Part shown: positions 1-64,000 of the stretch, piece after piece
Numbering within the stretch: the first letter of the stretch is position 1
Layout: every line of letters begins with the position of its first letter
Made by a program: the position numbers and the translations under genes
Assembly (NCBI GenBank): GCA_028382965.1
Contig: JAOEUK010000001.1
Span: 531,001 to 595,000, forward strand
DNA from: Candidatus Puniceispirillum sp.
Lineage (GTDB): Bacteria; Pseudomonadota; Alphaproteobacteria; Puniceispirillales; Puniceispirillaceae
Direction: 5' to 3'
Length of the DNA stretch: 64,000 bases
The notes under the pieces: model-generated
The model's database searches: none
What the model saw: the letters and a program-made list of their open reading frames with translations, nothing else
What the model was told of the DNA's origin: nothing

Positions 1-270
1 ACTCAGGATTGCGACACAAATTTGAGAAACAAGAAGCAGTCCACGTCCGATTTGTAAGGGTAATTGCTCGCTACTGGCCACAGCCTTGACCCCACCTTGC
101 TGCCTTGCGCTATAGGCAAGCACAAAACACATAAAGAAAATGTAACGTATTGTGACAACGGTGATTACATTATAGTTCTCAGCAAGGTATCTTGAAATAC
201 CGTCTTGAATAGCAAAAACAATTGTTGTGGCAATCATTAATATTATACCAAGGCGCGGGTTATCTTGCAT
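1..270 (-). CDS. DMT/EamA-family transporter, N-terminal part (cut by window edge)
   Basis: Reverse-strand reading from the ATG at 268-270 gives 90 codons without a stop, running off the window start, so only the N-terminus is present. It begins MQDNPRLGII and continues with a hydrophobic helix, then the pattern IQDGISRYLA, a second helix and another near the edge. This is typical of the first EamA repeat of drug/metabolite transporters, where the opening helix is followed by a short polar turn and an R-Y/W-containing second helix. EamA proteins are 10-helix inner-membrane carriers or exporters of amino acids or metabolites; the substrate cannot be told. It is the first of four DMT-family genes in the window. 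The family call is fairly safe; the function is only general. Confidence 0.75.
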   Translation of the reverse strand, partial: MQDNPRLGIILMIATTIVFAIQDGISRYLAENYNVITVVTIRYIFFMCFVLAYSARQQGGVKAVASSEQLPLQIGRGLLLVSQICVAILS

Positions 271-438
271 GACAGGATATTATCCTCGTTATTAAGCAGC
301 ATCGGTCTCTGTGTTTTTTCAAGACAGGATGAACGATACAAGAGCATTTAAAAGTAAGCGCTATGATTGTGTATTGATAATTTTTTGGTTTTACTTGTTA
401 AACAGGTGTGGAGAAAATACTCTCCTACGTGATTTTTT

Positions 439-1116
439 TTACAGTGACCAGTCAACTGGCATGATATTATGACGAGCGAGATAATCGTTAGTTCGAGAAA
501 AAGGCCTACTGCCATAAAAACCATTATAGACTGATAACGGTGACGGGTGTGCAGATTTAATGACCATATGCCGCTGTGGATCGATCATGACGCTTTTTAG
601 CTGGGCTTTGCGTCCCCAAAGAATGAAGACCAAGTGTTTGCGCTCTGTGTTCAATTTAATGATGGTAGCATCAGTAAATTTTTCCCACCCTTTCCCAGCA
701 TGGGCACCAGCTTTTCCAGCTTCAACTGTCAGGCTGCTATTCAACAGTAAAACACCTTGTCGGGCCCAAGCTTCAAGACTGCCATGTCCTGGATGCGGCA
801 AGTCTAGATCTCTGCTCATTTCTTTGTAGATATTTTGCAATGAAGGTGGTGGCGCAAAGCCGTAGGGCACTGAAAAACTTAATCCGTGCGCTTGCCTCGG
901 TCCATGATATGGATCCTGGCCCAAAACAACCACTTTTACTTTGTCAAAGGGTGTTAGGTTGAAGGCTGCAAAAATGTCGCTATCTGTTGGATAAATTAGT
1001 TTTCCAGCAGCTTTTTCTTCATGTAAAAATTGACTGAGATTCGCCATGTATTTAGAAGAAAATTCATCTTTAAGTCTAAGTTTCCAACTCTCTTCAACCA
1101 TCTCCTTAATCATCAT
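439..1116 (-). CDS. ung: Uracil-DNA glycosylase, family 1
   Basis: 225 aa, the normal length for family 1 UDG. The enzyme removes uracil from DNA arising by cytosine deamination or dUTP misincorporation and starts base-excision repair. The water-activating motif GQDPYHG lies at residues 66-72 (catalytic Asp68). The uracil-recognition strand LLLNSSLTV is at 123-131, and the minor-groove intercalation loop HPSPLS with the catalytic His is at 190-195. The Pro-rich segment around residues 89-91 matches the backbone-compressing loop of the family. The start follows a weak purine stretch; MMIKEM offers two adjacent Met codons, so the start could be one codon later. The gene lies downstream of the azoreductase-like gene on the same strand, about 90 bp away, and may be co-transcribed. 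Identification is secure. Confidence 0.97.
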   Translation of the reverse strand: MMIKEMVEESWKLRLKDEFSSKYMANLSQFLHEEKAAGKLIYPTDSDIFAAFNLTPFDKVKVVVLGQDPYHGPRQAHGLSFSVPYGFAPPPSLQNIYKEMSRDLDLPHPGHGSLEAWARQGVLLLNSSLTVEAGKAGAHAGKGWEKFTDATIIKLNTERKHLVFILWGRKAQLKSVMIDPQRHMVIKSAHPSPLSVYNGFYGSRPFSRTNDYLARHNIMPVDWSL

Positions 1117-1203
1117 CCACCTCTAAAATAAATAGAGGATGCCATTAGTTTTTGGCTGGATTTAATTGGGCACGGTGGAAGACATTGTTTCAGAATTAGT
1201 CCT

Positions 1204-1839
1204 CTATTCAGCAGCAGCATAAATTTCATGTGAAGCAACCGTTTGGCATATCGAGAGAATTTTGTCATGTGCGTTGGCTAAAACGCTTGCCTTGTCGTTT
1301 GCAAGCCCTGTTGCGTCGACCACGTTGATTTCAGTAAACCCAATAAAAATAAGAATAAATTTTAAAAATTCACTAGCAAAATCGTCGTTAGCTCCAGCCA
1401 GGGTATGATTCGACGTCAAAAGTATAATCGCATGCTTTGGCTTTTTCGGTGACGGCTTTGTTTGAGCTGTTGCTCCATCAACGTTTTTCCGACACACCAT
1501 GTCAACCCATGCCTTGAGCGCTGCAGGAATGCTAAAATTGTATATGGGGACTGCAAGAACAATAATATCAGCACTTTCTGCTTCCGCTCCTAAAGCCTCA
1601 GATTGAGCAAGTAAGGCTCTATCTTCAGCGGATCGCGATTTAGGCGCTTCAATGCGTGCTTCACGCCATGCACTCGATACGTGTCCAACTCCTGCTGTAA
1701 GATCGCGCAGGAGGACCGTCGAGTTTGGCAGATTTTTGTGCAATTCTGATACGGTGGCGTCGGCGAGAAGGCGGCTTATTGAACCGCCGTGTCTCATACT
1801 AGAGTCTACACGTAATATAGTTTGATGGTTAACGCTCAT
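1204..1839 (-). CDS. FMN-dependent NADH-azoreductase / NAD(P)H quinone reductase (AzoR-like)
   Basis: The open frame reaches back to 1950, but I start at the ATG at 1837-1839 (MSVNHQTILRVDSS). The family begins with exactly this beta strand, and the upstream codons cross the dyad at 1895-1929. The resulting 211 aa is the usual length for the flavodoxin-fold AzoR family. The FMN phosphate loop DSSMRHGGSISRLL sits near residues 12-25. The motif VPIYNFSIPAALKAWVD in the middle corresponds to the AzoR flavin-binding PMYNF.IP..LK.W.D signature, and FIGFTEINVV matches the FLGF-like strand near the C-terminus. The enzyme transfers two electrons from NAD(P)H to quinones or azo compounds. It is divergent from a LysR regulator at 2020, the usual arrangement for inducible quinone or electrophile defence. 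The physiological substrate is unknown. Confidence 0.85.
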   Translation of the reverse strand: MSVNHQTILRVDSSMRHGGSISRLLADATVSELHKNLPNSTVLLRDLTAGVGHVSSAWREARIEAPKSRSAEDRALLAQSEALGAEAESADIIVLAVPIYNFSIPAALKAWVDMVCRKNVDGATAQTKPSPKKPKHAIILLTSNHTLAGANDDFASEFLKFILIFIGFTEINVVDATGLANDKASVLANAHDKILSICQTVASHEIYAAAE

Positions 1840-1894
1840 AACATCCAACCTACTAGTTTCTTTTTTGGCTATTATGAGAACCAAAAAGTGATGA

Positions 1895-1929
1895 AATGCT
1901 GTGAGAGGGGGGAGATCTCTCACAGCATT
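1895..1929. promoter_or_regulatory. Perfect 13-bp inverted repeat between azoR-like gene and lysR
   Basis: Left arm AATGCTGTGAGAG (1895-1907) and right arm CTCTCACAGCATT (1917-1929) are exact reverse complements, separated by the 9-bp spacer GGGGGAGAT. It lies in the 180-bp divergent intergenic region, 56 bp upstream of the azoreductase ATG and about 90 bp before the lysR start. The position suggests an operator. The arms are longer than the usual T-N11-A LysR box, so an RNA hairpin in either leader is an alternative. No T-run follows it closely, so a terminator is less likely. Confidence 0.6.
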
Positions 1930-2019
1930 ATTATTTCTATTCTTCTGCACTTTGACAATAAAGAGCCAAATTTGAAAAATATATTTCTAATAAATAGAAA
2001 AATGAATTATAAAAATATT

Positions 2020-2949
2020 ATGAGTCAAATAGAAGAATTACGAGCATTTGTGCTTATTGTTGAAACTGGCAGTCTAACTCAGGCTGCGGATCGTATGGGG
2101 ATAGCAGTCTCTGCGGTCAGTCGGCGTTTGAGGGATTTAGAGTTACGTCTTGGAGCTGCGTTGATACAGCGTTCAACACGGCGTCTATTTTTAAATGAAA
2201 CCGGTCAATTATTCTATCAACGCGCTAAAAGTATACTATCGTCGTTGGAAGATGCCGAACAGGAGGTACAAAACGCTGGAGGTGCTTTAAGTGGTGTTTT
2301 ACGTGTCAGTGTGCCTCTCTCGTTTGGCATTGCTCACATGTCAACAGCTGCTGCGCAATTCATGCACACGCATCCAGACATACATATCGAGATGGACCTG
2401 AGTGACAAACGGGTCGATATGATTGCTGAAGGATTTGATGTTGCTATCCGCATAGGCAGCCTTACTGACTCGAGTTTAATTGCTAAGAAAATTTCTTCGG
2501 TTAGCATTTTACCAACCGCATCCCCAGGTTTGATTGCGCAATGGCCTAAACTTGATCACCCGGATGACTTGGCAAATATGCCTGCATTAGCTTACGCTAA
2601 TGACCGTAGTTCACATGACTGGTCGTATATTGGGCCTGATGGTAAGCCAGGAAATATAAATATAACTCCAAGAATGTCAGCAAATAATGGTGATGTACTC
2701 CGGGACTTAGCCGTTGCGGGGCTGGGGATGGTTTCATTACCAACATTTTTGCATTACGAAGCTATAAATAAAGGTTTGTTAAAACCATTGTTACCTGATT
2801 ATAAATGGAGCGGCTTTGATATTTTTGTTGTCTACCCAAAAACCATTGTTTTACCGAAACGAACCAGGGTTTTTGTTGATTTCATCTCTGGGCTTTATGG
2901 CAAGGCACCTTATTGGGAAGACATCAATGGTTTAGCTCTAACGGGTTAA
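2020..2949 (+). CDS. LysR-family transcriptional regulator
   Basis: 309 aa from the ATG at 2020 (MSQIEELRAF), the canonical LysR opening. An in-frame ATG at 2002 adds six residues, and the open frame goes back further with no family support. Neither ATG has a clear Shine-Dalgarno sequence. The N-terminal winged helix-turn-helix spans residues 1-60, with the motif GSLTQAADRMGIAVSAVSRRL and the wing LGAALIQRSTRR. The periplasmic-binding-protein-like effector domain follows from about residue 90, with the typical L.G.LRVS.P opening and a DVAIRIG strand. Subfamily features resemble the large CrgA/DsdC-like group. It is transcribed away from the AzoR-like gene and probably controls it, with the 1895-1929 dyad as candidate binding site. 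The target assignment is inference from position. Confidence 0.93.
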   Translation: MSQIEELRAFVLIVETGSLTQAADRMGIAVSAVSRRLRDLELRLGAALIQRSTRRLFLNETGQLFYQRAKSILSSLEDAEQEVQNAGGALSGVLRVSVPLSFGIAHMSTAAAQFMHTHPDIHIEMDLSDKRVDMIAEGFDVAIRIGSLTDSSLIAKKISSVSILPTASPGLIAQWPKLDHPDDLANMPALAYANDRSSHDWSYIGPDGKPGNINITPRMSANNGDVLRDLAVAGLGMVSLPTFLHYEAINKGLLKPLLPDYKWSGFDIFVVYPKTIVLPKRTRVFVDFISGLYGKAPYWEDINGLALTG

Positions 2950-3012
2950 TTTTTTAATTTTTACTCCACACATCATTGACAAATAAGTGACAGCAAGGCA
3001 CCTGTCTAATCC

Positions 3013-4878
3013 ATGTTAAAACTTCAAAACATATTTTTTTCTATAGAGGGCAAACCGCTCTTTGAAGATGCTTCAGCTGTAATTCCAACAGGACATAAAG
3101 TTGGCATTGTTGGAAGGAATGGTACTGGAAAGACAAGTCTTTTCCGTTTGATCTATAATGAGTGGGATCTTGACTCAGGCCAGATTGATTATCCATCACA
3201 ATTCCGAGTTGGCGGTGTTGATCAGGAAGCACCTGCGAGTGACGTAAGTCTTCTTGATACGGTGCTAGCTGCTGATGTTGAGCGTACAAACCTTTTAAAC
3301 GAAGCAGAGGTTGCCGTGGAGCCCGATCGAATAGCTGATATTTATACGCGGCTTGTTGATATTGATGCCTATTCAGCTGAGGCGCGAGCGTCGTCAATAT
3401 TATCTGGGCTTGGGTTTAATGCGCCAGCACAAGCAAGGCCTTGTCATGAATTTTCTGGTGGATGGCGGATGCGTGTGGCCCTGGCAGCAGTCCTGTTCTC
3501 TCAACCCGATCTCCTGTTACTTGACGAGCCCACAAACTATCTTGATCTGGAGGGTGCGGTCTGGCTTGAGGCATTTTTGGCAAAATACCAGCATACAGTT
3601 TTGGTGATTTCACATGACAGGCAATTACTAAATCGATCAGTTACCGGTATTTTGCATTTAACTGACCGCAAACTTGCATATTACACAGGCAATTATGATC
3701 AGTTTGATACTGAGCGTCGTATGAAGCTAGAACAACAGCAATCAATGGCCCGCAAGCAGGATACGCAACGCAAACATATTCAATCTTTTGTTGACCGATT
3801 TCGCTACAAGGCGTCAAAAGCACGGCAGGCCCAGTCACGCTTAAAGCAACTGGAAAAAATGCAACCTATTCTGGCGCTTTCTGAACAAGCGGTCGCGCCA
3901 TTTCACTTTTCTACACCTGAAGAACTGCCAGCGCCGTTGATGTCTCTTGAGTCGGTGGCAGTAGGCTATAACAATAAGCCGGTTTTACGCAAACTAGATT
4001 TGCGGCTTGATGCTGATGACCGCATTGCGCTTCTGGGTGCGAATGGTGAAGGTAAATCCACCCTATCAAAGCTGTTTGCAGGTCGCTTGCAGCCATTGTC
4101 AGGGGATATTGTTAAATCAAGTAAATTACGAATTGGTTTTTTTGCACAACATCAGCTTGACGAGTTTGTAGCTGGTGAGAGTCCCTATCAGCATATGCAA
4201 CGACTGCGACCAAAAGAACCACCAGTTAAACTGCGTGCTCGTCTTGGCGGCGTTGGATTTGGTGCCGATATTGTTGATAATCCGGTCGAGCGCTTATCAG
4301 GTGGTCAAAAGGCACGCTTATTGATGGCTATGGCCGCTATTGATGCGCCGCATATTCTGATTCTTGACGAGCCGACAAATCATCTGGATATTGAAAGCCG
4401 CGAGGCACTAGTCTTTGCATTAAATGCTTATGAAGGAACAGTTATTCTTGTCAGCCATGACTCACATCTCGTTGAAATGGTGGCAGATCAATTATGGATT
4501 GTGCAAGATGGTATGGTAGCTCCGTTTAACGGTGACATGACGGATTACCAGAGACAATTGCTGGCGCGACGCGGTATTGGTAATACTGCTAGTGCACGAG
4601 AAAAGCTATCTCCTTCTGGCCGCGACCGGCGTCAAAACACAAGCAGGCTTCGCGCAGGGGTAAAAAGTTGCGAAAGCACGATGATTAAATTAACAACTGA
4701 AAAAGAAAAAATTGTAGAACAAATGGCGCATCCACAATTTTATGATATTGGAAATACTGAAAAAATTTCCCAACTTTCTGCTCACCTTGTCAATATTGAC
4801 GCTGCGCTCGTTTTGGCTGAAAAGGATTGGTTGGCAGCCGAAGAAGCACTTTACGCAGTGGAGACTAAACCTGAATGA
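3013..4878 (+). CDS. ABC-F family ATPase (YheS/Uup-like)
   Basis: 621 aa with two tandem ABC ATPase domains and no membrane segment, the definition of ABC-F proteins, which act on ribosomes rather than as transporters. Domain 1: Walker A GRNGTGKT (34-41), signature FSGG (147-150), Walker B with DEPTNYLD (171-178). Domain 2: Walker A GANGEGKS (342-349), signature LSGGQ (428-432), DEPTNHLD (452-459). The linker at about 230-300 is charged and helical (RFRYKASKARQAQSR), the P-site tRNA-interaction element of the family. The charged C-terminal extension from about residue 520 is coiled-coil-like, as in YheS/Uup. The opening residues and the two-domain spacing resemble YheS most. It probably relieves stalled or difficult translation. 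Specific subfamily placement is tentative. Confidence 0.93.
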   Translation: MLKLQNIFFSIEGKPLFEDASAVIPTGHKVGIVGRNGTGKTSLFRLIYNEWDLDSGQIDYPSQFRVGGVDQEAPASDVSLLDTVLAADVERTNLLNEAEVAVEPDRIADIYTRLVDIDAYSAEARASSILSGLGFNAPAQARPCHEFSGGWRMRVALAAVLFSQPDLLLLDEPTNYLDLEGAVWLEAFLAKYQHTVLVISHDRQLLNRSVTGILHLTDRKLAYYTGNYDQFDTERRMKLEQQQSMARKQDTQRKHIQSFVDRFRYKASKARQAQSRLKQLEKMQPILALSEQAVAPFHFSTPEELPAPLMSLESVAVGYNNKPVLRKLDLRLDADDRIALLGANGEGKSTLSKLFAGRLQPLSGDIVKSSKLRIGFFAQHQLDEFVAGESPYQHMQRLRPKEPPVKLRARLGGVGFGADIVDNPVERLSGGQKARLLMAMAAIDAPHILILDEPTNHLDIESREALVFALNAYEGTVILVSHDSHLVEMVADQLWIVQDGMVAPFNGDMTDYQRQLLARRGIGNTASAREKLSPSGRDRRQNTSRLRAGVKSCESTMIKLTTEKEKIVEQMAHPQFYDIGNTEKISQLSAHLVNIDAALVLAEKDWLAAEEALYAVETKPE

Positions 4879-4927
4879 TACACGCAATGACCAAACAAAA
4901 TTGGCTTGACGTTTTGATGATGATTTA

Positions 4928-6268
4928 ATGCAAAATTTTGTTTCTTCTGCAGCTAGCAATATACGCATTATGCTACTTTGCACTGCATGGCTTGCTGCAC
5001 TGTTGCAGGTGATTGGCGGAACTCAGCTGAACAGTTTGGTTAATTTAGGCGTTGTTGCCTTTGTCCTCTTTGTCATTCTAACACTTTCCCGATTACGACG
5101 TGACTCTATCCTTATACTACTTATGCTAGCATTTGTTGGTTGGGCGCTTCTTGACCATTCTCCAGATGCAGAAGAATGGATGGCTGGTGGCAGATATGTT
5201 CTGATTTTTACCGCGCTGTTGCCAACAATGGCGTTGGTGCGGGCTACGGCGTCAATGATGCCATCTGTCCATCGTACGCAAGCGTCGTTGGCGAGATTGC
5301 CTGCGGCTGCCTCATCTGGCGGATTTCATCTCGCTGCCAATATTTTTGGTGGTATTATCAATACTGGCGCACTTGCTATTCTCTCTGCTGCTATTCCAAA
5401 AAACGCTAACCAAATGCGCCGCCAACTTGCTGCAGAAGCTGCCCTTCGTGGTATGGTTACCGCGGCTGCATGGTCACCTTTTTTTGTTGCCTTTGCAATT
5501 GGTCAGAGTTTTGTTGGCAAAGAACATTCGTGGATGGCAATCGGTATTGGTGGGGTCACGGCCATCTTGTTTGCTGCGATTTCAATTCCTTTATTGAACC
5601 GGTCTTTTTCTGCCGCTCAATTACGTCTTGCTCTAATCTGTTTGAAGCCTGTCTTACTCCGACTTTTGTTGGTTTTAGGGGCGGTTCTATCATCAGCTCT
5701 ATGGTTTGATTTTACTGCACTTTCCGCTGTTGTTGTGGTGATGCCAGTACTCGTGTTGGTGCAATTCATCCGCCACCCAGTGCAAATCAAACCAATTATT
5801 AATGATACTGCGGAAAACATGAAAGCTATTGCTGATGATATTATAATTATCAGTATGGCTATGTTAATTGGATATTTTGCCACTCGTAGTGGAGCTTTCA
5901 CGGCTCTTGTCACCAGTCTGCATGACGGCGTCATTCCTGGATGGTTTGCTTTGATAGTGACTCCTCTTGGAATGATGCTGGCATCAGTTGTTGGGGTGCA
6001 CCCCGTCATAAGCAGCACTGCACTTCTGGCAGTGTTCAGCGCTGGCCATGCTGATGTGCACCCAGCCCTTTTGATGCAAGCACATTTGATCGGTTGGGGA
6101 GCTGGTACAATGAGTTCTATTGCGTCACTTTCTGTGATTACCGGCGCAAACTTGTTTAGGGTTAGGTCTCGTGATCTGGTTCTGGGTGCTAATTTGTGGA
6201 CTGCATTAGCCTATGCGTTGTTTGGTGGAGTTATATTGTGCTTTGTAAATATTATTATTGCAGGATAA
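4928..6268 (+). CDS. Multi-pass inner-membrane permease of unrecognised family
   Basis: 446 aa, almost entirely hydrophobic, with roughly 11-12 predicted membrane helices and short polar loops. I do not recognise the family. The sequence has a repeated feel. A first-half re-entrant-like segment FGGIINTGALAILSAAIP precedes a charged loop, NQMRRQLAAEAALRG. A second-half stretch GVHPVISSTALLAVFS is followed by HPALLMQAHLIGWGAG and a TGANLF segment. Such inverted half-repeats with small-residue, His/Pro-containing hairpins recall ion-transporter-superfamily carriers (ArsB/DASS-like) for anions or dicarboxylates, but this is only resemblance. It starts 49 bp after the ABC-F gene and is followed by an FAD dehydrogenase and an amidase. 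A role in uptake or export of an amide or amino-acid-like compound would fit the context. Confidence 0.6.
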   Translation: MQNFVSSAASNIRIMLLCTAWLAALLQVIGGTQLNSLVNLGVVAFVLFVILTLSRLRRDSILILLMLAFVGWALLDHSPDAEEWMAGGRYVLIFTALLPTMALVRATASMMPSVHRTQASLARLPAAASSGGFHLAANIFGGIINTGALAILSAAIPKNANQMRRQLAAEAALRGMVTAAAWSPFFVAFAIGQSFVGKEHSWMAIGIGGVTAILFAAISIPLLNRSFSAAQLRLALICLKPVLLRLLLVLGAVLSSALWFDFTALSAVVVVMPVLVLVQFIRHPVQIKPIINDTAENMKAIADDIIIISMAMLIGYFATRSGAFTALVTSLHDGVIPGWFALIVTPLGMMLASVVGVHPVISSTALLAVFSAGHADVHPALLMQAHLIGWGAGTMSSIASLSVITGANLFRVRSRDLVLGANLWTALAYALFGGVILCFVNIIIAG

Positions 6269-6345
6269 CCTTAACAGTTGCGAAGTAGCTGGTTTGGATT
6301 GAGTAAATCGAGGATAACTGAAGAATAAACTATGGGGGTAATAAC

Positions 6346-7596
6346 ATAAAAAAATCAATTATTGTCATCGGTGGCGGCATTGTTGGTGTTACAGCAGCAC
6401 TGAAATTACAGCTTGATGGCCATCAAATTAGATTGATTGATAGAAGTCTGCCTGGGCGCGAAACGTCATACGGGAATGCTGGTGTTCTGTCCGACTCTTC
6501 AGTTTATGTGTTTAATAATCCGAGTTTAATTAGAGCGTTACCTGTTTTGCTGCTAAATCGATCAAATGGGCTCCGCTACAATCCTTTGTTTGTGATGAAA
6601 AGAATTGGTTGGATTATACGATTTATCTTCCATTGCCGTCCATCTCATGTTCGCCATGCCGCTAAATCATTGCGAGCTTTGCTTTTGTTGTCGTTAGATC
6701 AGCATAAGAAATGGATTAAGGATGCGGGGGTAGGTCATTTGTTGCGCCAGGGTGGGGGTTGGCTCAAGCTATTTCGGAGTAAAAAGGGATTTGCTAAATA
6801 TGGCGCTGAGATGAATATGATGCGGGATGTTGGGGTAAATTTTACGGTCTTTGAGAGGGAAAAAATTCGACAGATTGAGCCTGGCCTTTCATCCATTTAT
6901 TACAAAGGTGTTCTAATGGATGAAACCTGCTCAGTTTCGAGTCCTGTTGATTTAACCGATGCCTATGTGGGAATGTTTGTAGCAGCTGGGGGCGTTATTG
7001 AGAGGGCTGTGGTTAATGGCCTTGATCGTGATGATGATGGCTGGCAAGTGAAATGTGAGACAGGTGGGCCTCGTCGTAGTAATGATGTGGTGCTAGCGGC
7101 GGGTGCTTGGTCAGCGGAAATTGCTGGCTGGCTCGGCTATAACATTCCGATGGCCTGGGAGCGGGGTTATCACCTTCATTTTGATCCAGGAAAAGAACCA
7201 CTCCTCAGCCGCCCTATTCTTGATGTTGAGGGTGGATTTAGTGTAGCGCCAATGCGTGATGGGCTTCGGGTGACATCAGGTGTTGAATTGAACGACCGGG
7301 ATGCGCCACCAAATTTTGAGCAAATTACCGCATCGGCGGAACTGGCAGGTGAGGCAATAGCCCTGGATCGACAGGTTGAAGACACACCTTGGATGGGACG
7401 ACGACCAACTTTGGTAGACTCTTTGCCAATGATCGGTCCTGCACCGCGCCATGATGGTCTTTGGTTCAATTTTGGGCACCATCATCTTGGGTTATCCATG
7501 GCACCAGGCTCGGCGTTGCTGCTTGGATCATTGATCAATGGTGATTTAACACCCATTGACCCCCTTCCATTCAGGATTTCGCGGTTTTTAGTTTAG
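6346..7596 (+). CDS. FAD-dependent D-amino-acid dehydrogenase-like oxidoreductase (DadA family), apparent AUA start
   Basis: A DAO-fold flavoenzyme that would oxidise an amino or imino acid. The first ATG/GTG/TTG codon in frame is at 6433, but the essential FAD-binding strand and glycine loop (SIIVIGGGIVGV) are encoded upstream, from about 6349. The frame is open back to 6322 (stop TGA at 6319-6321) and contains no standard start there. The only fitting initiation point is ATA at 6346, giving IKKSIIVIGGG, six bases after GGGGGT (6334-6339). That gives 416 aa, normal for the family. The FAD motif continues with ETSYGNAG, the DadA-type S.GNAG signature. The C-terminus keeps the substrate/flavin part, MGRRPTLVDSLPMIG, then GHHHLGLSMAPGSA. 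The rest of the frame is intact, so either AUA is used, or a base was lost or changed near the start. It probably forms an operon with the amidase. Confidence 0.82.
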   Translation: MKKSIIVIGGGIVGVTAALKLQLDGHQIRLIDRSLPGRETSYGNAGVLSDSSVYVFNNPSLIRALPVLLLNRSNGLRYNPLFVMKRIGWIIRFIFHCRPSHVRHAAKSLRALLLLSLDQHKKWIKDAGVGHLLRQGGGWLKLFRSKKGFAKYGAEMNMMRDVGVNFTVFEREKIRQIEPGLSSIYYKGVLMDETCSVSSPVDLTDAYVGMFVAAGGVIERAVVNGLDRDDDGWQVKCETGGPRRSNDVVLAAGAWSAEIAGWLGYNIPMAWERGYHLHFDPGKEPLLSRPILDVEGGFSVAPMRDGLRVTSGVELNDRDAPPNFEQITASAELAGEAIALDRQVEDTPWMGRRPTLVDSLPMIGPAPRHDGLWFNFGHHHLGLSMAPGSALLLGSLINGDLTPIDPLPFRISRFLV

Positions 7597-7656
7597 ATGC
7601 GTGAGTTAAAATCACAGGTCTTTTGGTTTCATATAAGCGGATAGGAAAAGAGCAAT

Positions 7657-8979
7657 ATGACATCAGCATTACAGATGGCGAATATGGTCCGGGAGGGTGA
7701 GACGACCTCCATTGCTTTGGTGACAGCTGCGTTTGACCGGATTGCAAAAACTGACGATTATTTGAAAGCTTGGGTGTGGCTGGATCGTGATCGCGCTTTG
7801 GCAACAGCTAGGGATTTAGATCAACTCCGTCATTCTGGCCGTGTATTGGGCCCAATGCACGGAGTGCCGTTTGGTTTAAAAGATATTATTGATACGGCTG
7901 ACATGCCAACTGAATGTGGCAGTTCTGCACTTGCTGGTCGTCAGCCGACGGTGGATGCAGTGCTCGTGTCTCAGCTAAAAGAAGCTGGCGCAGTGATTTT
8001 GGGTAAAACGGCAACAACCCCCTTTGCTTTTATGGACCCTGTTAAAACCCGTAATCCAAACAATTTTAACTATAGTCCAGGTGGGTCATCTTCAGGATCA
8101 GCCGCGGCAGTTGCTGCAGGGCATGTGCCAGTTGCTATTGGAACCCAAACTAATGGGTCAGTTATTCGGCCAGCGTCTTTCTGTGGTGTATATGGTTTTA
8201 AGCCATCTCTTGGAATGATCCCGCGTACTGGCGTATTGCGCACCTCAGAAACATTGGACCAGGTGGGTGTTTTTACCCGCCATTTTGAAGATCTGGCAAT
8301 GGTTAGCGATGTAATCTCAGAGTTTGATCCACTTGACCCAAGCTCCTTTGATAATTCGCGTCCAAGAATGCTTGAGAGCATGTCAAGCGATGAAACTTTT
8401 GTACCAAAATTTGTGTGGTTCGAAATGCCCTATTTTGATCAGCTGTCGACTGATTGTCGAGAAGGTATGATGGCTGTTATCAATGCGCTGGGTGGCTATG
8501 TTGAACAACTGGATGTGGACGAAATTGTTTTAGGATTAGTGGAAGTCCAAAATATAATTCATCACTATGAAATCGCACGCAATCTAGCAGAAATAAAAGA
8601 GAATCATAATGATACTTTGAGTCCTAAAATGGCGAAAACATTGATCCGTGGCTTTAATATTGGGACTGATGTTTATCACAAGGCACTAGAACTCCGTACT
8701 GAAGCAATTTCATACTTTCAGAAAGTTTTAAATGATTGTGATGCAATCATCACGCCGTCTGCGTCTGGTGAGGCGCCGCTATTTGCAGAGAACAGTACTG
8801 GTAATCCAATTTTTTCAACAGTCTGGACACTTTGTGGTTTGCCGTGTTTGACAATACCAGCTTTGGTTTCAGAAAATAAAATGCCAATTGGTTTACAGCT
8901 AGTTGGCAAACTTAAAAATGATGCGGAGCTACTAAGGACTGGTTTATGGCTTTTGAACAAGCTTCGCAAAAATACATAA
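7657..8979 (+). CDS. Amidase signature family hydrolase (GatA-like)
   Basis: 440 aa. The amidase-signature Ser-cisSer-Lys triad is visible. Lys75 lies in FGLKDIIDT, the cis-Ser at residue 144 is in PGGSSSGSAA, and the nucleophile Ser168 is in QTNGSVIRPA. The 24-residue spacing between the two serines is that of characterised amidases such as FAAH. It hydrolyses a carboxamide to acid and ammonia. GatB and GatC are not nearby and the protein is shorter than typical GatA, so it is more likely a catabolic amidase than the tRNA amidotransferase subunit. The gene starts 60 bp after the DadA-like gene; AAAAGAG at 7647-7653 is a modest ribosome-binding site. One oddity is QTNGS where most members have DTGGS, which may alter the substrate pocket. 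The substrate is unknown. Confidence 0.9.
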   Translation: MTSALQMANMVREGETTSIALVTAAFDRIAKTDDYLKAWVWLDRDRALATARDLDQLRHSGRVLGPMHGVPFGLKDIIDTADMPTECGSSALAGRQPTVDAVLVSQLKEAGAVILGKTATTPFAFMDPVKTRNPNNFNYSPGGSSSGSAAAVAAGHVPVAIGTQTNGSVIRPASFCGVYGFKPSLGMIPRTGVLRTSETLDQVGVFTRHFEDLAMVSDVISEFDPLDPSSFDNSRPRMLESMSSDETFVPKFVWFEMPYFDQLSTDCREGMMAVINALGGYVEQLDVDEIVLGLVEVQNIIHHYEIARNLAEIKENHNDTLSPKMAKTLIRGFNIGTDVYHKALELRTEAISYFQKVLNDCDAIITPSASGEAPLFAENSTGNPIFSTVWTLCGLPCLTIPALVSENKMPIGLQLVGKLKNDAELLRTGLWLLNKLRKNT

Positions 8980-9256
8980 TATAAGTAATGGGGAATTTTA
9001 GAAAAATACAGAAATTACAACTATAAACTTTTTAAGAGGCTTTGACGCTTTCTATATGTTGGGGACATTAAATCTATTTGCCGCCGAATTTCTGAAGAGT
9101 TTGATGGATTTACTATATCAGTTCTGTATTCAAAGCCCAGCAAGATAATTTTGGTCACAGGTATAAGGGTAAATTAAACTGGCATTTAGCCGCCCAAAGA
9201 TTTAGTGTTTGAAACGTTGTTTCAGGCCCATTACGGAGAAATTAGGAGTTCTATTT

Positions 9257-9868
9257 ATGAAGTTACGTTCAAGTCCTTCATCACCATTTGGCCGTAAAGT
9301 TAAAATGGCTACGTATATTCTTGGCTTTGATAATCAAGTTACGTTAGTTCCAACTAATACAATGGACACAAACGATAGTATATGTGGGGTGAATCCACTT
9401 GGTAAAATCCCCACTTTGGAAGACAATGGATCTAATTTTTATGACAGCCGGGTGATTATAGAATATCTCGATGCTAAGGCGGGTGGTAACAAAATCATTC
9501 CAGCCTCTGGTTCGGTCCGTTATGATGCTCTAACGCGTGCCGCTCTTATGGATGGTATTCTTGATGCTGCAATTCTTATTGTTTACGAGAGCCGTATGCG
9601 GCCTGAGGATAAATATGTTCAGGCTGTTGTGGCGCGTCAACGAGGCAAAATCATTCGTGGTTTAGAGTCAATTGTAGCTTCTAAACCTGTATACAGTCAT
9701 GGCCTGATCCCCGACATTGGTGAAATTGGCCTCGCTTGCGTTTTAGATTATTTAGATTTTCGAAAGCAGTTAAATTGGCGTGATTATGCCCCAAGCCTTG
9801 AAGGTTGGCTTGAGGAGTTTGCAGCCTTGGTGCCTGGTTATAAGGAGAGTATGCCACCGAGAGAATGA
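9257..9868 (+). CDS. Glutathione S-transferase family protein
   Basis: 203 aa from the ATG at 9257, chosen over the upstream frame start at 9209 because AGGAG (9244-9248) is well spaced and MKLRSSPSSPFGRKV is the standard GST opening. Residues 1-75 form the thioredoxin-like domain: the S-P-x-S-x-F-x-RKV motif supplies the catalytic Ser/Cys region, then NPLGKIPTLEDNG with the cis-Pro, then DSRVIIEYLD, which binds the glutathione gamma-glutamyl group. An all-helical C-terminal domain follows to residue 203. The class resembles the bacterial Ser-type (YfcF/GstB-like) enzymes. It probably conjugates or dehalogenates small electrophiles in the cytoplasm. It sits between the amidase and an HbpS-like gene, all on one strand. 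The substrate is unknown. Confidence 0.9.
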   Translation: MKLRSSPSSPFGRKVKMATYILGFDNQVTLVPTNTMDTNDSICGVNPLGKIPTLEDNGSNFYDSRVIIEYLDAKAGGNKIIPASGSVRYDALTRAALMDGILDAAILIVYESRMRPEDKYVQAVVARQRGKIIRGLESIVASKPVYSHGLIPDIGEIGLACVLDYLDFRKQLNWRDYAPSLEGWLEEFAALVPGYKESMPPRE

Positions 9869-9907
9869 TGGCAAAGTGATATAAGTGGTTCTATTTATAT
9901 TTTTCAA

Positions 9908-10417
9908 ATGGACAAAATGATGAGATTAAAAATCAGTCTTGAACTTGAGGTGGCCGTTAAAATAGTGTCGGTCGTTTTAAGCACGGGGCGGGTCGAGAAC
10001 ATGCTTCCTCTGACCGTTGTGGTGCTTGATGTAACTGGTAAAATTATTGCGAGTCAGTCGGAAGATGGATCAGGTCTTATGCGGTTTGACATTGCGCGTG
10101 GTAAGGCGTGGGGGTCACTTGGCATGGGGATGTCTAGCCGTCTGATACGTGACAGGCTTGCTACAAGACTTAGCTTTCAAACGTCTCTAGCAACTGTTTC
10201 TGATGGAAAATTTGTACCAGTTCCAGGTGGGGTTTTGATTCTTCAAGGTGATGGTGTTGTTGTTGGAGCCGTTGGTGTCAGTGGTGATACGTCTGAGAAA
10301 GATGAGTATTGTGCAATCACTGGCATTGCTGCCATGGGATTATTGAGTGAACCAAGTGTTCCGGATAAAGAGTGGTATAATTCATCACTGTCTGACTCGG
10401 GTAATAGAGAGCACTAA
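9908..10417 (+). CDS. HbpS/GlcG-like protein (DUF336 family)
   Basis: 169 aa. The sequence follows the DUF336 (HbpS/GlcG) pattern: an N-terminal helix, the strand LTVVVLDVTGKIIASQSEDG, a helix with RGKAWGSLGMGMSSR, then PVPGGVLIL, GVVVGAVGVSG and DTSEKDEYCAITGI. Members form octamers; some bind heme, and many accompany catabolic oxidoreductase operons without a proven role. The gene is 39 bp after the GST gene and ends 9 bp before the stop of a convergent transporter. The start is taken at ATG 9908 because the frame begins there. ATG 9917 and 9920 are alternatives, and no strong Shine-Dalgarno sequence separates them. The function here is not established. It may be accessory to the amidase/FAD-dehydrogenase set. 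Confidence 0.85.
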   Translation: MDKMMRLKISLELEVAVKIVSVVLSTGRVENMLPLTVVVLDVTGKIIASQSEDGSGLMRFDIARGKAWGSLGMGMSSRLIRDRLATRLSFQTSLATVSDGKFVPVPGGVLILQGDGVVVGAVGVSGDTSEKDEYCAITGIAAMGLLSEPSVPDKEWYNSSLSDSGNREH

Positions 10418-10426
10418 GATCATTTG

Positions 10427-11335
10427 TTACGATTCAGACGGCCATTGACTTCTCAAAATATGCATTGCAAGCACCAGTGCAACGAAGGCTGCGCCACTAA
10501 TCATTATTATAGTTGGCTGCTCCCCAACGCCAAGCCACACCCAAAATGGGCCAATCACCATTTCGAGCAGCATTAAAAGGCTGACAATGGCTGACGTGGT
10601 GTAGCGCGGCGCAAGGTTCAGACAGGTGAAAGATATTGGCAAGATAATCATTCCCATCGTTAGTACTGGCCATAGCGGGACTTGAGTAATCGTGTTGATG
10701 TCACCAATATATAAGCCAATACCACCACAAATCATGGCGCCCAGTGAGGCTGCTGGTAAGATGCCCAGCTCATGGTATTTTCGCGACATAGTGAATGTGA
10801 ACGCTAGACCTAATGCTGTCAACACTCCAAGGGAGGCGCCAAGTGCAACAGACCCATCAGGGCCACCAACTGCATTGCCACCGTCCAAAACAACAACAAA
10901 AACGCCACCCATTGCGGCTAAAATTGCTAACCAGCCAAGCATTCCTTGACGCTCACCAAGCATAAAAAATGATAGAATAGCTGCAAAAATAGGCATTGTT
11001 GCAACTGCTGTCAGGACTACTGTTGCAGAGGTTTCGACAATGCCAAGGGTGAAGGTTGCTGAATTGACCCCAAATGCAAAAATGACGATTAAACCTTGCC
11101 AGGTCGCAAGGCTTCGCCACTCACGGGATGGATTTTGAGAAAGAAAAAATCGCCACAAAAGCAATGAAACCAGCCCCATTAAAAATCCGCGCCAACCCAT
11201 TAAGGACCAGCGCTCAAGCTCTGAAAGACGGATTACAAGTGTATCAGGTGTAAGTATTAGAACACCAACAAACGCGAGTAAAACGCCAAACCGTTGTGGT
11301 TTGTGGATGATCAAAAGATTCAAAGATTGCAACAT
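10427..11335 (-). CDS. DMT/EamA-family transporter
   Basis: 302 aa with ten predicted membrane helices in two EamA repeats (about residues 15-140 and 165-295). Diagnostic segments are FGVLLAFVGVLILTPDTLVIRLS at the start (helix 1) and WRGFLMGL in helix 2. TSATVVLTAVATMPIFAAILSFFMLGER closes repeat 1. A similar TTSAIVSLLMLLEMVIGPFWVWLGVGE sits in repeat 2. This subset is common in marine alphaproteobacteria and is annotated only as DMT transporter. It probably moves a small metabolite across the inner membrane. It is convergent with the HbpS-like gene, with 9 bp between the stops, and its promoter must lie in the 11336-11779 gap. The substrate and direction cannot be read from sequence. Confidence 0.88.
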   Translation of the reverse strand: MLQSLNLLIIHKPQRFGVLLAFVGVLILTPDTLVIRLSELERWSLMGWRGFLMGLVSLLLWRFFLSQNPSREWRSLATWQGLIVIFAFGVNSATFTLGIVETSATVVLTAVATMPIFAAILSFFMLGERQGMLGWLAILAAMGGVFVVVLDGGNAVGGPDGSVALGASLGVLTALGLAFTFTMSRKYHELGILPAASLGAMICGGIGLYIGDINTITQVPLWPVLTMGMIILPISFTCLNLAPRYTTSAIVSLLMLLEMVIGPFWVWLGVGEQPTIIMISGAAFVALVLAMHILRSQWPSES

Positions 11336-11779
11336 ACAGGAAGAGCCTATTCAAGCGCGTAAAGTCGAGTAGCTAAGATTAAACTTTTTGGAACCCTGCC
11401 AACAGCATAAGTAGTTGTCAATCCAGTTATTTGCTTTAATTGGCTCTAACATCGATGGTACAAAACGCTTCTTGAGTTTTTACAGTGGTCACTCACGTGC
11501 GCTGAGACCTTGAAGTCAAATGTGATTAATTTTTGAGAATCACTAGGGCTTAGCGCTGAGTTATTAAATTACAATCATTAATTGCATGCAGTATAAATAT
11601 TTTTGTATACGAAAAGACTAGAATGATTAAATTTTTGAGATTTTGGGGTCAAATCGCTCGTAATTTAATTTTTTTTTTTTAAAATCATTTATTTGTTACG
11701 ATTTAAATTGTTTTGACTTTATCATATTTCCAAATCCAGAATTTTACAGGATTACTTTTTATAAAAGAGGGATAAAAAA
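11336..11779. other. Intergenic region with divergent promoters (DMT gene and aapJ)
   Basis: 444 bp without a credible gene. It must contain promoters for the leftward DMT gene and for aapJ on the right. It becomes strongly AT-rich from about 11560, with a run of ten or more T at about 11669-11680. A 6-bp dyad, GTGATT at 11522-11527 and AATCAC at 11538-11543 with a 10-bp spacer, is the only symmetric element I noticed. The aapJ ribosome-binding site GAGGG lies at 11768-11772. Confidence 0.6.
11713..11742 (+). promoter_or_regulatory. Possible sigma-70-type promoter of aapJ
   Basis: TTGACT at 11713-11718 and CAGAAT at 11737-11742, spaced by 18 bp, lie about 40 bp before the aapJ ATG. The -35 box is good and the -10 weak. 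In such AT-rich sequence chance matches are common, so this is tentative. Confidence 0.35.
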
Positions 11780-12847
11780 ATGAACAAAATTCTGATGGCA
11801 GCCATTGCTTTGGTTGTTGGCGCAGGAGCTGGCTTTGTGGTTGGCAAGGGCGAAAAAGAAGTTGTCGAAGTTGAAAAAGTTGCTGAGAAATCGGCCTCAT
11901 CGACCATGGATGCGGTCAAGGCAAAGGGTCATGTTCAGTGTGGTGTGTCTCAGGGTCTTCCCGGGTTTTCTAATGCTGATGATGCTGGTAATTGGACCGG
12001 TATTGACGTTGACGTTTGTCGCGGTATTGCGGCAGCAGTATTTGGAGATTCAAGCAAAGTGAAATATACGCCATTGTCATCAAAGCAACGTTTTACCGCT
12101 TTGGCATCTGGAGAAATTGATGTGCTCTCGCGCAACACAACTTGGACAATGACACGTGATACGCAACTTGGTCTTAACTTTGCCGGGGTAAACTATTACG
12201 ATGGCCAAGGATTTCTTGTCCCAAAAAGTTTGGGTGTAAAATCAGCGCTTGAGATGGATGGAGCAAATGTTTGCTCTCAAACTGGAACAACCACTGAGTT
12301 GAACGTTACTGATTTTTTCCGTGAAAATGGAATGAAGTTTAATTTGGTTGCATTTGAAGAGGCTGACGCAGTTGTTGCAGCATATGACGCAGGACGTTGT
12401 GATGTTTATACTACTGATCGTTCTGGTCTTGCTGCTCAGCGCACTAAGCTGACCAATCCCGATGAGCACATGGTGCTGCCTGAAATCATTTCAAAAGAGC
12501 CGCTTGGTCCAGTTGTCCGTCAGGGTGATGATCAATGGTTTAACATTGTTCGCTGGACTTTGCGTGCGATGATTAACGCGGAAGAAATGGGCATAACGTC
12601 AGGAAATGCCAAGTCGAAAGCTAATGATAATAATCCTGCAATTAAACGTCTTCTTGGAACAGAAGGAAAGTTTGGTGAGGAGCTTGGTTTATCAAATGAC
12701 TGGGCGATGAACATTATTTCTCAGGTTGGTAATTATGGCGAAAGCTATGAGGCACATGTTGGCCCTAATACACCATTGAAGTTGGCCCGAGGGGTGAATG
12801 AACTATGGAGCAAGGGTGGCATTCTTTATGCTGCACCAATTCGCTAA
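11780..12847 (+). CDS. aapJ: General L-amino-acid ABC transporter, substrate-binding protein
   Basis: 355 aa. It captures L-amino acids in the periplasm for the AapQMP permease encoded next. The family core is clear: KAKGHVQCGVSQGLPGFS, GIDVDVCRGIAAAVFGD, YTPLSSKQRFTALASGEIDVLSRNTTWT and FYxGQGFLVPK-like strands, ending with the ANGVxYAxPIR-like tail GILYAAPIR. All are diagnostic of the AapJ/BztA group. The N-terminus is odd. A hydrophobic segment (residues 4-22) is followed by a charged heptad-like stretch rich in Glu, Lys and Val (about 24-42) and no obvious AxA signal-peptidase site. The protein may therefore stay anchored, although cleavage cannot be excluded. The gene has its own leader and a terminator-like hairpin directly behind it. 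Confidence 0.96.
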   Translation: MNKILMAAIALVVGAGAGFVVGKGEKEVVEVEKVAEKSASSTMDAVKAKGHVQCGVSQGLPGFSNADDAGNWTGIDVDVCRGIAAAVFGDSSKVKYTPLSSKQRFTALASGEIDVLSRNTTWTMTRDTQLGLNFAGVNYYDGQGFLVPKSLGVKSALEMDGANVCSQTGTTTELNVTDFFRENGMKFNLVAFEEADAVVAAYDAGRCDVYTTDRSGLAAQRTKLTNPDEHMVLPEIISKEPLGPVVRQGDDQWFNIVRWTLRAMINAEEMGITSGNAKSKANDNNPAIKRLLGTEGKFGEELGLSNDWAMNIISQVGNYGESYEAHVGPNTPLKLARGVNELWSKGGILYAAPIR

Positions 12848-12867
12848 TTTTATTCAGTAAACAAAGT

Positions 12868-12899
12868 AAACTGACCAGATTTTTTTTGGTCAGTTTTTT
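12868..12899 (+). terminator. Terminator/attenuator hairpin between aapJ and aapQ
   Basis: Perfect 10-bp stem AAACTGACCA (12868-12877) / TGGTCAGTTT (12887-12896) with a loop GATTTTTTT, followed by more T. It sits in the 75-bp gap after the binding-protein gene. It should end most transcripts there, or protect the aapJ mRNA 3' end, so that the binding protein is made in excess over the permease. Confidence 0.8.
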
Positions 12900-12922
12900 A
12901 CCTCCAAACAGTTTGGAAATTA

Positions 12923-14140
12923 ATGTCTTTTGACAGCAACAATTTATCAACTTTGATTCGCGATTCCCGTGTAAGAAACATTGGATATCAAATTATAATA
13001 ATTCTAGCTTTGATTTTGTCAGTTTGGTGGTTAATTGACAATACGACTACTAATCTTGGAAACAGAGGAAAGTCGTTGGGCTTTGGTTTCCTAACCCAAA
13101 CTGCTGGCTTCGAAATTAGCCACACACTTGGGACTTGGCTATTTGATTATAAAGTTGGAATTTCGACGTATACAGATATTTATTTTATAGGTGTTACCAA
13201 CACACTTTTGATCGCTATTCTTGGGATATTTTTTGCTTCGTTAATTGGGTTTTCTATTGGAATTATGAGGCTCTCAAGTAATATTGTCTTGAGATATTTT
13301 GCTACCGCTTATGTTGAAGTGATCCGAAACATCCCCTTGCTTTTGCAGTTATTTTTCTGGTATTTTGCGGTTCTTGGGCTATTGCCAAAGGCGCGTAGTA
13401 AGTTAGACATTTTTGGGGGTTTGGGTGGCCTAAATATTACGGGTCTATATACACCAGCACCAGTCTTTGAGGCAGGTTTTGGCTATGTAGCCAGTTCCTT
13501 CTTTGTGGCTGTTGCTGCCTCAATCGCAATCATACAATTTTCAAAATACAGGCGTGATCAGACGGGCAAAGGCCTTAATCTTGGCCTTTTTGTACCAAGC
13601 CTGCTTATTTGCTTGCCAGGCATTGTTTTTTTCTTAGTCGGAAGCCCACTCGACTGGTCTTTACCTGTCTTTAAAGACACCGGACCTATTTTTAAGCGTG
13701 GATTCCAGCCTGACCAGGGTATGGTTCTTGTCCCTGAAATGTTAGCTGTGTTGCTGTCGTTGACACTCTACACAGCAGGATTTATTGCTGAAATTGTTCG
13801 TGCTGGTATCCTTGCCGTGTCAAAAGGCCAAACAGAAGCGGCCCACTCGCTAGGGTTAGGGTCAGGAATTACCCTGCGTCTTGTTGTAATACCGCAGGCG
13901 ATGCGAATTATTATTCCGCCGTTAACTTCTCAATATCTAAACTTGACTAAAAACTCATCACTTGCGGTTGCTATCGCTTATCCGGAACTTGTGTCTATTT
14001 TTGCTGGCACAGCCCTTAATCAAGTTGGCAAGGAAATTGAGATGATTTTTATGGTTATGACAACATACCTTGGCTTTTCATTAATCACATCCCTATTTAT
14101 GAACTGGTTTAATTCCAGAGTGAAGATTGTAGAGCGATAG
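12923..14140 (+). CDS. aapQ: General L-amino-acid ABC transporter, permease Q
   Basis: 405 aa inner-membrane permease of the His/Glu/Gln/Arg transporter family. An N-terminal helix (about 22-40) is followed by a periplasmic segment containing AGFEISHTLG, typical of AapQ/BztB. The core then starts with the entry helix GVTNTLLIAILGIFFASLIGFSIG. The C-terminal binding-protein-dependent transport motif, EIVRAGILAVSKGQTEAAHSLGL, is the EAA loop that contacts the ATPase. After it come PQAMRIIIPPLTSQYLNLTKNSSLAVAIAYPE, the classical amino-acid permease signature. It pairs with AapM as a heterodimer. The start at ATG 12923 lies 25 bp after the hairpin; TTTGG at 12912 is only a weak ribosome-binding site. 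Length and motif order are as expected. Confidence 0.95.
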   Translation: MSFDSNNLSTLIRDSRVRNIGYQIIIILALILSVWWLIDNTTTNLGNRGKSLGFGFLTQTAGFEISHTLGTWLFDYKVGISTYTDIYFIGVTNTLLIAILGIFFASLIGFSIGIMRLSSNIVLRYFATAYVEVIRNIPLLLQLFFWYFAVLGLLPKARSKLDIFGGLGGLNITGLYTPAPVFEAGFGYVASSFFVAVAASIAIIQFSKYRRDQTGKGLNLGLFVPSLLICLPGIVFFLVGSPLDWSLPVFKDTGPIFKRGFQPDQGMVLVPEMLAVLLSLTLYTAGFIAEIVRAGILAVSKGQTEAAHSLGLGSGITLRLVVIPQAMRIIIPPLTSQYLNLTKNSSLAVAIAYPELVSIFAGTALNQVGKEIEMIFMVMTTYLGFSLITSLFMNWFNSRVKIVER

Positions 14141-14157
14141 GACATGGACACTGAAAA

Positions 14158-15552
14158 ATGACACAAAAGTTTCAACAAGATGTTTTTGTCAGAACGGTCG
14201 AAGCAGATACCCTTCCACCACCTGCCAAAGAAACAGGGGTTATGGGGTGGCTGTGGCGCAATCTTTTCTCAAGTATGATGAACTATTCATCTTTTGGCCT
14301 GTCTTTTAAGTCACTCCTCATGGCACTTTTTACTGCTTTATTTTTTTATATTGGCTTCACACAAATTGTTTTTCTTATTGATTTTATTTTTGTTTCGGCT
14401 GTTTGGTCAGATCCTACAGGAATTAAACGGGAGGCCTGTTGGACAGTAACGCAAGGTGGGGCATTGCCGGATGGATGGCATGCAGCATGCTGGCCATTTA
14501 TTTTTGCCAAATTAAAATTTGTGATTTATGGCCCTTATCCAATAGACGAACTATGGCGTGTAAACTTAACTGGCATCTTTGGCCTTGTGGGATTGCTATG
14601 GGTTCTCTTGTCATTCTTGCCATATAGGAAGCAAGTAGGCATTGCCATGCTCACTGTTTATCCAGTTATTGCATTTATGCTGTTAACAGGCGGTGCGGGC
14701 AAAATTGATCTACTGAGTTCAAGCTCAATGATCTTAATTAGCCTCAGTTTAATTACAATAGGCCGACTGAGTAAACGCGGTTTTCTTGGTATTATTTTGC
14801 AAGAGTTCGCTAACATTATTGGCTTTTTAGGATGGGCACTGATTAGTTATGAAGTCCTAATGCTTTTGCTTTCTATTGATTTTGGCCTTGAACCCGTTGG
14901 TACAGGAGATTGGGGAGGTCTCCTTATTACACTTGTTGTTGCAATAACAGGGATTGTGGTCTCATTGCCAGTTGGTATTCTCTTAGCGTTAGGGCGCCGT
15001 TCGGATATGCCCGTAGCACGCCTGCTTTGCACAGTTTTTATAGAATTCTGGAGGGGTGTACCTCTAATATCTGTGCTTTTTATGGCTTCGGTAATGATAC
15101 CACTCTTTTTGCCAGAGGGTGTAAATTTTGACAAGCTTGTCCGCGCACTCATTGGTGTAATGTTGTTCTCTGCAGCTTATATGGCAGAGGTTGTTCGGGG
15201 TGGCCTGCAGGCTATGGATAAGGGCCAATATGAAGCCGCAGAAGCGATGGGGTTGACATATTGGCAGTCCATGAGATTAATTATATTACCACAGGCGCTC
15301 ACCCATGTCATTCCTGGGATAGTTAACACCTTTATTGGCTTGTTCAAAGATACCACATTAGTATCAATAATTGGTTTATTTGACTTGTTGGGTGCAGGCA
15401 AATCTGCAATTGCAGACGCCTCATGGTCTTCCCCTGTACAAGCAATTACTATTTATCTTTTTGTGGCACTTATCTTCTTTGCGTTTTGTTTTGGTATGTC
15501 TCGATACTCAATATATATGGAAAATAAATTAAGCAAATCCAGATCTCACTGA
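14158..15552 (+). CDS. aapM: General L-amino-acid ABC transporter, permease M
   Basis: 464 aa, the second permease of the Aap system. A cytoplasmic N-terminus of about 40 residues precedes several extra helices; the stretch [35 protein letters not shown] (split by a membrane-proximal loop) is characteristic of AapM/BztC. The transport core in the last 230 residues carries [30 protein letters not shown]. The EAA loop is [23 protein letters not shown], and the Gln/Pro motif is [13 protein letters not shown]. At 464 aa it is longer than the roughly 390-430 aa I would expect for AapM; the excess is in additional helices before the core. It follows aapQ by 17 bp and precedes aapP by 32 bp, so the three are one transcription unit. 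Confidence 0.95.
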
Positions 15553-15584
15553 TTTGGCCCGGCTATTTTTTGGAGGCGACTATA

Positions 15585-16367
15585 ATGACTGAAAAATTAA
15601 ATGCTGAAGCGTCTAATATGGTTGTGGGTGATGAGGTCATGATTTCAATGCAGGCTGTTAATAAATGGTTCGGGTCATTTCATGTTCTTCGAGATATTAA
15701 CCTCTCGGTTAACAAAGGAGAGCGGATTGTAATATGTGGTCCATCAGGGTCTGGAAAATCTACATTGATCCGCTGTCTTAATCGATTAGAGGAGCATCAA
15801 TCTGGTTCGATCAAAGTGCAAGGCATAGAATTAAATAATGATTTAAAAAATATTGATGAAATACGACGCGACGTTGGCATGGTTTTTCAACATTTCAATT
15901 TGTTTCCACACCTTACAATTCTTGAAAATTGTACCTTGGCGCCAATCTGGGTTCATAAGATGCCAAAAGCAGAAGCGGAAGCCACTGCAATGCGTTATCT
16001 TGGGAGGGTTAAAATTCCAGAGCAGGCAAATAAATATCCTGGCCAGTTGTCGGGTGGTCAACAGCAACGTGTAGCGATTGCAAGGGCATTATGCATGCAG
16101 CCACAATTAATGCTGTTTGATGAGCCTACTTCTGCGCTTGATCCAGAAATGATCAAGGAAGTATTGGATACAATGGTTGAACTTGCTGAGGACGGCATGA
16201 CGATGGTATGTGTCACGCACGAAATGGGTTTTGCGCGTCAAGTTGCTAATCGTGTAATTTTTATGGATGAAGGACAGATTGTTGAGCAGAATGAACCTGA
16301 GGCCTTTTTCAATAATCCTCAATCTGACCGGACAAAGTTGTTCTTAAGTCAGATCCTAGGGCATTAA
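15585..16367 (+). CDS. aapP: General L-amino-acid ABC transporter, ATP-binding protein
   Basis: 260 aa from the ATG at 15585, preceded by GGAGG at 15572-15576. The open frame starts five codons earlier with TTG inside that ribosome-binding site, so the ATG is preferred. Walker A is GPSGSGKST at residues 52-60, the Q-loop lies in [12 protein letters not shown], the ABC signature is [15 protein letters not shown], Walker B is [14 protein letters not shown] and the switch His lies in [10 protein letters not shown]. The wording [28 protein letters not shown] is the polar amino-acid (GlnQ/HisP/AapP) subtype. It energises uptake through AapQM. It is the last gene of the Aap operon; a DMT gene converges from the other side. 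Confidence 0.96.
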
Positions 16368-16413
16368 TATCTCATCTGTTTTATTCTTGCTGGAATTTTT
16401 AGCCCTGTCTGCC

Positions 16414-16442
16414 ATTGAGTTGTTTGGCTCAATCTAGTTTTA
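16414..16442 (+). terminator. Weak terminator candidate after aapP
   Basis: ATTGAG (16414-16419) and CTCAAT (16428-16433) form a 6-bp stem with an 8-base loop, followed by CTAGTTTT. It lies between two converging genes and could serve aapP. The stem is short and the T tract only four bases. Confidence 0.35.
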
Positions 16443-17411
16443 GGCGTTTTTGATCAAAGATTTGGTTTCAACTATTTTCCGTCTGCGCAATTGTGAGATG
16501 AACAAACCTGTAAGAATTACAACTAAAGCTATTAAGAAATGGCTTGGCAGAGTTTCATCAAGAATTATAACGCCAATAATCACTGCCCACACAGGAACCT
16601 GATAATTGACTAGTGATAAAAACGGTGGACCAGCACGCCGGACAAGGACAGTTAGCAATATTGTGGCAACTGCGGTGGGAAACACTATCAAATAGACAAG
16701 CCCAACAAGCGCGATATCAAACGAGACTGTTGGTACGCCATCAACAATTAATGCTGTAGGGATTAGCATTAAACTGCTAATCAGCAGCCCTGTCGCGGCA
16801 AAAGAGAGTGCGCTAATAGGTGGGCATAGGCGGGTAACAATGCTGCCAATAGCGTAGCAACAACTGGCGACAACACAACCAATCTGTGCGGCAAACATTT
16901 CAGGAGATGATAGCCCGCCTGCTAAGATTTTGTCACCACCAATCAATAAAATCACACCGACAAACCCAAACAAAAAACCAATGACTTTAATGCGGGTCAT
17001 AGTTTCTCCTGGAATTAAGTAATGACTTAAAGGTAAAACAAAAAGCGGGACCACTGCCATTGAAATGCCTGCAAATCCTGATGTGACAACTTGTTGACCC
17101 CAGGATAATAGAGAAAAAGGAATAGCATTTGTAAACAGGCCCATGCCAAAACAATGTAGCCATATACGTTTCCCATTTGTGCTTTTGAAACAAGGAAGCC
17201 CATCACCAAAAATGACCGTGATTGTTAGTAGAATTACCGCTGCTATGGACACTCGGCCGGCCACCAACGTCGTAGGTTCAAAGCCTGTTAAAGCAAGTTC
17301 TACCCCAAGAAAGCTTGCGCCCCAGATTATGCCAAGTGTGATTAGGATTGCCCAGTTCAGAAGTGTTCCGGGTATGGCTTTCTTTGTTTTCATTCGTATC
17401 AAAATAGACAT
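16440..17411 (-). CDS. DMT/EamA-family transporter
   Basis: 323 aa with ten predicted helices in two EamA repeats. Repeat 1 opens with LLNWAILITLGIIWGASFLGVELALTGFEPTTLVAGRV, where the WGASF motif and the following F-x-P-x-T/R are diagnostic, and ends near PLSHYLIPGETMT. Repeat 2 carries AQIGCVVASCCYAIGSIVTR and PPFLSLVNYQVPVWAVIIGVIILDETLP, the conserved closing helix pair. A basic C-terminal tail (QLRRRKIVETKS) follows. ATG 17411 has no obvious ribosome-binding site; the Met at codon 7 (17393) is an alternative start. It lies convergent with aapP. By family it moves amino acids, sugars or other metabolites; the specific substrate is unknown. Confidence 0.88.
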   Translation of the reverse strand: MSILIRMKTKKAIPGTLLNWAILITLGIIWGASFLGVELALTGFEPTTLVAGRVSIAAVILLTITVIFGDGLPCFKSTNGKRIWLHCFGMGLFTNAIPFSLLSWGQQVVTSGFAGISMAVVPLFVLPLSHYLIPGETMTRIKVIGFLFGFVGVILLIGGDKILAGGLSSPEMFAAQIGCVVASCCYAIGSIVTRLCPPISALSFAATGLLISSLMLIPTALIVDGVPTVSFDIALVGLVYLIVFPTAVATILLTVLVRRAGPPFLSLVNYQVPVWAVIIGVIILDETLPSHFLIALVVILTGLFISQLRRRKIVETKSLIKNA

Positions 17412-17546
17412 CTAATGTATCGAGGTCAAAGATAATAAAGAAGGATTTTGAGCTGCTCGAATCGTTATTTCTACTAAGCTTGGATTGTAAAAATAAATGA
17501 AAATTTTGATGATGCGATGACTAAGGCGGTTGTTTATTTGTTTTAT

Positions 17547-18083
17547 TTAAAGTGTTGTTTTTAACTTATCAATATATTGAAGTGCTGCGTCTCCAATGCA
17601 GTGGATATGTTTATGCTGACTGGGTGTGATTGCACCGCGGCAATTTGATGCAACAAAAATAGTTATGCTGTCAATCATTATTGATAATTTTGGAGGCGAA
17701 TTTTTGTGGTAGCTGATTTTAAGATTATCAATCCAAGATTGCATTATTTCAATTTGGATTTTTTCGGCTGCTAGTTCACTAACTTTGACTTGCTCGCGCA
17801 GTTCAGCTGTTTTGCTGTTTGGCGCTGGGTGGGGCCCAGTTTTCAACTGTGTGCGAATATGGCGTAGCGCTTGCACAACATCCGTTTGCCAAGGGCTTGC
17901 TAAACTTTTAAGATTAATCACATCCCCTTTCAAAATTTTTTTACCTTTGCCACAAGCAAATGCTATAGAAAATAACATTGGTATGTCGACGTGGCATTGG
18001 TTCTGCAGAGCAAGGCACGCGGGCCCCACACCTTCTTTTTGGTAGACAGATGAGGCGAATGACCAAAGGCTATCAGATTTCAT
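17547..18083 (-). CDS. TIGR02444-like (DUF2390) protein of unknown function
   Basis: 178 aa, soluble. The opening WSFASSVYQKEGVGPACLALQNQCHVDIPMLF has the spacing of TIGR02444 proteins (W-x-F-x3-vY-x4-V-x2-ACL-x-LQ-x3-VnlLLf). The middle stretch SPWQTDVVQALRHIRTQLKTG matches the family's W-x3-vv-x-pLR-x-lR-x-lK motif. The second half (residues 95-178) is less conserved and mostly helical. No function is known for the family. It is followed downstream on the same strand by nothing until the DMT gene; the small membrane gene lies 36 bp upstream and may share its transcript. Start ATG 18083 is supported by homology of the first helix only. Confidence 0.75.
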   Translation of the reverse strand: MKSDSLWSFASSVYQKEGVGPACLALQNQCHVDIPMLFSIAFACGKGKKILKGDVINLKSLASPWQTDVVQALRHIRTQLKTGPHPAPNSKTAELREQVKVSELAAEKIQIEIMQSWIDNLKISYHKNSPPKLSIMIDSITIFVASNCRGAITPSQHKHIHCIGDAALQYIDKLKTTL

Positions 18084-18119
18084 GATGTGGTGTAGAATCC
18101 TTTAGAATACAGTTCCCAT

Positions 18120-18350
18120 TTAACGATAGAGCGTGATAATTGCCCAGATAAGATAAAGCACAGCAAGAAAAGTAATAATCAGCTGGATCTTGCTGATACG
18201 GAAGTCTTTCCCAAAAGCCCTTTTGCTTGGGTGGGTTACTAATTTTAGTTTGTTCTCATTGGGGGCATTATTTATCCGTGCTTTCATCCTGATAAAGAGT
18301 GAGTAAAGCAGTACAGCGAGAATGGCGAAAATAATAAATTTGCCGAACAT
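18120..18350 (-). CDS. Small two-helix membrane protein, unknown function
   Basis: 76 aa. A hydrophobic helix spans residues 3-19 (FIIFAILAVLLYSLFI). A basic, Asn/Lys-rich cytoplasmic-type loop follows (RMKARINNAPNENKLKL ... SKRAF), and then a second helix at about 54-73 (IQLIITFLAVLYLIWAIITLY). I recognise no family. AGGA lies 8 bases before the ATG at 18350, good support for a real gene. It is 36 bp upstream of the TIGR02444-like gene on the same strand, so the two may form an operon. The topology (both ends out, basic loop in) follows from charge bias. Coding potential is plausible but unproven. Confidence 0.6.
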   Translation of the reverse strand: MFGKFIIFAILAVLLYSLFIRMKARINNAPNENKLKLVTHPSKRAFGKDFRISKIQLIITFLAVLYLIWAIITLYR

Positions 18351-18597
18351 GTTGGTTTTCCTAGAACATGACTAAGCTTAATCAAAACAAAATGAACCTT
18401 CCAGTCTAGTCTTTTATACCATGGCTAAGTGGCAAACACTAATGTGATATTGCTATTGAATCTGTGGTGGTTATTTTTGTGCTTTTAAATACGGGAGCTC
18501 AAAAATCAGGCCAAAAAAGTAACAAGACAATTTCATTGCTTATATGCAGGCGCCTTGTCTAGGCTAGATAAGCTGGTTTTTTTTGGGAGGGATAGGA

Positions 18598-19302
18598 ATG
18601 AATTTAGCTGTTACGGCTGATGATTTGGTTGTTTTGTCGAAATGGGATACCCCAACAATATGTAATGCTCTTGAAGAAATTTTTCCAGAACGACGAGGTT
18701 TTGGCTTTACTACAGAGCATTTTTTTAGTCTTGATCCAGGGTTGTCACCAATCTGTGGATTTGCTCGTACCGCAACTATTCGTGCAGCAGCACCTTCAAA
18801 TGAGGGAGCAGAACAGGTTGCAGAAAAACGTACGGCCTACTATGAATATGTCGCCGCAACCCCATCTCCAACAATTGTGGTCATTCAGGATATAGACGCT
18901 CAGCCGGGAATTGGCGCATTCTGGGGTGAGGTTCAAACTAATATTCACAAAGGTTTGGGGTGCCTTGGTGCGGTAACGAATGGTTCATTTCGTGATGTAC
19001 CGGATAGCGCACGTGGATTTAATCTCATTGGAGGCAAGGTTGGGCCAAGCCACGCTTTTGTGCATCTTGTTGATATTGGTTGTCAGGTCACTGTTCATGG
19101 GTTAACTGCGCAAACAAATGATATCATCCACATGGACCAACATGGTGCCGTTTTGGTGCCAGAAAAAGCGGTTAAACAGATTCCAGTTGTGTTAGATTTG
19201 ATCACTAAGCGTGAAGCGATAATATTGGATTCAGTGAGATCTGAAGATTTTACGATTGAAAAATTGCACACTGCGATGGGTAAGTTAAAAGACATTCACT
19301 AA
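18598..19302 (+). CDS. RraA-like family protein (possible oxo-acid aldolase/decarboxylase)
   Basis: 234 aa from the ATG at 18598, preceded by GGGAGG (18585-18590). The frame could start at TTG 18583, but that overlaps the ribosome-binding site. The fold family (RraA / 4-hydroxy-4-methyl-2-oxoglutarate aldolase) is recognised from TPTICNALEE near the N-terminus, GAFWGEVQTNIHKGLGCLGAVTNGSFRDV in the middle, where the G-x-V-T-N-G-x-x-R-D loop holds the metal/pyruvate-binding Arg-Asp, and MDQHGAVLVPEKA. Members are RNase E inhibitors or class II pyruvate aldolases. The length above the 160 aa of true RraA favours the aldolase-like metabolic branch. It stands alone between divergent and convergent neighbours, so the pathway is unknown. 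Confidence 0.85.
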   Translation: MNLAVTADDLVVLSKWDTPTICNALEEIFPERRGFGFTTEHFFSLDPGLSPICGFARTATIRAAAPSNEGAEQVAEKRTAYYEYVAATPSPTIVVIQDIDAQPGIGAFWGEVQTNIHKGLGCLGAVTNGSFRDVPDSARGFNLIGGKVGPSHAFVHLVDIGCQVTVHGLTAQTNDIIHMDQHGAVLVPEKAVKQIPVVLDLITKREAIILDSVRSEDFTIEKLHTAMGKLKDIH

Positions 19303-19367
19303 ACAAGTGCTAATTGACGGACCAAACTTATAAAATCTCTCAAGGAAATTATCTGTAATGGTAGATT

Positions 19368-19583
19368 TTACTTTCCGCGTTCGGCAATACATTTTCGGCA
19401 GCCGGTGCTTCCTCGGAGATGAAGGCGGGGCTGTTGCTCAAATTCGCCATGACGTCTACAAATAATTGTAACTTTTGTGGCGTTATTTATGTAATCAACA
19501 AGGGAATAATCAAAATTACTACCATGAATTTTTTGGAATTTTCGAATAATTGACTCTCGGTCATCTATTTTTGATTTTGCCAC
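19368..19583 (-). CDS. Orphan DUF723-like zinc-ribbon mini-protein
   Basis: 71 aa, starting at GTG 19583 (rc of CAC 19581-19583) with AAAGG about 9 bases upstream. It contains one copy of a motif known from homing-endonuclease and phage-type proteins: FQKIHGSNFDYSLVDYINNATKV, then a C-x2-H-x-EFEQ-x-P-x2-HLRG strand and a C-x2-C pair. The Cys/His set would bind one zinc ion in a treble-clef-like finger. In larger proteins these units occur in tandem next to a nuclease domain; here nothing else is attached. It could be a remnant of a mobile nuclease or a free-standing nucleic-acid-binding protein. No nuclease, intron or repeat is visible beside it. Confidence 0.6.
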   Translation of the reverse strand: MAKSKIDDRESIIRKFQKIHGSNFDYSLVDYINNATKVTIICRRHGEFEQQPRLHLRGSTGCRKCIAERGK

Positions 19584-19802
19584 TTTGATGCCTTTTATTT
19601 AATTCTGCATTACACCAATATTGAAATTCCATAAAATGCTACAATGTCAGTTCACCCTTAACATTATTCCTTATTTTTGATTTCTTCTCAATATTAAGTT
19701 GAGAGGTTCTATTTAAATGAATTAATGACTTAGGTGCGACGCTTGCACTAATGATTTTTATGAAGCTATATTTTCATAGTAAGGGAGTAAACGAGGAGGC
19801 TC

Positions 19803-20153
19803 ATGGTGAATAAACGTTTTTTGTTCGTTGGTGTTATGATGCTTTTTGGGCCTATGTTTTTTTTTCATGGAAACCCAACAAAGGCACAGGCTGACTTGGC
19901 TGATCAGATTGCTAAAGCTGATGTAGAATATGGTGAATATTTATCTGGTGAGTGTATTACATGCCACCAAAGCACAGGTGCTTCTGTGGGTATCCCTTCC
20001 ATTAATGGAATTGATGCAGAAATATTTGTTAGCATCATCAATGCATATCGCAGCAAAGAGCTGGAAAATAAAGTTATGCAGATGATGGCTGGCCGCCTTG
20101 ATGATGAGCAAATTATTTCATTAGCAGCATATTTTTCGTCCTTGCCAGATTAA
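19803..20153 (+). CDS. fccA: Class I cytochrome c, FccA-like subunit of flavocytochrome c sulfide dehydrogenase
   Basis: 116 aa. A signal peptide covers roughly residues 1-30 (basic MVNKR, hydrophobic 6-22, then KAQA). One heme c site CITCH lies at 51-55, and the axial Met is probably in VMQMMAGR (about 92-97), followed by the typical LDDEQIISLAAYFSSL C-terminal helix of c-553/c4-type domains. The gene precedes the flavoprotein subunit by 156 bp, the usual order of fccAB. The protein takes electrons from sulfide oxidation by FccB in the periplasm and passes them to the respiratory chain. GAGGAGG before the ATG is a strong ribosome-binding site. A mono-heme FccA is the smaller form of the subunit. 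The pairing with fccB makes the assignment fairly sure. Confidence 0.85.
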   Translation: MVNKRFLFVGVMMLFGPMFFFHGNPTKAQADLADQIAKADVEYGEYLSGECITCHQSTGASVGIPSINGIDAEIFVSIINAYRSKELENKVMQMMAGRLDDEQIISLAAYFSSLPD

Positions 20154-20309
20154 GATTTGAATAAAATATGCTATATCTGATCGCGCTAGGCACAATTTTA
20201 TAGTTGTTTTTTCAGATAGGCGATGGTTTTCTATATATGTAAAAAGTAGATCCTATGTTTGTTACGTGTGGATTTCAAATTATATCAATAGATAAAATGG
20301 GAGGCTTAT

Positions 20310-21575
20310 GTGACTTCAATTTCCAGACGCGGCTTTAGTGGCCTACTTGGGGCATCAGCCCTTGGCCTTGCAATGCCATCACTAGCTTTTGGCGCTCTGC
20401 CAAGAGTAGTTGTTATTGGCGGTGGTGCTGGTGGGGCAACTGCTGCACGCTACATTGCAAAAGACTCAAAAGGTGCAATAGATGTTACTCTTGTTGAAGC
20501 ATCAAAGCGCTACTACACGTGTTTTTACTCTAACCTCTATCTTGGTGGCTTCCGTAAGTATGGCTCAATTGGTCACAATTATTACGGCATGGCTGTTAAC
20601 AATGGCGTAAACGTTGTGCATGAGTGGGCGTCGTCAGTTGATAAATCTGGTAAAATGGTAAAATTGGCGTCCGGGGGAGTATTGGGCTATGATAAATTAG
20701 TTTTGGCGCCAGGGATTTCATTAAAATATGATAGTGTTCCTGGTTACTCGCCTGCAGCACAGAGCCGGATGCCCCATGCTTGGACGTCAGGAACACAGGT
20801 TCAATTGTTACGAAACCAAGTACTGAACATGCGAAAAGGAGGGACTTTTGTTATGGTCCCACCTCCCAACCCATATCGTTGCCCGCCAGGACCATATGAA
20901 CGTGTATCAATGATTGCGCACCTGTTACAGGAACGGAATCCAACTGCAAAAATTATCATCTTGGACCCTAAGGAAAAATTTTCAAAGCAGGGTCTATTCA
21001 TGGCAGGTTGGGAAAAGCATTATCCGGGCATGATTGATTGGCTTGATCCAGATACCCATGGTGGTTTGAAGTCTGTCAATCCTGAAACCATGGAGTTTTT
21101 GACTGATCTTGACACATTTAAAGCTGATGCGGCTTGTGTTGTGCCAGCGCAACGCGCAGGAACCATTGCAAATGCTGCTGGTGTGTTAGATGGTGATTGG
21201 GCACCAATAGTCCCAGCAACAATGGCATCAAAAGCTGATCCGAATATTTATGTGCTTGGCGATGCATCAGTAGCGTCATCAATGCCTAAATCAGGTTTTT
21301 CAGCGAACAGTCAAGCTAAGGTTGCCGCGAATGCTATTCGTGGTGAGCTAACGGGTAGCCGGGTTTATCCAGCGCGCTTTGCTAACACTTGTTGGAGCTT
21401 AGTTGCGGCAAATGATGGCATTAAGGTTGGAGCAAATTATAAGGCAGGTTCTGAAAAAATTGATGTTGTTGATAAATTTGTTTCACAAGGCGATGAGAGT
21501 GCTGCTGTCCGGAAAACAACTTATGAAGAGTCCATTGGTTGGTACGACGGCATTACCAGTGATATGTTTTCTTAA
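20310..21575 (+). CDS. fccB: Flavocytochrome c sulfide dehydrogenase, flavoprotein subunit
   Basis: 421 aa. GTG start at 20310 behind GGGAGG; the ATG at 20308 runs straight into TGA and is not usable. The N-terminus SRRGFSGLLGASALGLAMP is a twin-arginine signal, so the protein folds with FAD and is exported. The FAD-binding motif is VVVIGGGAGGATAARYI. Three functional cysteines are visible: Cys71 in YYTCFYSNL (the position that carries the 8-alpha-S-cysteinyl FAD bond in the Allochromatium enzyme), Cys191 in RCPPGPYER and Cys361 in NTCWSLV (the redox disulfide pair). All three are kept, so sulfide oxidation to sulfur or polysulfide is the likely activity. The GDAS segment near 317-320 closes the flavin site. 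A terminator follows at 21615. Confidence 0.93.
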   Translation: MTSISRRGFSGLLGASALGLAMPSLAFGALPRVVVIGGGAGGATAARYIAKDSKGAIDVTLVEASKRYYTCFYSNLYLGGFRKYGSIGHNYYGMAVNNGVNVVHEWASSVDKSGKMVKLASGGVLGYDKLVLAPGISLKYDSVPGYSPAAQSRMPHAWTSGTQVQLLRNQVLNMRKGGTFVMVPPPNPYRCPPGPYERVSMIAHLLQERNPTAKIIILDPKEKFSKQGLFMAGWEKHYPGMIDWLDPDTHGGLKSVNPETMEFLTDLDTFKADAACVVPAQRAGTIANAAGVLDGDWAPIVPATMASKADPNIYVLGDASVASSMPKSGFSANSQAKVAANAIRGELTGSRVYPARFANTCWSLVAANDGIKVGANYKAGSEKIDVVDKFVSQGDESAAVRKTTYEESIGWYDGITSDMFS

Positions 21576-21614
21576 TTTGAAACTGTATCAAACCAATTCA
21601 AATTTGAGAGAGGA

Positions 21615-21641
21615 AGCCAGCCGTTTAGGTTGGCTTTTTTT
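21615..21641 (+). terminator. Rho-independent terminator of fccAB
   Basis: Stem AGCCAGCC (21615-21622) / GGTTGGCT (21628-21635), 8 bp with one G-U pair, loop GTTTA, followed by seven T (21635-21641). It lies 40 bp after the fccB stop. Confidence 0.85.
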
Positions 21642-21766
21642 GTGCCGTAGATGATGCTCACATACTAGCCACAAGTTTTCAGTGTTTTTCTACTATTTGC
21701 GATGGTTTTTTTGATTTTTGTTTCTGGAAACGCTAATAGGTAACTCTATTAAAGGAACAATTTGTT

Positions 21767-22543
21767 ATGCGTAATTTGATTATTGCACTAGTGATATGCT
21801 TGGTATCTGTTGAAACCGCAGCGTCTAATCTCTCAAGGACGCTTGGTTATAATGTTAGTTGGGGCAATGTTTCGCTTGCTAAAGGTCAACTTGATTATGA
21901 ATTTTTTGAAGGTAATGTCAAAATAACCACAAGCGCTGGTAGTGGCGGGCTTCTGGCTTTTTTTCGAAAGTTTAAAAGCTATGCCAGTGCTGATTTAGCA
22001 AAAAAAAAATCTGGATGGGTCCCAAAAACATTGTTAACAAGCAGTGTATATGATGGAAAAACCAAAGAGAGCCAAGTTATTTGGAACAGTAACCTCAGTG
22101 TTGTTTCTCAAACCCAAAGACCAGAGTTAGATTTAAAGGAAGTTCATCCGCTTGATGGATGGATGCTACTAAATGTGATTGACCCTTACAGCGCTGTTTT
22201 GAATTTGTTAGATCAAGTCAATACAACTAATGACTGTAAATCAAGTTTCGAAATATATGATGGGAGGCGCCGAAGCCGAGTGCACTTTAAAACAATTGGC
22301 AACACATTCCTTGAACAAGATAGACCAGGTGGATTTTCTGGTGATGCAATGGTTTGCAGTGTTCATTTTGATCCAATAGGCGGTCATAGAATTAAGACAA
22401 AATGGCGGCCAAAATCTAATGAAATAGACCGCTTTAGGATATTCATTGCTCGACCATTCTTTGACCGACTATTGCCAGTTCGGATCGAGGTAAAGAGCCC
22501 GATTGGTAAGATCATTGGCCGGCTCGACATGCGGCTGATGTAA
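21767..22543 (+). CDS. DUF3108-like exported protein
   Basis: 258 aa with a signal peptide (residues 1-19, cleavage near ETAAS). The mature part is beta-rich with alternating hydrophobic strands. YNVSWGNVSLAKGQLDYEF, KFKSYASADL and VPKTLLTSSVYDGK follow the DUF3108 order (precursor-accumulating outer-membrane-like barrel or lipocalin-type sheet), and the last third, with FRIFIARPFFDRLLPVRIEVKSPIGKIIGRL, is the conserved end strand pair. Proteins of this family are periplasmic or outer-membrane-associated, and their function is unknown. It is a single gene between the fccAB terminator and the convergent htpG; AAAGGA lies 7 bases before the ATG. The family call is moderate. Confidence 0.75.
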   Translation: MRNLIIALVICLVSVETAASNLSRTLGYNVSWGNVSLAKGQLDYEFFEGNVKITTSAGSGGLLAFFRKFKSYASADLAKKKSGWVPKTLLTSSVYDGKTKESQVIWNSNLSVVSQTQRPELDLKEVHPLDGWMLLNVIDPYSAVLNLLDQVNTTNDCKSSFEIYDGRRRSRVHFKTIGNTFLEQDRPGGFSGDAMVCSVHFDPIGGHRIKTKWRPKSNEIDRFRIFIARPFFDRLLPVRIEVKSPIGKIIGRLDMRLM

Positions 22544-22573
22544 ATCAATTTCCGTTTAGCTTGTGTTTGGATC

Positions 22574-24436
22574 CTATTGGCCTAAGGCTTTTTGCATGAT
22601 TTCTGTTAAGCGCTGGGTAAACTCACGCGCGTCGACAATGATCTCACCCTCTGCGACCAATGCGCTGTCAAAAATTAATTTGGCATAAGCTTCAGATCCG
22701 TCAAATTCACCCTTTTCTAATTTAGCGTTTAGAGATTTAATCAAAGGATGTTTTGCGTTCACCTCCAAAACTTTTGGCGCGCCTTTGAACTCTGAATTGT
22801 GCATCCGCATCATTCTCTCCATCTGCTGATCCATTCCATTTTCATCGGCAACGAGGCGAGCTAGGCTTGTTTCAAGATTTGAAGAGCTGCGAACATTCGC
22901 AACACTGCCCTCTAGGACCTTTTTAATCTTGGCGACGAACTCATCTGACAAAACTTCCTCAGACTTTTCATTCTTTGCATCACCTTCACCAACATCTGAA
23001 ATGTCCACTTCACCACGAGTGATTGATTGAAATTTTTTGCCAGAAAAATCCTGAATATTTGATAACCAAAAGTCGTCAATTGGATCAGTTAATAGCAATA
23101 CGTCAATGCCTTTAACCTGGAATGACTCCAAATGAGGACTCCGACGCGCACGTTCAGCATCATCAGATGACAAATAGTAAATTACATCCTGTTTCTCAGC
23201 AAAACCATCAACATAATCTTGAAGTGTGATGAGCTTTTCACTTTTGATGGATTGGAAAAGGCATATTTCTAAAATTTTTTCACTGTTTGGTTGATCTTCA
23301 TAAAGTCCTTCTTTGATTACTTTCCCAAGCCCACCCCAAAAGGTCGCATATTCGTCACGGCGCTTTTGCAATGACCTCTTTAGCTCACTCAGGACCCTCT
23401 TGACTAAAGCTTTATTGATTTTTGCTACAGTAGGGTTTTGCTGCAGCATTTCACGACTAACATTCAAATCCACATCTGGTGTATCAATTATACCTCTTAA
23501 AAACCGCAACCATTTTGGCACGAGGCCATCATAATCATCAGTGATAAAAACCCGGTTTACATACAGATGCAGTTTTGACTTGCGCTCTGGATCATAAAGA
23601 TCAAAAGGCGCTGTTGATGGAATAAACAGCAGGTTAGTAAATTCAATCGCACCCTCGGTTTTATTATGAAGTTTAGCAAATGGCGTGTCATAGGCTGAAG
23701 CAACTGATTGATAGAATGAGGTGTATTCTTCCTCAGAAATTTCTTTTGCTGGCTTTGTCCATAAAGCAGCAGATGAATTCAATTGTTCAGCTTCATCTCC
23801 TTTTCCAACCCAAAATATAGGCTGAGAAATATGGTCAGAGTACTTTTTTACTAAATGAGTGATACGCTCCTGTTCAAAATATTCTTTCGCCTCTTTACGG
23901 AGGTGCAACGTAACGCTTGTGCCAGTTTCATCAGTAGCTACTTCGTTTATAGTGAAACCGCTCTGTCCATCACTAACCCATCTACTAGCTGAAGTGGCTC
24001 CATGTTTTTTTGATATGACTTCGACTTTGTCTGCCACCATGAAAGCAGAGTAGAAGCCAACACCAAATTGGCCTATTAATTGGTCGCTAACATCTTTTGA
24101 TTCATTTGCTGTTTCAGCTGTTTCAATAAACGCTTTTGTGCCGGAGCTGGCAATAGTACCAAGGGTTTCGACCATCTCGTCAGATGACAGGCCTATACCG
24201 TTATCAGAAAGAGTGATAGTTTTCTCTTTCTTGTCGACAGCAATACTTATTTTACCCTCGAAAGTATCTGAAGCACTGCCCGTAGTAGTGATTTCAAACT
24301 TTCTCTTGTTAATGGCATCAGAGGCATTCGAAATCAGCTCGCGTAGGAAAATTTCTTTTTGCGAGTACAATGAATTAATCACAATACTTAGGATTTTTCC
24401 GGTGTCGGCTTCAAAGGCAAACGTCTTGTCAGTCAT
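22574..24436 (-). CDS. htpG: Chaperone HtpG (bacterial Hsp90)
   Basis: 620 aa, full family length. N-terminal GHKL ATPase domain (about 1-215): FLRELISNASDAINKRK with the catalytic Glu and Asn, TLSDNGIGLSSDEMVETLGTIASSGT containing the ATP-lid start, and QLIGQFGVGFYSAFMVADKVEV. Middle domain (about 230-500): LYVNRVFITDDYDGLVPKWLRFLRGIIDTPDVDLNVSREMLQQ, with the conserved catalytic-loop Arg. C-terminal dimerisation domain ends in LTEIMQKALGQ, without the MEEVD tail of eukaryotic Hsp90, as expected. AGGAG lies 8 bases before the ATG. A near-perfect RpoH promoter lies at 24468-24496, so expression is heat-shock controlled. It is convergent with the DUF3108-like gene. Confidence 0.98.
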   Translation of the reverse strand: MTDKTFAFEADTGKILSIVINSLYSQKEIFLRELISNASDAINKRKFEITTTGSASDTFEGKISIAVDKKEKTITLSDNGIGLSSDEMVETLGTIASSGTKAFIETAETANESKDVSDQLIGQFGVGFYSAFMVADKVEVISKKHGATSASRWVSDGQSGFTINEVATDETGTSVTLHLRKEAKEYFEQERITHLVKKYSDHISQPIFWVGKGDEAEQLNSSAALWTKPAKEISEEEYTSFYQSVASAYDTPFAKLHNKTEGAIEFTNLLFIPSTAPFDLYDPERKSKLHLYVNRVFITDDYDGLVPKWLRFLRGIIDTPDVDLNVSREMLQQNPTVAKINKALVKRVLSELKRSLQKRRDEYATFWGGLGKVIKEGLYEDQPNSEKILEICLFQSIKSEKLITLQDYVDGFAEKQDVIYYLSSDDAERARRSPHLESFQVKGIDVLLLTDPIDDFWLSNIQDFSGKKFQSITRGEVDISDVGEGDAKNEKSEEVLSDEFVAKIKKVLEGSVANVRSSSNLETSLARLVADENGMDQQMERMMRMHNSEFKGAPKVLEVNAKHPLIKSLNAKLEKGEFDGSEAYAKLIFDSALVAEGEIIVDAREFTQRLTEIMQKALGQ

Positions 24437-24467
24437 TAATTGCTCCTGGATTAGTGATGTGGTCCTG

Positions 24468-24496
24468 AAATGGGGTTTTTTAAATAAATTTTCAAG
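24468..24496 (-). promoter_or_regulatory. RpoH (sigma-32) heat-shock promoter of htpG
   Basis: On the minus strand CTTGAAA (24496-24490) and CCCATTT (24474-24468) are separated by 15 bp, matching the sigma-32 consensus CTTGAAA-N11-16-CCCATNT exactly. The -10 box is 31 bp upstream of the htpG ATG, a fitting leader length. Confidence 0.9.
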
Positions 24497-24644
24497 ACAT
24501 AAATCGTGCTAGAATCGTATTTGCGACAAATAATTAAACCGAGTTTGTGTCATTTTCGCCACGAGAAGCTTTCGTGGGCTAGATTGAACAACAAGAACTT
24601 GTATATTATTAGATTCAAATCTACTGCAAACGTTGAAAAAAACT

Positions 24645-25586
24645 ATGAAGCCTGCCTTAATCACTCATGAAATATCGTCTGAACATGATGTGCCATCAGG
24701 TCATCCAGAACGGCCAGAACGTTATTCTGCCATCCTAAGTCATATTGGAAATGATTATGAGTCTTGGCAACGCGTAGTTGCGCCTGTTGCTGGTCGGGAA
24801 CAACTGGAATTGGTTCATGCTCCGTCGTATATTGACATGGTTTTTGATGTTGTGGGTGAGGCAAACGAGCCCGCGCCACTTGATGCTGACACATGGGCTA
24901 GCAAGCGAGGATATGAATGCGCATTACGCGCTGTTGGGGGGGCATGTCTTGCTGTTGATTTGGTTATGCAAAACAAGGCCAAAACTGCCTTTAGCTTAAT
25001 GAGGCCGCCTGGTCACCATGCTGAACCTGAAAAGGCGATGGGTTTTTGTTTGTTCTCCAGCGCTGCTATTGCGGCTCGCCACGCTCAAGAAAAATGGGGT
25101 TTGAACCGTGTTGCGGTTGTTGATTTTGATGTTCATCACGGTAATGGTACTCAGGCCTGTTTTTGGAATGATGGAAGCTTGTTTTATGCATCATCGCACC
25201 AGATGCCGCTGTTTCCAGGCACTGGCGCAACTGATGAAACAGGAGCATATCAGAATGTTTTCAATTTGCCGCTTGCCTACGGCACTTGTGGGGCATCTAT
25301 ACGTTCTGGGTGGCGAGATCATCTGTTGCCATCGGTTATTGCCGCGCGTCCAGAACTGATCATTATTTCTGCAGGATTTGATGCGCATGAGGCTGATCCT
25401 CTCGGTGGTTTACGGATGACCAGTAAGGATTTTGGCATTTTAACAAATGATATTATTGTTGCCGCAACCAATGTTGCCGAAGATACTGGTGCGGTGCAGG
25501 TAATTAGCCTGCTTGAGGGTGGCTATGATTTGAATGCGCTTGGTGAGAGTGTTTGCCAGCATATGAATGCATTGGATGGCGTTTAG
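24645..25586 (+). CDS. Histone-deacetylase-family zinc amidohydrolase (AcuC/acetylpolyamine amidohydrolase-like)
   Basis: 313 aa from the ATG at 24645 (the frame can begin at TTG 24633, four codons earlier). Arginase/deacetylase fold. The motif RPPGHHAE gives the catalytic His124-His125 pair. VVDFDVHHGNGTQ provides Zn ligands Asp162 and His164, and ISAGFDAHEADPLGGL provides the third ligand (Asp246). SGHPERPERYSAIL at the N-terminus is the bacterial HDAC opening. Bacterial members deacetylate acetyl-lysine, acetoin-pathway enzymes or acetylpolyamines; which applies here cannot be decided. It is divergent from htpG and convergent with the citryl-CoA-lyase-like gene, so there is no operon context. 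Confidence 0.9.
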   Translation: MKPALITHEISSEHDVPSGHPERPERYSAILSHIGNDYESWQRVVAPVAGREQLELVHAPSYIDMVFDVVGEANEPAPLDADTWASKRGYECALRAVGGACLAVDLVMQNKAKTAFSLMRPPGHHAEPEKAMGFCLFSSAAIAARHAQEKWGLNRVAVVDFDVHHGNGTQACFWNDGSLFYASSHQMPLFPGTGATDETGAYQNVFNLPLAYGTCGASIRSGWRDHLLPSVIAARPELIIISAGFDAHEADPLGGLRMTSKDFGILTNDIIVAATNVAEDTGAVQVISLLEGGYDLNALGESVCQHMNALDGV

Positions 25587-25622
25587 CTTCATATTATTAA
25601 AATCGATGTTATCAGTGTAGGT

Positions 25623-26402
25623 CTATGTCTGGTTGTTTGGTGTTTCCAGCGCCTTACCTGTGTAAGGAATGCTTTTATCAACAAGGTCCCATATATGACG
25701 TCCAGTTGGGCTTGACTGTTCCTCCATGATATGTGCAACAAGACCAGCTGCTCGTGAAATTACTGCAAAACCGCGCATTATCCCGACTGGAATGCCCGCG
25801 CCCATCAAGACCGCAGCAGTTGCGCCAGTAGCATTAATTGTCAGGTGCTTGCCATAAAGCTGGTCAACAGTGCTACCAAGCTGTTTCATCATTTCGATAG
25901 GTTGTTTTTTGATGTCATCGTGCGCCATGGCAATGGCAAATAATTTTGGTGTGCGAGGATCATCGGGACGGTGGAGATGATGGCCAAATCCGGGCATATG
26001 TTGCCCTTGATCGAGGTGTCGATGAACGACGTGAAGGCAGGCGGCATCAGTACCATCAGGGTTGGTGGCGATTTCAGCGAGAATTTTGGCGGCATTTTCC
26101 ATTGTGCCAATAAACTGACTTGCTACATTTAACAGTCCTGCTGCCACTGCCGATTGCATGGCCTCAGGTGCTGACAAATAAGTCATCCGCGCGGTAATGG
26201 CACTTGGGGTAAAGCCGTGTTCCATTAATGTCACCAGTACCGCATCCAAAATTGCACGCTGGCCAGGCGTGGGGGCAACTCCCATGATGTGATAGAACAT
26301 CGCGTCGGTAAATGTCATTTGCCCGATAACCTCATCAACAAGGTTTTTGTCGCGCAGATAGAGCGCATCTAGGGTATGGGTGGATAATTTTGTTTCAGCC
26401 AT
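25623..26402 (-). CDS. Citryl-CoA lyase-like / short citrate synthase family protein
   Basis: 259 aa, well below the roughly 420 aa of citrate synthase, and matching the short citryl-CoA lyase group (the C-terminal half of citrate synthase fold plus a small lead). Recognisable pieces are TFTDAMFYHIMGVAPTPGQRAILDAVLVTLMEHG at the start. MPGFGHHLHRPDDPRTPKLFAIA in the middle carries the family's G-x-GH-x5-DPR catalytic His segment. NATGATAAVLMGAGIPVGIMRGFAVISRAAGLVAHIMEE covers the conserved active-site helices. Such enzymes cleave citryl-CoA, or a related 3-hydroxy-3-carboxyacyl-CoA, into acetyl-CoA and an oxo acid. No citrate lyase alpha or acyl-carrier subunit is nearby. It is 27 bp downstream of an M20 peptidase gene on the same strand and is probably co-transcribed with it. 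Confidence 0.85.
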   Translation of the reverse strand: MAETKLSTHTLDALYLRDKNLVDEVIGQMTFTDAMFYHIMGVAPTPGQRAILDAVLVTLMEHGFTPSAITARMTYLSAPEAMQSAVAAGLLNVASQFIGTMENAAKILAEIATNPDGTDAACLHVVHRHLDQGQHMPGFGHHLHRPDDPRTPKLFAIAMAHDDIKKQPIEMMKQLGSTVDQLYGKHLTINATGATAAVLMGAGIPVGIMRGFAVISRAAGLVAHIMEEQSSPTGRHIWDLVDKSIPYTGKALETPNNQT

Positions 26403-26429
26403 GAGTGTCTCCTGCGGATAGAATGAAAG

Positions 26430-27590
26430 TTACAGGTTATGGTCTATACCCATAAGTAGGCCGGCCATCATTTTGCCACGCACTGATAGGCTATCAATTT
26501 CAATATGTTCTTCAAGTGTATGGTATTTGTCACCAGCAACGCCAAGCCCATCAAGCGTTGGAATGCCCATCGCGCCTGTGAAGTTTCCGTCACTACCGCC
26601 GCCCGAACTTTCGTGGTGAAAAGGCTGGTCAAGCTGGCTAGCAAGTTGATTAGCAAGATCAACCAGCTTCAAATCCTTTTCTGATGCGGTCCAAACTGGA
26701 CGTGTCAGCCCTAAGGTTACCTCTGTCACCACATCACTATTAGCATCATTAAAAGACAGCATTTTTTCAACACCCTTATCAAGGTCTTGCTGTTGCTTGG
26801 ACATGGAGAGAACTTCGGCAGTGGCTTTAGATGAGACGCAATTTACCCATTTTCCAGCATTCATAACTCCAACTGAAAAGGTGCAATTATCACTTGTCAT
26901 GGCTTCGATATCAAGAACATGAGTTGCCATTTTGCGGATAGCTGATCTCCCATCGTTAAGGCGTAAACCTGCGTGACTTGGGCGGCCGTAAGTGGTTATA
27001 TCGTAGCGCGCAACCGCATATCGACCTGAAGTTACGCCATTACCTTTGCGCGCGGGTTCTGGCACCAGTACCGCTTTGGCCCGCGATGCCTCTGACTCGA
27101 TCAGGCTTCGCGTATGTGGCGATCCAATTTCTTCATCAGATGTAAATAGAATGGTTATGGGAAGTGGGGGTTCAGCCCCAATGCGATGCAGTTGCCGAAT
27201 TGCTTCTAGCATAAGATAATTACCTCCCTTCATATCACAGATGCCCGGTCCGTAACATAGATTTCCATCCCGTTTTACTGGCAAATGTGCGAGCGTGCCA
27301 AGTGGGTGAACTGTATCCATATGGCCTAGAATCAAAATGCCAGGCTGATCAGGTTTGGTGTGGTTAAAGCGGGCGCGAACACAATCACCAATTGATTGAT
27401 GCGGAGTAATACGCTCGATAGAAGCGCCCATTACAGCAAGATCATGCGCGGCAAGATCCTGCATTCGATTTACCGCTGATGGATCATAACTTGGACTTTC
27501 GCACAAAGCCCATGGTTTCAATCCAGCAAGGATCGTTTCGTCGTTAAAGTCCAGTTTTGTAATATCCACTTTGTGACCCCTTATTTTCAT
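26430..27590 (-). CDS. M20 family metallopeptidase (carboxypeptidase G2/ArgE-like)
   Basis: 386 aa from the ATG at 27590. The frame extends to 27815 but the extra 75 residues have no family character and overlap the divergent ggt-like gene. Di-zinc site: His90 and Asp92 in GHMDTVHPLGT, bridging Asp119 in GICDMKGG, catalytic Glu153 with Glu154 in TSDEEIGSP, and a C-terminal His. The dimerisation lid starts near ARYDITTYGRPSHAGLRL and includes the His that completes the partner site. SSGGGSDGNF near the end is characteristic of the CPG2/aminoacylase-like group, which removes C-terminal Glu or N-acyl groups. It shares a 148-bp divergent region with the Ggt-like gene. There is no clear ribosome-binding site, so the exact start is uncertain. 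Confidence 0.88.
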   Translation of the reverse strand: MKIRGHKVDITKLDFNDETILAGLKPWALCESPSYDPSAVNRMQDLAAHDLAVMGASIERITPHQSIGDCVRARFNHTKPDQPGILILGHMDTVHPLGTLAHLPVKRDGNLCYGPGICDMKGGNYLMLEAIRQLHRIGAEPPLPITILFTSDEEIGSPHTRSLIESEASRAKAVLVPEPARKGNGVTSGRYAVARYDITTYGRPSHAGLRLNDGRSAIRKMATHVLDIEAMTSDNCTFSVGVMNAGKWVNCVSSKATAEVLSMSKQQQDLDKGVEKMLSFNDANSDVVTEVTLGLTRPVWTASEKDLKLVDLANQLASQLDQPFHHESSGGGSDGNFTGAMGIPTLDGLGVAGDKYHTLEEHIEIDSLSVRGKMMAGLLMGIDHNL

Positions 27591-27738
27591 AATCGCATTT
27601 GATGTTAGCTTGCTGTTGCCCACAGGTACAAGTCGGTTGCGCAATAAAAGAACACCTAAGACCTCTAGCAACTGTTCAAAAAAATAGTTTATGCTGTGGT
27701 GAATAGGATTCAAAAAATTGTAAACAGGGAATGGATCG

Positions 27739-29361
27739 ATGACGAGTTGTATGATTTCTGCACCACAGCCAGAAGCTGTTGAGGCTGGCCTCGATATTTT
27801 TAACGCGGGCGGCAATGTTATGGATGCAGCTATTGCGGCGGCAATGGTGCAAACGGTTGTTGATCCGCAGATGTGTGGTATTGCCGGCTTTGGATCAATG
27901 CAGGTCTTTATGCCAGAAACGGATGAAAATAGCTTTTTTGATTTTCATGGGAAGGCCCCAAAAGCCACCAGGTCAGATATGTGGGAAGATTTGATTGAAC
28001 GTGAATGTGACGATGGTTTTGGATTTGTTCTAAAAGGCAAGGTGAATGAATTTGGCTACAAATCGATGACTTCACCAATGACCCTACAGGCATTTGATAC
28101 TGCTCTTCGTGCCTACGGCACGATGCCGCTTGGCAGATTATTGCAACCCGCAATCAAGTATTGCATGGATGGGTTTGCGGTGCGGCCGAAGGTTCATGCC
28201 TTCTGGTTGCAACCAGCTCAAGCTGGTCGGATGGAACGTTTGGCGGTGGTCAAAGAACTAGATGCTGCCCGCAAGATTTATTTGCATGATGACGGAACAC
28301 TTTTAAGTGTTGGAGATATTTTGAGGAATCCGGACATGGGCCGTCTATACGAGCGGATCGCAAGTGAAGGAATTGGGGTGTTTTATCATGGTGACATTGC
28401 TAATGAAATCGCTTCCGATATGAGAGCCAATGGCGGCTTACTGACCACAGATGATCTGGCTGATTGTGCGCCAACCAAGATTGCCCCATTGAAGGGCCGT
28501 TATCGTGATTTTGACGTTGATACTAACCAGCTGCCGGGTGGTGGGTTGATGATCTTGCAGATGCTGAATATTCTTGAGACGTTTGACCTTGCCGCTATGG
28601 GCCATAATTCAGCGAGATATATTGCAACTGTTGCTGAGGCGATGAAATATGCAACCATCGATAAGGATGCGTTTATGGGGGATCCCAATTTTTTGGACAT
28701 TCCACTTGAGCAAATGAAAAGCAAGGAGTTGGCGGCCAAGACAGCAGAAAAAATACGTGCCGGTCATAAGGCAAATGTTGTTCGGGTCAATGCTGGTGCG
28801 CCTGAAAGTAAAGACACAACTCATCTCGTTGTGGCAGACACGGCAGGCAATATTGTCAATGTTACGCATTCCCTGGGCTCATCTTCCGGGGTGATTACTG
28901 ACGGGCTGGGGTTTATGTACAACAACTGCATGATGGTTTTCGATCCGCGCCCAGGCCATGTTGGCAGCCTTGCCCCAGGTAAGGCACGTTTTACCGCTAT
29001 GTGTCCAACGATATTATCAAAGGATGGAATGCCAACACTGGCTCTTGGCGCACCAGGTGGGACCACCATCACGATGGGTGTGTTGCAGGCAATTTTGAAC
29101 GTGGTTGATTTTGGCATGAGTGCGCAGGATGCTGTTTCCGCTCCCCGTTTTTGTGCAACCTCAAATATTATTGAATTAACCAATCGGATTTTCCGAGGTG
29201 TTGAACGCGATCTAAATAAGGATGGCTATGAGACACGGCGCTATGCTGCAAGTTACGTCATGCCGATGGTGCATGCTATCCGACTTCAAAATGGCATGCT
29301 GGATGGTGGAGCGGATCCGGCGGGCGATGGAATGGCAGCTTTATCCAAATTTAGGAGCTAA
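27739..29361 (+). CDS. Gamma-glutamyltransferase-family Ntn hydrolase, cytoplasmic, atypical substrate site
   Basis: 540 aa, no signal peptide. Family order is complete: APQPEAVEAGLDIFNAGGNVMDAAIAAAMVQTVVDPQMCGIAGFG at the start, split by the usual GG-N-x-x-DAA motif, and catalytic Thr360 in KDTTHLVV, where autoproteolysis should give large and small subunits. LGAPGGTT is the oxyanion-side loop. However, the residues that hold the gamma-glutamyl group in the E. coli enzyme are changed: Arg114 (DFREMAP) reads DFHGKAP, Asp433 (NNQMDDF) reads NNCMMVF, and Ser462-Ser463 (LSSMSPT) reads FTAMCPT. It resembles the cytoplasmic YwrD-type branch. It is therefore likely an amidohydrolase or transferase for something other than glutathione-like substrates. 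It is divergent from one M20 gene and convergent with another. Confidence 0.9.
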   Translation: MTSCMISAPQPEAVEAGLDIFNAGGNVMDAAIAAAMVQTVVDPQMCGIAGFGSMQVFMPETDENSFFDFHGKAPKATRSDMWEDLIERECDDGFGFVLKGKVNEFGYKSMTSPMTLQAFDTALRAYGTMPLGRLLQPAIKYCMDGFAVRPKVHAFWLQPAQAGRMERLAVVKELDAARKIYLHDDGTLLSVGDILRNPDMGRLYERIASEGIGVFYHGDIANEIASDMRANGGLLTTDDLADCAPTKIAPLKGRYRDFDVDTNQLPGGGLMILQMLNILETFDLAAMGHNSARYIATVAEAMKYATIDKDAFMGDPNFLDIPLEQMKSKELAAKTAEKIRAGHKANVVRVNAGAPESKDTTHLVVADTAGNIVNVTHSLGSSSGVITDGLGFMYNNCMMVFDPRPGHVGSLAPGKARFTAMCPTILSKDGMPTLALGAPGGTTITMGVLQAILNVVDFGMSAQDAVSAPRFCATSNIIELTNRIFRGVERDLNKDGYETRRYAASYVMPMVHAIRLQNGMLDGGADPAGDGMAALSKFRS

Positions 29362-29381
29362 AATTTAAGTGACAGTTTTGT

Positions 29382-30548
29382 TTAAAGGCCAGTTTTTGTT
29401 GGCTGGCTTGCTATGGTCAAGATTGTTGCAGTGATGAATTTTGCACGTTCGGCCAGACTGTCAATTTGCATCCACTCATCTGCACGATGATAATTACCGC
29501 CAATTGGGCCAACCCCGCAAATAACCGGTGTGCCAACTCCGGCAATGAAGCCACTATCAGCACAACCCCCAGAATGTTCGCCTTTGACGGTAACGTTGTA
29601 CGCTGCAGCTGTTTTAGTATATATGTCAAAAAGCTCAGCTGATTGCTGAGATGGGGCAAGTGGATGGAATTCTCCCCTTACCGTCATTTCAGACCGTGTG
29701 CCATCAACGCTTGTGGTCTCACAAATTCTCCGGACTGTGTTAAAGATCTTGTCCCTATCATCACTTTCCCGATAACGAATATCAATATCGCAGCTAGCCT
29801 CCGCCGCCACTGTATTTACTGATTGTCCCCCAGTTACCAGCCCAACATTTAGGGTGATGCCGCGATCAAGATTGGTGAGGGCGTGAAGGGCCTGAATCTT
29901 TCGGGCAAGCTCTTCGATTGCGCTCCGGCCGTCTTCAAAAAAACCACCTGAATGGGCGGCAACTCCCTGAATATCACAGTGGCAAAAAATACCACCTTTT
30001 CTTTTTGTGACAATGTTCCCATTTGGTCGTCCTGGCTCGCTGTTAAATGCGAGGCGTGCTTTTCTTGCTTCTGCAATAATAACAGCTTGTGACGTTGGCG
30101 AACCAATTTCCTCGTCACCAGTAAACAATCCAACAATTGGGTTTGGTTGCCCACCAAATTTTTGAAATGCTGCCAGAATAAAAGCATTAATCACGAGGCC
30201 AGGTTTCATGTCTGCAACTCCGGGTCCATATGCCTTACCATCAAGTATTTCAAAAGGGCGTTTTTCAACTTCTCCAGTGGGGAAAACTGTATCACGATGG
30301 CCGCAAAGTAAAATTGGACGATTACCTTTGCCACCAGCAACGACTGCGCGCATTGCATCACCATGCGTTGCAATGGGGATATTTTCATGGGAAATTGACT
30401 GTGAGTCAAAAAAACTGGCTAGCCGCTCTGCAACGCGATCAACACCAGCCTTGTCAAAACTATTGCTATCAATGTTTACCAGATCACCAAGCAGATCCAG
30501 CATGTTTTCTTGCTGTTCGTCTAACCAGTTCAATATGGGTTCGGTCAT
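29382..30548 (-). CDS. M20 family metallopeptidase (glutamate carboxypeptidase-like)
   Basis: 388 aa. The di-zinc site is complete: His84 and Asp86 in CGHRDTVFPTGEV, Asp113 in GVADMKPG, Glu146-Glu147 in TGDEEIGSP, then a partner His in GVAAHSGGFFEDGRSA. CADSGFIAGVGTPVICGVGPIGGNYH near the C-terminus closes the site and matches glutamate-carboxypeptidase/CPG2 enzymes. The substrate is probably an N-acyl or peptidyl amino acid. The DMT gene upstream ends its reading frame 4 bp before this start, so transporter and peptidase are one unit; this suggests the carrier handles the product or substrate of the peptidase. The stop lies 20 bp from the convergent Ggt-like gene. Confidence 0.9.
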   Translation of the reverse strand: MTEPILNWLDEQQENMLDLLGDLVNIDSNSFDKAGVDRVAERLASFFDSQSISHENIPIATHGDAMRAVVAGGKGNRPILLCGHRDTVFPTGEVEKRPFEILDGKAYGPGVADMKPGLVINAFILAAFQKFGGQPNPIVGLFTGDEEIGSPTSQAVIIAEARKARLAFNSEPGRPNGNIVTKRKGGIFCHCDIQGVAAHSGGFFEDGRSAIEELARKIQALHALTNLDRGITLNVGLVTGGQSVNTVAAEASCDIDIRYRESDDRDKIFNTVRRICETTSVDGTRSEMTVRGEFHPLAPSQQSAELFDIYTKTAAAYNVTVKGEHSGGCADSGFIAGVGTPVICGVGPIGGNYHRADEWMQIDSLAERAKFITATILTIASQPTKTGL

Positions 30549-30552
30549 TGTA

Positions 30553-31488
30553 CTAACCCCTTTCAGTCAATAATGTTTTTTTCTTTTCACGAATTTCCCT
30601 TTGAGTGACATAAAAAGATGACACAAAAATTATGCTGGCGCCTAACCATGTCCATATGTCTGATAACTCTCCAAAAAGAACCCAGCCAAACAGTATGGCG
30701 AATGGCAATCTCGCATAATCTATGCCAGCAACAAAAGATGCGTCAGCAAGAGAATAGGCTTTGGTAAGTGTGAAGTGACCGACAACCGCAATAGGGCCAG
30801 TTGCAATCATTATTAACCAAACTTCATTTGCATGCCATTCCCATACAAGCAGTGCTGGAATGATTGCGATTGGAATCATTATGAGGTGTGAAATAAATAC
30901 AATTATTAGTGGATGATCTTGTTGTGTTAATTTTTTAATAATGAGAGCAGAACAGCCCATTGCTGTTGCTGATAAAATTGACACCCAATGACCAATACTG
31001 ATGTCAACAATTCCTGGTCGAATAATAATGAGTGCACCAACAAAGCCGATAATGATTGCTGCCCACCGGCGAATGCGGACTGTTTCGCGCAAAAGAAAAG
31101 CAGCGCCGACTGTTGTAAAAAGAGGAGCAAGAAAACTAAGAGCAGTCTGTTCGCCAATTGGAATAAGTGTCACTGCGTAAAACCATGTCCACATTGCCAC
31201 CATTCCTGACATTGCCCTTACGAAATAGGTTTTTAATTGGTTGGTTGTTACAGTTTTGATTCCTTGATGTAAGACTAGTGGTAACATAACAAGAAAGGCA
31301 AATAGTAAACGACAAAACACTGTCTGAAAGGCGTTGACTTCATATTGACCCAACAATCGACCAAGGGCAGCCAAAAGTGACAGCGCTACGCATGAAATGA
31401 GCATCCAGAATACAGATTTTAGCGCATTATCTTTATGCAAAAATTGGCTAAGATTGCGTCGCTTCTTTTGTTCAATTTCTGTTTTCAA
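30553..31488 (-). CDS. DMT/EamA-family transporter
   Basis: 311 aa with ten predicted helices. A basic cytoplasmic head (MKTEIEQKKRRN) precedes repeat 1, which includes SLLAALGRLLGQYEVNAFQTVFCRLLFAFLVMLP. The motif P-I-GEQTALSFLAPLFTTVGAAFLLRETVRIRRW closes the repeat, as in the RhaT/EamA-like transporters of this subgroup. Repeat 2 has SATAMGCSALIIKKLTQ and DASFVAGIDYARLPFAILFGWVLFGE. The stop is 4 bp before the M20 peptidase gene downstream, the tightest coupling of any DMT gene in the window. It could export or import the peptide-derived amino acid that the peptidase handles. The substrate is unknown. Confidence 0.88.
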   Translation of the reverse strand: MKTEIEQKKRRNLSQFLHKDNALKSVFWMLISCVALSLLAALGRLLGQYEVNAFQTVFCRLLFAFLVMLPLVLHQGIKTVTTNQLKTYFVRAMSGMVAMWTWFYAVTLIPIGEQTALSFLAPLFTTVGAAFLLRETVRIRRWAAIIIGFVGALIIIRPGIVDISIGHWVSILSATAMGCSALIIKKLTQQDHPLIIVFISHLIMIPIAIIPALLVWEWHANEVWLIMIATGPIAVVGHFTLTKAYSLADASFVAGIDYARLPFAILFGWVLFGELSDIWTWLGASIIFVSSFYVTQREIREKKKTLLTERG

Positions 31489-31766
31489 AATAACACCTAA
31501 ACCACTTTTTGTGCACTAAAATGTTGCGCAAAAGGGCATGAGCGCGATGCGTCTAATTTCGTGACTATGTCGTGATCCATGAAATGATGCAACCAAAACT
31601 GCTGTGAAATAAATATGAGTTATTCTAGAAAAATTCATTGTTACAATTATAATGATCACAAATTAATTCTTTTAACTTTCAACATAGAGGCTCGACATTT
31701 ATGAAATGATATGATTAGATTTTGTAGGTAAGAAAAAAATAAAAAATCTAGAAAAGGAAGAGATAA
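31489..31766. other. Intergenic region, divergent promoters (DMT gene / dpp operon)
   Basis: 278 bp, AT-rich towards the dpp side. TATAAT at 31648-31653 is a good -10 match but lacks a convincing -35. GGAAGAG shortly before 31767 serves as the dppA ribosome-binding site. No operator-like symmetry was noticed. Confidence 0.45.
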
Positions 31767-33290
31767 ATGTCTGTTAACAAGCATTTTAGAACGCTGCTCG
31801 CTAGTGCATTGCTTGTGTCAGGGGCTTCAGCTATGGCGCATGCTGGGAAGTCTGATGACACACTAAATGTAGCCATTGATCGCGAGTTAGAATCAATTGA
31901 TAACTATTACAACACTGCTCGTGAAGGAATTATTATTTCGCGTATGGTTTGGGATGGACTATTATATAGAGACCCAAAAACTAATGAATATTTGCCAAAC
32001 CTTGCGGCTGCTTACAGTTGGGTCAATTCGACAACACTGCAGTTTGACCTTCGTAAGGGCGTTAAGTTCCATAATGGTGAAAAATTTGATGCTGATGATG
32101 TGGTGTTCACATTTAACTATCTTGCAGATCCAGCTAATGGAGCAAAGCCTGCTAGAAATGTTAATTGGTGGAAGAACGCAGAAAAGCTTGGTGAATATAA
32201 AGTTCAGTTAAATTTAAAAAAAGCATTTCCAGCTGCGCTTGAATTTTTATCTGGTCCAGTTGTGATGTATCCAAACGACTATTACAGTAAAAATGGTCCT
32301 GAGGGTATGGCGCTAAAGCCGGTAGGAACAGGTCCATATCAGGTGACAAGTGTAGAGCCAGGAAAGAGATATCGGTTTAAGAAATATGACGGATATCACA
32401 CGAGCAGCCCTAAAGGTCAAGCTAGCATTGGTAAAATAGTTTTCCGCACAATTGCAGAGAGCAATACTCAGCTCGCGGAGCTTTTCTCAGGTGGCATTGA
32501 TTGGATTTGGAAAGTTAAGCCAGATCAGGCGGAACGTATTAAGGCGCAAGGAGCGTTCACGGTAAAGAATTCTTCGACCATGCGTATTGGCTATTTAAAT
32601 TTTGATGCAATGGGTCGTCACAGTAAAAATCCAATGAATGACGTTAGAGTGAGACGTGCGATTGCACATTCTATTGATCGTGAAGGCATTGTGAAGGCGC
32701 TTGTTCAGGGCGAGTCAATTGTTGTGAATTCCCTATGTTTTCCATCTCAGTTTGGCTGCACTCAAGATGTACAAACTTATGATTACAATCCAGCAAAAGC
32801 AAAAAAACTACTTGCTGAAGCAGGATATCCTAATGGGTTTGAAACACCTTTCTTAGCCTACAGAAATCGTGATTATGCAGAGGCAATGATTAACAATTTA
32901 AATGCAGTTGGAATCACAACCAAGTTTGAATATCTCAAATATGCAGCTTTCAGAGATAAGGTTCAAGATGGCAAGGCGCCTTTCAACTTTGGCACTTGGG
33001 GCTCTTATTCAATAAATGATGTCTCGGCAATCACAAGTCATTTCCAGTCGGGTGGTAAAGATGATTACTCCAAGGACCCAGAGGTTATTAAGCAATTAGG
33101 CATTGGAGATACATCAGTCGACTTAGGTGTTAGAAAAGCAGCTTATAAAGCTGCCCTATCAAGAATTTCTGACGAGGCTTTCATGTTCCCACTTTGGTCT
33201 TACAATACCAATTATGCTTTTACCAAAGATGTTGACTTCAATCCAACACCAGATGAAATTCCTCGGTTTTTCACTGCAAAATGGATGTAA
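31767..33290 (+). CDS. dppA: Peptide ABC transporter, substrate-binding protein (SBP_bac_5)
   Basis: 507 aa. The signal peptide ends near AMAHA (about residue 26). The mature protein has the family-5 pattern: LESIDNYYNTAREGIIISRMVWDGLLY, the hallmark LRKGVKFHNGEKFDADDVVFTFNYL, then VGTGPYQV and NDVRVRRAIAHSIDREGIVKAL. The C-terminal lobe has AKKLLAEAGYPNGFETPFL. It captures di- or oligopeptides, or similar cations, in the periplasm for DppBCDF. The C-terminal RISDEAFMFPLWSYNTNYAF is typical. It is first in a five-gene transporter unit and is followed by a strong hairpin at 33299. DppA versus OppA specificity cannot be decided, so the gene symbol is by organisation only. Confidence 0.92.
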   Translation: MSVNKHFRTLLASALLVSGASAMAHAGKSDDTLNVAIDRELESIDNYYNTAREGIIISRMVWDGLLYRDPKTNEYLPNLAAAYSWVNSTTLQFDLRKGVKFHNGEKFDADDVVFTFNYLADPANGAKPARNVNWWKNAEKLGEYKVQLNLKKAFPAALEFLSGPVVMYPNDYYSKNGPEGMALKPVGTGPYQVTSVEPGKRYRFKKYDGYHTSSPKGQASIGKIVFRTIAESNTQLAELFSGGIDWIWKVKPDQAERIKAQGAFTVKNSSTMRIGYLNFDAMGRHSKNPMNDVRVRRAIAHSIDREGIVKALVQGESIVVNSLCFPSQFGCTQDVQTYDYNPAKAKKLLAEAGYPNGFETPFLAYRNRDYAEAMINNLNAVGITTKFEYLKYAAFRDKVQDGKAPFNFGTWGSYSINDVSAITSHFQSGGKDDYSKDPEVIKQLGIGDTSVDLGVRKAAYKAALSRISDEAFMFPLWSYNTNYAFTKDVDFNPTPDEIPRFFTAKWM

Positions 33291-33298
33291 AATCTTTG

Positions 33299-33335
33299 TC
33301 GCTTGCGCTCATTTTCTGGGCGCAGGCGATTTTTT
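33299..33335 (+). terminator. Terminator/attenuator between dppA and dppB
   Basis: Twelve-bp stem TCGCTTGCGCTC (33299-33310) / GGGCGCAGGCGA (33318-33329) with two G-U pairs, 7-base loop, then six T (33330-33335). It starts 9 bases after the dppA stop, so most transcripts should end here and the permease genes depend on read-through. Confidence 0.88.
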
Positions 33336-33358
33336 AGTTTTTTAAAGAGTTCTCTAAA

Positions 33359-34276
33359 ATGCTATATTACACTCTCAAGCGTCTTGGACTGGCTGGGTTA
33401 GTTGCCCTGACGGTATCCTTCATTAGCTTTGGGCTTTTATATTTGTCCAGTGATCCGGCAATAGCAATGGCTGGTGAAACTGCGGCTGACGCGGATATTG
33501 AAGCGATTCGTCAGCTTTATGGCTTTGATCGACCTATTCTTGTTCAGTATTTTGACTGGCTTCAACGAGCCGCAAGTGGTGACCTTGGAAAAAGTTATTA
33601 TTTCAGAACCGATGTTAGCGCTCTTATTGGCGAACGGTTGCCAACCACAATGACTTTGGGCCTTTGTGCCATTACGTTTGCAATAGTGCTTTCAGTTCCG
33701 TTAGGAGTAGCTGCAGCAATAAGGCCAAACAGCTTTATTGATCGGGTCGCATTATTTCTATCAGTTATGGGGCAGGCGCTGCCAAGTTTCTGGTTTGCAT
33801 TAATGCTAATCGTTTTCTTGTCGGTCTCGCTTAGATTGTTACCAGTATCTGGTTCTGATACGTGGTTGCATTTTGTTATGCCTACAATTGTTCTAGGGTA
33901 TTATGCAGCCCCAGCGATTATGCGGTTAACTCGAACAGGAATGCTTGAGGTTTTAAGCACTGACTACATAAGGACCGCTCGTGCTAAAGGGTTAAGGCCA
34001 CCTGTCGTGTTGTTCAAGCATGCACTTCGAAACGCAATTATCCCAGTAGTTAGTCTGGCTGCGGTTCAGTTTGGATTTATGCTAGGTGGTTCAATCGTTG
34101 TGGAGACTATTTTTGCACTTCATGGAGCTGGCTTTCTGGCTTGGGAATCTATTACACGTAATGATCTCCCTACTGTGCAGGGATTGATTTTGGTTTTTTC
34201 CCTTTTCTATATTGTCTTGACATTCATTGCCGATCTTATCAATGCCTGGCTTGACCCTCGTATAAGGATTAAATAA
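33359..34276 (+). CDS. dppB: Peptide ABC transporter permease (DppB-like)
   Basis: 305 aa, six predicted helices. The N-terminus MLYYTLKRLGLAGLVALTVSFISFGLLYLSSDPA is the DppB/OppB opening helix plus periplasmic loop, followed by RQLYGFDRPILVQYFDWLQRAASGDLGKSY, also diagnostic. The cytoplasmic EAA-like loop reads VLSTDYIRTARAKGLRPPVVLFKHALRNAIIPVVS and docks the ATPases. ETIFALHGAGFLAWESITRNDLPTVQGLILVFSLFYIVLTFIADLINAWLDPRIR is the conserved final part. It pairs with DppC. The downstream gene starts 6 bp after its stop, so translation is coupled. Confidence 0.93.
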   Translation: MLYYTLKRLGLAGLVALTVSFISFGLLYLSSDPAIAMAGETAADADIEAIRQLYGFDRPILVQYFDWLQRAASGDLGKSYYFRTDVSALIGERLPTTMTLGLCAITFAIVLSVPLGVAAAIRPNSFIDRVALFLSVMGQALPSFWFALMLIVFLSVSLRLLPVSGSDTWLHFVMPTIVLGYYAAPAIMRLTRTGMLEVLSTDYIRTARAKGLRPPVVLFKHALRNAIIPVVSLAAVQFGFMLGGSIVVETIFALHGAGFLAWESITRNDLPTVQGLILVFSLFYIVLTFIADLINAWLDPRIRIK

Positions 34277-34281
34277 ACGCC

Positions 34282-35163
34282 ATGACCATTGAGCCTTCCT
34301 CAACAACGCCCAAAAGCTCTTCTGTCTACACTCGTTTTGTTGGCCATCAAGGAGTTATGGTTGGAGCCTTTATTGTCCTATCAATATTTGTTTTGGCGCT
34401 CTTTGCTCCAATTTTAGCCCCCCATGATCCTTATAACCAAGATTTGCTTGCGAGGTTGATCCCGCCTGTATGGGATAGTCGAGGATCCTGGGAACATATA
34501 TTTGGCACAGACCATCTAGGCAGAGACTATCTTTCCCGATTAATTTATGGAGCAAGAATCTCACTCCTAATTGGTTTTGGCGCCGCGATAATTTCCGGAT
34601 TAATTGGCACCATAATGGGTGTGATGGCTGGTTATTTTGGTGGCCGTGTTGATATGGTAGTGACATTTTTAATCACTGTGCGTTTATCTATGCCTGTTGT
34701 GCTTGTGGCGTTGGCAGTTGTAGCTATCGTTGGTGGTTCATTGCAGGTCGTGGTTATGGTTCTTGGATTATTGTTGTGGGATCGTTTTGCCGTTGTGATG
34801 AGAACCTCTACCTTGCAAATTCGCTCTATGGATTATGTCGCAGCATCTCAAGCAGTTGGATGTTCAACACCACGTATTCTGATGACAGAAATTATGCCGA
34901 ACGTGGTTAACAATCTTATTGTCATAGCAACACTTGAAATGGCTCATGCCATTATCCTTGAAGCAGCTTTATCATTTCTTGGGTTAGGGGTTCAGCCACC
35001 ACTGCCATCTTGGGGTTTGATGGTTTCTGAGGGAAAAGATATGATGCTATTTGAACCGTGGTTAATAACGATCCCGGGTGTTGCCCTGTTTCTGTTAGTC
35101 TTAGCAATTAATTTGATGGGTGACGGGGTCCGAGACATCACCGCACCAGAAAATAGAAATTAA
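34282..35163 (+). CDS. dppC: Peptide ABC transporter permease (DppC-like)
   Basis: 293 aa. The N-terminal helix ends in LALFAPILAPHDPYNQDLLARLIPP, the DppC signature, followed by HIFGTDHLGRDYLSRLIYGARISLLIGF. The core includes GVMAGYFGGRVDMVVTFLI and the docking loop TLQIRSMDYVAASQAVGCSTPRILMTEIMPNVVNNLIV. The terminal EAALSFLGLGVQPPLPSWGLMVSEGKD is the canonical family end. It forms the translocation pore with DppB. AAACGCC before the ATG gives a poor ribosome-binding site, in line with translational coupling to dppB (6 bp between them). Length and motif order are normal. Confidence 0.94.
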   Translation: MTIEPSSTTPKSSSVYTRFVGHQGVMVGAFIVLSIFVLALFAPILAPHDPYNQDLLARLIPPVWDSRGSWEHIFGTDHLGRDYLSRLIYGARISLLIGFGAAIISGLIGTIMGVMAGYFGGRVDMVVTFLITVRLSMPVVLVALAVVAIVGGSLQVVVMVLGLLLWDRFAVVMRTSTLQIRSMDYVAASQAVGCSTPRILMTEIMPNVVNNLIVIATLEMAHAIILEAALSFLGLGVQPPLPSWGLMVSEGKDMMLFEPWLITIPGVALFLLVLAINLMGDGVRDITAPENRN

Positions 35164-35172
35164 GGACAAAAA

Positions 35173-36219
35173 ATGTCTGAGAACGTACTGGATGTAAAAA
35201 ACTTATCAATAGAGATACCAGTCGCTGGCGGTATGCTTAGAGCAGTCGATAGCATCAGTCTTCATGTTGAAAAAGGTGAAACACTTTGTATTGTTGGAGA
35301 ATCTGGTTGTGGTAAGTCACTAACATCGCTTGCTATAATGGATCTCCTGCCTAAAAAGGCCATCCGGAAGGTTGAAGAAATGACGCTGGGTGAAATGAAT
35401 ATTTTAAATTTTTCTGAAAAACAGATGTCTGATGTTAGGGGAAATAAAATGGGCATGATCTTTCAGGAGCCTATGTCAAGTTTGAACCCCTCATTCACTG
35501 TTGAAAATCAAATGCTGGAAACGCTGTCACGCCATAGGGCGATTGTTGGAGCAGAAGCAAAGGCTTTGGTGATTCAAATGTTAGAGAAAGTAGGCATCAT
35601 TCCTGCGGTAAAGCGTTTACGTCAATACCCACACCAGCTTTCTGGGGGGCTTAGACAGCGCGTAATGATAGCGATGACACTGTTATGCGAGCCTCAATTA
35701 ATCATTGCAGATGAGCCAACAACTGCATTAGACGTCACTATTCAGGCTCAAATACTAAAGTTAATGAAAAATCTACAAAATGATTTTGACGTTGGCCTGA
35801 TATTTATAACGCATGATTTAGGTGTAGTAGCTAACATTGCTGACAGAGTGGCAGTTATGTATGCCGGTCAGATAGTCGAGGAGGGAAGTGTCTTTGAAAT
35901 TTTTGATAATCCCTCACACCCATATACCCGAGGTTTGTTGAGTTGTATCCCCGTTCCTGGAAAAATTAAACGAGGTGAACCACTTGGCTCCATTCCGGGT
36001 ATGGTTCCTTCTCTTGTAGGAGATTTTTCTGGCTGCCGCTTTTCTGGTCGGTGGAGTGGTGATGATGAACAGAAAAAAAATTCAAACATAAATCTCGTGG
36101 CTATTGATAACGAGGAAAACGCATTTAAAGTTCAAGGCTCAGAGTCACATTTTGTACGATTTTGCTGCAACGAATGTTTGGAAAAATCATACAATTCAAA
36201 GCAACGAAAGGCCAGCTAA
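35173..36219 (+). CDS. dppD: Peptide ABC transporter ATP-binding protein (DppD-like)
   Basis: 348 aa. Walker A GESGCGKS, Q-loop GMIFQEPMSSLNPSF, signature LSGGLRQRVMIAM, Walker B LIIADEPTTALD, switch His in FITHDLGV. The C-terminal oligopeptide domain follows PYTRGLLSCIPVPGK. It contains the beginning of the iron-sulfur motif (GCRFSGR), but the expected next Cys is Trp (RW) and the following residues are degenerate (GDDEQKKNSN). Cysteines reappear only near the end (FCCNEC). In DppD/OppD this region binds a [4Fe-4S] cluster, so the cluster may be absent or rearranged here. The stop codon TAA overlaps the ATG of dppF by one base (TAATG). Confidence 0.92.
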   Translation: MSENVLDVKNLSIEIPVAGGMLRAVDSISLHVEKGETLCIVGESGCGKSLTSLAIMDLLPKKAIRKVEEMTLGEMNILNFSEKQMSDVRGNKMGMIFQEPMSSLNPSFTVENQMLETLSRHRAIVGAEAKALVIQMLEKVGIIPAVKRLRQYPHQLSGGLRQRVMIAMTLLCEPQLIIADEPTTALDVTIQAQILKLMKNLQNDFDVGLIFITHDLGVVANIADRVAVMYAGQIVEEGSVFEIFDNPSHPYTRGLLSCIPVPGKIKRGEPLGSIPGMVPSLVGDFSGCRFSGRWSGDDEQKKNSNINLVAIDNEENAFKVQGSESHFVRFCCNECLEKSYNSKQRKAS

Positions 36220-37022
36220 TGACTGATCTTATGGTTGAAGCGACTGGAGTAATAAAAGATTACAAAATATCTCAGGGACTTTTCCGGGGTAAGGAAATTT
36301 TGAGAGCGGTAGACAAGGTTTCATTGTCCGTCAGCCGGGGTGAAACGCTTGCAATTGTTGGGGAGTCAGGTTGTGGAAAAACGACTTTAGCAAAAATAAT
36401 GTTAGGGCTTCTTGAGCCGGATGGAGGGGTTGTAAAACTCTGTGGTAAGCCTTTAAATGAAATTTCTAGATTGGAGCTTGCAAAACTTGTTCAGCCTATC
36501 TTTCAAGATCCATATTCATCGCTTAACCCCCGCAAAACAATTGGTTCAATCATCACATTGCCTCTCAAAGTACAGGGTGACTTAAGCCCTGAAACGTGGA
36601 AGCAAAGAGTATTGACCACCATGGATTTGGTTGGTCTGCCCTCGCGAATGCTTGAACAATTTCCTAATCAATTATCTGGTGGACAGCGCCAACGTGTTGC
36701 GATTGCTAGAGCGCTAATAAACAGACCAAAAATTGTGATTTGTGACGAACCAACTTCGGCGCTAGATGTGTCTGTGCAATCCCAAATCTTGAATTTGCTC
36801 AATGAATTGAGAAAAGAATTAGAGCTTACCTATGTTTTGATCAGCCATAATTTAGCGGTGGTTGAGCATATGGCGACAAGAGTAGCTGTAATGTATTTTG
36901 GTAAAAAAGTTGAAGAAGCTGAAACTGAACAACTTTTCAAAAATCCCAAGCACGATTATACAAAGACGCTACTTGACTCTATTTTGGTTCCTGATCCACG
37001 GAGCGCCAGAAAGAACAACTGA
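36219..37022 (+). CDS. dppF: Peptide ABC transporter ATP-binding protein (DppF-like)
   Basis: 267 aa from the ATG at 36219, which overlaps the dppD stop by one base. The frame is open to 36162 inside dppD but the extra residues are not family-like. Walker A GESGCGKTT, Q-loop PIFQDPYSSLNPRKTIGSI, signature [15 protein letters not shown], Walker [17 protein letters not shown] and switch His in ISHNLAVVEH all match DppF/OppF. It ends shortly after PKHDYTKTLLDSILVPDP, without a long C-terminal extension, so it is at the short end of the family. It completes the Dpp complex, whose two ATPases form a heterodimer. The convergent amidase gene starts its 3' end 50 bp further on. Confidence 0.93.
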   Translation: MTDLMVEATGVIKDYKISQGLFRGKEILRAVDKVSLSVSRGETLAIVGESGCGKTTLAKIMLGLLEPDGGVVKLCGKPLNEISRLELAKLVQPIFQDPYSSLNPRKTIGSIITLPLKVQGDLSPETWKQRVLTTMDLVGLPSRMLEQFPNQLSGGQRQRVAIARALINRPKIVICDEPTSALDVSVQSQILNLLNELRKELELTYVLISHNLAVVEHMATRVAVMYFGKKVEEAETEQLFKNPKHDYTKTLLDSILVPDPRSARKNN

Positions 37023-37071
37023 TGCTAGAGTTGAACTTTGCAGGCGCTCTGTAAATAAAAAATTCTCAGGG

Positions 37072-38505
37072 CTAGGCGGACAATTGCTTAATATTTGGTA
37101 TTGGGCGGCAGGTTTTTTCATTCATCGCTAAAACAGTTTCCAGCGCCTTAGCTACTTCAATAACCATTCGATCATTACCTGGTGCGCCAAGGACTTGAAT
37201 GCCAAAAGGCATATTTTTATCATCTAGCCCGCAGGGCAACACAACTGCGCTCGCAAGCGCCATGGTTGGCATATAGGTGATAGCAAGCCATCGCATATAG
37301 GTTGGCATCTTAACACTGTCAATTTCAGTGACTGACCATTGACTGTGATCAAAGGGTGTTGTTGCTGCTGCTGGACAAATCACCACATCAATTTCGTTGA
37401 ATAAGTCGAGCCAATCTCGCGCAATTTTACTTTGCTGTAGGTGGGCTATAGCGACATCTTCAAGATTGTAAGCAAGCCCGCGGTCTACATTGTCAACAAC
37501 ATTTGGACTTAGTATGTCACGGTATTTGCGAACACGCTCACCATGCGCTGCCACAAAATTAACACCCCGCAGAACCTCAAAACAATTATCAGCGTTGGTA
37601 AAGTCCGGGTTGTCAGAATCAGCACTGGCAAAGTAATGTTTAAAAATGTTAACGCGGTCAGTAAAGATTGACTGATAGCTTTTTGACATTGGAGCCGCTC
37701 CAAGGTCTGGAGTGATCATAGCCTTGATGCTTCCAAGGTCAGCAGATTCAAGTGGTGCAAACAAATCAACATCGGACGCAGTGGAAAAAGGATCATGTGG
37801 ATCAACCCCCATTTGCGCCTGAAGCAATAGGTAGGCATCATCAACATTGCGGCCCATTGGGCCAAGAACAGAAAAAGGAAGAAGTCCAACAGGCCGTCCT
37901 TCGGCCGCAACAATGCCTGGCGATGGCCTGATTCCAACAACACCACAAAAGCCTGCTGGGGTGCGAAGGCTGCCTCCATAATCTGAGCCACTGGCTAGCG
38001 GCATCATACCAGTGGCAAGGGCAACTGCTGAGCCCCCTGATGATCCACCACAAGTCTTTTCAAGTGAAAATGGATTGCTAGTGGCTCCAAAAACTAGATT
38101 GCGAGTGTTAGCACCGGCGCCAAATTCAGGAGTATTCGTTTTCCCTATTACAATACCGCCCTCAGCACGAATATTGGCAACTGATCCTTGGTCTTTGTCT
38201 GGCACATGATCCGCATATAACTGCGAGCCTGATGTGGTGCGGATATCGATTGTTGCCTCTAAGTCTTTAATGCCAACTGGTAGGCCATGTAATAAGCCAA
38301 GCTCTTCGCCATCCATAACAGATTTTTCGGCAAGTGATGCTTCCTCACGAGCTCTTTTAAACGCAGGCGTTACAACAGCATTTAATTTAGAATCTATCTT
38401 TTCAATTCTGCTAATACAGCTCTCTACTAACTCAACTGGTGAGATATCTTTGCGTCCAATCAATGACCTCAATTCAACTGCTGTTTTATCACAAAGTTCT
38501 GACAT
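37072..38505 (-). CDS. Amidase signature family hydrolase
   Basis: 477 aa, full-length amidase. The catalytic triad is intact: Lys80 in VGIKDLEAT, cis-Ser155 in CGGSSGGSAVALA, Ser179 in GSDYGGSLRTPA, with the normal 24-residue spacing. The N-terminal helix ELRSLIGRKDISPVELVESCISRIE is the conserved AS-family opening. It resembles catabolic amidases (6-aminohexanoate-cyclic-dimer or AtzF-like) more than GatA, and no gatB/gatC are near. It is followed on the same strand, upstream, by an M20 peptidase gene with 42 bp between them, so the pair may jointly hydrolyse amide- and peptide-bonded nitrogen. It converges on the dpp operon, consistent with processing imported peptides; the substrate is unknown. 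Confidence 0.9.
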   Translation of the reverse strand: MSELCDKTAVELRSLIGRKDISPVELVESCISRIEKIDSKLNAVVTPAFKRAREEASLAEKSVMDGEELGLLHGLPVGIKDLEATIDIRTTSGSQLYADHVPDKDQGSVANIRAEGGIVIGKTNTPEFGAGANTRNLVFGATSNPFSLEKTCGGSSGGSAVALATGMMPLASGSDYGGSLRTPAGFCGVVGIRPSPGIVAAEGRPVGLLPFSVLGPMGRNVDDAYLLLQAQMGVDPHDPFSTASDVDLFAPLESADLGSIKAMITPDLGAAPMSKSYQSIFTDRVNIFKHYFASADSDNPDFTNADNCFEVLRGVNFVAAHGERVRKYRDILSPNVVDNVDRGLAYNLEDVAIAHLQQSKIARDWLDLFNEIDVVICPAAATTPFDHSQWSVTEIDSVKMPTYMRWLAITYMPTMALASAVVLPCGLDDKNMPFGIQVLGAPGNDRMVIEVAKALETVLAMNEKTCRPIPNIKQLSA

Positions 38506-38547
38506 ATGCTTTCCTCGCTATAAATTATATATTGATACCAGAAAAAA

Positions 38548-39942
38548 TTAGGAAGCTTTTTTTGGAGTGCTGCCTTCACCAAGATCCCACCATAAACCTG
38601 TCATTAAACGAAGAGCACTTTGGCTGATTGATTCGAGTATATGTTCATTTGGTGCATGCTGTGAACATCCTGCATAGGAATGTGGAACCCAGATTGTTGG
38701 CAGACCAAGTAAATCGGCAAAAACATCATTTGGTAATGATCCACCAAGGTTTGGCACAACTGAAATTTCACCATCTGCTGTTTGTGCAAGAGATTTTACA
38801 ACCCATTTCGCCCAAGGGTGATTTGGATCAAGCCGCGTAGCATGCATTGGATCACGTTCACTGGTAATTTTGATATCATTGAAGTCATTCTGGTCCAAGT
38901 GGGTCCGTAGCAATGGCATGAGCTGCGTAATATCTGTCCCAACAACATAGCGTAGGTGGCCAAAAACTATCGCGGACGGAGGAATGGCATTAGCTGGGGA
39001 TTTTGGGTTTCCTGTTTCAAAAGCTCGAACTTCAAAAGTGTTGCTAGCAAAAACACGTTCTGCAACTGTCATATCTGGTTCGCCCCAGTTAGAATTGATT
39101 TCTGGAGTGTTTTCGCCGCCACCTACTTCAAGTTTTGCAATGGCGTCCCGAACTGAATTTGGGATATGGGTGTTGCGCCACCCGTCAACTAGGATTTTTC
39201 CGTTGCGGTCAATCATGCTTGCCAGTGCATGCGCCATTATCACACCAGGATTTGTGAGAAGCCCGCCCCAATTGCCAGAGTGATGCCCGCCAGAGTGTGA
39301 ATCAAGACGCATAGTAAAATTAAAGACGCCACGTGATCCCATAAAAATGGTAGGGTTTTCAGGTTGAATACGGGGGCCGTCTGACGCAATAAAAACATCA
39401 GCATCGAACAGGTCTTTGTGGGCTGCACAAAAATCTTTTAGCCCAGGTGAGCCGCGTTCCTCACCCATCTCAATCAAAACTGTTACGTTAAAACCAAGTT
39501 TTCCCCGAGTGTCTAATACTGTTTTTAAAGCAGCCAAATTTATGGTGTGCTGACCTTTATTATCTGCTGTACCGCGTCCATACCAGCGCTGGCCTACCTT
39601 GGTAATATGCCATGGCGACATCTTGTTGTCCCACTGGTCATCATATCCTGCAACAACGTCGCCGTGGCCATAAGTCATAACTGTAGGCAGATCATCACTT
39701 TCAAACCTTTGTGCAACCAAAAATGGTCCAGCATCTTTCCGCGGGTTGGGGTACACGTTGCATGTAAAGCCCATGTCTGACAGATATGGAATAATGTCGT
39801 CATCGAGATAGGCTTGCAGCGCATCATCGCAATTTGGAAGATTGCTCTCAGTTTTGAAATAAATGCGGCGAGCTAGTTGAGCCTCAAAGCTGCCACTAGC
39901 ATAATAGTCTTCAATTGCGGCTAATGCCTGGTCTCGGCTCAT
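38548..39942 (-). CDS. M20 family peptidase (dipeptidase-like)
   Basis: 464 aa from the ATG at 39942, supported by GGGAG nine bases upstream; the open frame starts at 39996. Zinc site: His93 and Asp95 in YGHGDVV, Asp127 in GRGTADNKGQ, Glu161-Glu162 in EMGEERGSP. LGGSLPNDVFADLLGLPTIWVPHSYAGCSQHAPNEH supplies the C-terminal His ligand and the substrate-side loop. The extended form (GTADNKGQ, long lid from about 200 to 310) is the carnosinase/DapE-like dipeptidase branch, larger than the other two M20 enzymes here. It probably cleaves dipeptides after import by the Dpp system. It is divergent from the DmdA-like gene, with 280 bp between starts. Confidence 0.88.
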   Translation of the reverse strand: MSRDQALAAIEDYYASGSFEAQLARRIYFKTESNLPNCDDALQAYLDDDIIPYLSDMGFTCNVYPNPRKDAGPFLVAQRFESDDLPTVMTYGHGDVVAGYDDQWDNKMSPWHITKVGQRWYGRGTADNKGQHTINLAALKTVLDTRGKLGFNVTVLIEMGEERGSPGLKDFCAAHKDLFDADVFIASDGPRIQPENPTIFMGSRGVFNFTMRLDSHSGGHHSGNWGGLLTNPGVIMAHALASMIDRNGKILVDGWRNTHIPNSVRDAIAKLEVGGGENTPEINSNWGEPDMTVAERVFASNTFEVRAFETGNPKSPANAIPPSAIVFGHLRYVVGTDITQLMPLLRTHLDQNDFNDIKITSERDPMHATRLDPNHPWAKWVVKSLAQTADGEISVVPNLGGSLPNDVFADLLGLPTIWVPHSYAGCSQHAPNEHILESISQSALRLMTGLWWDLGEGSTPKKAS

Positions 39943-40222
39943 TATAACTGTCTCCCAAATTCGACTTAGTCTGATAATTAAAAAAGTTTCTAACAAATGA
40001 TAAGATTATTCGAATGAAAAAGGGAAGTCGAATCTGAATTTGTGATCTAACTTTACTGGTAATTCCGCTTCAGTTTCTTTAATGATTTTTTTCTCCCTTA
40101 ATAGACAGATTTGTTTGATAAGGTCTAAGCGTTAAAAGAACATGTTATTGGGCGTTTCAAAGTTCATAGTATCTCTTGAGTTATGGAATTGTATTTTTTT
40201 TACAGAAGTTGAGGAATCTTTT

Positions 40223-41365
40223 ATGGATGATTTAGATGATTTTTGTTTTGGTACGCAAATCCGCAAATCCCCTTATTTTGAGGCTACGGTCAAGTGGGGT
40301 GCAAAAGCGTTTTCAGTTTATAACCATATGTACATCCCTCGCGACTTTGGTGACCCGGAACAAAATTTTTGGAACCTCGTTAATGATGCTATTTTATGTG
40401 ATGTTTCTGTAGAGCGTCAGGTTGAGATCACAGGGCCAGATGCTGCTGTCTTTGTTCAATACTTGACCCCGCGAGATCTCAGTCAAATGGCTGTTGGACA
40501 ATGCAAATACGCTTTGATAACGAATGCGGAAGGCGGCATTCTCAATGATCCAATTATTTTAAGACTAGAAGAAAACAAGTTTTGGATTTCGCTTGCTGAT
40601 AGTGATGTCTTGTTTTGGGCACAAGGTTTAGCAGTTAATGCCGGTTTTAACGTCAATATTTGTGAGCCTGATGCTTCGCCGTTGCAACTGCAGGGGCCAC
40701 GTTCGATGGACGTTATGAAGACCCTATTTGGTGATGAGATTGCCCATTTGAAATACTATTGGATCCGGCATCTGAGATTGGATGACATGGATTTGATTGT
40801 TTCTAGGACTGGCTGGTCGAGCGAACTCGGCTATGAAATATATCTTCAAGATGGTGCGCGTGGGACTGAACTTTGGGAAAAAATTATGTTGGCGGGAGTG
40901 CCATTTGGTTTGAAAGCAGGTCATACATCTACAATCCGCCGGATAGAGGGAGGCATGCTTTCTTATCATGCTGATATGGATATCCATACCAATCCTTTTG
41001 AGCTAGGACTCGAGCGCTTAGTTGCAATAGATGCTCCCCATGAGTTTGTTGGAAAAGAAGCTTTGCGCCAAATTAAAATTGCTGGTGCAAAACGGAAACA
41101 AGTGGGGCTGATCTTAAAGACAATGCCGCTCAGCGGCCCAAACACCGAGTTTTGGCCAGTGAACAGAGATAATAAAACTATTGGAAAAGTTACCTCGGCA
41201 GTTTACTCACCAAGGCTTGAAAAAAATATTGCAATGGCGATGATTGATCATCAATCATTGGAGATTGGCGCAAATGTTCAGGTAAGAATGGCTAATGGTG
41301 TTTGTAATGCAGAAATTGTGATGTTGCCCTTTTTTGATCCAACAAAAAATATTGTGAGGGTCTAG
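40223..41365 (+). CDS. GcvT/DmdA-family tetrahydrofolate-dependent demethylase-like protein
   Basis: 380 aa from the ATG at 40223, behind GAGGA (40211-40215); the open frame starts 27 codons earlier. It is an aminomethyltransferase-fold protein. Its wording is close to dimethylsulfoniopropionate demethylase DmdA from Pelagibacter: a S-x-YNHM segment, CDVSVERQVEITGPDAA, LTPRDLSQMAVGQCKYALITNAEGGILNDPIIL, ISLADSDVLFWAQG and SRTGWSSELGYEIYLQDG, with length close to the 369 aa of DmdA. It could demethylate DMSP or another methylated onium compound, passing the methyl group to THF. Family membership is solid. DMSP specificity is not, because many DmdA-like paralogues in marine alphaproteobacteria have other or unknown substrates. 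A cupin gene follows after 103 bp. Confidence 0.85.
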   Translation: MDDLDDFCFGTQIRKSPYFEATVKWGAKAFSVYNHMYIPRDFGDPEQNFWNLVNDAILCDVSVERQVEITGPDAAVFVQYLTPRDLSQMAVGQCKYALITNAEGGILNDPIILRLEENKFWISLADSDVLFWAQGLAVNAGFNVNICEPDASPLQLQGPRSMDVMKTLFGDEIAHLKYYWIRHLRLDDMDLIVSRTGWSSELGYEIYLQDGARGTELWEKIMLAGVPFGLKAGHTSTIRRIEGGMLSYHADMDIHTNPFELGLERLVAIDAPHEFVGKEALRQIKIAGAKRKQVGLILKTMPLSGPNTEFWPVNRDNKTIGKVTSAVYSPRLEKNIAMAMIDHQSLEIGANVQVRMANGVCNAEIVMLPFFDPTKNIVRV

Positions 41366-41468
41366 AGCCTTGTACTTAAAAATTTCCGAAAAGGGGCGCT
41401 TGAGTCTGCTGCTTTGCAGGAAATTGATAAAACTGTCACTATGAAGCTTAGGCAATTGGGGGTATTTT

Positions 41469-42002
41469 ATGGGTAAAAAAATAAGGCGTGTTGTGACTGG
41501 CCATAACAAGGATGGTGTAGCAACGGTTATAATGGATGGAACGGCTAATTGTATACTTAACCGCCCAAACCGACCTGGAGTTACATTAACCAACTTGTGG
41601 AAAAATACCCAAATGCCAGCTGTAATGGAATGCCACGATGACCCAGTTGACGGGCCTTTGGTTCTTCATCCGCCAAAAAATGGATCAGTATTCCGAATTG
41701 TTCAATTTGACCCAGAAAATTCAGAGGAACTTGCATCATTAGATGGTAAGGCTGCTTTCGCAGAAATGGGAGCTGGCACCAGTATTGTCGAGGGCGCTCG
41801 TCATCCTTTTATGCATCGGACTGACAGTGTAGATTATGCTGTTGTGATGACAGGGCAAATTTACATGATGTTGGATGAAGATGAATATTTGCTAAAGGCT
41901 GGTGATGTAGTTGTTCAACAAGGCACCAACCATGCTTGGTCAAACCGTGGGAGCGAGCCTTGTCAAATTGCATTTATTTTAACCGATGCAGTGCGATCTT
42001 AG
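41469..42002 (+). CDS. Cupin-domain protein
   Basis: 177 aa. The C-terminal half is a single cupin barrel: motif 1 is near EGARHPFMHRTDSVDYAVVMTGQIYMML, with the metal-ligand His and Glu/Asp pattern partly kept (H-x3-SVDYAV). Motif 2 is GDVVVQQGTNHAWSNRG, with the ligand His in TNHAW. The N-terminal 60 residues (RRVVTGHNKDGVATVIMDG) form the lead found in a widespread subgroup of small cupins in aromatic and amino-acid catabolic clusters. The gene follows the DmdA-like gene by 103 bp on the same strand. It may isomerise, decarboxylate or dioxygenate a product, but no reaction can be assigned. It converges with a class V enzyme gene. Confidence 0.82.
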   Translation: MGKKIRRVVTGHNKDGVATVIMDGTANCILNRPNRPGVTLTNLWKNTQMPAVMECHDDPVDGPLVLHPPKNGSVFRIVQFDPENSEELASLDGKAAFAEMGAGTSIVEGARHPFMHRTDSVDYAVVMTGQIYMMLDEDEYLLKAGDVVVQQGTNHAWSNRGSEPCQIAFILTDAVRS

Positions 42003-42038
42003 ATATTCATCAAATTTTTGTAAAATCGCATGTGGACC

Positions 42039-43298
42039 TCAATTTTGCGCTGTAATGGTTTTCATAATGCTCAAGAATTTAGCCACTTCAGCAATACTAT
42101 TGTAATGACACATTGAAACTCGAATGCAGCTATCGACGCCAAGTGGGTCAAGAATGTTGCCTGAATAGTGATCGGCCTTACGAAGGTGGGTTCGGATACC
42201 CTCTTGGTTCAAGTGAGCAACTATATCAATGGAGGCGATGCCATCAACATAAATTGAAACAAGGCCTTCACGGGCAGGGTTGTCTGCACCACCAATGATA
42301 TGAACATTCCCCATTTCAGCCAGTCCGGGCAAATTACCGGTGCCATGAATCATGGCTTTAGTCAGTGTTTGTTCATGGTCATGAATGGCGTCACTAGCAG
42401 ACTTAAAGCGAGCGCTTCGCTCTGGGCTAGTGCAAATCTTGCTGCCGAGCCATTCGATATATTCAACAACATCAGACATAGTTGCATAGGCTCCAGTATC
42501 GCGGGTGCCAAGCTCCCAATTTTCGGCTGGACCTCCAACAAGACTGTCATGCGGCAGTGCCGCCATTCTGTCAGAAATCCATGCAAGCCCATATCCATGT
42601 CTTGAAAACATTTTATATGGTGAAATGACATAGCCATCAATATCATATGAGCTGATGTCTATCTGCCCATGAGCGGCGTGTTGGATGCCATCAACAATAA
42701 TAAAGCAATCAGGATTTACTGCACGAATGGCTTTGGTAATAGCCGGCACATCCATTCCCATTCCGGTTACTGGTGATGTGTGCAGGATGGTTGCAACATG
42801 CGTATCTTTCGTAACTTGGTTTGCATAGGCTTGGGTGGTGACTAGCCCAGCATCATCATCATGCTTGATCAGCACATGTTCCTTGCCGCTAATCGTTGCC
42901 CACCTTGCGCTCGCGCTTCGTGTTGCTGGATGCTCAACTGTTGACCCTAGAACAACCCCACTTTTGGCTGTGCCAAGACAGGCATTCATAATAAGCCGGA
43001 AAATGAGTTCGGTTCCACTCTCCCCAACAAAGAACTGTCCGGATGGAGCATTCATAAAGGCTCGCAGATCTTTTTTGGCCTTATCAATCACCCGCATCAG
43101 TTCATGTGATCCCGGATTGTCGCGCCCCTGATTATCAGGGATGGCGGCAAATTTGGCTGAGGTTTCCACTGTCTTTTTAAGGGCCAAAGCCCCACCAGCA
43201 TTTTCAAAGAATACGCGTGGCCCTTGAACGGGGCAGGCGTCGATTTGCGCAAATTGACTGCGAATATCACCAAGTAGATTGGCGGAAATTTTCGTCAT
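42039..43298 (-). CDS. Class V PLP-dependent enzyme (cysteine-desulfurase-like)
   Basis: 419 aa. The PLP lysine is Lys229 in YVISPYKMFSRHGYG. The cofactor-binding Asp203 and His207 lie in IIVDGIQHAAHG, and a cofactor-phosphate segment in SGTELIFRL (about 94-101). FFENAGGALAL near the start is the usual opening of the family (FLNNAGGG-like), and GPAENWELGTRDTGAYATMSDVVEYIEWLG is the substrate/dimer segment. The closest general group is the 'cysteine desulfurase family protein' (VC1184-type), whose substrate is undefined and which differs from IscS/SufS. No isc or suf gene is adjacent. It stands between a convergent cupin and a divergent photolyase-like gene. Confidence 0.86.
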   Translation of the reverse strand: MTKISANLLGDIRSQFAQIDACPVQGPRVFFENAGGALALKKTVETSAKFAAIPDNQGRDNPGSHELMRVIDKAKKDLRAFMNAPSGQFFVGESGTELIFRLIMNACLGTAKSGVVLGSTVEHPATRSASARWATISGKEHVLIKHDDDAGLVTTQAYANQVTKDTHVATILHTSPVTGMGMDVPAITKAIRAVNPDCFIIVDGIQHAAHGQIDISSYDIDGYVISPYKMFSRHGYGLAWISDRMAALPHDSLVGGPAENWELGTRDTGAYATMSDVVEYIEWLGSKICTSPERSARFKSASDAIHDHEQTLTKAMIHGTGNLPGLAEMGNVHIIGGADNPAREGLVSIYVDGIASIDIVAHLNQEGIRTHLRKADHYSGNILDPLGVDSCIRVSMCHYNSIAEVAKFLSIMKTITAQN

Positions 43299-43477
43299 GG
43301 GAGTTCTTTCAAGGTGGATAAAAATAAAACCGTAGCTGCAAATACAGACCAGGCAGGAACGAGTATGCGCAAGTGATGGCTGATGGGCAATAACATCTTT
43401 TGATGGGTAGCTATAATATGCCGCAAGTTTTGCTAGAACGTTTGAAAGTTTTAATCCAGTAATGCTAATATCTGATC

Positions 43478-45028
43478 ATGCAACAGAAAATAATCATTGT
43501 CTGGTTCAAGCGCGATTTGCGAGTATCTGATCATGCGCCCTTATTTAATGCGGTGCGGGATGGCGCTGCAGTTCTGCCATTATTTGTTGTTGAGCCGGAG
43601 TATTGGCAGCTGCCAACATCATCACGCCGGCAATGGTGTTTTGTATATGATTGCTTAAAGGAACTTGATGCAAGCCTTACAGTTCTTGGTCAAGGGCTGA
43701 TTATACGCATTGGCGCGGTAACTGACGTTCTTTCTGATCTGGAACATGAATTTGAAATTGACAGCATCTATGCGCACGAAGAAACTGGTGATGCCTTTAC
43801 CTATGCGCGTGACCGAGCGGTCATGGCTTTTTGTCTTAGCCGGAATATCCAATTTTGTGAAACGCCTGCAAACGGTGTTGTCCGGCGTCTGCAAAACCGG
43901 AATGATTGGGCTAAGATCCGAAGCCAGCGTATGCTCAAAGACCGTTGGCCGCGTCCAGATCGCTTACTAAAAATTTTAACGTGCAAATCAGATCTGTTGC
44001 CTAGTAAGGATGATCCGTTATTCGGGCCGCCAGTACCATCTTCGATAGAGGAGCAAACGGGCAGAACCCAGACAGGTGGCCGTAAGGCAGCAATGGCTCT
44101 TTTGGAGTCGTTTCTTATGGAGCGTAGCCAGCATTATATTAGAAATCTAGCATCACCATCAAATGGGCCTGATAGCTCGATGCGTCTGTCACCACATTTG
44201 GCATGGGGTGTGGTGTCGTCGCGCGAGGTGGAGGCCACCATTCGCAACTATCTGGCCAACCCACAACTAGATATTAGCCCGGCCAAGCGGCGCGGGTGTA
44301 GGGCGGTATCATCTCGGCTGGCATGGCGCTGTCATTTCATACAAAAACTTGAAGACCAGCCAGATATTGAATTTACCGCTATGCATCCGTTATATGATCA
44401 TGTCCGTGATGGTACTTCAAATGATGAATATCTGACTGCTTGGATGTTGGGCAGAACTGGTTATCCGATGGTTGATGCTTGCATGCGCGCGCTGATACAT
44501 CATGGCTGGATCACATTCCGTATGCGGGCCATGCTTGTTAGTTTTGCGAGTTATCATCTGTGGTTAGACTGGCGGCTAACGGCCCCTTATATGGCAGGGC
44601 TATTTACTGATTATGAGCCAGGCATTCACTACAGCCAGTTCCAAATGCAGTCTGGCGTAACCGGTATAAATACAATCCGTATATATAACCCAATTAAACA
44701 GTCAACGGACCATGATCCGGATGGGAACTTTTTAAGGCGCTGGCTACCTGAATTAGCTGGGCTGCCCCCAGAATGGATACACCAGCCATTCGCCATGCCG
44801 CAATTTGACTCTGTAGTATGTGGTTTACAAGCTGGCTTTGATTACCCACCTCCAATCGTTGATAATGCATTGGCAATGCGAACCGCGCGTGAGAGGATTC
44901 ATGCAATTCGGAAGAATGGCCAGTTTAAAGATTTAGCTCGTGATGTTCACCGAAAGCTTGGGAGCCGAAAAACAGTTCTAAGAAAACGAAAGCCGAAGCA
45001 AAACAAAACGCAACTAAGGCTGATTTAA
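43478..45028 (+). CDS. Cryptochrome/photolyase family protein, atypical FAD site
   Basis: 516 aa. Alpha/beta N-terminal domain from IIIVWFKRDLRVSDHAPL through about residue 130, then the helical FAD domain. Conserved pieces are RLSPHLAWGVVSSRE (237-250), WMLGRTGYPMVDACMRALIHHGWITFRMRAMLVSF (322-355), RIYNPIKQSTDHDPDGNFLRRWLPEL. The Asn-x4-WQW segment that in E. coli photolyase holds the N5-facing Asn and Trp382/Trp384 of the electron chain reads HYSQFQMQSG at 384-393, so the aromatic pair is gone. A basic tail follows from about residue 490 (SRKTVLRKRKPKQNK). It should bind FAD, but whether it repairs pyrimidine dimers or acts as a photoreceptor is open. A small Sel1-like gene follows 31 bp downstream. 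Confidence 0.85.
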   Translation: MQQKIIIVWFKRDLRVSDHAPLFNAVRDGAAVLPLFVVEPEYWQLPTSSRRQWCFVYDCLKELDASLTVLGQGLIIRIGAVTDVLSDLEHEFEIDSIYAHEETGDAFTYARDRAVMAFCLSRNIQFCETPANGVVRRLQNRNDWAKIRSQRMLKDRWPRPDRLLKILTCKSDLLPSKDDPLFGPPVPSSIEEQTGRTQTGGRKAAMALLESFLMERSQHYIRNLASPSNGPDSSMRLSPHLAWGVVSSREVEATIRNYLANPQLDISPAKRRGCRAVSSRLAWRCHFIQKLEDQPDIEFTAMHPLYDHVRDGTSNDEYLTAWMLGRTGYPMVDACMRALIHHGWITFRMRAMLVSFASYHLWLDWRLTAPYMAGLFTDYEPGIHYSQFQMQSGVTGINTIRIYNPIKQSTDHDPDGNFLRRWLPELAGLPPEWIHQPFAMPQFDSVVCGLQAGFDYPPPIVDNALAMRTARERIHAIRKNGQFKDLARDVHRKLGSRKTVLRKRKPKQNKTQLRLI

Positions 45029-45059
45029 GTGGAAGAAATATGAAAAAATTTAAACGTTC

Positions 45060-45578
45060 ATGATCGTAACCATTACTGCATTGTTGCTTTTAGTCCAAAC
45101 ACCCATGTCGCAATTGACAAAAAATTGTGACATGGAGGCCTCACTGGAAGCTGACCCAGTCCATTTATCTGCGCCAGTTGCTTTTGATGCAATTGAATCA
45201 AAATCTGCGATTGAAGTATGTTTGGGAGCGCTCTCTAATAGGTTAGACAAGCAAACGCGCGGTCGAATATGGTTGCAGCTTGGAAGGGGTTATCTCAAAA
45301 ATCATCAAATCAGTAATGCTAAATCGGCTTTTGAGAAATCTGTTAGCCATGGCTACGGTGCCGGTTATTTTGCGCTTGGAGTTATGTATTGGCTAGGTGA
45401 CGATATAAAGAGAGACCCCGATTTGGCAAAAGCTTATCTTGAAGAGGCCTATTCTAACGGAGTTTTTTGGTCGGCTAAAATATTACAAGATCTTTATGAT
45501 GATCAAGAATCACACCTATATGACAAGCCTCTAGCAGATTATTACGAGAAGACTTGGTCTGAATTCGTTTTAAATTAA
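45060..45578 (+). CDS. Sel1/TPR-like repeat protein, probably exported
   Basis: 172 aa. The first 15 residues (MIVTITALLLLVQTP) form a short hydrophobic segment that could be a signal peptide or anchor. ARGYL-like and GRGYLKNHQISNAKSAFEKSVSHGYGAGYFALGVMYWLGDDIKRDPDLAKAYLEEAYSNG reads as one TPR followed by a Sel1-type repeat; the pattern of small residues (A-x2-LG-x-MY-x-G) and the D-x-A-KA-x-x-Y-x-EEA step are diagnostic. Such proteins are protein-interaction scaffolds. The gene lies 31 bp after the photolyase homologue on the same strand and may be co-transcribed. Its partner is unknown. Start ATG 45060 lacks a strong ribosome-binding site. Confidence 0.6.
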   Translation: MIVTITALLLLVQTPMSQLTKNCDMEASLEADPVHLSAPVAFDAIESKSAIEVCLGALSNRLDKQTRGRIWLQLGRGYLKNHQISNAKSAFEKSVSHGYGAGYFALGVMYWLGDDIKRDPDLAKAYLEEAYSNGVFWSAKILQDLYDDQESHLYDKPLADYYEKTWSEFVLN

Positions 45579-45981
45579 ATTTTTACCTGATCGTTATGAT
45601 TGTCTGAGTTTCAGAGAGTCTTTGCTTTGTTAGCCGCCAAAGGCCCTTTTTTTGTTATCGACTATGAGCTAGATACAATTTAAAATTAAATATTGTTGAT
45701 TGAGCACAAAATTCTTCCAAGCTTATATAAATATATTTATTTACTTTTAGTAATTTACTGCTTGTTTTAATGGGTGATATCACACTACGATTTCGATCGA
45801 ATTGTGGGCTGCATTCAGCCGACTTTGGAACGGACAAGCAAGGTTTCTCTGATTTTAACACAAATTATTCAGTTGGTTTTTTTCCTTGATTTGTCCGGTA
45901 AAGCATTTTCTGAAAAAATGCACAAAAGGCATTGCTCTTATAATGTTTTGCTTAATTGAAATAACTGTAGTGGAGAGACTC
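45579..45981. other. Intergenic region before the TRAP operon
   Basis: 403 bp without a convincing gene; the short frames in it are shadows with no composition signal. It is AT-rich around 45680-45760 and should carry the promoter of the TRAP/dehydrogenase operon. TCTGA-GTT-TCAGA near 45604 is a small hairpin that could end the Sel1-like transcript, but the T tract is poor. Confidence 0.45.
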
Positions 45982-46977
45982 ATGAAATATTTAGGTAAGC
46001 TGTTTGCAACAGCTTTGGTTTCATTACTTGCAATGGGCGGTGTAGCTCAAGCGCAAGATATGAAATTTTTTAGAATTGGTACTGGCGGAGCTGGAGGCAC
46101 TTACTTTCCTATTGGCGGCTTGATCGCCAATGCGATTTCCAGTCCACCAGGAGCTAGATCCTGTGAAAAAGGTGGCACATGTGGAGTGCCCGGATTGATC
46201 GCCATTGCTGTTTCAACGAATGCATCTGTGTTCAATATGAACGCTGTTCAGGCAGGAAATCTTGAAGCTGGTTTGGCTGGTGGACAAAGCGTGGCCCAAG
46301 GTTATGAGGGAACGGGTAAATTTAAAGGTGACAAGAAAGACAAAGTCCGGATAATTGCCAATCTTTATCCTGAGGATATGCACCTTGTTCTTCCAAAAGG
46401 AACAAAGATGAATAGCCTCAAAGACCTTGAAGGAAAGAAGGTTGGAGTTGCGTCAGCTGGTTCTGGAACTCAGGTTTCTGTAAAAATGATTCTGAAGCAT
46501 TATGGCATTTCAGTAAAGGAAAACGAATTGGGACTTAATCAAAGCGCCCAGAGGCTTGCTGATGGTCAGATTGATGCATTTTTCTATGCTGGCGGCACAC
46601 CATTTGCTGCATTGATCCAGCTTGGATCACAAAAAGGATTTGAGCTCTATAATTTCTCAGCTTCAGAGCGAAAAGAAATCAACAAAATCATCCCTTATTA
46701 TGTTGAGTCAAAAATCCCTGCCGGAACCTATGAGACAATCGGGTACGACGTTGCAACAGTTGCTGTTAATGGCCAACTTGTAACATCTATTGATCAGCCA
46801 ACTGATTTGATCTACGGCATCACAAAAGCATTGTGGAGCAAAAAAACAAGGAGCCTGCTTGATAAAGGGCATTCTAAAGGTAAGGCAATCCAGCTAAATA
46901 CCGCGCTGAAAGGCGTTCTCATTCCAGTTCATCCTGGCGCTGAGAAGTTTTACAAAGAACAAGGTATGATGAAGTAA
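45982..46977 (+). CDS. TAXI-family TRAP transporter, substrate-binding protein
   Basis: 331 aa from the ATG at 45982 (GGAG at 45972-45975); the open frame runs 32 codons further upstream without support. A clean signal peptide ends at AQA, about residue 24. The TAXI opening FFRIGTGGAGGTYFPIGGLIANAIS is diagnostic, followed by VSTNASVFNMNAVQAGNLEAGLAGGQSVAQGYEG and the KDLEGKKVGVASAGSGTQVSVKMIL strand. This periplasmic protein delivers its ligand to the fused permease encoded next. TAXI systems use a sodium-type ion gradient rather than ATP; known ligands include glutamate and other carboxylates or amino acids. A perfect 10-bp hairpin with a T tract lies between it and the permease gene. Confidence 0.95.
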   Translation: MKYLGKLFATALVSLLAMGGVAQAQDMKFFRIGTGGAGGTYFPIGGLIANAISSPPGARSCEKGGTCGVPGLIAIAVSTNASVFNMNAVQAGNLEAGLAGGQSVAQGYEGTGKFKGDKKDKVRIIANLYPEDMHLVLPKGTKMNSLKDLEGKKVGVASAGSGTQVSVKMILKHYGISVKENELGLNQSAQRLADGQIDAFFYAGGTPFAALIQLGSQKGFELYNFSASERKEINKIIPYYVESKIPAGTYETIGYDVATVAVNGQLVTSIDQPTDLIYGITKALWSKKTRSLLDKGHSKGKAIQLNTALKGVLIPVHPGAEKFYKEQGMMK

Positions 46978-46990
46978 GATTCCACTTTTG

Positions 46991-47040
46991 AAGTTGCAGA
47001 GGCCCTTAAGGCAAGGTGTTTCTGCAACTTTGTTTTTTTT
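46991..47040 (+). terminator. Terminator/attenuator behind the TAXI binding-protein gene
   Basis: Perfect stem AAGTTGCAGA (46991-47000) / TCTGCAACTT (47021-47030), 20-base loop that may fold internally, then TGTTTTTTTT. It lies 14 bases after the stop codon and before the permease gene, so binding protein can be made in excess. Confidence 0.85.
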
Positions 47041-47082
47041 AGTGATTTGATTTTTTATAAAAAAGTCTCCGAGGTTGCGTTA

Positions 47083-49176
47083 ATGGCTGAGCTGGATATC
47101 AAGAAAGCAGAAGAGCTGGAGGAGAAGTACGACTCCGGGCTTCAAACACGTGTCATTGGGCCATATTTGGTGAAATTTACCTATTATTTCTCAATATTGT
47201 TTGCCGTATATCATTACGTCACCGCGGGGATTGGAGTGCCTATTGATTACTGGCACATGGGCTCGCACATGGCTGGCGTCATGGTTCTGGTTTTTATTGG
47301 ATTTCCTGCCTTTCGTAGTAAAAAAGGTGGTCAACTGCGCCCCAATAGTTGGTGGATATATGGCAATGTGCCCATTTGGGATTGGCTCTTTATTATTGCC
47401 GGTGTAGCATCAGCTTATTATGTAGGAATAACATGGTATGAAATTGACTTTGAATTTCTGGGGGGCAGATTTCAACTTTCTGATCAAGTAATGCGTCAGG
47501 GCAATCCTGCTACAATTGACGTTGTTTTTGGTACAGCACTGGTTGTTGTTTTGCTTGAGGCTGTTCGAAGGACACTCGGTATCGTTGTGCCAATTATTAT
47601 TGGTATGTTTATAGTCTATGCCGTTTTCGGCATGTATATGCCGTTTCAAATTCTAAAACACCCTGGTGTTAACTGGAACCTTTTCATCAACAACATGTAT
47701 TTCCCTGAGGAGGGTATCTTTGGAGTGACGCTGTGGATTGTCTCGACAGTTGTGTTTCATTTTGTGCTGTTCGGAATTCTTGCACAAAGGATGGGGCTGG
47801 GACAATTCTTTGTTGATGTTGCAACAGTTGCTGCAGGTCGTTACACAGGTGGTTTGGCTAAGGTAAGTGTGGTTTCTTCAGCTTTTTTTGGAACGATTTC
47901 TGGATCGTCGATCGCAAATACTGTTTCCACAGGCTCTTTGACAATTCCGAATATGAAGCGGATGGGATATCCGGGGCATCTTGCGGGTGGTGTTGAAGCT
48001 GCTTCTAGTGCGGGTGGCCAGATTACGCCGCCTATCATGGGCGCTGCTGCATTTGTGATGGCAGAATTCCTTGCAGTTCCGTACACGACTATTATTTTGG
48101 CGGCACTGGTTCCGGCTTCGATGCATTATGTTGGCGTGATGTCGATTGTCCACTTCAAGGCTAAACGTCTCGGTCTGAAAGGCATGCCTGCGTCTGAGAT
48201 TCCAAAATTGTGGGATGTGGTTAAACGGGGGTGGCCAACTGCTATACCTTTGGCTGTACTGATCTACGTTTTATTCAGTGGCTACTCACCTCATATGGCG
48301 GCATTTTGGGGTATTACGACTGCCTTGGCGGTTGGTTTTATCAACCCAATGCACCGTATCGGTATCAAAGACGTAATGGATGGCTGTGTAACTGGGGTGA
48401 AATATGCCCTTGCTGTTGGCGCTGTATGTTCAGCGATTGGTATCGTTGTTGGTGTTGTGAATACAACAGGCCTTGGTTTTAGGCTTGGCTTCATGGTAGC
48501 AGAAGTGGCAGTGAACTTTGGTGAGTCAACCTTGCCGTTAATAGCCTGGGTTCCACTGGCGGATTTCAGCCTGCAGGATCTTACGCTATTTATCTCTCTT
48601 GTTATGATCGCAATCACTTGTATTTTCATGGGTGCTGGCCTGCCAACAACTGCCCTGTACATAATGCTTGCAACTGTTGCCCAGCCTGCACTTGGTAATC
48701 TTGGTGTGCCACCACTAGCAGCACATCTATTTGTGCTATACTACGGCGTTATTTCTGAAATCACACCGCCGGTTTGCGCGTCTGCCTATGCGGCGGCCGG
48801 CATTGCCGGGGCAAACCCATTTAAGACCGGTTTATCAGCGTTTTCACTTGGCATTGGCAAGCTTTTGGTGCCAATGGTATTTGTTTATTCGCCAGCCATG
48901 CTAATCGTCCTTGATGATTATTTCACTTGGGCTGAGTTTTTTCAAACTACAACAACATGTGCTATTGGCGTATTCATGCTCTCTGCATCAGTCGCTGGCT
49001 ATTTTTTAGTGTCCATGAATGGTCCTAGCCGCGTAATGTTTGCGCTGGCGGGGTTGCTTCTGGTGTCTCCTAGTACAACAGCACTGCTATACGCAGTGCT
49101 GTTGGCATCGCCAGTCTTAGCGCATCAGTTCTATGAGCGCTATTTGAAAAAAGAGCAGCAAACGAGGGGGACTTGA
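47083..49176 (+). CDS. TRAP transporter, fused 4TM/12TM permease (TAXI-associated)
   Basis: 697 aa from the ATG at 47083 (GAGG at 47071-47074); the frame can start at 47047 but lacks a ribosome-binding site there. It fuses the small (DctQ-like, first about 180 residues) and large (DctM-like) membrane subunits into one polypeptide, as is usual for TAXI systems. Diagnostic segments are GTISGSSIANTVSTGSLTIPNMKRMGYPGHLAGGVEAASSAGGQITPPIMGAAAFVMAEFL, here cut for length, and MGAGLPTTALYIMLATVAQPAL in the second half. About 16-18 helices are expected. The stop TGA overlaps the TTG start of the cupin gene by 3-4 bases, so it is translationally coupled to the catabolic genes that follow. The substrate is probably an amino-acid-like compound. 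Confidence 0.95.
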   Translation: MAELDIKKAEELEEKYDSGLQTRVIGPYLVKFTYYFSILFAVYHYVTAGIGVPIDYWHMGSHMAGVMVLVFIGFPAFRSKKGGQLRPNSWWIYGNVPIWDWLFIIAGVASAYYVGITWYEIDFEFLGGRFQLSDQVMRQGNPATIDVVFGTALVVVLLEAVRRTLGIVVPIIIGMFIVYAVFGMYMPFQILKHPGVNWNLFINNMYFPEEGIFGVTLWIVSTVVFHFVLFGILAQRMGLGQFFVDVATVAAGRYTGGLAKVSVVSSAFFGTISGSSIANTVSTGSLTIPNMKRMGYPGHLAGGVEAASSAGGQITPPIMGAAAFVMAEFLAVPYTTIILAALVPASMHYVGVMSIVHFKAKRLGLKGMPASEIPKLWDVVKRGWPTAIPLAVLIYVLFSGYSPHMAAFWGITTALAVGFINPMHRIGIKDVMDGCVTGVKYALAVGAVCSAIGIVVGVVNTTGLGFRLGFMVAEVAVNFGESTLPLIAWVPLADFSLQDLTLFISLVMIAITCIFMGAGLPTTALYIMLATVAQPALGNLGVPPLAAHLFVLYYGVISEITPPVCASAYAAAGIAGANPFKTGLSAFSLGIGKLLVPMVFVYSPAMLIVLDDYFTWAEFFQTTTTCAIGVFMLSASVAGYFLVSMNGPSRVMFALAGLLLVSPSTTALLYAVLLASPVLAHQFYERYLKKEQQTRGT

Positions 49177-49532
49177 CGCATCCGGTCTCGCGCAATACGC
49201 AGAAGGCTTATAAATGGAGTGATGGCGGTGTTGGCTGGCCACTCGTCGAGGCCGGAGGCTTTCTTGTGATTGAAGAAACGCTTGCACCTGGCTGCGGCGA
49301 AAAACATCATTATCACAATCAAGCTGAACAATGTTTTTACATGTTAGCGGGGTGTGCTGTGATGCAGTTGGCTGATGGCCAGCATGTTGAGATTGACACA
49401 GGCATGGCTATAAATATTACACCTAAAACCATTCATGCAATTGTTAATCAAACGGACAAAGAAATTCGTTTTTTGGTCATGTCGGCGCCATCATCGCGTG
49501 GTGATCGGCATGAAGTGGAACAGGAAAAATGA
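49173..49532 (+). CDS. Small cupin-domain protein
   Basis: 119 aa. TTG start at 49173 overlapping the permease stop (TTGA), with GAGGGGG seven to three bases upstream. A single cupin: motif 1 is GCGEKHHYHNQAEQCFYMLAGCAVMQL, with the ligand His pair in HHYHNQAEQ and Glu, and motif 2 is INITPKTIHAIVNQT, with the third His. Its metal site appears complete, so it could be a metal-binding sensor, isomerase or dioxygenase. The gene overlaps the next, DadA-like gene by 4 bases (ATGA). Being locked between transporter and dehydrogenases, it probably works on the same compound. No reaction can be assigned from sequence. Confidence 0.85.
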   Translation: MTHPVSRNTQKAYKWSDGGVGWPLVEAGGFLVIEETLAPGCGEKHHYHNQAEQCFYMLAGCAVMQLADGQHVEIDTGMAINITPKTIHAIVNQTDKEIRFLVMSAPSSRGDRHEVEQEK

Positions 49533-50785
49533 CACTGCCGGAAAGCAGGATAGATGTTGCTGTTGTTGGTGCGGGCATTATTGGCGTCTGTACCGCGCTT
49601 GAACTTGCTGAACGTGGTATGAAGGTTACTATTTTTGACCCTGCGCCGGTATGTAGCAAAACTAGCTATGGAAATGCTGGCGTTATCTCGCCTTGGACTT
49701 GTGTTCCGCAATCAATGCCGGGTTTGTGGAAGCAGGTTCCAGGCTGGTTGATTGATCCTGATGGACCGGTTTCAATCCGTCCCGGCTATTTGCCAAAGTT
49801 ACTGCCGTGGGTTTTGCGGTTTATTGCTGCGGGGCGGCCTGAGCGTCTTGACCCTGTAGCAGATGCTTTGTTTCGTCTAAGTAAAGGCAGCGTTGAAGCT
49901 TATAAAAAGCGACTTTCAGGGACAGGAAAAGAACAGCTTGTTCAAGACTCCTTATATGTTCATGTCTATCGAAACCGTAATTCTGCATCGCTAGACCATT
50001 TGGGCTGGCAGTTAAGAAGATCACGCCAGGTACCAGTTGAACTAATTGATAAGGTGTCTTTGAAAGAAATTGAACCTGATATATCAGATGATTATGAGGC
50101 AGCCATTTTAATAAAACAGCAAGGACGTACCAATGATCCTGCCGGTGTTGGGGTTGCATTAGCGGAGAAAGCTCTTGCCAAAGGCGCCAGCCATATTCAG
50201 GCCAAAGTTCAAAAGATCTATCCAGATAACGGCGCAGGTTGTAAATTGGTCACGGATCAAGGTGAATTTAGGGCAAAAAAAATTGTACTAGCAGCGGGCA
50301 TATGGTCCTGTGAGCTGCTGAAGAGTTTTGGCCTCAAACTGCCGCTAGAGGCAGAGCGTGGCTATCACCTGGTTCTCCGCAATCCAGGCATTACAATCAA
50401 CAATTCTGTTATGGATGCTGAACAAAAATATGTAGCTAGTTTGATGGCAGCGGGCGTTAGAGTTGCTGGCACAGCGGAGTTTGCTGGCCTAGATGCGGCG
50501 CCGAATTATGCGCGTGCAAAACGTTTTGCAAATCAGGCTAAAAAGCTTTTTCCACAGCTTAACTGTGAGGAACCAGATGAATGGATGGGATCACGCCCTA
50601 GCTTTCCTGACAGCCTTCCTTGTCTTGGTGAAATTCCTGGTGTCAGAAATATCATAGCTGCTTTTGGGCATTCACATTATGGGTTGGGGATGGCGCCTGG
50701 TACTAGTGAGATTGTAGCTGATTATGTTACGCAAAGAATAACTGGTGACTCCATTTCACCCTACAGCATCATGCGGTTCCAATGA
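49529..50785 (+). CDS. FAD-dependent D-amino-acid dehydrogenase-like protein (DadA family)
   Basis: 418 aa. FAD-binding motif VAVVGAGIIGVCTALEL at about residues 10-26, then the DadA signature KTSYGNAGVISPW and, at the C-terminus, MGSRPSFPDSLPCLGEIPGVRNIIAAFGHSHYGLGMAPGT. The length is normal for DadA (about 410-430). It should oxidise a D-amino acid or other alpha-amino acid and reduce a quinone. It overlaps the preceding cupin and the next DAO-like gene by 4 bases each (ATGA), so all three are translationally coupled. It is closely similar in layout to the AUA-start protein at 6346. The substrate is inferred only broadly, from the transporter and the heteromeric dehydrogenase beside it. Confidence 0.92.
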   Translation: MTLPESRIDVAVVGAGIIGVCTALELAERGMKVTIFDPAPVCSKTSYGNAGVISPWTCVPQSMPGLWKQVPGWLIDPDGPVSIRPGYLPKLLPWVLRFIAAGRPERLDPVADALFRLSKGSVEAYKKRLSGTGKEQLVQDSLYVHVYRNRNSASLDHLGWQLRRSRQVPVELIDKVSLKEIEPDISDDYEAAILIKQQGRTNDPAGVGVALAEKALAKGASHIQAKVQKIYPDNGAGCKLVTDQGEFRAKKIVLAAGIWSCELLKSFGLKLPLEAERGYHLVLRNPGITINNSVMDAEQKYVASLMAAGVRVAGTAEFAGLDAAPNYARAKRFANQAKKLFPQLNCEEPDEWMGSRPSFPDSLPCLGEIPGVRNIIAAFGHSHYGLGMAPGTSEIVADYVTQRITGDSISPYSIMRFQ

Positions 50786-51897
50786 AGGCTGCTGTTAAAT
50801 CCAACTTTGATGCCATTATTGCTGGCGCTGGCTTGATTGGTCTCTCTATTGGTTATGGCCTGTCACGCCGAGGAATGTCGGTTCTCATTCTTGATGGTGA
50901 AGATACAGCTATTCGGGCTGCACGGGGGAACTTTGGACTGGTATGGGTGCAGGGTAAGGGCGCCTATTTTCCACCATATGCTGATTGGACAATGCGGTCA
51001 TCTGAGCTGTGGCCAAAATTGACTGATGAGCTTCAAGAAATAGATGGGCCAGAAATAGGCCTGCATCAAGATGGGGGGCTCACCATCTGTCTTAGTGAAG
51101 CAGAAATGCAAAAGCGGTTTGAGAAGTTGGACCATCTTCGCGCGCATCAGAATGGTCGTTTTCGATTTGAGATGCTAGACCGTGCCACGTTAAAAGACAT
51201 TATGCCTGGTATAGGTCCTCAAGTTGTAGGGGCTGCCTATTGCGCTCATGATGGGCATGTAAACCCGCTTTATTTGATGCGTGCTTTACAAAATGGAGTA
51301 GTCAAAAATGGTGGTGTTTGTATTTCCAATACACCTGTCCAAGACATTTGTAAAAGTGGCACTAGTATCCGCGTTTGCACAAAAGATGGTGATTTTGAAT
51401 GCCAGAGGCTGGTTCTTGCAGCAGGGCTTGCAAATGCTACCCTCGCCCCAAAGGTTGGCTTGCGGCAGTCCTTAAGGCCACAAAAGGGACAGATTGTTGT
51501 TACTGAGAAACTCGAGCAGCAATTGCCGTTGCCAACATTACTTTTGCGACAAACTGACGAAGGTGGGTTGATGATAGGTGATAGCCATGAGGACACTGGA
51601 TTCGAAACCAGCGTAACACCTGATGTTGTTAGCGGAATTGCAAACCGTGCGCTTGCTACCTTGCCAGGATTGGCTGATGTTGGGGTGGTTCGTAGTTGGG
51701 CAGCGCTTCGAGTGATGTCAAAAGATGGTTATCCAATTTATGATCAGTCAGAAACTATGTCAGGTGCTTTTGCAGTATCATGCCATAGTGGTGTAACTCT
51801 CTCGGCCGCACATGCGCTTGATCTTGCCAGCTATATTGCTGAAGGTAGACTTGGACAAGAGCTTGATGGATTTTCTCAGAGGCGGTTCAATGTTTAA
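50782..51897 (+). CDS. FAD-dependent oxidoreductase, DAO family (HcnC/beta-subunit-like)
   Basis: 371 aa. FAD motif AIIAGAGLIGLSIGYGLSRRG at about residues 11-31. The middle contains HVNPLYLMRALQNGVVKNGG, the usual DAO-family turn before the second flavin-binding strand (RLVLAAGLANATLAP). The C-terminus has VVRSWAALRVMSKDGYPIYDQSE followed by the GVTLSAAHALDLASYI flavin-closing helix. Length and wording match the catalytic beta subunits of HcnABC, D-hydroxyproline dehydrogenase and opine oxidases. The gene overlaps the DadA-like gene by 4 bases and the ferredoxin gene by 8, so it is built into the operon. A second protein of the same type lies at 53566, giving two candidate beta subunits for one alpha/gamma pair. 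Confidence 0.88.
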   Translation: MKAAVKSNFDAIIAGAGLIGLSIGYGLSRRGMSVLILDGEDTAIRAARGNFGLVWVQGKGAYFPPYADWTMRSSELWPKLTDELQEIDGPEIGLHQDGGLTICLSEAEMQKRFEKLDHLRAHQNGRFRFEMLDRATLKDIMPGIGPQVVGAAYCAHDGHVNPLYLMRALQNGVVKNGGVCISNTPVQDICKSGTSIRVCTKDGDFECQRLVLAAGLANATLAPKVGLRQSLRPQKGQIVVTEKLEQQLPLPTLLLRQTDEGGLMIGDSHEDTGFETSVTPDVVSGIANRALATLPGLADVGVVRSWAALRVMSKDGYPIYDQSETMSGAFAVSCHSGVTLSAAHALDLASYIAEGRLGQELDGFSQRRFNV

Positions 51898-52186
51898 AAC
51901 AACTACCTCACAAAGTGGCAGAGCTGTTCATCTTTCTTTCGAAGGTGAGGTAATTGCTGCCTTTGATGGTGATAATGTTGCTGCGGCACTTTTACGAGTT
52001 GGAAAATTACAGTTTCGGACTGCAGCAAAAAATGATGGGCGTGGTCCCTATTGTATGATGGGTGTTTGTTTTGAATGCCTAGTTGAAATTGATGGCAAGC
52101 CAAATCAGCAAGCTTGCCAAATAATAATTCGTGATGGCATGCAAATCCGCCGGCAGCAAGCGCCTAATATTACCAGTGAATTGTAA
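51890..52186 (+). CDS. (2Fe-2S) ferredoxin-like subunit, HcnA/gamma-subunit type
   Basis: 98 aa from the ATG at 51890 that overlaps the previous stop by 8 bases; the open frame upstream lies inside that gene. The iron-sulfur motif is Cys55-x4-Cys60-x2-Cys63-x12-Cys76 (GPYCMMGVCFECLVEIDG ... QACQ), the Fer2_4 pattern of HcnA and of sarcosine oxidase alpha and proline dehydrogenase gamma parts. The short strand FEGEVIAAFDGDNVAAALL is the usual ubiquitin-like start. It should shuttle electrons between the FAD sites of the alpha and beta subunits. It precedes the HcnB-like gene by 9 bp. It is small enough to be missed by automatic annotation. Confidence 0.93.
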   Translation: MFKTTTSQSGRAVHLSFEGEVIAAFDGDNVAAALLRVGKLQFRTAAKNDGRGPYCMMGVCFECLVEIDGKPNQQACQIIIRDGMQIRRQQAPNITSEL

Positions 52187-52195
52187 GGTAGGCAG

Positions 52196-53578
52196 ATGAA
52201 AAAAAAGCATTTTCAGGTGGTTGTCATTGGAGCAGGGCCTGCCGGCATGGCGGCGGCAATCACTGCAGCAAAAGCAGGTCTCAAGACTATTGTGATTGAT
52301 GACCAAAGATCTATTGGCGGTCAGGTTTACCGGAGCATTCAGGCTAATAGTGACACTCCACCTCAATATCTTGGTAACAGTTATTATGCTGGTACAAAGC
52401 TGTCTGAGGACTTTGCCTGCTGTGGGGCTAGTTACTTGCCTGGTTGCACTGTTTGGCAGATTACTGAAACTCATGAAATTGCGCTTGTCTACAGTGGTAA
52501 AGCTGAATTAATTACAGCTGAATATATTGTTATTGCTACTGGTGCTATTGAACGACCAATGCCTGTGCGTGGGTGGACATTGCCTGGTGTTATGAGTGTT
52601 GGTGGCGCGCAGACGTTGTTAAAACAATCTGCACTTGGCGCCGATGATGCGGTTTTTGTTGGTTCGGGACCACTGTTATACCTAACTGCATGGCAGTATA
52701 TTAAAGCTGGAATGGCTGTCAGAGCTGTCATTGACATCACTGGAACCACGCAATGGCGATCTGCATTTCCATTTGCACCGTTGGCATTAATACAACCCAA
52801 TATGCTGTTAATGGGACAAAAGTGGTTACGTGAGATCCGTCAGAAAACAAAAATTATAACCAATGTTAAAGAGGTTGAAATCAAAGGCCAGTCATGTGCT
52901 GAGGCGGTATCTTATACTCTCTCATCGGGCACCAAGATTGATCTACCTGCATCGCATGTGTTTTTGCATCAGGGTGTTGTTCCAAATGTTAACCTTTCAA
53001 TGGCAACTGGCCTTGATCACCGATGGGATCAGAAGGCATTTTGCTGGCGACCTGTGACTGATACAAAAGGAAAATCGTCTGACGAGCAGATTTATATTAC
53101 CGGTGATGGAAGTGGTATTGGTGGCGCAAAAGCTGCAGAAATTTCGGGGAGATTAGCTGCAAGAGCAATTATGAAACGTTTTGGAAAATTCAATTTTTTA
53201 AAAGAGCTGTATTACAAATTGCGGTATTTACATTGTCTAAGTATCAGGCCATTTCTTGACCGTCTTTATCTGCCGCCAGTCCATTTTCGTCTGCCCCAGA
53301 GCAATGATACAATTATATGTCGCTGTGAGGCTCTAACCAAATCTGATATTTTTGATGCACTTGCAAGTGGAGCGACTGGACCAAACCAATTAAAGGCTTT
53401 TTGCCGAGCTGGAATGGGGCGGTGCCAGGGAAGAAATTGTGGATTAATTGTTCAGGAAATGATTGCTGTTCATACCAGTCAGTCGATGGCAGAAACCGGT
53501 TACTACCGCCTACGTCCACCTGTTAAACCAATCACACTCGCCGAGCTTGCCAGTCTTGAGGGGCCATGGCCAGAATAG
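52196..53578 (+). CDS. FAD/NAD(P)-binding oxidoreductase with C-terminal BFD [2Fe-2S] domain (HcnB/OoxA-like alpha subunit)
   Basis: 460 aa. N-terminal FAD motif VVVIGAGPAGMAAAITAAKAG and IDDQRSIGGQVYR (about 6-50), a second nucleotide site GADDAVFVGSGPLLYLTAWQ around residues 150-170, and LPGVMSVGGAQTLLKQ as the conserved link. The C-terminal domain carries Cys375-x-Cys377 (ICRCEAL) and Cys410-x4-Cys415 (GRCQGRNC), a BFD-type [2Fe-2S] centre. This organisation is that of HcnB, opine oxidase OoxA and the alpha subunits of D-hydroxyproline dehydrogenases. With the ferredoxin and DAO genes it completes an alpha-beta-gamma amino-acid dehydrogenase. The stop is 13 bases inside the next gene. Cyanide synthesis is possible by family, but dehydrogenation of an imported imino or amino acid is more likely. 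Confidence 0.92.
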   Translation: MKKKHFQVVVIGAGPAGMAAAITAAKAGLKTIVIDDQRSIGGQVYRSIQANSDTPPQYLGNSYYAGTKLSEDFACCGASYLPGCTVWQITETHEIALVYSGKAELITAEYIVIATGAIERPMPVRGWTLPGVMSVGGAQTLLKQSALGADDAVFVGSGPLLYLTAWQYIKAGMAVRAVIDITGTTQWRSAFPFAPLALIQPNMLLMGQKWLREIRQKTKIITNVKEVEIKGQSCAEAVSYTLSSGTKIDLPASHVFLHQGVVPNVNLSMATGLDHRWDQKAFCWRPVTDTKGKSSDEQIYITGDGSGIGGAKAAEISGRLAARAIMKRFGKFNFLKELYYKLRYLHCLSIRPFLDRLYLPPVHFRLPQSNDTIICRCEALTKSDIFDALASGATGPNQLKAFCRAGMGRCQGRNCGLIVQEMIAVHTSQSMAETGYYRLRPPVKPITLAELASLEGPWPE

Positions 53579-54690
53579 CTGGGGTTTCTGCAACCAGACC
53601 GGTTGTGATCATAGGCGCGGGAATTCAAGGCTGTGCGGCAGCCTATTTTTTAAGTCAACGTGGCCAGCCAGTTATTGTTTTGGAAAAGGACTATGTTGGA
53701 CGTCACGCTTCAGGAGTGAATGCTGGAGGTGTTAGGCGCCTCGGACGTGATATTGCTGAAATTCCGCTATCGCTTGCCGCGATGGACTGGTGGAATCAGA
53801 TCGATCAATTGCTTGATATTGAAGATGGATTTCACCGGCAATCCTATGTCAAAGTGGCGCTTGATGCTACTGCATCTAACCTTGCAGCAAGTAGAATACA
53901 GCAATTACAGAAGGCTGGTTTTAACCATGAAACATGGGTCGATCCTGGCCAGCTGCACCAGCGTATTCCTCATTTGACAAAATCTGTTCTTGGCGGGGTG
54001 ATCGTCGAGGGCGATGGGTGGGCCCTACCTTGGAAAATTACTCGTGCATTTTATGATAAGGCTGTCTCCCTTGGCGCTGAATTTCAGATGCCGGTTGAAG
54101 TGCAGTCACTTAATTATTTTGGTGATCACTGGCAGGTAACAACTGATGCCGGCAGGATTGAGGCAGATATAGTCGTCAATTGTGCTGGCGCGTGGGGTGC
54201 ACAGATTGCCCAAATGGGAGGTGATTGTTTGCCAATTGAGGCACATGCACCAATGCTGGTAATTACGGATCGTCAGCCAATGTTTTTGGACGCGGTAATA
54301 GGTGTTATGGGGGACACCCTCTCATTCAAGCAGCTTGATAATGGGTCAATGGTTATTGGCGGTGGCATACGTGGCATTGCAAGCCCAGCGCAGAATAAAA
54401 CCCAAATTACTCCCAATGGTCTTAGTACATTTGTGATGACAGCGGGCCGAGTCTTTCCTCAATTGCGGGATGTTGCCATTTTACGTGCGTGGGCTGGAAT
54501 TGAAGGTTACACAAATGACAATTTGCCAATCATCGGGCTGGGGAGCCAACCGGGGATTATTCATGGCTTTGGATTTTCGGCTCACGGCTTTCAGCTTGGT
54601 CCTGCAGTTGGTGAGGTTTTAGCAGATCTCGTTATGGCAAGACAGCCTCGTGTCAATATTTCCCCTTTTTCGCCTCAGCGATTTAACTGA
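53566..54690 (+). CDS. FAD-dependent oxidoreductase, DAO family (HcnC/beta-subunit-like)
   Basis: 374 aa. FAD motif VVIIGAGIQGCAAAYFLSQRG at about 10-30, then LEKDYVGRHASGVNAGGVRRLGRD, the G-x-N-AGG-V-R signature of the HcnC/sarcosine-oxidase-beta/D-hydroxyproline dehydrogenase group. The end is LRAWAGIEGYTNDNLPIIGLG and GFSAHGFQLGPAVGEVLADLV, the canonical flavin-binding close. Compared with the other DAO protein (50782), this one is closer in its first 60 residues to genuine beta subunits. It starts 13 bases inside the alpha-subunit gene, a strong sign of stoichiometric synthesis. It is the last gene of the operon; a convergent oxidase follows 30 bp later. Confidence 0.9.
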   Translation: MARIAGVSATRPVVIIGAGIQGCAAAYFLSQRGQPVIVLEKDYVGRHASGVNAGGVRRLGRDIAEIPLSLAAMDWWNQIDQLLDIEDGFHRQSYVKVALDATASNLAASRIQQLQKAGFNHETWVDPGQLHQRIPHLTKSVLGGVIVEGDGWALPWKITRAFYDKAVSLGAEFQMPVEVQSLNYFGDHWQVTTDAGRIEADIVVNCAGAWGAQIAQMGGDCLPIEAHAPMLVITDRQPMFLDAVIGVMGDTLSFKQLDNGSMVIGGGIRGIASPAQNKTQITPNGLSTFVMTAGRVFPQLRDVAILRAWAGIEGYTNDNLPIIGLGSQPGIIHGFGFSAHGFQLGPAVGEVLADLVMARQPRVNISPFSPQRFN

Positions 54691-54720
54691 ACGTATGCAA
54701 CTAATGCTAGCTAAGATAAG

Positions 54721-56016
54721 TCACTTTGTAGTTGTCTTGAACTTATCCTGAAATGCGTAAAAATTCATTGCAAGAGGAAGAAACCATGGGTCGCCTGAAT
54801 AAAATGGCATCGTTCGAAAGGGGATGTTTTGAAATTCGCTGCCGTTAAGATCATTAAGCACCATAAGTGCTGCTTTTTGTCCTAACCAGCGCGCCCATAC
54901 CGTTCCAGATCCACAGAAACCGGAAGGATAAAACACTCCATCATGCACTGCTAATTTTGGCAGTTGATCAAATGGAAATGCAACGAAGCCAAACCAGTGA
55001 TTAGAGATGCTTGCATCAGAAAGCTGGGGAAAAATTGACGTTAAGCCTTTGACAAGACGATTTCGGGCCTTTACTGGGTCAGCGCTCATGCGACGTCCAC
55101 CCAACAAAACTCTTTTTCCATCTGGGGATGGCCTGTAATAATGACCAAGCTGCAAAGCCTCACTGTACATATTCATGCCAGGCATCAGGCTTCGGACCAT
55201 ATTTTCTCCAAGTTCTTCAGTCGCAATCATTTCAGAAATCACGGGCACTAATCGGCGGCGAAGCCATGGCTGACTTGAGTCAGTATAGGCATTTGTGGCA
55301 CTGATTACGTGGCCGGCTCGAATTGTTCCTCGGGTAGTTTCGACACAAAAATTTTGGTCTGTTGATGCTTGTTTATTCTGACTTACTGACAGTACCTTTG
55401 TTTGTGTTGATATTTTTACTAACTCTGCGCGTGCAACTTTGCACATGCCTGCGAGCAGTTTTGCTGGATGAATACCACTAATGTCGTCTCGTAGTACCCC
55501 GCCACAATAGCGTGGAGTATCAATACAATTAGGCAAATTGGCTTGATCATAAATTGTAGACTCAATATCTAATAATTTATCTAACTTGTCAGCTTCACGC
55601 TTCATCCCCTCTAGGGATTCTGGACGCAATGCACCAACCAACCTTCCACAAGATTGTAAATCACAGTCGATTTCTTCAGTATTAATGAAGTTAAAAAGGT
55701 CCGCACGTGCTGTTTTTGCTTCACGATAAAAAGCTATCGCTTTTTCTTTGCCAAATCGTTTTGATAACTTATCAAATGAAAGACGTATGTTACCACTGGT
55801 GATGCCGCCATTCCTGGTGGAAGCACCTGAGCCGATCTGATCACGCTCTATAATGACAACATCAAGCCCTGCTCGAGCTAATGTTATAGCTGCACCAAAT
55901 CCAGTATAGCCTCCGCCGATAATTACCACATCAACCTGATTTGGCCAGCTTTCAATTTGAAAATCTTGTGGGGGAGCGGCATTCCACCAATAGGGATCAG
56001 AAGAAATGTTTGGCAT
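54721..56016 (-). CDS. FAD-dependent oxidoreductase (PuuB/gamma-glutamylputrescine oxidase-like)
   Basis: 431 aa. After a 25-residue lead (DPYWWNAAPPQ, typical of PuuB-type enzymes: S-Y-W), the FAD motif VDVVIIGGGYTGFGAAITLARAG is followed by ERDQIGSGASTRNGGITSGN, the PuuB version of the family's ASGRNGG loop with Thr in place of Gly. Later segments CGGVLRDDISGIHPAKLLAGM, VISATNAYTD and NHWFGFVAFPFDQLPKL complete the DAO fold. PuuB oxidises gamma-glutamylputrescine and related secondary amines with release of H2O2. Here there is no PuuA glutamine-synthetase-like ligase nearby, so the substrate may be another amine. A divergent Ggt-family gene starts 365 bp away, with a palindromic operator candidate between. 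Confidence 0.88.
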   Translation of the reverse strand: MPNISSDPYWWNAAPPQDFQIESWPNQVDVVIIGGGYTGFGAAITLARAGLDVVIIERDQIGSGASTRNGGITSGNIRLSFDKLSKRFGKEKAIAFYREAKTARADLFNFINTEEIDCDLQSCGRLVGALRPESLEGMKREADKLDKLLDIESTIYDQANLPNCIDTPRYCGGVLRDDISGIHPAKLLAGMCKVARAELVKISTQTKVLSVSQNKQASTDQNFCVETTRGTIRAGHVISATNAYTDSSQPWLRRRLVPVISEMIATEELGENMVRSLMPGMNMYSEALQLGHYYRPSPDGKRVLLGGRRMSADPVKARNRLVKGLTSIFPQLSDASISNHWFGFVAFPFDQLPKLAVHDGVFYPSGFCGSGTVWARWLGQKAALMVLNDLNGSEFQNIPFRTMPFYSGDPWFLPLAMNFYAFQDKFKTTTK

Positions 56017-56380
56017 GATTTTATCCTTTCTTAGATATGCCCCGTGTTACGATGACACAATAATAAGATCTCTTCTAATTACCATTGCTTGCTGTTACCC
56101 AAATATTACACGATTGTAATACAATCTAGTAGCTGATTTTCAGCTGTCCCAATACTAAACGATTGAAGCTAAGCATCTACCTGTTTGAACAATATTTTTA
56201 CTTCCTTTGCAATTAGTGGAGAATCGTCCTGATTAAATTTTGCACCCCAGAGATTCGCGTAACCTGTATTTTCAGATCTAAAGGTACCATTGACAGATTA
56301 AGTCAAGAAGTGAAATCTTATTATCCAATTATAATTACCAGTTTCTTAAATTTTTAGTAGCACGTTAAAGGATGTTTCAA
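56017..56380. other. Divergent intergenic region (PuuB-like / Ggt-like) with symmetric elements
   Basis: 364 bp without a gene. It holds GATTGTA-A-TACAATC (56112-56126) and AGCTGA-TTT-TCAGCT (56131-56145), two perfect inverted repeats only four bases apart, about 100-130 bp from the PuuB-like start and 235-270 bp from the Ggt-like start. AAAGGA at 56367-56372 serves as ribosome-binding site for ATG 56381. The rest is AT-rich without recognisable elements. Confidence 0.5.
56112..56126. promoter_or_regulatory. 15-bp palindrome GATTGTAATACAATC, operator candidate
   Basis: Seven-base arms around a single central A, perfect dyad, in the divergent region between a PuuB-like and a Ggt-like gene. 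Size and symmetry fit a dimeric helix-turn-helix repressor site (GntR- or TetR-like). No regulator gene lies next to it, so the cognate protein is unknown. Confidence 0.45.
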
Positions 56381-57988
56381 ATGAAAAAAGGTATGGTATG
56401 TGCACCTCAACCTGAAGCTGTAGAAGCTGGCGCATTAGTTCTGAAGTCGGGAGGGAATGCAATCGACGCGGCCATTGCCACAGCTTTGACCCAAACCGCT
56501 GTAGATCCATTCATGTGTGGCATAGCTGGATTTGGTTCGATGCATGTTTATTTGCCAAAATTGGGCACCCATCAATGCCTTGATTTTCATGCGCGTGCTC
56601 CAAGAAGTGTAAGGCCTGACATGTGGGAAGATAAACTTGTCCAAGAATGTGAAGATGGATTTGGGTTTATTCTGGAAGGAAGGATTAATGAGGTTGGCTA
56701 TCAATCAATCGCAACGCCAGAAAGTCTGCGGGCCTATGCTGTTGCATTAGAAAAATGGGGCACCAAGACGTTAGCTGAAGTTATCCAGCCAGCTATTGAT
56801 TATTTGAGAGATGGGTGGATGATCCGTCCACATGTAAGACGATTTTGGGAACAGGTTGAACCAGGAGGGAGAGTTGAGCATATTGAATATCTCCGGGGTT
56901 CACCAGCTACAGCAAAAATTTATCTTAACTCTGATGGCACCATGAAGAATATGGGAGATGTCATTCGCAACCCTGATTTGGCAAAAACATATCAACGGAT
57001 CGCAGAGTTTGGTGCACAAGACTTTTATGAGGGTGAAATAGCTAGAAAGATTGTGGCCGACATGGAAGTCAATGGTGGTTTAATTTCTGGGGATGATCTG
57101 AAGCACGGCAAACCTGAGGATACAGAGCTTCTTTGGACGGATTATCGTGGTTATCAAATTGCTTCAAGTCCACCACCAGGTGGTGGAGTTATGGTTTTGC
57201 AAATATTAAATATACTTGAGAATTTTGATTTGAGTTCCTTGGGTCATAATAGTCCAGAATATATTCGTGTTTTAGTGGAGGCGATGAAGACTGCGACTGT
57301 AGATAAAGATCGCCATGTTGGGGACCCTCGATTTGTGGATATCCCAATAGAAAAGCTATTATCAAAAAAGTATGCAAAGGAAATAGCTGATAAGATTAAG
57401 TCTGGTGAAAAAACTCACGTGCCGCGTTTGCAAAAAGGTGTTGATCAAAAAGAGACAACCCACGTTTGCACTGTTGATGGTGCTGGCAATTGTGTGAGTA
57501 TGACACACTCGATTGGAATGCCATCTGGTGTTGTGACTGAAGGTTTAGGTTTTGTTTACAACGGGTGTATGGGAGTTTTTGATCCTCGTCCTGGCATGAC
57601 TGGTTCTCTGGCACCTGGTAAGTCGCGCTTCACGTCTATGGCTCCAACAATGGTTTTTAAAGATAATAAACCTATGCTTCTAATTGGTGCCCCAGGGGGT
57701 ACATACATTGCAATGGGCGTTGTGCAAGGGATAGTAAACGTTATTGATTTTGGAATGGACGCAGAAAAAGCCGTAGCAGCTCCTAGATTTTCAGCTACTA
57801 GCGACATAATCGAAATAGTGAACCGAATACCACGGTTTGTTCAAGAAGAATTGGAGGCGCAGGGGTATCGTTTCCGGCGCTATCCCCTAGGATTTCATTT
57901 TGCTGGTGTTCATGCAATTAGAATTACTAAAGATGGGGTTGATGGTGGTGCTGATCCTGGACGTGATGGGATGGCATTATCGGTATAG
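56381..57988 (+). CDS. Gamma-glutamyltransferase-family Ntn hydrolase, cytoplasmic, atypical substrate site
   Basis: 535 aa from the ATG at 56381, chosen over ATG 56372 because AAAGGA is then properly spaced and MKKGMVCAPQPEAVEAG aligns with the start of the paralogue at 27739. No signal peptide. Catalytic Thr359 in KETTHVCTV, GAPGGTY loop kept. As in its paralogue, the gamma-glutamyl-binding residues are lost: DFHARAP for DFREMAP (Arg114), NGCMGVF for NNQMDDF (Asp433), FTSMAPT for LSSMSPT (Ser462, Ser463 partly). Motif wording, residue lengths and the whole central part (GGGVMVLQILNILENFDLSSLGHNSPEYIRVLVEAMKTATVDKD, here read as blocks) parallel the 27739 protein closely. So the pair comes from a duplication or shares a dedicated substrate class. 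It is divergent from a PuuB-like oxidase. Confidence 0.9.
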   Translation: MKKGMVCAPQPEAVEAGALVLKSGGNAIDAAIATALTQTAVDPFMCGIAGFGSMHVYLPKLGTHQCLDFHARAPRSVRPDMWEDKLVQECEDGFGFILEGRINEVGYQSIATPESLRAYAVALEKWGTKTLAEVIQPAIDYLRDGWMIRPHVRRFWEQVEPGGRVEHIEYLRGSPATAKIYLNSDGTMKNMGDVIRNPDLAKTYQRIAEFGAQDFYEGEIARKIVADMEVNGGLISGDDLKHGKPEDTELLWTDYRGYQIASSPPPGGGVMVLQILNILENFDLSSLGHNSPEYIRVLVEAMKTATVDKDRHVGDPRFVDIPIEKLLSKKYAKEIADKIKSGEKTHVPRLQKGVDQKETTHVCTVDGAGNCVSMTHSIGMPSGVVTEGLGFVYNGCMGVFDPRPGMTGSLAPGKSRFTSMAPTMVFKDNKPMLLIGAPGGTYIAMGVVQGIVNVIDFGMDAEKAVAAPRFSATSDIIEIVNRIPRFVQEELEAQGYRFRRYPLGFHFAGVHAIRITKDGVDGGADPGRDGMALSV

Positions 57989-58069
57989 CTATATTTTTTA
58001 ATCTCAATACGGTGCTTAGTTCCGCATTAAGACACGTGTTATTAAAAGGCTGTTTCCGTGCCTGAAAAG

Positions 58070-58831
58070 CTAGCTTTTTAGTTTGTAGCCAGTTTTAAAA
58101 ATCCAGAAAATTATGGAAGTACAAATCAAGCTAAATACAAGTGTTGCAACAAAACTATGAATGATAGGAACATCTGCAACGCCAAAAAAGGCCCACCTGA
58201 AGACGGAAATCAGATACATGACTGGATTAAAGAGCGTCACAGTTTGCCAAAAACTAGGCAGCATTTCTATTGAGTAAAAGCTGCCACCTAAAAAAACCAA
58301 CGGCGTTATTATTAACATTGGAACTAAATTTAATTGCTCAAAATTATTTGATAAAATACCAATAATGAATCCTAATAAACTAAAGGTAATACAGTTTACA
58401 ATTAAAAGGGTAATCATCCACATTGGATACGAAATATTGAGGGGAACAAATAGAAATGATGTTGCGAGAATAATTATTCCTATGATGAATGATTTTGTTG
58501 CGGCGGCCCCTACATAACCAATTGTGATCTCTAAAAACGAGACTGGTGCAGACAAATGTTCATAAATGGTGCCTAAAAATTTTGGAAAATAAATACCAAA
58601 AGAAGCATTTGCAACGCTCTGCATCAATACAGTAAGCATTATCAATCCGGGAACAATAAACGCACTGTATTGAACATTGTTGATTGTTTGAATGCCTGAT
58701 CCTATAGCCGCTCCAAAAACTATAAAATAGAGAACTGTCGAGATAACAGGTGAGATAATGCTCTGCACCAGAGTTCGAAAGGTGCGAGCCATCTCAAAAC
58801 GATAAATTGCGATTATTGCATAAAAGTTCAA
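58070..58831 (-). CDS. ABC-2 type exporter permease (YadH-like)
   Basis: 253 aa, six predicted helices. The opening RFEMARTFRTLVQSIISPVISTVLYFIVFGAAIG and the middle segment SVANASFGIYFPKFLGTIYEHLSAPVSFLEITIGYVGAAATKSFIIG are characteristic of the YadH/NodJ branch of ABC-2 permeases. The final periplasmic loop PLVFLGGSFYSIEMLPSFWQTVTLFNPVMYLISVFRW is the conserved end. With the ATPase encoded 4 bp upstream it forms a homodimeric exporter for an unknown hydrophobic or polymeric substrate. It lies convergent with the second Ggt-like gene (81 bp between stops) and has no functional tie to it that I can see. ATG 58831 is directly after the ATPase stop. Confidence 0.92.
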   Translation of the reverse strand: MNFYAIIAIYRFEMARTFRTLVQSIISPVISTVLYFIVFGAAIGSGIQTINNVQYSAFIVPGLIMLTVLMQSVANASFGIYFPKFLGTIYEHLSAPVSFLEITIGYVGAAATKSFIIGIIILATSFLFVPLNISYPMWMITLLIVNCITFSLLGFIIGILSNNFEQLNLVPMLIITPLVFLGGSFYSIEMLPSFWQTVTLFNPVMYLISVFRWAFFGVADVPIIHSFVATLVFSLICTSIIFWIFKTGYKLKS

Positions 58832-58835
58832 TGAA

Positions 58836-59753
58836 TTATTTCCTAATTAAACTGACAAAAATGTCTTCTAAAGAACTTTGAGACGTTTTTAAATCTTGGA
58901 GGACAAAACCTGTATTTGAAATGTCACGCATTAGCCTTGTGATACCTGTTCTTGAGGCTTTGGTGTCATAGCAATATACGAGGCTTAGACGATCTTCGCT
59001 AAGTGCCAATTTGTATTTTGAGAGGGTGGATGGTATTTTCTTTATAGGTGATTTAAAATTGATCTTTAATTCTTTTCTACCCATTCTTGTCATTAATGCA
59101 TCTTTGTTTTCAACAAATATGATTTTCCCCTTGTCGAGTAGGGCTACCCTGTCTGCCATCATTTCAGCTTCTTCGATGTAATGGGTAGTCAAAAGGATAG
59201 TTACACCATTGACCTTTAACGAGTTTACTAGATTCCACATGTCTCGGCGCAACTCGACATCCACGCCAGCTGTTGGTTCATCTAGGAATAATATTTTAGG
59301 GTCATGGCTTAACGCTTTAGCTATCATTACGCGTCGCTTCATGCCGCCTGACAGCTCTTTAATCATCTGCTTTCGCTTTTCCCAAAGTGACAATTTTTGG
59401 AGAACGTCCTCTAAAAATTCTCTGCTTTCTGGATATCCAAACATTCCCCTAGTAAAGCGAACTGTGTCATAAACTGTTTCGAATGGCTCCAGCATAATTT
59501 CTTGAGGAACTAGTCCAATGAGCTGACGGGTTTTACGATACTCAGTAACGGTGTCATGGCCATCTACTTTTATTTCACCACTGTCATGAGTTAGTAGACC
59601 ACAAATTGTTGAGATCAAGGTTGTTTTTCCAGCACCATTTGGACCAAGCAAGGCAATGATTTCACCTTTATTAACTTCCAAGTTTACGTCATCAAGTGCA
59701 TTTGTTCCGTCACTGTAGGCTTTACTTAATTTGGAAATGCTAATTATAGACAT
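58836..59753 (-). CDS. ABC exporter ATP-binding protein (YadG-like)
   Basis: 305 aa. Walker A GPNGAGKTT in the first 40 residues, Q-loop GLVPQEIMLEPFETV, signature LSGGMKRRVMIAKAL, Walker B ILFLDEPTAGVDVELRRDMW, switch His in LTTHYIEEAEMMADRV. The FETV and GVDVELR wording is the YadG/CcmA-like exporter type. The C-terminal 80 residues (KINFKSPIKKIPSTLSKYKLALS ... LQDLKTSQSSLEDIFVSLIRK) form the usual regulatory tail. It pairs with the YadH-like permease, whose start is 4 bases beyond its stop. The promoter must lie in the 59754-59937 region shared with the BKACE gene. The substrate is unknown. Confidence 0.94.
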   Translation of the reverse strand: MSIISISKLSKAYSDGTNALDDVNLEVNKGEIIALLGPNGAGKTTLISTICGLLTHDSGEIKVDGHDTVTEYRKTRQLIGLVPQEIMLEPFETVYDTVRFTRGMFGYPESREFLEDVLQKLSLWEKRKQMIKELSGGMKRRVMIAKALSHDPKILFLDEPTAGVDVELRRDMWNLVNSLKVNGVTILLTTHYIEEAEMMADRVALLDKGKIIFVENKDALMTRMGRKELKINFKSPIKKIPSTLSKYKLALSEDRLSLVYCYDTKASRTGITRLMRDISNTGFVLQDLKTSQSSLEDIFVSLIRK

Positions 59754-59840
59754 TTAAAAAAAACCTAGTGTTGTTAAAAATATTTATTGGCTTAGGAGAG
59801 GCCCTTTGGCGCGAGGCTAATAAACTTAGGTGTATTTTTG

Positions 59841-59868
59841 TTACACGATTTCTAGAGATACGTATAAT
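59841..59868 (+). promoter_or_regulatory. Probable sigma-70-type promoter of the BKACE-ggt unit
   Basis: TTACAC (59841-59846), 16-bp spacer and a perfect TATAAT (59863-59868), 70 bp before the BKACE start. The preceding decamer TTACACGATT also occurs at 56106-56115, upstream of the second Ggt-like gene. Confidence 0.5.
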
Positions 59869-59937
59869 GTGTTTTAGGTTAATGATCCAACTGGTTTTTA
59901 GCTAAATATAACGTTATTAACAAAAAAAGGAGGTAAC

Positions 59938-60807
59938 ATGCCATCTACAATTATTTCTTGTGCAGTCACTGGCTCAGCGCCAACTCCAAACTTAAACCCA
60001 GCGGTACCGGTAACACCCAAAGAAATTGCAGCTAGCGCAATTGAAGCAGCTAAGGCAGGTGCAGCTATAGTGCACTGTCATGTCCGCGATCCCAAAACTA
60101 AATTGCCCAGCATGGACCCCGCTCATTACAAAGAGGTGACAGAGAGAATCCGGGAAAGTGATACTGATGTCATTATTAACCTAACAACTGGTCCGGGCGC
60201 GCGCTATATACCGTCTGCTGACGTGCCGGGCCAAGCGTCCTTAGACAGTAAAATGTGTACTCCAGAGCGCCGTGTTGTTCATGTTGAAGAGTTGTCACCG
60301 GAAATCTGTTCTCTTGATGTTGCAACTATGAATTTTAATAAACACGTATTTTTGAATCATCCAGATCACTTGGCAATTATGGCTGAACGTATTGGCGCCG
60401 CGGGGACAAAGCCCGAGTTAGAGGTCTTTGATACTGGGCATATCATGTTAGCAAAAAAAATGATTGCAGATGGCTTGATTGAGGCACCTCCATATTTTCA
60501 ATTTTGTTTGGGAATTTCCTACGGTGCGCCAGCTAATGTTGAGACGATGATTTTAATGCGAGATATGTTGCCAGAGGGGGCTGTTTGGTCAGCATTTGGT
60601 ATTTCAAGGTTTCAGTTCCCAATCGTTGCTGCTGCAGTCTTGCTTGGGGGTAATGCTCGAGTTGGACTTGAAGACAACATATATCTTGAAAAAGGAGTGC
60701 TGGCTCCATCAAATGCAGCCTTAGTTGAAAAGGCTGGAAAAATTGTCCACCAATTAGGTGGGAGTTTAGCAACTGTGAAAGAGGCACGCCAGCGTCTGGG
60801 ACTTTAA
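59938..60807 (+). CDS. BKACE family enzyme (3-keto-5-aminohexanoate cleavage-like)
   Basis: 289 aa. The AAGGAGGT at 59927-59934 is the strongest ribosome-binding site I saw in the window. TIM-barrel beta-keto acid cleavage enzymes condense a beta-keto acid with acetyl-CoA and give acetoacetate plus a new CoA ester. The family marks are SCAVTGSAPTPNLNPAVPVTP, HCHVRDP with zinc ligands His46 and His48 (identical numbering to Kce), and FQFCLGISYGAPANVETMILMRDMLPEG. NARVGLEDNIYL carries the acidic third ligand (Glu245). BKACE substrates range from 3-keto-5-aminohexanoate to dehydrocarnitine and simple 3-keto acids; the specificity here cannot be read. It is followed after 5 bp by a periplasmic Ggt gene, an unusual partner. 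Confidence 0.93.
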   Translation: MPSTIISCAVTGSAPTPNLNPAVPVTPKEIAASAIEAAKAGAAIVHCHVRDPKTKLPSMDPAHYKEVTERIRESDTDVIINLTTGPGARYIPSADVPGQASLDSKMCTPERRVVHVEELSPEICSLDVATMNFNKHVFLNHPDHLAIMAERIGAAGTKPELEVFDTGHIMLAKKMIADGLIEAPPYFQFCLGISYGAPANVETMILMRDMLPEGAVWSAFGISRFQFPIVAAAVLLGGNARVGLEDNIYLEKGVLAPSNAALVEKAGKIVHQLGGSLATVKEARQRLGL

Positions 60808-60812
60808 ATCAC

Positions 60813-62558
60813 ATGTTTTTAAGTATTATTAGAGACATCAATCTAACTCTTATCTGCTTTACTGCCTTGCTAAGTTCTGCGCATGGCATTGAAATAGAAA
60901 GGTCTTTGAATTGGAAGCGGCAGGGCCAACCTGTGGTTTCAAAGAATTGGATGTTGTCTGTTGCCAACCCCTATGCCGCTAAAGCAGGCGCTGAGATTCT
61001 TTCGAAAGGAGGATCTGCGGCAGATGCAATGGTTGCTGTTCAAACTGTTTTAGGTTTGGTTGAGCCTCAGAGCTCAGGATTGGGTGGAGGCGCCTTTTTG
61101 TTATGGTTTGATGCAGAAAGTGGACAGATAGTTACTCTGGATGCCCGAGAAACTGCTTCTCGTCACGTTACGTCAAAACTGTTTCAGGATGAAGCTGGAG
61201 AGCCCCTTAAATTTTATGACGCAGTAGTTGGTGGCCGGTCTGTTGGAGTTCCAGGCATACCAGCCCTAATGCTGGAAGCGCATCAACGTTGGGGAAAATT
61301 GGAATGGCCGACGTTATTTAAAGATGGGATCGGTCTCGCTGGTTTGGGGTTTGCTGTGTCTCCAAGACTTTCAATGCTGATTGCTCGCGATAAAAAATGG
61401 CTTTCCAGATTTGCAGCGACTGCAAATTATTTCTTTCCCAAAGGAGAGCCACTTGAAGCTGGACAGATTTTAAAGAACCAAGGTTATGCAAATACATTAG
61501 CCTCAATTGCTTTTGACAAAGGGCACTCATTCTACAAGGGAGAGATTGCTCAAGATATTGTTTCTACTGTCCATGCTGCATCAGGAAATCCTGGGAAGCT
61601 AGATCATTTGGATCTTGAGGGGTATCAGGTAAAAGAGAGGCCAGCTGTATGTTTAGATTATCGTGGGTATAATGTTTGTGGCATGGGACCGCCATCTTCT
61701 GGTGGTCTAACAGTTGGTCAAATTCTTGGGATGCTTGAGCACTATGATTTGCCACGGATGGGCTATAAATCAGCAGAAGCTTGGCGATTAATTGGTGATG
61801 CGTCACGGCTAGCTTTTGCTGACCGCGGGAGGTTTATGGCTGATAGCGACCACGTTCATGTCCCAGTCTATGGACTCCTTGATGCCAAGTATCTTAGAGC
61901 ACGTTCGTTACTTCTGGACCGAGTGGGGGCACTGGACGAGGTAATGCCGGGCAACCCACCTTTTGTTAACGCGTTATCCTTTGCGGACGACCAGAGTGAA
62001 GAATTTCCGTCGACATCCCATATTTCCATTGTTGATCAATATGGCAACGCATTATCCATGACTACCAGCATTGAAAATGTGTTTGGTTCTCGGTTGATGA
62101 CTGAAGGTGGATTTTTGCTCAATAATCAGATGACAGACTTTTCTTTTCGTTCTCATAAGAATGGTGTTCCAGTAGCAAATAGAGTTGGTCCTGGTAAAAG
62201 GCCACGATCCTCTATGGCGCCTACCATCCTACTCAAGGAAGGTAGGCCTACTTTAGTAATTGGATCACCAGGTGGTAGTAGAATTATTAGTTACGTTGCT
62301 CAAGCAATAATTGCCCATGTTGACTGGGGTATGGATGCTCAGCAGGCAGTATCCATGCCTCATTTCGTTAACAAGTCTGGCAGTTTTGAGCTTGAGCAAG
62401 GCACCTATGCAGAAACATTTGCAGACGAACTGAAAGCGATAGGCTTTAAAGTAAAGGTGCGGAGTTTAAATTCTAGCCTTCATGCAATCGTAGTTAAAGA
62501 CTCTGGTCTTGCCGGTGGAGCGGACCCTCGTCGTGAAGGGGTTGTTATTGGAAATTAG
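60813..62558 (+). CDS. ggt: Gamma-glutamyltransferase, periplasmic, classical type
   Basis: 581 aa with a signal peptide of about 25 residues (FTALLSSAHG). The catalytic Thr401 in PSTSHISIV should start the small subunit after autoprocessing. In contrast to the two cytoplasmic paralogues, the gamma-glutamyl-binding residues are conserved: TLDARETA holds the Arg equivalent to E. coli Arg114, NNQMTDFS keeps Asp433, and PRSSMAPT keeps Ser462-Ser463. MTTSIENVFGS and GSPGGSRII are also standard. It would hydrolyse or transfer the gamma-glutamyl group of glutathione and gamma-glutamyl peptides in the periplasm, releasing amino acids for the Aap and Dpp importers. The start is 5 bp after the BKACE stop, so the two are co-transcribed. 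No terminator is obvious behind it. Confidence 0.95.
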   Translation: MFLSIIRDINLTLICFTALLSSAHGIEIERSLNWKRQGQPVVSKNWMLSVANPYAAKAGAEILSKGGSAADAMVAVQTVLGLVEPQSSGLGGGAFLLWFDAESGQIVTLDARETASRHVTSKLFQDEAGEPLKFYDAVVGGRSVGVPGIPALMLEAHQRWGKLEWPTLFKDGIGLAGLGFAVSPRLSMLIARDKKWLSRFAATANYFFPKGEPLEAGQILKNQGYANTLASIAFDKGHSFYKGEIAQDIVSTVHAASGNPGKLDHLDLEGYQVKERPAVCLDYRGYNVCGMGPPSSGGLTVGQILGMLEHYDLPRMGYKSAEAWRLIGDASRLAFADRGRFMADSDHVHVPVYGLLDAKYLRARSLLLDRVGALDEVMPGNPPFVNALSFADDQSEEFPSTSHISIVDQYGNALSMTTSIENVFGSRLMTEGGFLLNNQMTDFSFRSHKNGVPVANRVGPGKRPRSSMAPTILLKEGRPTLVIGSPGGSRIISYVAQAIIAHVDWGMDAQQAVSMPHFVNKSGSFELEQGTYAETFADELKAIGFKVKVRSLNSSLHAIVVKDSGLAGGADPRREGVVIGN

Positions 62559-63014
62559 CTGAACTGTATTAGCCAAACAGTTGAAAACAGCTATATTGCA
62601 GCTAATAAAGAATGAATTTGGCTTTGGCTTATAGCCCAACGCATGAGTAATGTATTTTTTTGTGAACCCTTGCTATGGAACTTGTACGCTGATCAATTGA
62701 TTAGTGGATGGGATACCTTAATTTATTACACGCTCAATTTTTATTCTAAGGGGATTCTTCATCTTTGCGTCGAAACTACTGTTTACCCAGTTTTTTGAGC
62801 AAGCTAAATAAACAGTATCATAGGTGCCTGGTTCTTGAGGGCGGTTGATCATAACTCGGAAGGTAAATTACTTTGCTAAACAGTAAAAAAGAAAGCCAAA
62901 AAGGCTAAATTTACAGGCCACAAATAACCGTTGCGTCAAGCTCGCTTCTTCGGCACTTTACTAACAATTATATATCATGATTTTGTATTTTAGAATTTTG
63001 GGGAGATCTTTTTA
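62559..63014. other. Intergenic region between ggt and the CoA-transferase gene
   Basis: 456 bp with no credible gene. AACTGT (62562-62567) and ACAGTT (62577-62582) form a weak hairpin with no T tract, so I do not call a terminator. AGCC-AAAAA-GGCT near 62893 is a small hairpin. GGGGAG about 10 bases before 63015 serves as ribosome-binding site for the next gene. Nothing else was seen. Confidence 0.5.
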
Positions 63015-64000
63015 ATGCCAGCTTCATCAGTACGGAATGAAAGCCCATTGAGTGGGATCCGGGTTCTAGAGCTTGGACAAATTGCTGCTGGCCCGTTTAC
63101 CGCATCGTTGTTAGCTGATCTAGGGGCTGATGTGGTGAAGATAGAACGCCCTGATGGCGGCGATGGTATGCGACAATGGCCACCTTTTAGTTCCGGTGCC
63201 AGTGATGCTGAAGGCTATAGTGAGAATTTTGCCTCGGTTAACCGTAATAAACGCAGTGTTGCAATGGACCTCAAATGCGAGGCTGATGTTGTCGCTTTAA
63301 AAGCGCTTGTGACTGCCAGTGACATTCTTATTGAAAATTACCGGCCCGGCGTTTTAGCCCGTCTTGGGCTGGGCTACGAGGATATGAAAAAGATTAACCC
63401 AAAACTGATCTATTGTTCGATTTCTGGATATGGCCAAACTGGCCCTTATGCAACGAAGGGCGCTTTTGATGTCACAGTTCAGGGAATTTCTGGTATCATG
63501 AGCGTAACAGGTGAGCCCGGAGCCCCACCTGTTAAATGTGGTGTTCCAATTGGCGATTTCTGTGCGGGGCTTTACGCGGGATTTAGTGTTTTAGCCATGT
63601 TACGTAAGGCTGAAGAGACTGGTGCTGGAGCGCATATTGATTGTTCAATGATCGGAAGCTTGCTTGGAATTTCAGCTTTGCAAACTAGTGAATACTTTGG
63701 GAATGACTTGCCGCCTCAGAGGCTTGGCTCTGCTCATCCGCGGAATGCTCCCTATCAGGCATTTTTAGCTTCTGATGCTTATTTTGTGATTGCTGCTGGT
63801 AACGATAAATTATGGCACCAGGTTGCAAACTCAGTTGGAATGCCCGAACTATCTACTGATCAAAGATTTTTAACACAAGCCGATCGAGCTAAAAATCAAA
63901 CAGTTTTGATGGATATCTTAGCCCCCATATTCAAGACACGCACTGCCGCGGACTGGCTAACAGAAATGGATAGGCGCTCTGTTCCTTGCGCTCCAATAAA
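63015..64000 (+). CDS. CaiB/BaiF family (class III) CoA-transferase, C-terminus cut by window edge
   Basis: Open frame from ATG 63015 to the window end, 328 codons and incomplete. Class III CoA-transferase: LSGIRVLELGQIAAGPFTASLLADLGADVVKIERPDGGD is the standard opening (read here as two halves), NRNKRSVAMDLK follows, and catalytic Asp152 lies in KGAFDVTVQG, where the aspartyl carboxylate forms the covalent CoA anhydride. SGYGQTGPYATKG and VPIGDFCAGLYAGFSVLAM complete the active domain. The enzyme moves CoA between acids such as succinate, oxalate, carnitine or bile acids. The substrate is unknown; it might activate a product of the BKACE reaction encoded upstream, but the gap of 456 bp argues for its own promoter. 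Confidence 0.93.
   Translation, partial: MPASSVRNESPLSGIRVLELGQIAAGPFTASLLADLGADVVKIERPDGGDGMRQWPPFSSGASDAEGYSENFASVNRNKRSVAMDLKCEADVVALKALVTASDILIENYRPGVLARLGLGYEDMKKINPKLIYCSISGYGQTGPYATKGAFDVTVQGISGIMSVTGEPGAPPVKCGVPIGDFCAGLYAGFSVLAMLRKAEETGAGAHIDCSMIGSLLGISALQTSEYFGNDLPPQRLGSAHPRNAPYQAFLASDAYFVIAAGNDKLWHQVANSVGMPELSTDQRFLTQADRAKNQTVLMDILAPIFKTRTAADWLTEMDRRSVPCAPI

Follow-up and report, generated by a model that had tools for sequence, protein, structure and literature searches.

A TAXI-TRAP importer operon with an opine-dehydrogenase-like heteromeric enzyme in SAR116 bacteria

The window, a 64,000-nucleotide stretch of a Candidatus Puniceispirillum genome that its named relatives place in SAR116, carries eight consecutive genes on its + strand, all of them where an earlier note on this DNA had placed them. 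The first (45982..46977) encodes a TAXI-family TRAP solute-binding protein of 331 amino acids with a signal peptide, of the importer type called A below; it scores 273.5 bits against TIGR02122 (TRAP_TAXI, cut-off 84.35) and 243.5 bits against PF16868, and its closest solved structures are TAXI proteins. A fused (QM) TRAP permease of 697 amino acids follows (47083..49176; TIGR02123, TRAP_fused, 620.4 bits, cut-off 320.65; PF06808), for which we take the ATG at 47083 as the start, the profiles having been run on 47086-49173. Because it has no Pfam match beside DctM, it lacks the DUF3394 claw domain. With an adjoining binding protein and fused QM permease that both exceed curated cut-offs, the importer of the operon is a TAXI-TRAP transporter. 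The next gene encodes a small cupin of 119 amino acids (49173..49532; TTG start; PF07883, Cupin_2), which overlaps the permease gene by 4 nt and is an optional member, not being seen in L042, L043, L067, L095, L128 and other loci.

The remaining five genes encode redox proteins. A DadA-like FAD dehydrogenase of 418 amino acids (49529..50785; PF01266, DAO; 190 bits against PRK00711) precedes the four genes of a heteromeric dehydrogenase: B1, a type-1 catalytic beta subunit (50782..51897; 371 amino acids; DAO); C, the gamma subunit, a [2Fe-2S] ferredoxin (51890..52186; PF13510, Fer2_4); A, the alpha subunit, with FAD and BFD-type [2Fe-2S] regions (52196..53578; 460 amino acids; PF07992, PF04324 and PF17806, that is Pyr_redox_2, Fer2_BFD and SO_alpha_A3); and B2, a second catalytic beta subunit, of type 2 (53566..54690; 374 amino acids; DAO). 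A convergent gene on the - strand, 30 nt past B2, encodes a PuuB-like FAD oxidoreductase (54721..56016; PF01266). The genes do overlap, as had been noted, but at five junctions rather than four (4, 4, 4, 8 and 13 bases), and two intergenic gaps separate TAXI from permease (105 nt, counted to the ATG at 47083) and ferredoxin from alpha (9 nt). Scans for promoters (21, against 18.2 in shuffles, s.d. 4.0) and for terminators (16, against 12.4, s.d. 3.4) gave no clear excess.

Cofactor motifs bear out the proposal that the enzyme belongs to the superfamily of HcnABC, D-hydroxyproline dehydrogenase and opine dehydrogenase: G-X-G-X2-G in alpha and beta, R-X-W in beta (both B1 and B2) and C-X4-C-X2-C-X11-12-C in gamma (X12 here) are all present. 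The alpha cysteines follow C-X-C-X32-C-X4-C, where PMC4575208 prints X15-20; the X32 spacing is the same in the Palleronia and Thioclava alpha subunits, and in the other five of seven reference alphas the pattern search halted at an extra Cys. The beta, gamma and alpha genes are contiguous, B1 overlapping C by 8 nt and C ending 9 nt before A, which is the contiguity that marks opine dehydrogenases. B1 and annotated OoxB share 47% identity, and among the best 30 of 559 plasmid records for B1 the only specific name is opine oxidase subunit OoxB. The order B1-C-A-B2 likewise occurs in Palleronia, Thioclava, Azospirillum and Agrobacterium leguminum; the A. leguminum cluster also contains a gene for an NAD-type octopine/nopaline dehydrogenase. 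According to PMC4575208, the octopine dehydrogenase of Bradyrhizobium japonicum has this layout too, with two interchangeable catalytic beta subunits on one electron-transfer pair. Given the OoxB name and this published layout, the DAO-like gene that the earlier note had listed apart from its beta subunit is probably a second catalytic subunit. The gene at 53566-54690 holds as a candidate beta subunit but not as the sole one, since B1 (50782-51897) directly precedes ferredoxin-alpha; it also stays with them in L044, L045 and L047, where no homologue of the gene at 53566 was found. By the identity of B1 to OoxB and by the B1-C-A-B2 layout, the operon enzyme resembles opine dehydrogenase.

A beta-subunit tree, built without sequences from P. 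putida or B. japonicum, places B1 with annotated OoxB and with B genes that stand first in other clusters, and B2 with those that stand second. The type-1 clade also contains the B subunits of L024 and L025, which lie among hydroxyproline genes, so that the substrate does not follow from kinship by itself. The best solved relative of B2 is 1y56 chain B, whose database entry is named sarcosine oxidase and which we take to be part of an archaeal L-proline dehydrogenase complex. This match fits a remark in PMC4575208 that type-2 beta subunits are close to archaeal L-ProDH.

Comparison of genomes upheld the proposal that importer and enzymes form a conserved unit. TAXI (at least 60% identity) was found in 22 of the 136 genomes of the order, B1 (at least 50%) in 24 and both in 20; they share a contig in 18 of these 20, and in all 18 they are adjacent, 3.5-3.8 kb apart. 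Among the matches listed, gene order is kept in SAR116 relatives, and rearranged versions occur in other alphaproteobacterial lineages. We labelled neighbouring open frames of at least 80 amino acids by blastp against window and reference proteins, a procedure that may miss short or broken genes, and divided close from sister TAXI groups at 69%, a split chosen after the table was seen. Among the loci listed, B1 and alpha lie nearby in 21 of the 26 close-group loci with at least 8 kb downstream (the other five lack this pair) and in 0 of 23 sister-group loci; B2 is present in only 17 of 48 close-group loci, many of which end early; and 20 of 48 close-group but 0 of 32 sister-group loci have the PuuB-like gene no farther than 9 kb from TAXI. 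The PuuB-like oxidoreductase is part of the conserved neighbourhood. Because the loci are related by descent, were drawn from the matches listed and were split post hoc, a Fisher p for co-occurrence is descriptive only; the locus and genome sets also overlap, at least L062, L063, L065, L080, L083, L096 and L103 lying on contigs of G010, G005, G006, G012, G009, G028 and G032. Where B1 or alpha occurs without a TAXI importer, it adjoins ABC importers, a TTT binding protein or no visible importer (L044, L047).

Over the mature TAXI protein and most of the permease, the importers fall into two types, A and B. From the sequences, the types appear to have been swapped in place between SAR116 lineages, the enzymes following the lineages; one lineage contributes just one A-type locus to this comparison. 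Six A-type and eight B-type sequences share no residue at 51 of 306 mature TAXI positions, and only one of these, position 42 (Phe/Tyr), is among the 12 listed equivalents of the VcGluP pocket. The pocket comparison neither shows nor excludes a different ligand. Two exchangeable importer types amount to a natural experiment on importer specificity. This exchange in place with gene order retained, the overlapping genes, an order conserved across genera and, with rearrangement, more widely, and the contrast in B1 and alpha among the loci listed (21/26 versus 0/23) make it highly improbable that the eight genes are chance neighbours, or serve general amino acid metabolism, without a common substrate, even though the enzymes are all generic DAO-type flavoproteins of a large superfamily.

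The most general partner of TAXI is DadA, rather than the HcnABC-like part: among the loci listed, the sister group has permease and DadA in 14 of 32 loci and B1 with alpha in none of the 32. The importer might thus serve DadA and take up D-amino acids, the opine-dehydrogenase-like complex having been added later for related N-substituted compounds; we regard this as a serious but minority possibility. Each of the best 15 of 956 plasmid DadA relatives (Leisingera, Ruegeria) has a TAXI gene 2.35-2.53 kb away. Among the loci listed, an Asp/Glu-racemase-family gene is found in 9 of 32 sister-group versus 0 of 48 close-group loci, and 7 of 48 close and 2 of 32 other loci have a D-cysteine-desulfhydrase/CuyA-like gene no farther than 9 kb from TAXI. 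However, the DadA-like protein reaches only 190.1 of the 383 bits set for D-amino acid dehydrogenase (PRK00711), L087, L097 and L101 combine TAXI-permease with B-C-A and have no DadA match, and the CuyA-like gene falls under both the CuyA and the D-cysteine desulfhydrase cut-offs. Cysteate as the compound was considered and rejected: the CuyA-like neighbour is 37% identical to the Ruegeria gene annotated as D-cysteine desulfhydrase, which from its genome place is presumably CuyA, SPOA0158, and scores 297.8 and 285.6 of the 450 bits of the CuyA cut-off.

Building on the directly observed gene content, conservation, motifs, two-beta layout and importer-enzyme co-occurrence, we propose that the operon serves to take up and oxidise an N-substituted or D-configured amino acid, an opine-type compound being the likeliest, and consider this reading probable, if not strongly so. 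In the periplasm TAXI would bind the compound, which the fused permease would then import by ion-driven secondary transport, as has been shown for DctP-type TRAPs. B1 or B2, each docked on the common C-A pair, would use FAD to oxidise a C-N bond of the compound, and electrons would travel via FMN, [2Fe-2S] and FAD to the respiratory chain, as suggested by PMC4575208 and by family knowledge. Imine hydrolysis would then yield an amino acid and a 2-oxo acid, and DadA and the PuuB-like enzyme may oxidise the released or co-imported amino acid. We infer in this way the substrate class, the electron path and the division of labour. The occurrence of TAXI and DadA without the heteromeric enzyme in the sister group argues against an opine-type route, as do the close-group loci that lack B1 and alpha or show no B2, the hydroxyproline-context members of the type-1 clade, and the cases of B1 or alpha away from this importer.

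A guanidino opine such as octopine, which B1/B2-C-A would convert to arginine and pyruvate, with an arginase-family ureohydrolase releasing urea, is a narrower and doubtful alternative. The octopine cluster L058 has OoxB-C-A together with an arginase, and a close ureohydrolase (64-78% identical to that of L041) occurs in 8 of the 13 B1-carrying genomes of the genus. It comes after the PuuB-like gene in L062, L063, L080, L083 and L032; the same family adjoins LysR/TAXI in other SAR116 loci (L067, L094, L096, L128) and TAXI in L068, which showed neither B1 nor DadA; and among the loci listed, 9 of 48 close and 1 of 32 other loci have it no farther than 12 kb from TAXI. Yet linkage of the further genes needed for octopine use is inconsistent, which also weighs against the opine-type route: the operon-linked ureohydrolase is absent from the window genome (best match 33%), was not found in B1 carriers G006, G008, G013 and G014 (assemblies 72-93% complete), does occur in G002, a genome in which no alpha and no TAXI were found, and at 141 and 148.8 bits falls short of the agmatinase cut-off (174.3 bits). 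Ornithine cyclodeaminase, rejected as a step after octopine, is over the cut-off in 15 of 61 genomes; since these include only 5 of the 13 B1-carrying genomes in the genus (G003, G004, G005, G012 and the window genome, G000, with a partial match on another contig), there is no clear coupling.

A hydroxyproline or proline route, with B-C-A as a D-hydroxyproline dehydrogenase, seems to us improbable. Genus g7, which belongs to the same family, has a TAXI of 43-46% identity that stands with its permease beside 4-hydroxyproline epimerase, trans-3-hydroxyproline dehydratase, DHDPS-like, DadA-like and B-C-A genes (L024; both racemase-family genes recur in L025), and the g7 B subunits are placed in the type-1 clade, but they are only 39-40% identical. 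No match to the proline-racemase family (PF05544) was found in the window genome, which is 99.6% complete, and in the genus's other 12 B1 carriers, several of them incomplete, nothing exceeded the cut-off; carriers in other genera (G016, G026, G032, G037) have such a match, either on a different contig or at a distance above 260 kb. Because the window genome shows no such protein, a route from L-hydroxyproline is unlikely, leaving hydroxyproline, as the earlier note had suggested it, unsupported in that form; direct uptake of D-Hyp is what remains, a weak rival. Overall, the reading of the earlier note is partly supported.

Extended further, the opine-type reading becomes tentative, and we would not expect all of it to hold. 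As far as searched, this TAXI group would be the first among TRAP-type importers to be devoted to opine-like compounds; opine uptake and oxidation would be widespread in marine Alphaproteobacteria rather than in plant-associated bacteria; and A and B importers would have been swapped between SAR116 genera by recombination, possibly changing the opine imported. Searching titles and the starts of abstracts, we found no paper describing a TAXI-TRAP with such enzymes, a weak result given that subscription papers lie mostly outside the coverage. The conserved link to an opine-dehydrogenase-like enzyme offers a short, testable ligand list for an entire TAXI subfamily, and suggests that ocean bacteria feed on opine-like or other N-substituted amino acids.

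Among known systems, TAXI-TRAP importers are widespread and have few known or postulated substrates, glutamate foremost (PMC12344293 and PMC11574862), with phthalate also postulated (PMC6362003). The operon protein shares the TAXI family with glutamate-binding VcGluP and TtGluBP. Compared with solved chain 8s4j, which we take to be VcGluP because all 14 checked residues of the published numbering fit, it keeps pocket residues Tyr45, Ser75, Glu125 and Tyr200 (as Tyr41, Ser82, Glu131 and Tyr202), whereas Met201 is replaced by Ala203 and the key Gln93 by Gly100, invariant in 16 of 16 aligned relatives. A structure prediction for the operon's TAXI protein reached a mean pLDDT of 78.6 and a pTM of 0.78. 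Of the Tyr45 and Gln93 equivalents that define the glutamate-binding subgroup, only the tyrosine is conserved. The TAXI-permease-DadA(-Asp/Glu racemase) clusters of Leisingera, Parasedimentitalea and Ruegeria pomeroyi DSS-3 are related (TAXI 58-62%, permease ~56%, DadA ~48-51%) but have no B1-C-A-B2 or PuuB-like gene among their annotated genes, nor do the sister-group loci listed within 9 kb of TAXI. Hydrogen cyanide synthase genes run hcnA-B-C, as against B-C-A(-B2) in the operon. HcnABC has three subunits and belongs to the same superfamily (PMC4575208). Heterododecameric D-hydroxyproline dehydrogenase (alpha4beta4gamma4) also has superfamily and subunit make-up in common with the operon enzyme (same source), but its pathway would call for the proline-racemase-family Hyp epimerase that the window genome lacks. 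Described opine dehydrogenase clusters have ABC importers (PMC4575208, and loci here) or, in Cupriavidus, a TTT binding protein, whereas the operon has TAXI-TRAP and DadA and no RidA gene. With the flavin opine dehydrogenases themselves (Pseudomonas putida OdhB-C-A, B. japonicum OdhB1-C-A-B2, OoxB/A and NoxB/A) the operon has in common the subunit set and the G-X-G-X2-G, R-X-W and gamma-cysteine motifs, and with B. japonicum OdhB1-C-A-B2 also the same gene order, likewise with one type-1 and one type-2 beta subunit.

The eight genes at 45982-54690 on the forward strand belong to a genome of 2.38 Mb that is 99.6% complete, the window lying within its contig C1. Gene calls and family matches assign them, in order, to a TAXI binding protein, a fused TRAP permease, a cupin, a DadA-like protein and the B1, C, A and B2 subunits of a heteromeric dehydrogenase (DAO-like, ferredoxin, alpha and DAO-like). 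The earlier note had the gene list right, and its list of overlaps (4, 4, 8 and 13 bases) missed one: a gap of 105 nt after TAXI is followed by overlaps of 4 nt into the cupin, DadA and B1 genes and 8 nt into the ferredoxin gene, a gap of 9 nt before alpha and an overlap of 13 nt into B2. A PuuB-like FAD oxidoreductase gene is convergent to the operon and ends 30 nt downstream of it. After this gene comes one for a gamma-glutamyltransferase (56372-57988); in Thioclava, a gene of that family (locus L055, 15354-16946) lies about 2.5 kb past B2.

The alpha protein was searched in 61 genomes, and 27 longer stretches were taken for comparison of gene order, as the earlier note had suggested. The order TAXI-permease-(cupin)-DadA-B1-C-A-B2 is kept in 11 of the 27 (L031, L032, L034-L038, L041-L043 and L046), with no cupin seen in the otherwise complete L042 and L043, and the convergent PuuB-like gene follows 10 of these 11, L046 being the exception. 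The operon order is also present in a further locus, L048, where the permease and alpha frames are broken; in L062 and L048 (genome G010) these two genes are divided among several reading frames, by assembly error or decay. Contig ends interrupt four loci (L030, L033, L039 and L040), and the other 11 stretches have different arrangements or more distant homologues. Across the 136 genomes of the order, 22 have TAXI (at least 60% identity), 24 have B1 (at least 50%) and 20 have both. The two share a contig in 18 genomes and are neighbors in all of these, 3453-3848 bp apart; in G007 and G008 they lie on separate contigs. TAXI occurs without B1 in G114 and G060 (the latter carries a 40% homologue), and B1 without TAXI in G003, G047, G052 and G058.

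Beyond the order, a TAXI-alignment scan with one genome per species gave at least 421 relatives, of which the best 80 were analysed. A boundary of 69% identity to the window TAXI, chosen after the table was seen, divides these 80 into 48 close and 32 distant loci, of which 26 and 23, respectively, have at least 8 kb downstream. Among the well-flanked loci, B1 and alpha are nearby in 21 of 26 close loci, whereas none of the 23 distant loci has them; the close loci in which they were not found are L076, L086, L088, L100 and L107. Dropping the flank condition gives 25/48 against 0/32, and a PuuB-like gene lies within 9 kb of TAXI in 20/48 against 0/32. The carriers, for the most part metagenome bins, include Kiloniellaceae, Hyphomicrobiales, Rhodobacteraceae or Roseobacteraceae, and Rhodospirillales. 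In L085, L099, L106 and L108, B1-C-A stands without B2 and diverges from TAXI-permease-DadA; L074 and L075 have B1-C-A-B2 upstream of TAXI. That the link persists through rearrangement speaks for a functional tie between the TAXI importer and the B1-C-A enzymes.

DadA follows the importer more widely. Among the same best 80 relatives, it is present (at least 40% identity) in 21/26 close and 13/23 distant loci with at least 8 kb downstream, and the 15 best of 956 plasmid records all place it 2.35-2.53 kb from a TAXI gene. The cluster reads TAXI-permease-DadA-Asp/Glu racemase on a plasmid each of Leisingera and Parasedimentitalea, and TAXI-permease-DadA in R. pomeroyi DSS-3. Locus L087 combines TAXI-permease with B1-C-A-B2 and gave no match to DadA. 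Because DadA relatives stand beside TAXI in this way, we infer that TAXI-permease-DadA is the wider module and that the opine-dehydrogenase-like complex marks the closer TAXI group. On a second Parasedimentitalea plasmid (L052, 11965-21821), a 60% TAXI relative lies 5-9 kb before genes annotated as sarcosine oxidase delta and gamma, another heteromeric amine oxidase in the vicinity of the window's kind of TAXI.

Upstream, a divergent LysR gene is near TAXI in 31 of the 48 close loci among the best 80 of at least 421 relatives. An example is the regulator at 16894-17838 of L032. There is no LysR gene beside the window TAXI (45579-45981; best match E = 3.4), and the rest of the genome holds no close homologue, only ones of 21-27%. 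Its place is taken by a gene of 172 aa (45060-45578) that matches nothing in stretches from five congeners. The window locus is a reduced version from which LysR is missing. Elsewhere in SAR116, a tandem of D-cysteine-desulfhydrase/CuyA-like and arginase-family genes adjoins LysR-TAXI at several loci (L041 14122-16183; L067 6853-8849). Farther upstream in the window, 40142-43298 holds a gene that we take to be GcvT/DmdA-like, together with a cupin and an aminotransferase-V-like gene that keep their place in several congeners, and 31767-37022 holds what appears from its sequence to be a five-gene dipeptide-type ABC importer between amidase-like and M20-peptidase-like genes.

Within SAR116, pairwise identities and trees show that importer and enzymes differ in ancestry. 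L080 and L063 share 96% in B1 and 78% in TAXI, L067 and L128 share 92% and 74%, and the window and L067 share 56% in B1 and 92% in TAXI. The B1 tree recovers both SAR116 lineages (window's group 100/100, the other 99/98). In the TAXI tree, six A-type (98/99) and seven B-type (100/100) sequences cut across them. Of the 12 genomes of the window's genus with TAXI, seven have the A-type, as does the window, and five the B-type, which also occurs in the single-contig genome G004. In the second lineage the only A-type importer paired with the enzymes is that of L067, which makes a chimeric bin conceivable there. The L080 TAXI has the signal peptide of its own genus on a B-type mature protein, and over its last block of about 100 columns the L067 permease has 86% identity to L128 and 66% to the window. 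Both features fit an apparent exchange in place of the mature TAXI and most of the permease (window 45982-49176, forward strand; breakpoints set by eye), with the downstream enzymes following their lineages. Differential loss of an old importer duplicate would not by itself suffice, because it would not yield the genus-type signal peptide of L080.

What compound might this importer carry? In the glutamate-binding protein VcGluP, Tyr45 and Gln93 are the two most important residues (PMC11574862). The window TAXI keeps the former as Tyr41, but Gln93 is replaced by Gly100, unchanged in all 16 aligned relatives, and Met201 by Ala203, making glutamate improbable as the sole ligand. Hydroxyproline was an example offered by the earlier note; a route from L-hydroxyproline is unlikely, as a search of the 13 B1-carrying genomes of the genus gave no proline-racemase-family match above the cut-off. 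In another genus of the family (g7), a TAXI of 43-46% identity (43-44% in L024, L025 and L026) and its permease are convergent to B-C-A (39-40% for B) beside a hydroxyproline set, with proline-racemase-family genes alongside (L024 5321-12769; L025; L026) and a DadA-like gene beside B-C-A except in L026, which is cut. In L024 the set comprises 4-hydroxyproline epimerase, trans-3-hydroxyproline dehydratase and a DHDPS-like gene. TAXI with B-C-A may therefore serve hydroxyproline elsewhere, g7 probably representing a second such pairing. A hint of a guanidino compound comes from an arginase-family gene that 8 of the 13 B1 carriers of the genus possess; it immediately follows the PuuB-like gene in five labelled loci and adjoins TAXI in other lineages as well. 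Against this, the gene was not found in the window genome (best match 33%). With glutamate as sole ligand and a route from L-hydroxyproline unlikely and a guanidino compound only hinted at, the compound that we predict is an amino acid of opine type or with another N-substitution, without naming a single one.

The enzyme itself can be placed in the opine-dehydrogenase family, a putative assignment that rests on layout, motifs (R-X-W, G-X-G-X2-G and cysteine, the last spaced in alpha as C-X-C-X32-C-X4-C) and kinship to annotated OoxB. That opine oxidase subunit, at 47%, is the only specific name among the best 30 of 559 plasmid records for B1, in which genes of Palleronia, Azospirillum and Cupriavidus that bear no such name are equally or slightly more similar. 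In a tree of 56 sequences (good support for 35 of 53 inner branches; long branches in the DadA and A. leguminum rows), B1 groups with OoxB and further B genes that stand in first position, and B2 with further ones in second position. The best solved relatives are glycine oxidases for B1 and 1y56_B for B2, the latter fitting a remark in PMC4575208 that type-2 beta subunits resemble archaeal L-proline dehydrogenase. B1 and B2 start 2.77-2.90 kb apart in 13 of the 14 plasmid records common to both best-30 lists; in the 14th the matches come from different clusters. Partial sets also occur: Cupriavidus has B-C-A, accompanied by a TTT binding protein, and lacks B2, and Roseibium and Nitratireductor have C-A-B2 and lack B1. 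By eye, another B-C-A set follows an apparent dipeptide-type ABC importer enclosing a 376-aa gene in L023 (10509-19900) and L049.

Two characterized systems described in PMC4575208 allow a comparison of layout. The nopaline dehydrogenase OdhB-C-A of P. putida contains FAD, FMN and [2Fe-2S]. OdhB1-C-A-B2 of B. japonicum, in which two unrelated beta subunits use a common alpha and gamma, each assembly being an octopine dehydrogenase, has the same layout as B1-C-A-B2 of the window. In A. leguminum, B1-C-A-B2 is clustered with ABC genes and an octopine/nopaline dehydrogenase gene, and in Palleronia, Thioclava and Azospirillum it lies downstream of an ABC importer. Whereas the latter three sets go with ABC importers, that of the window goes with TAXI-TRAP and DadA, and it is this importer type that is the unusual part of the cluster.
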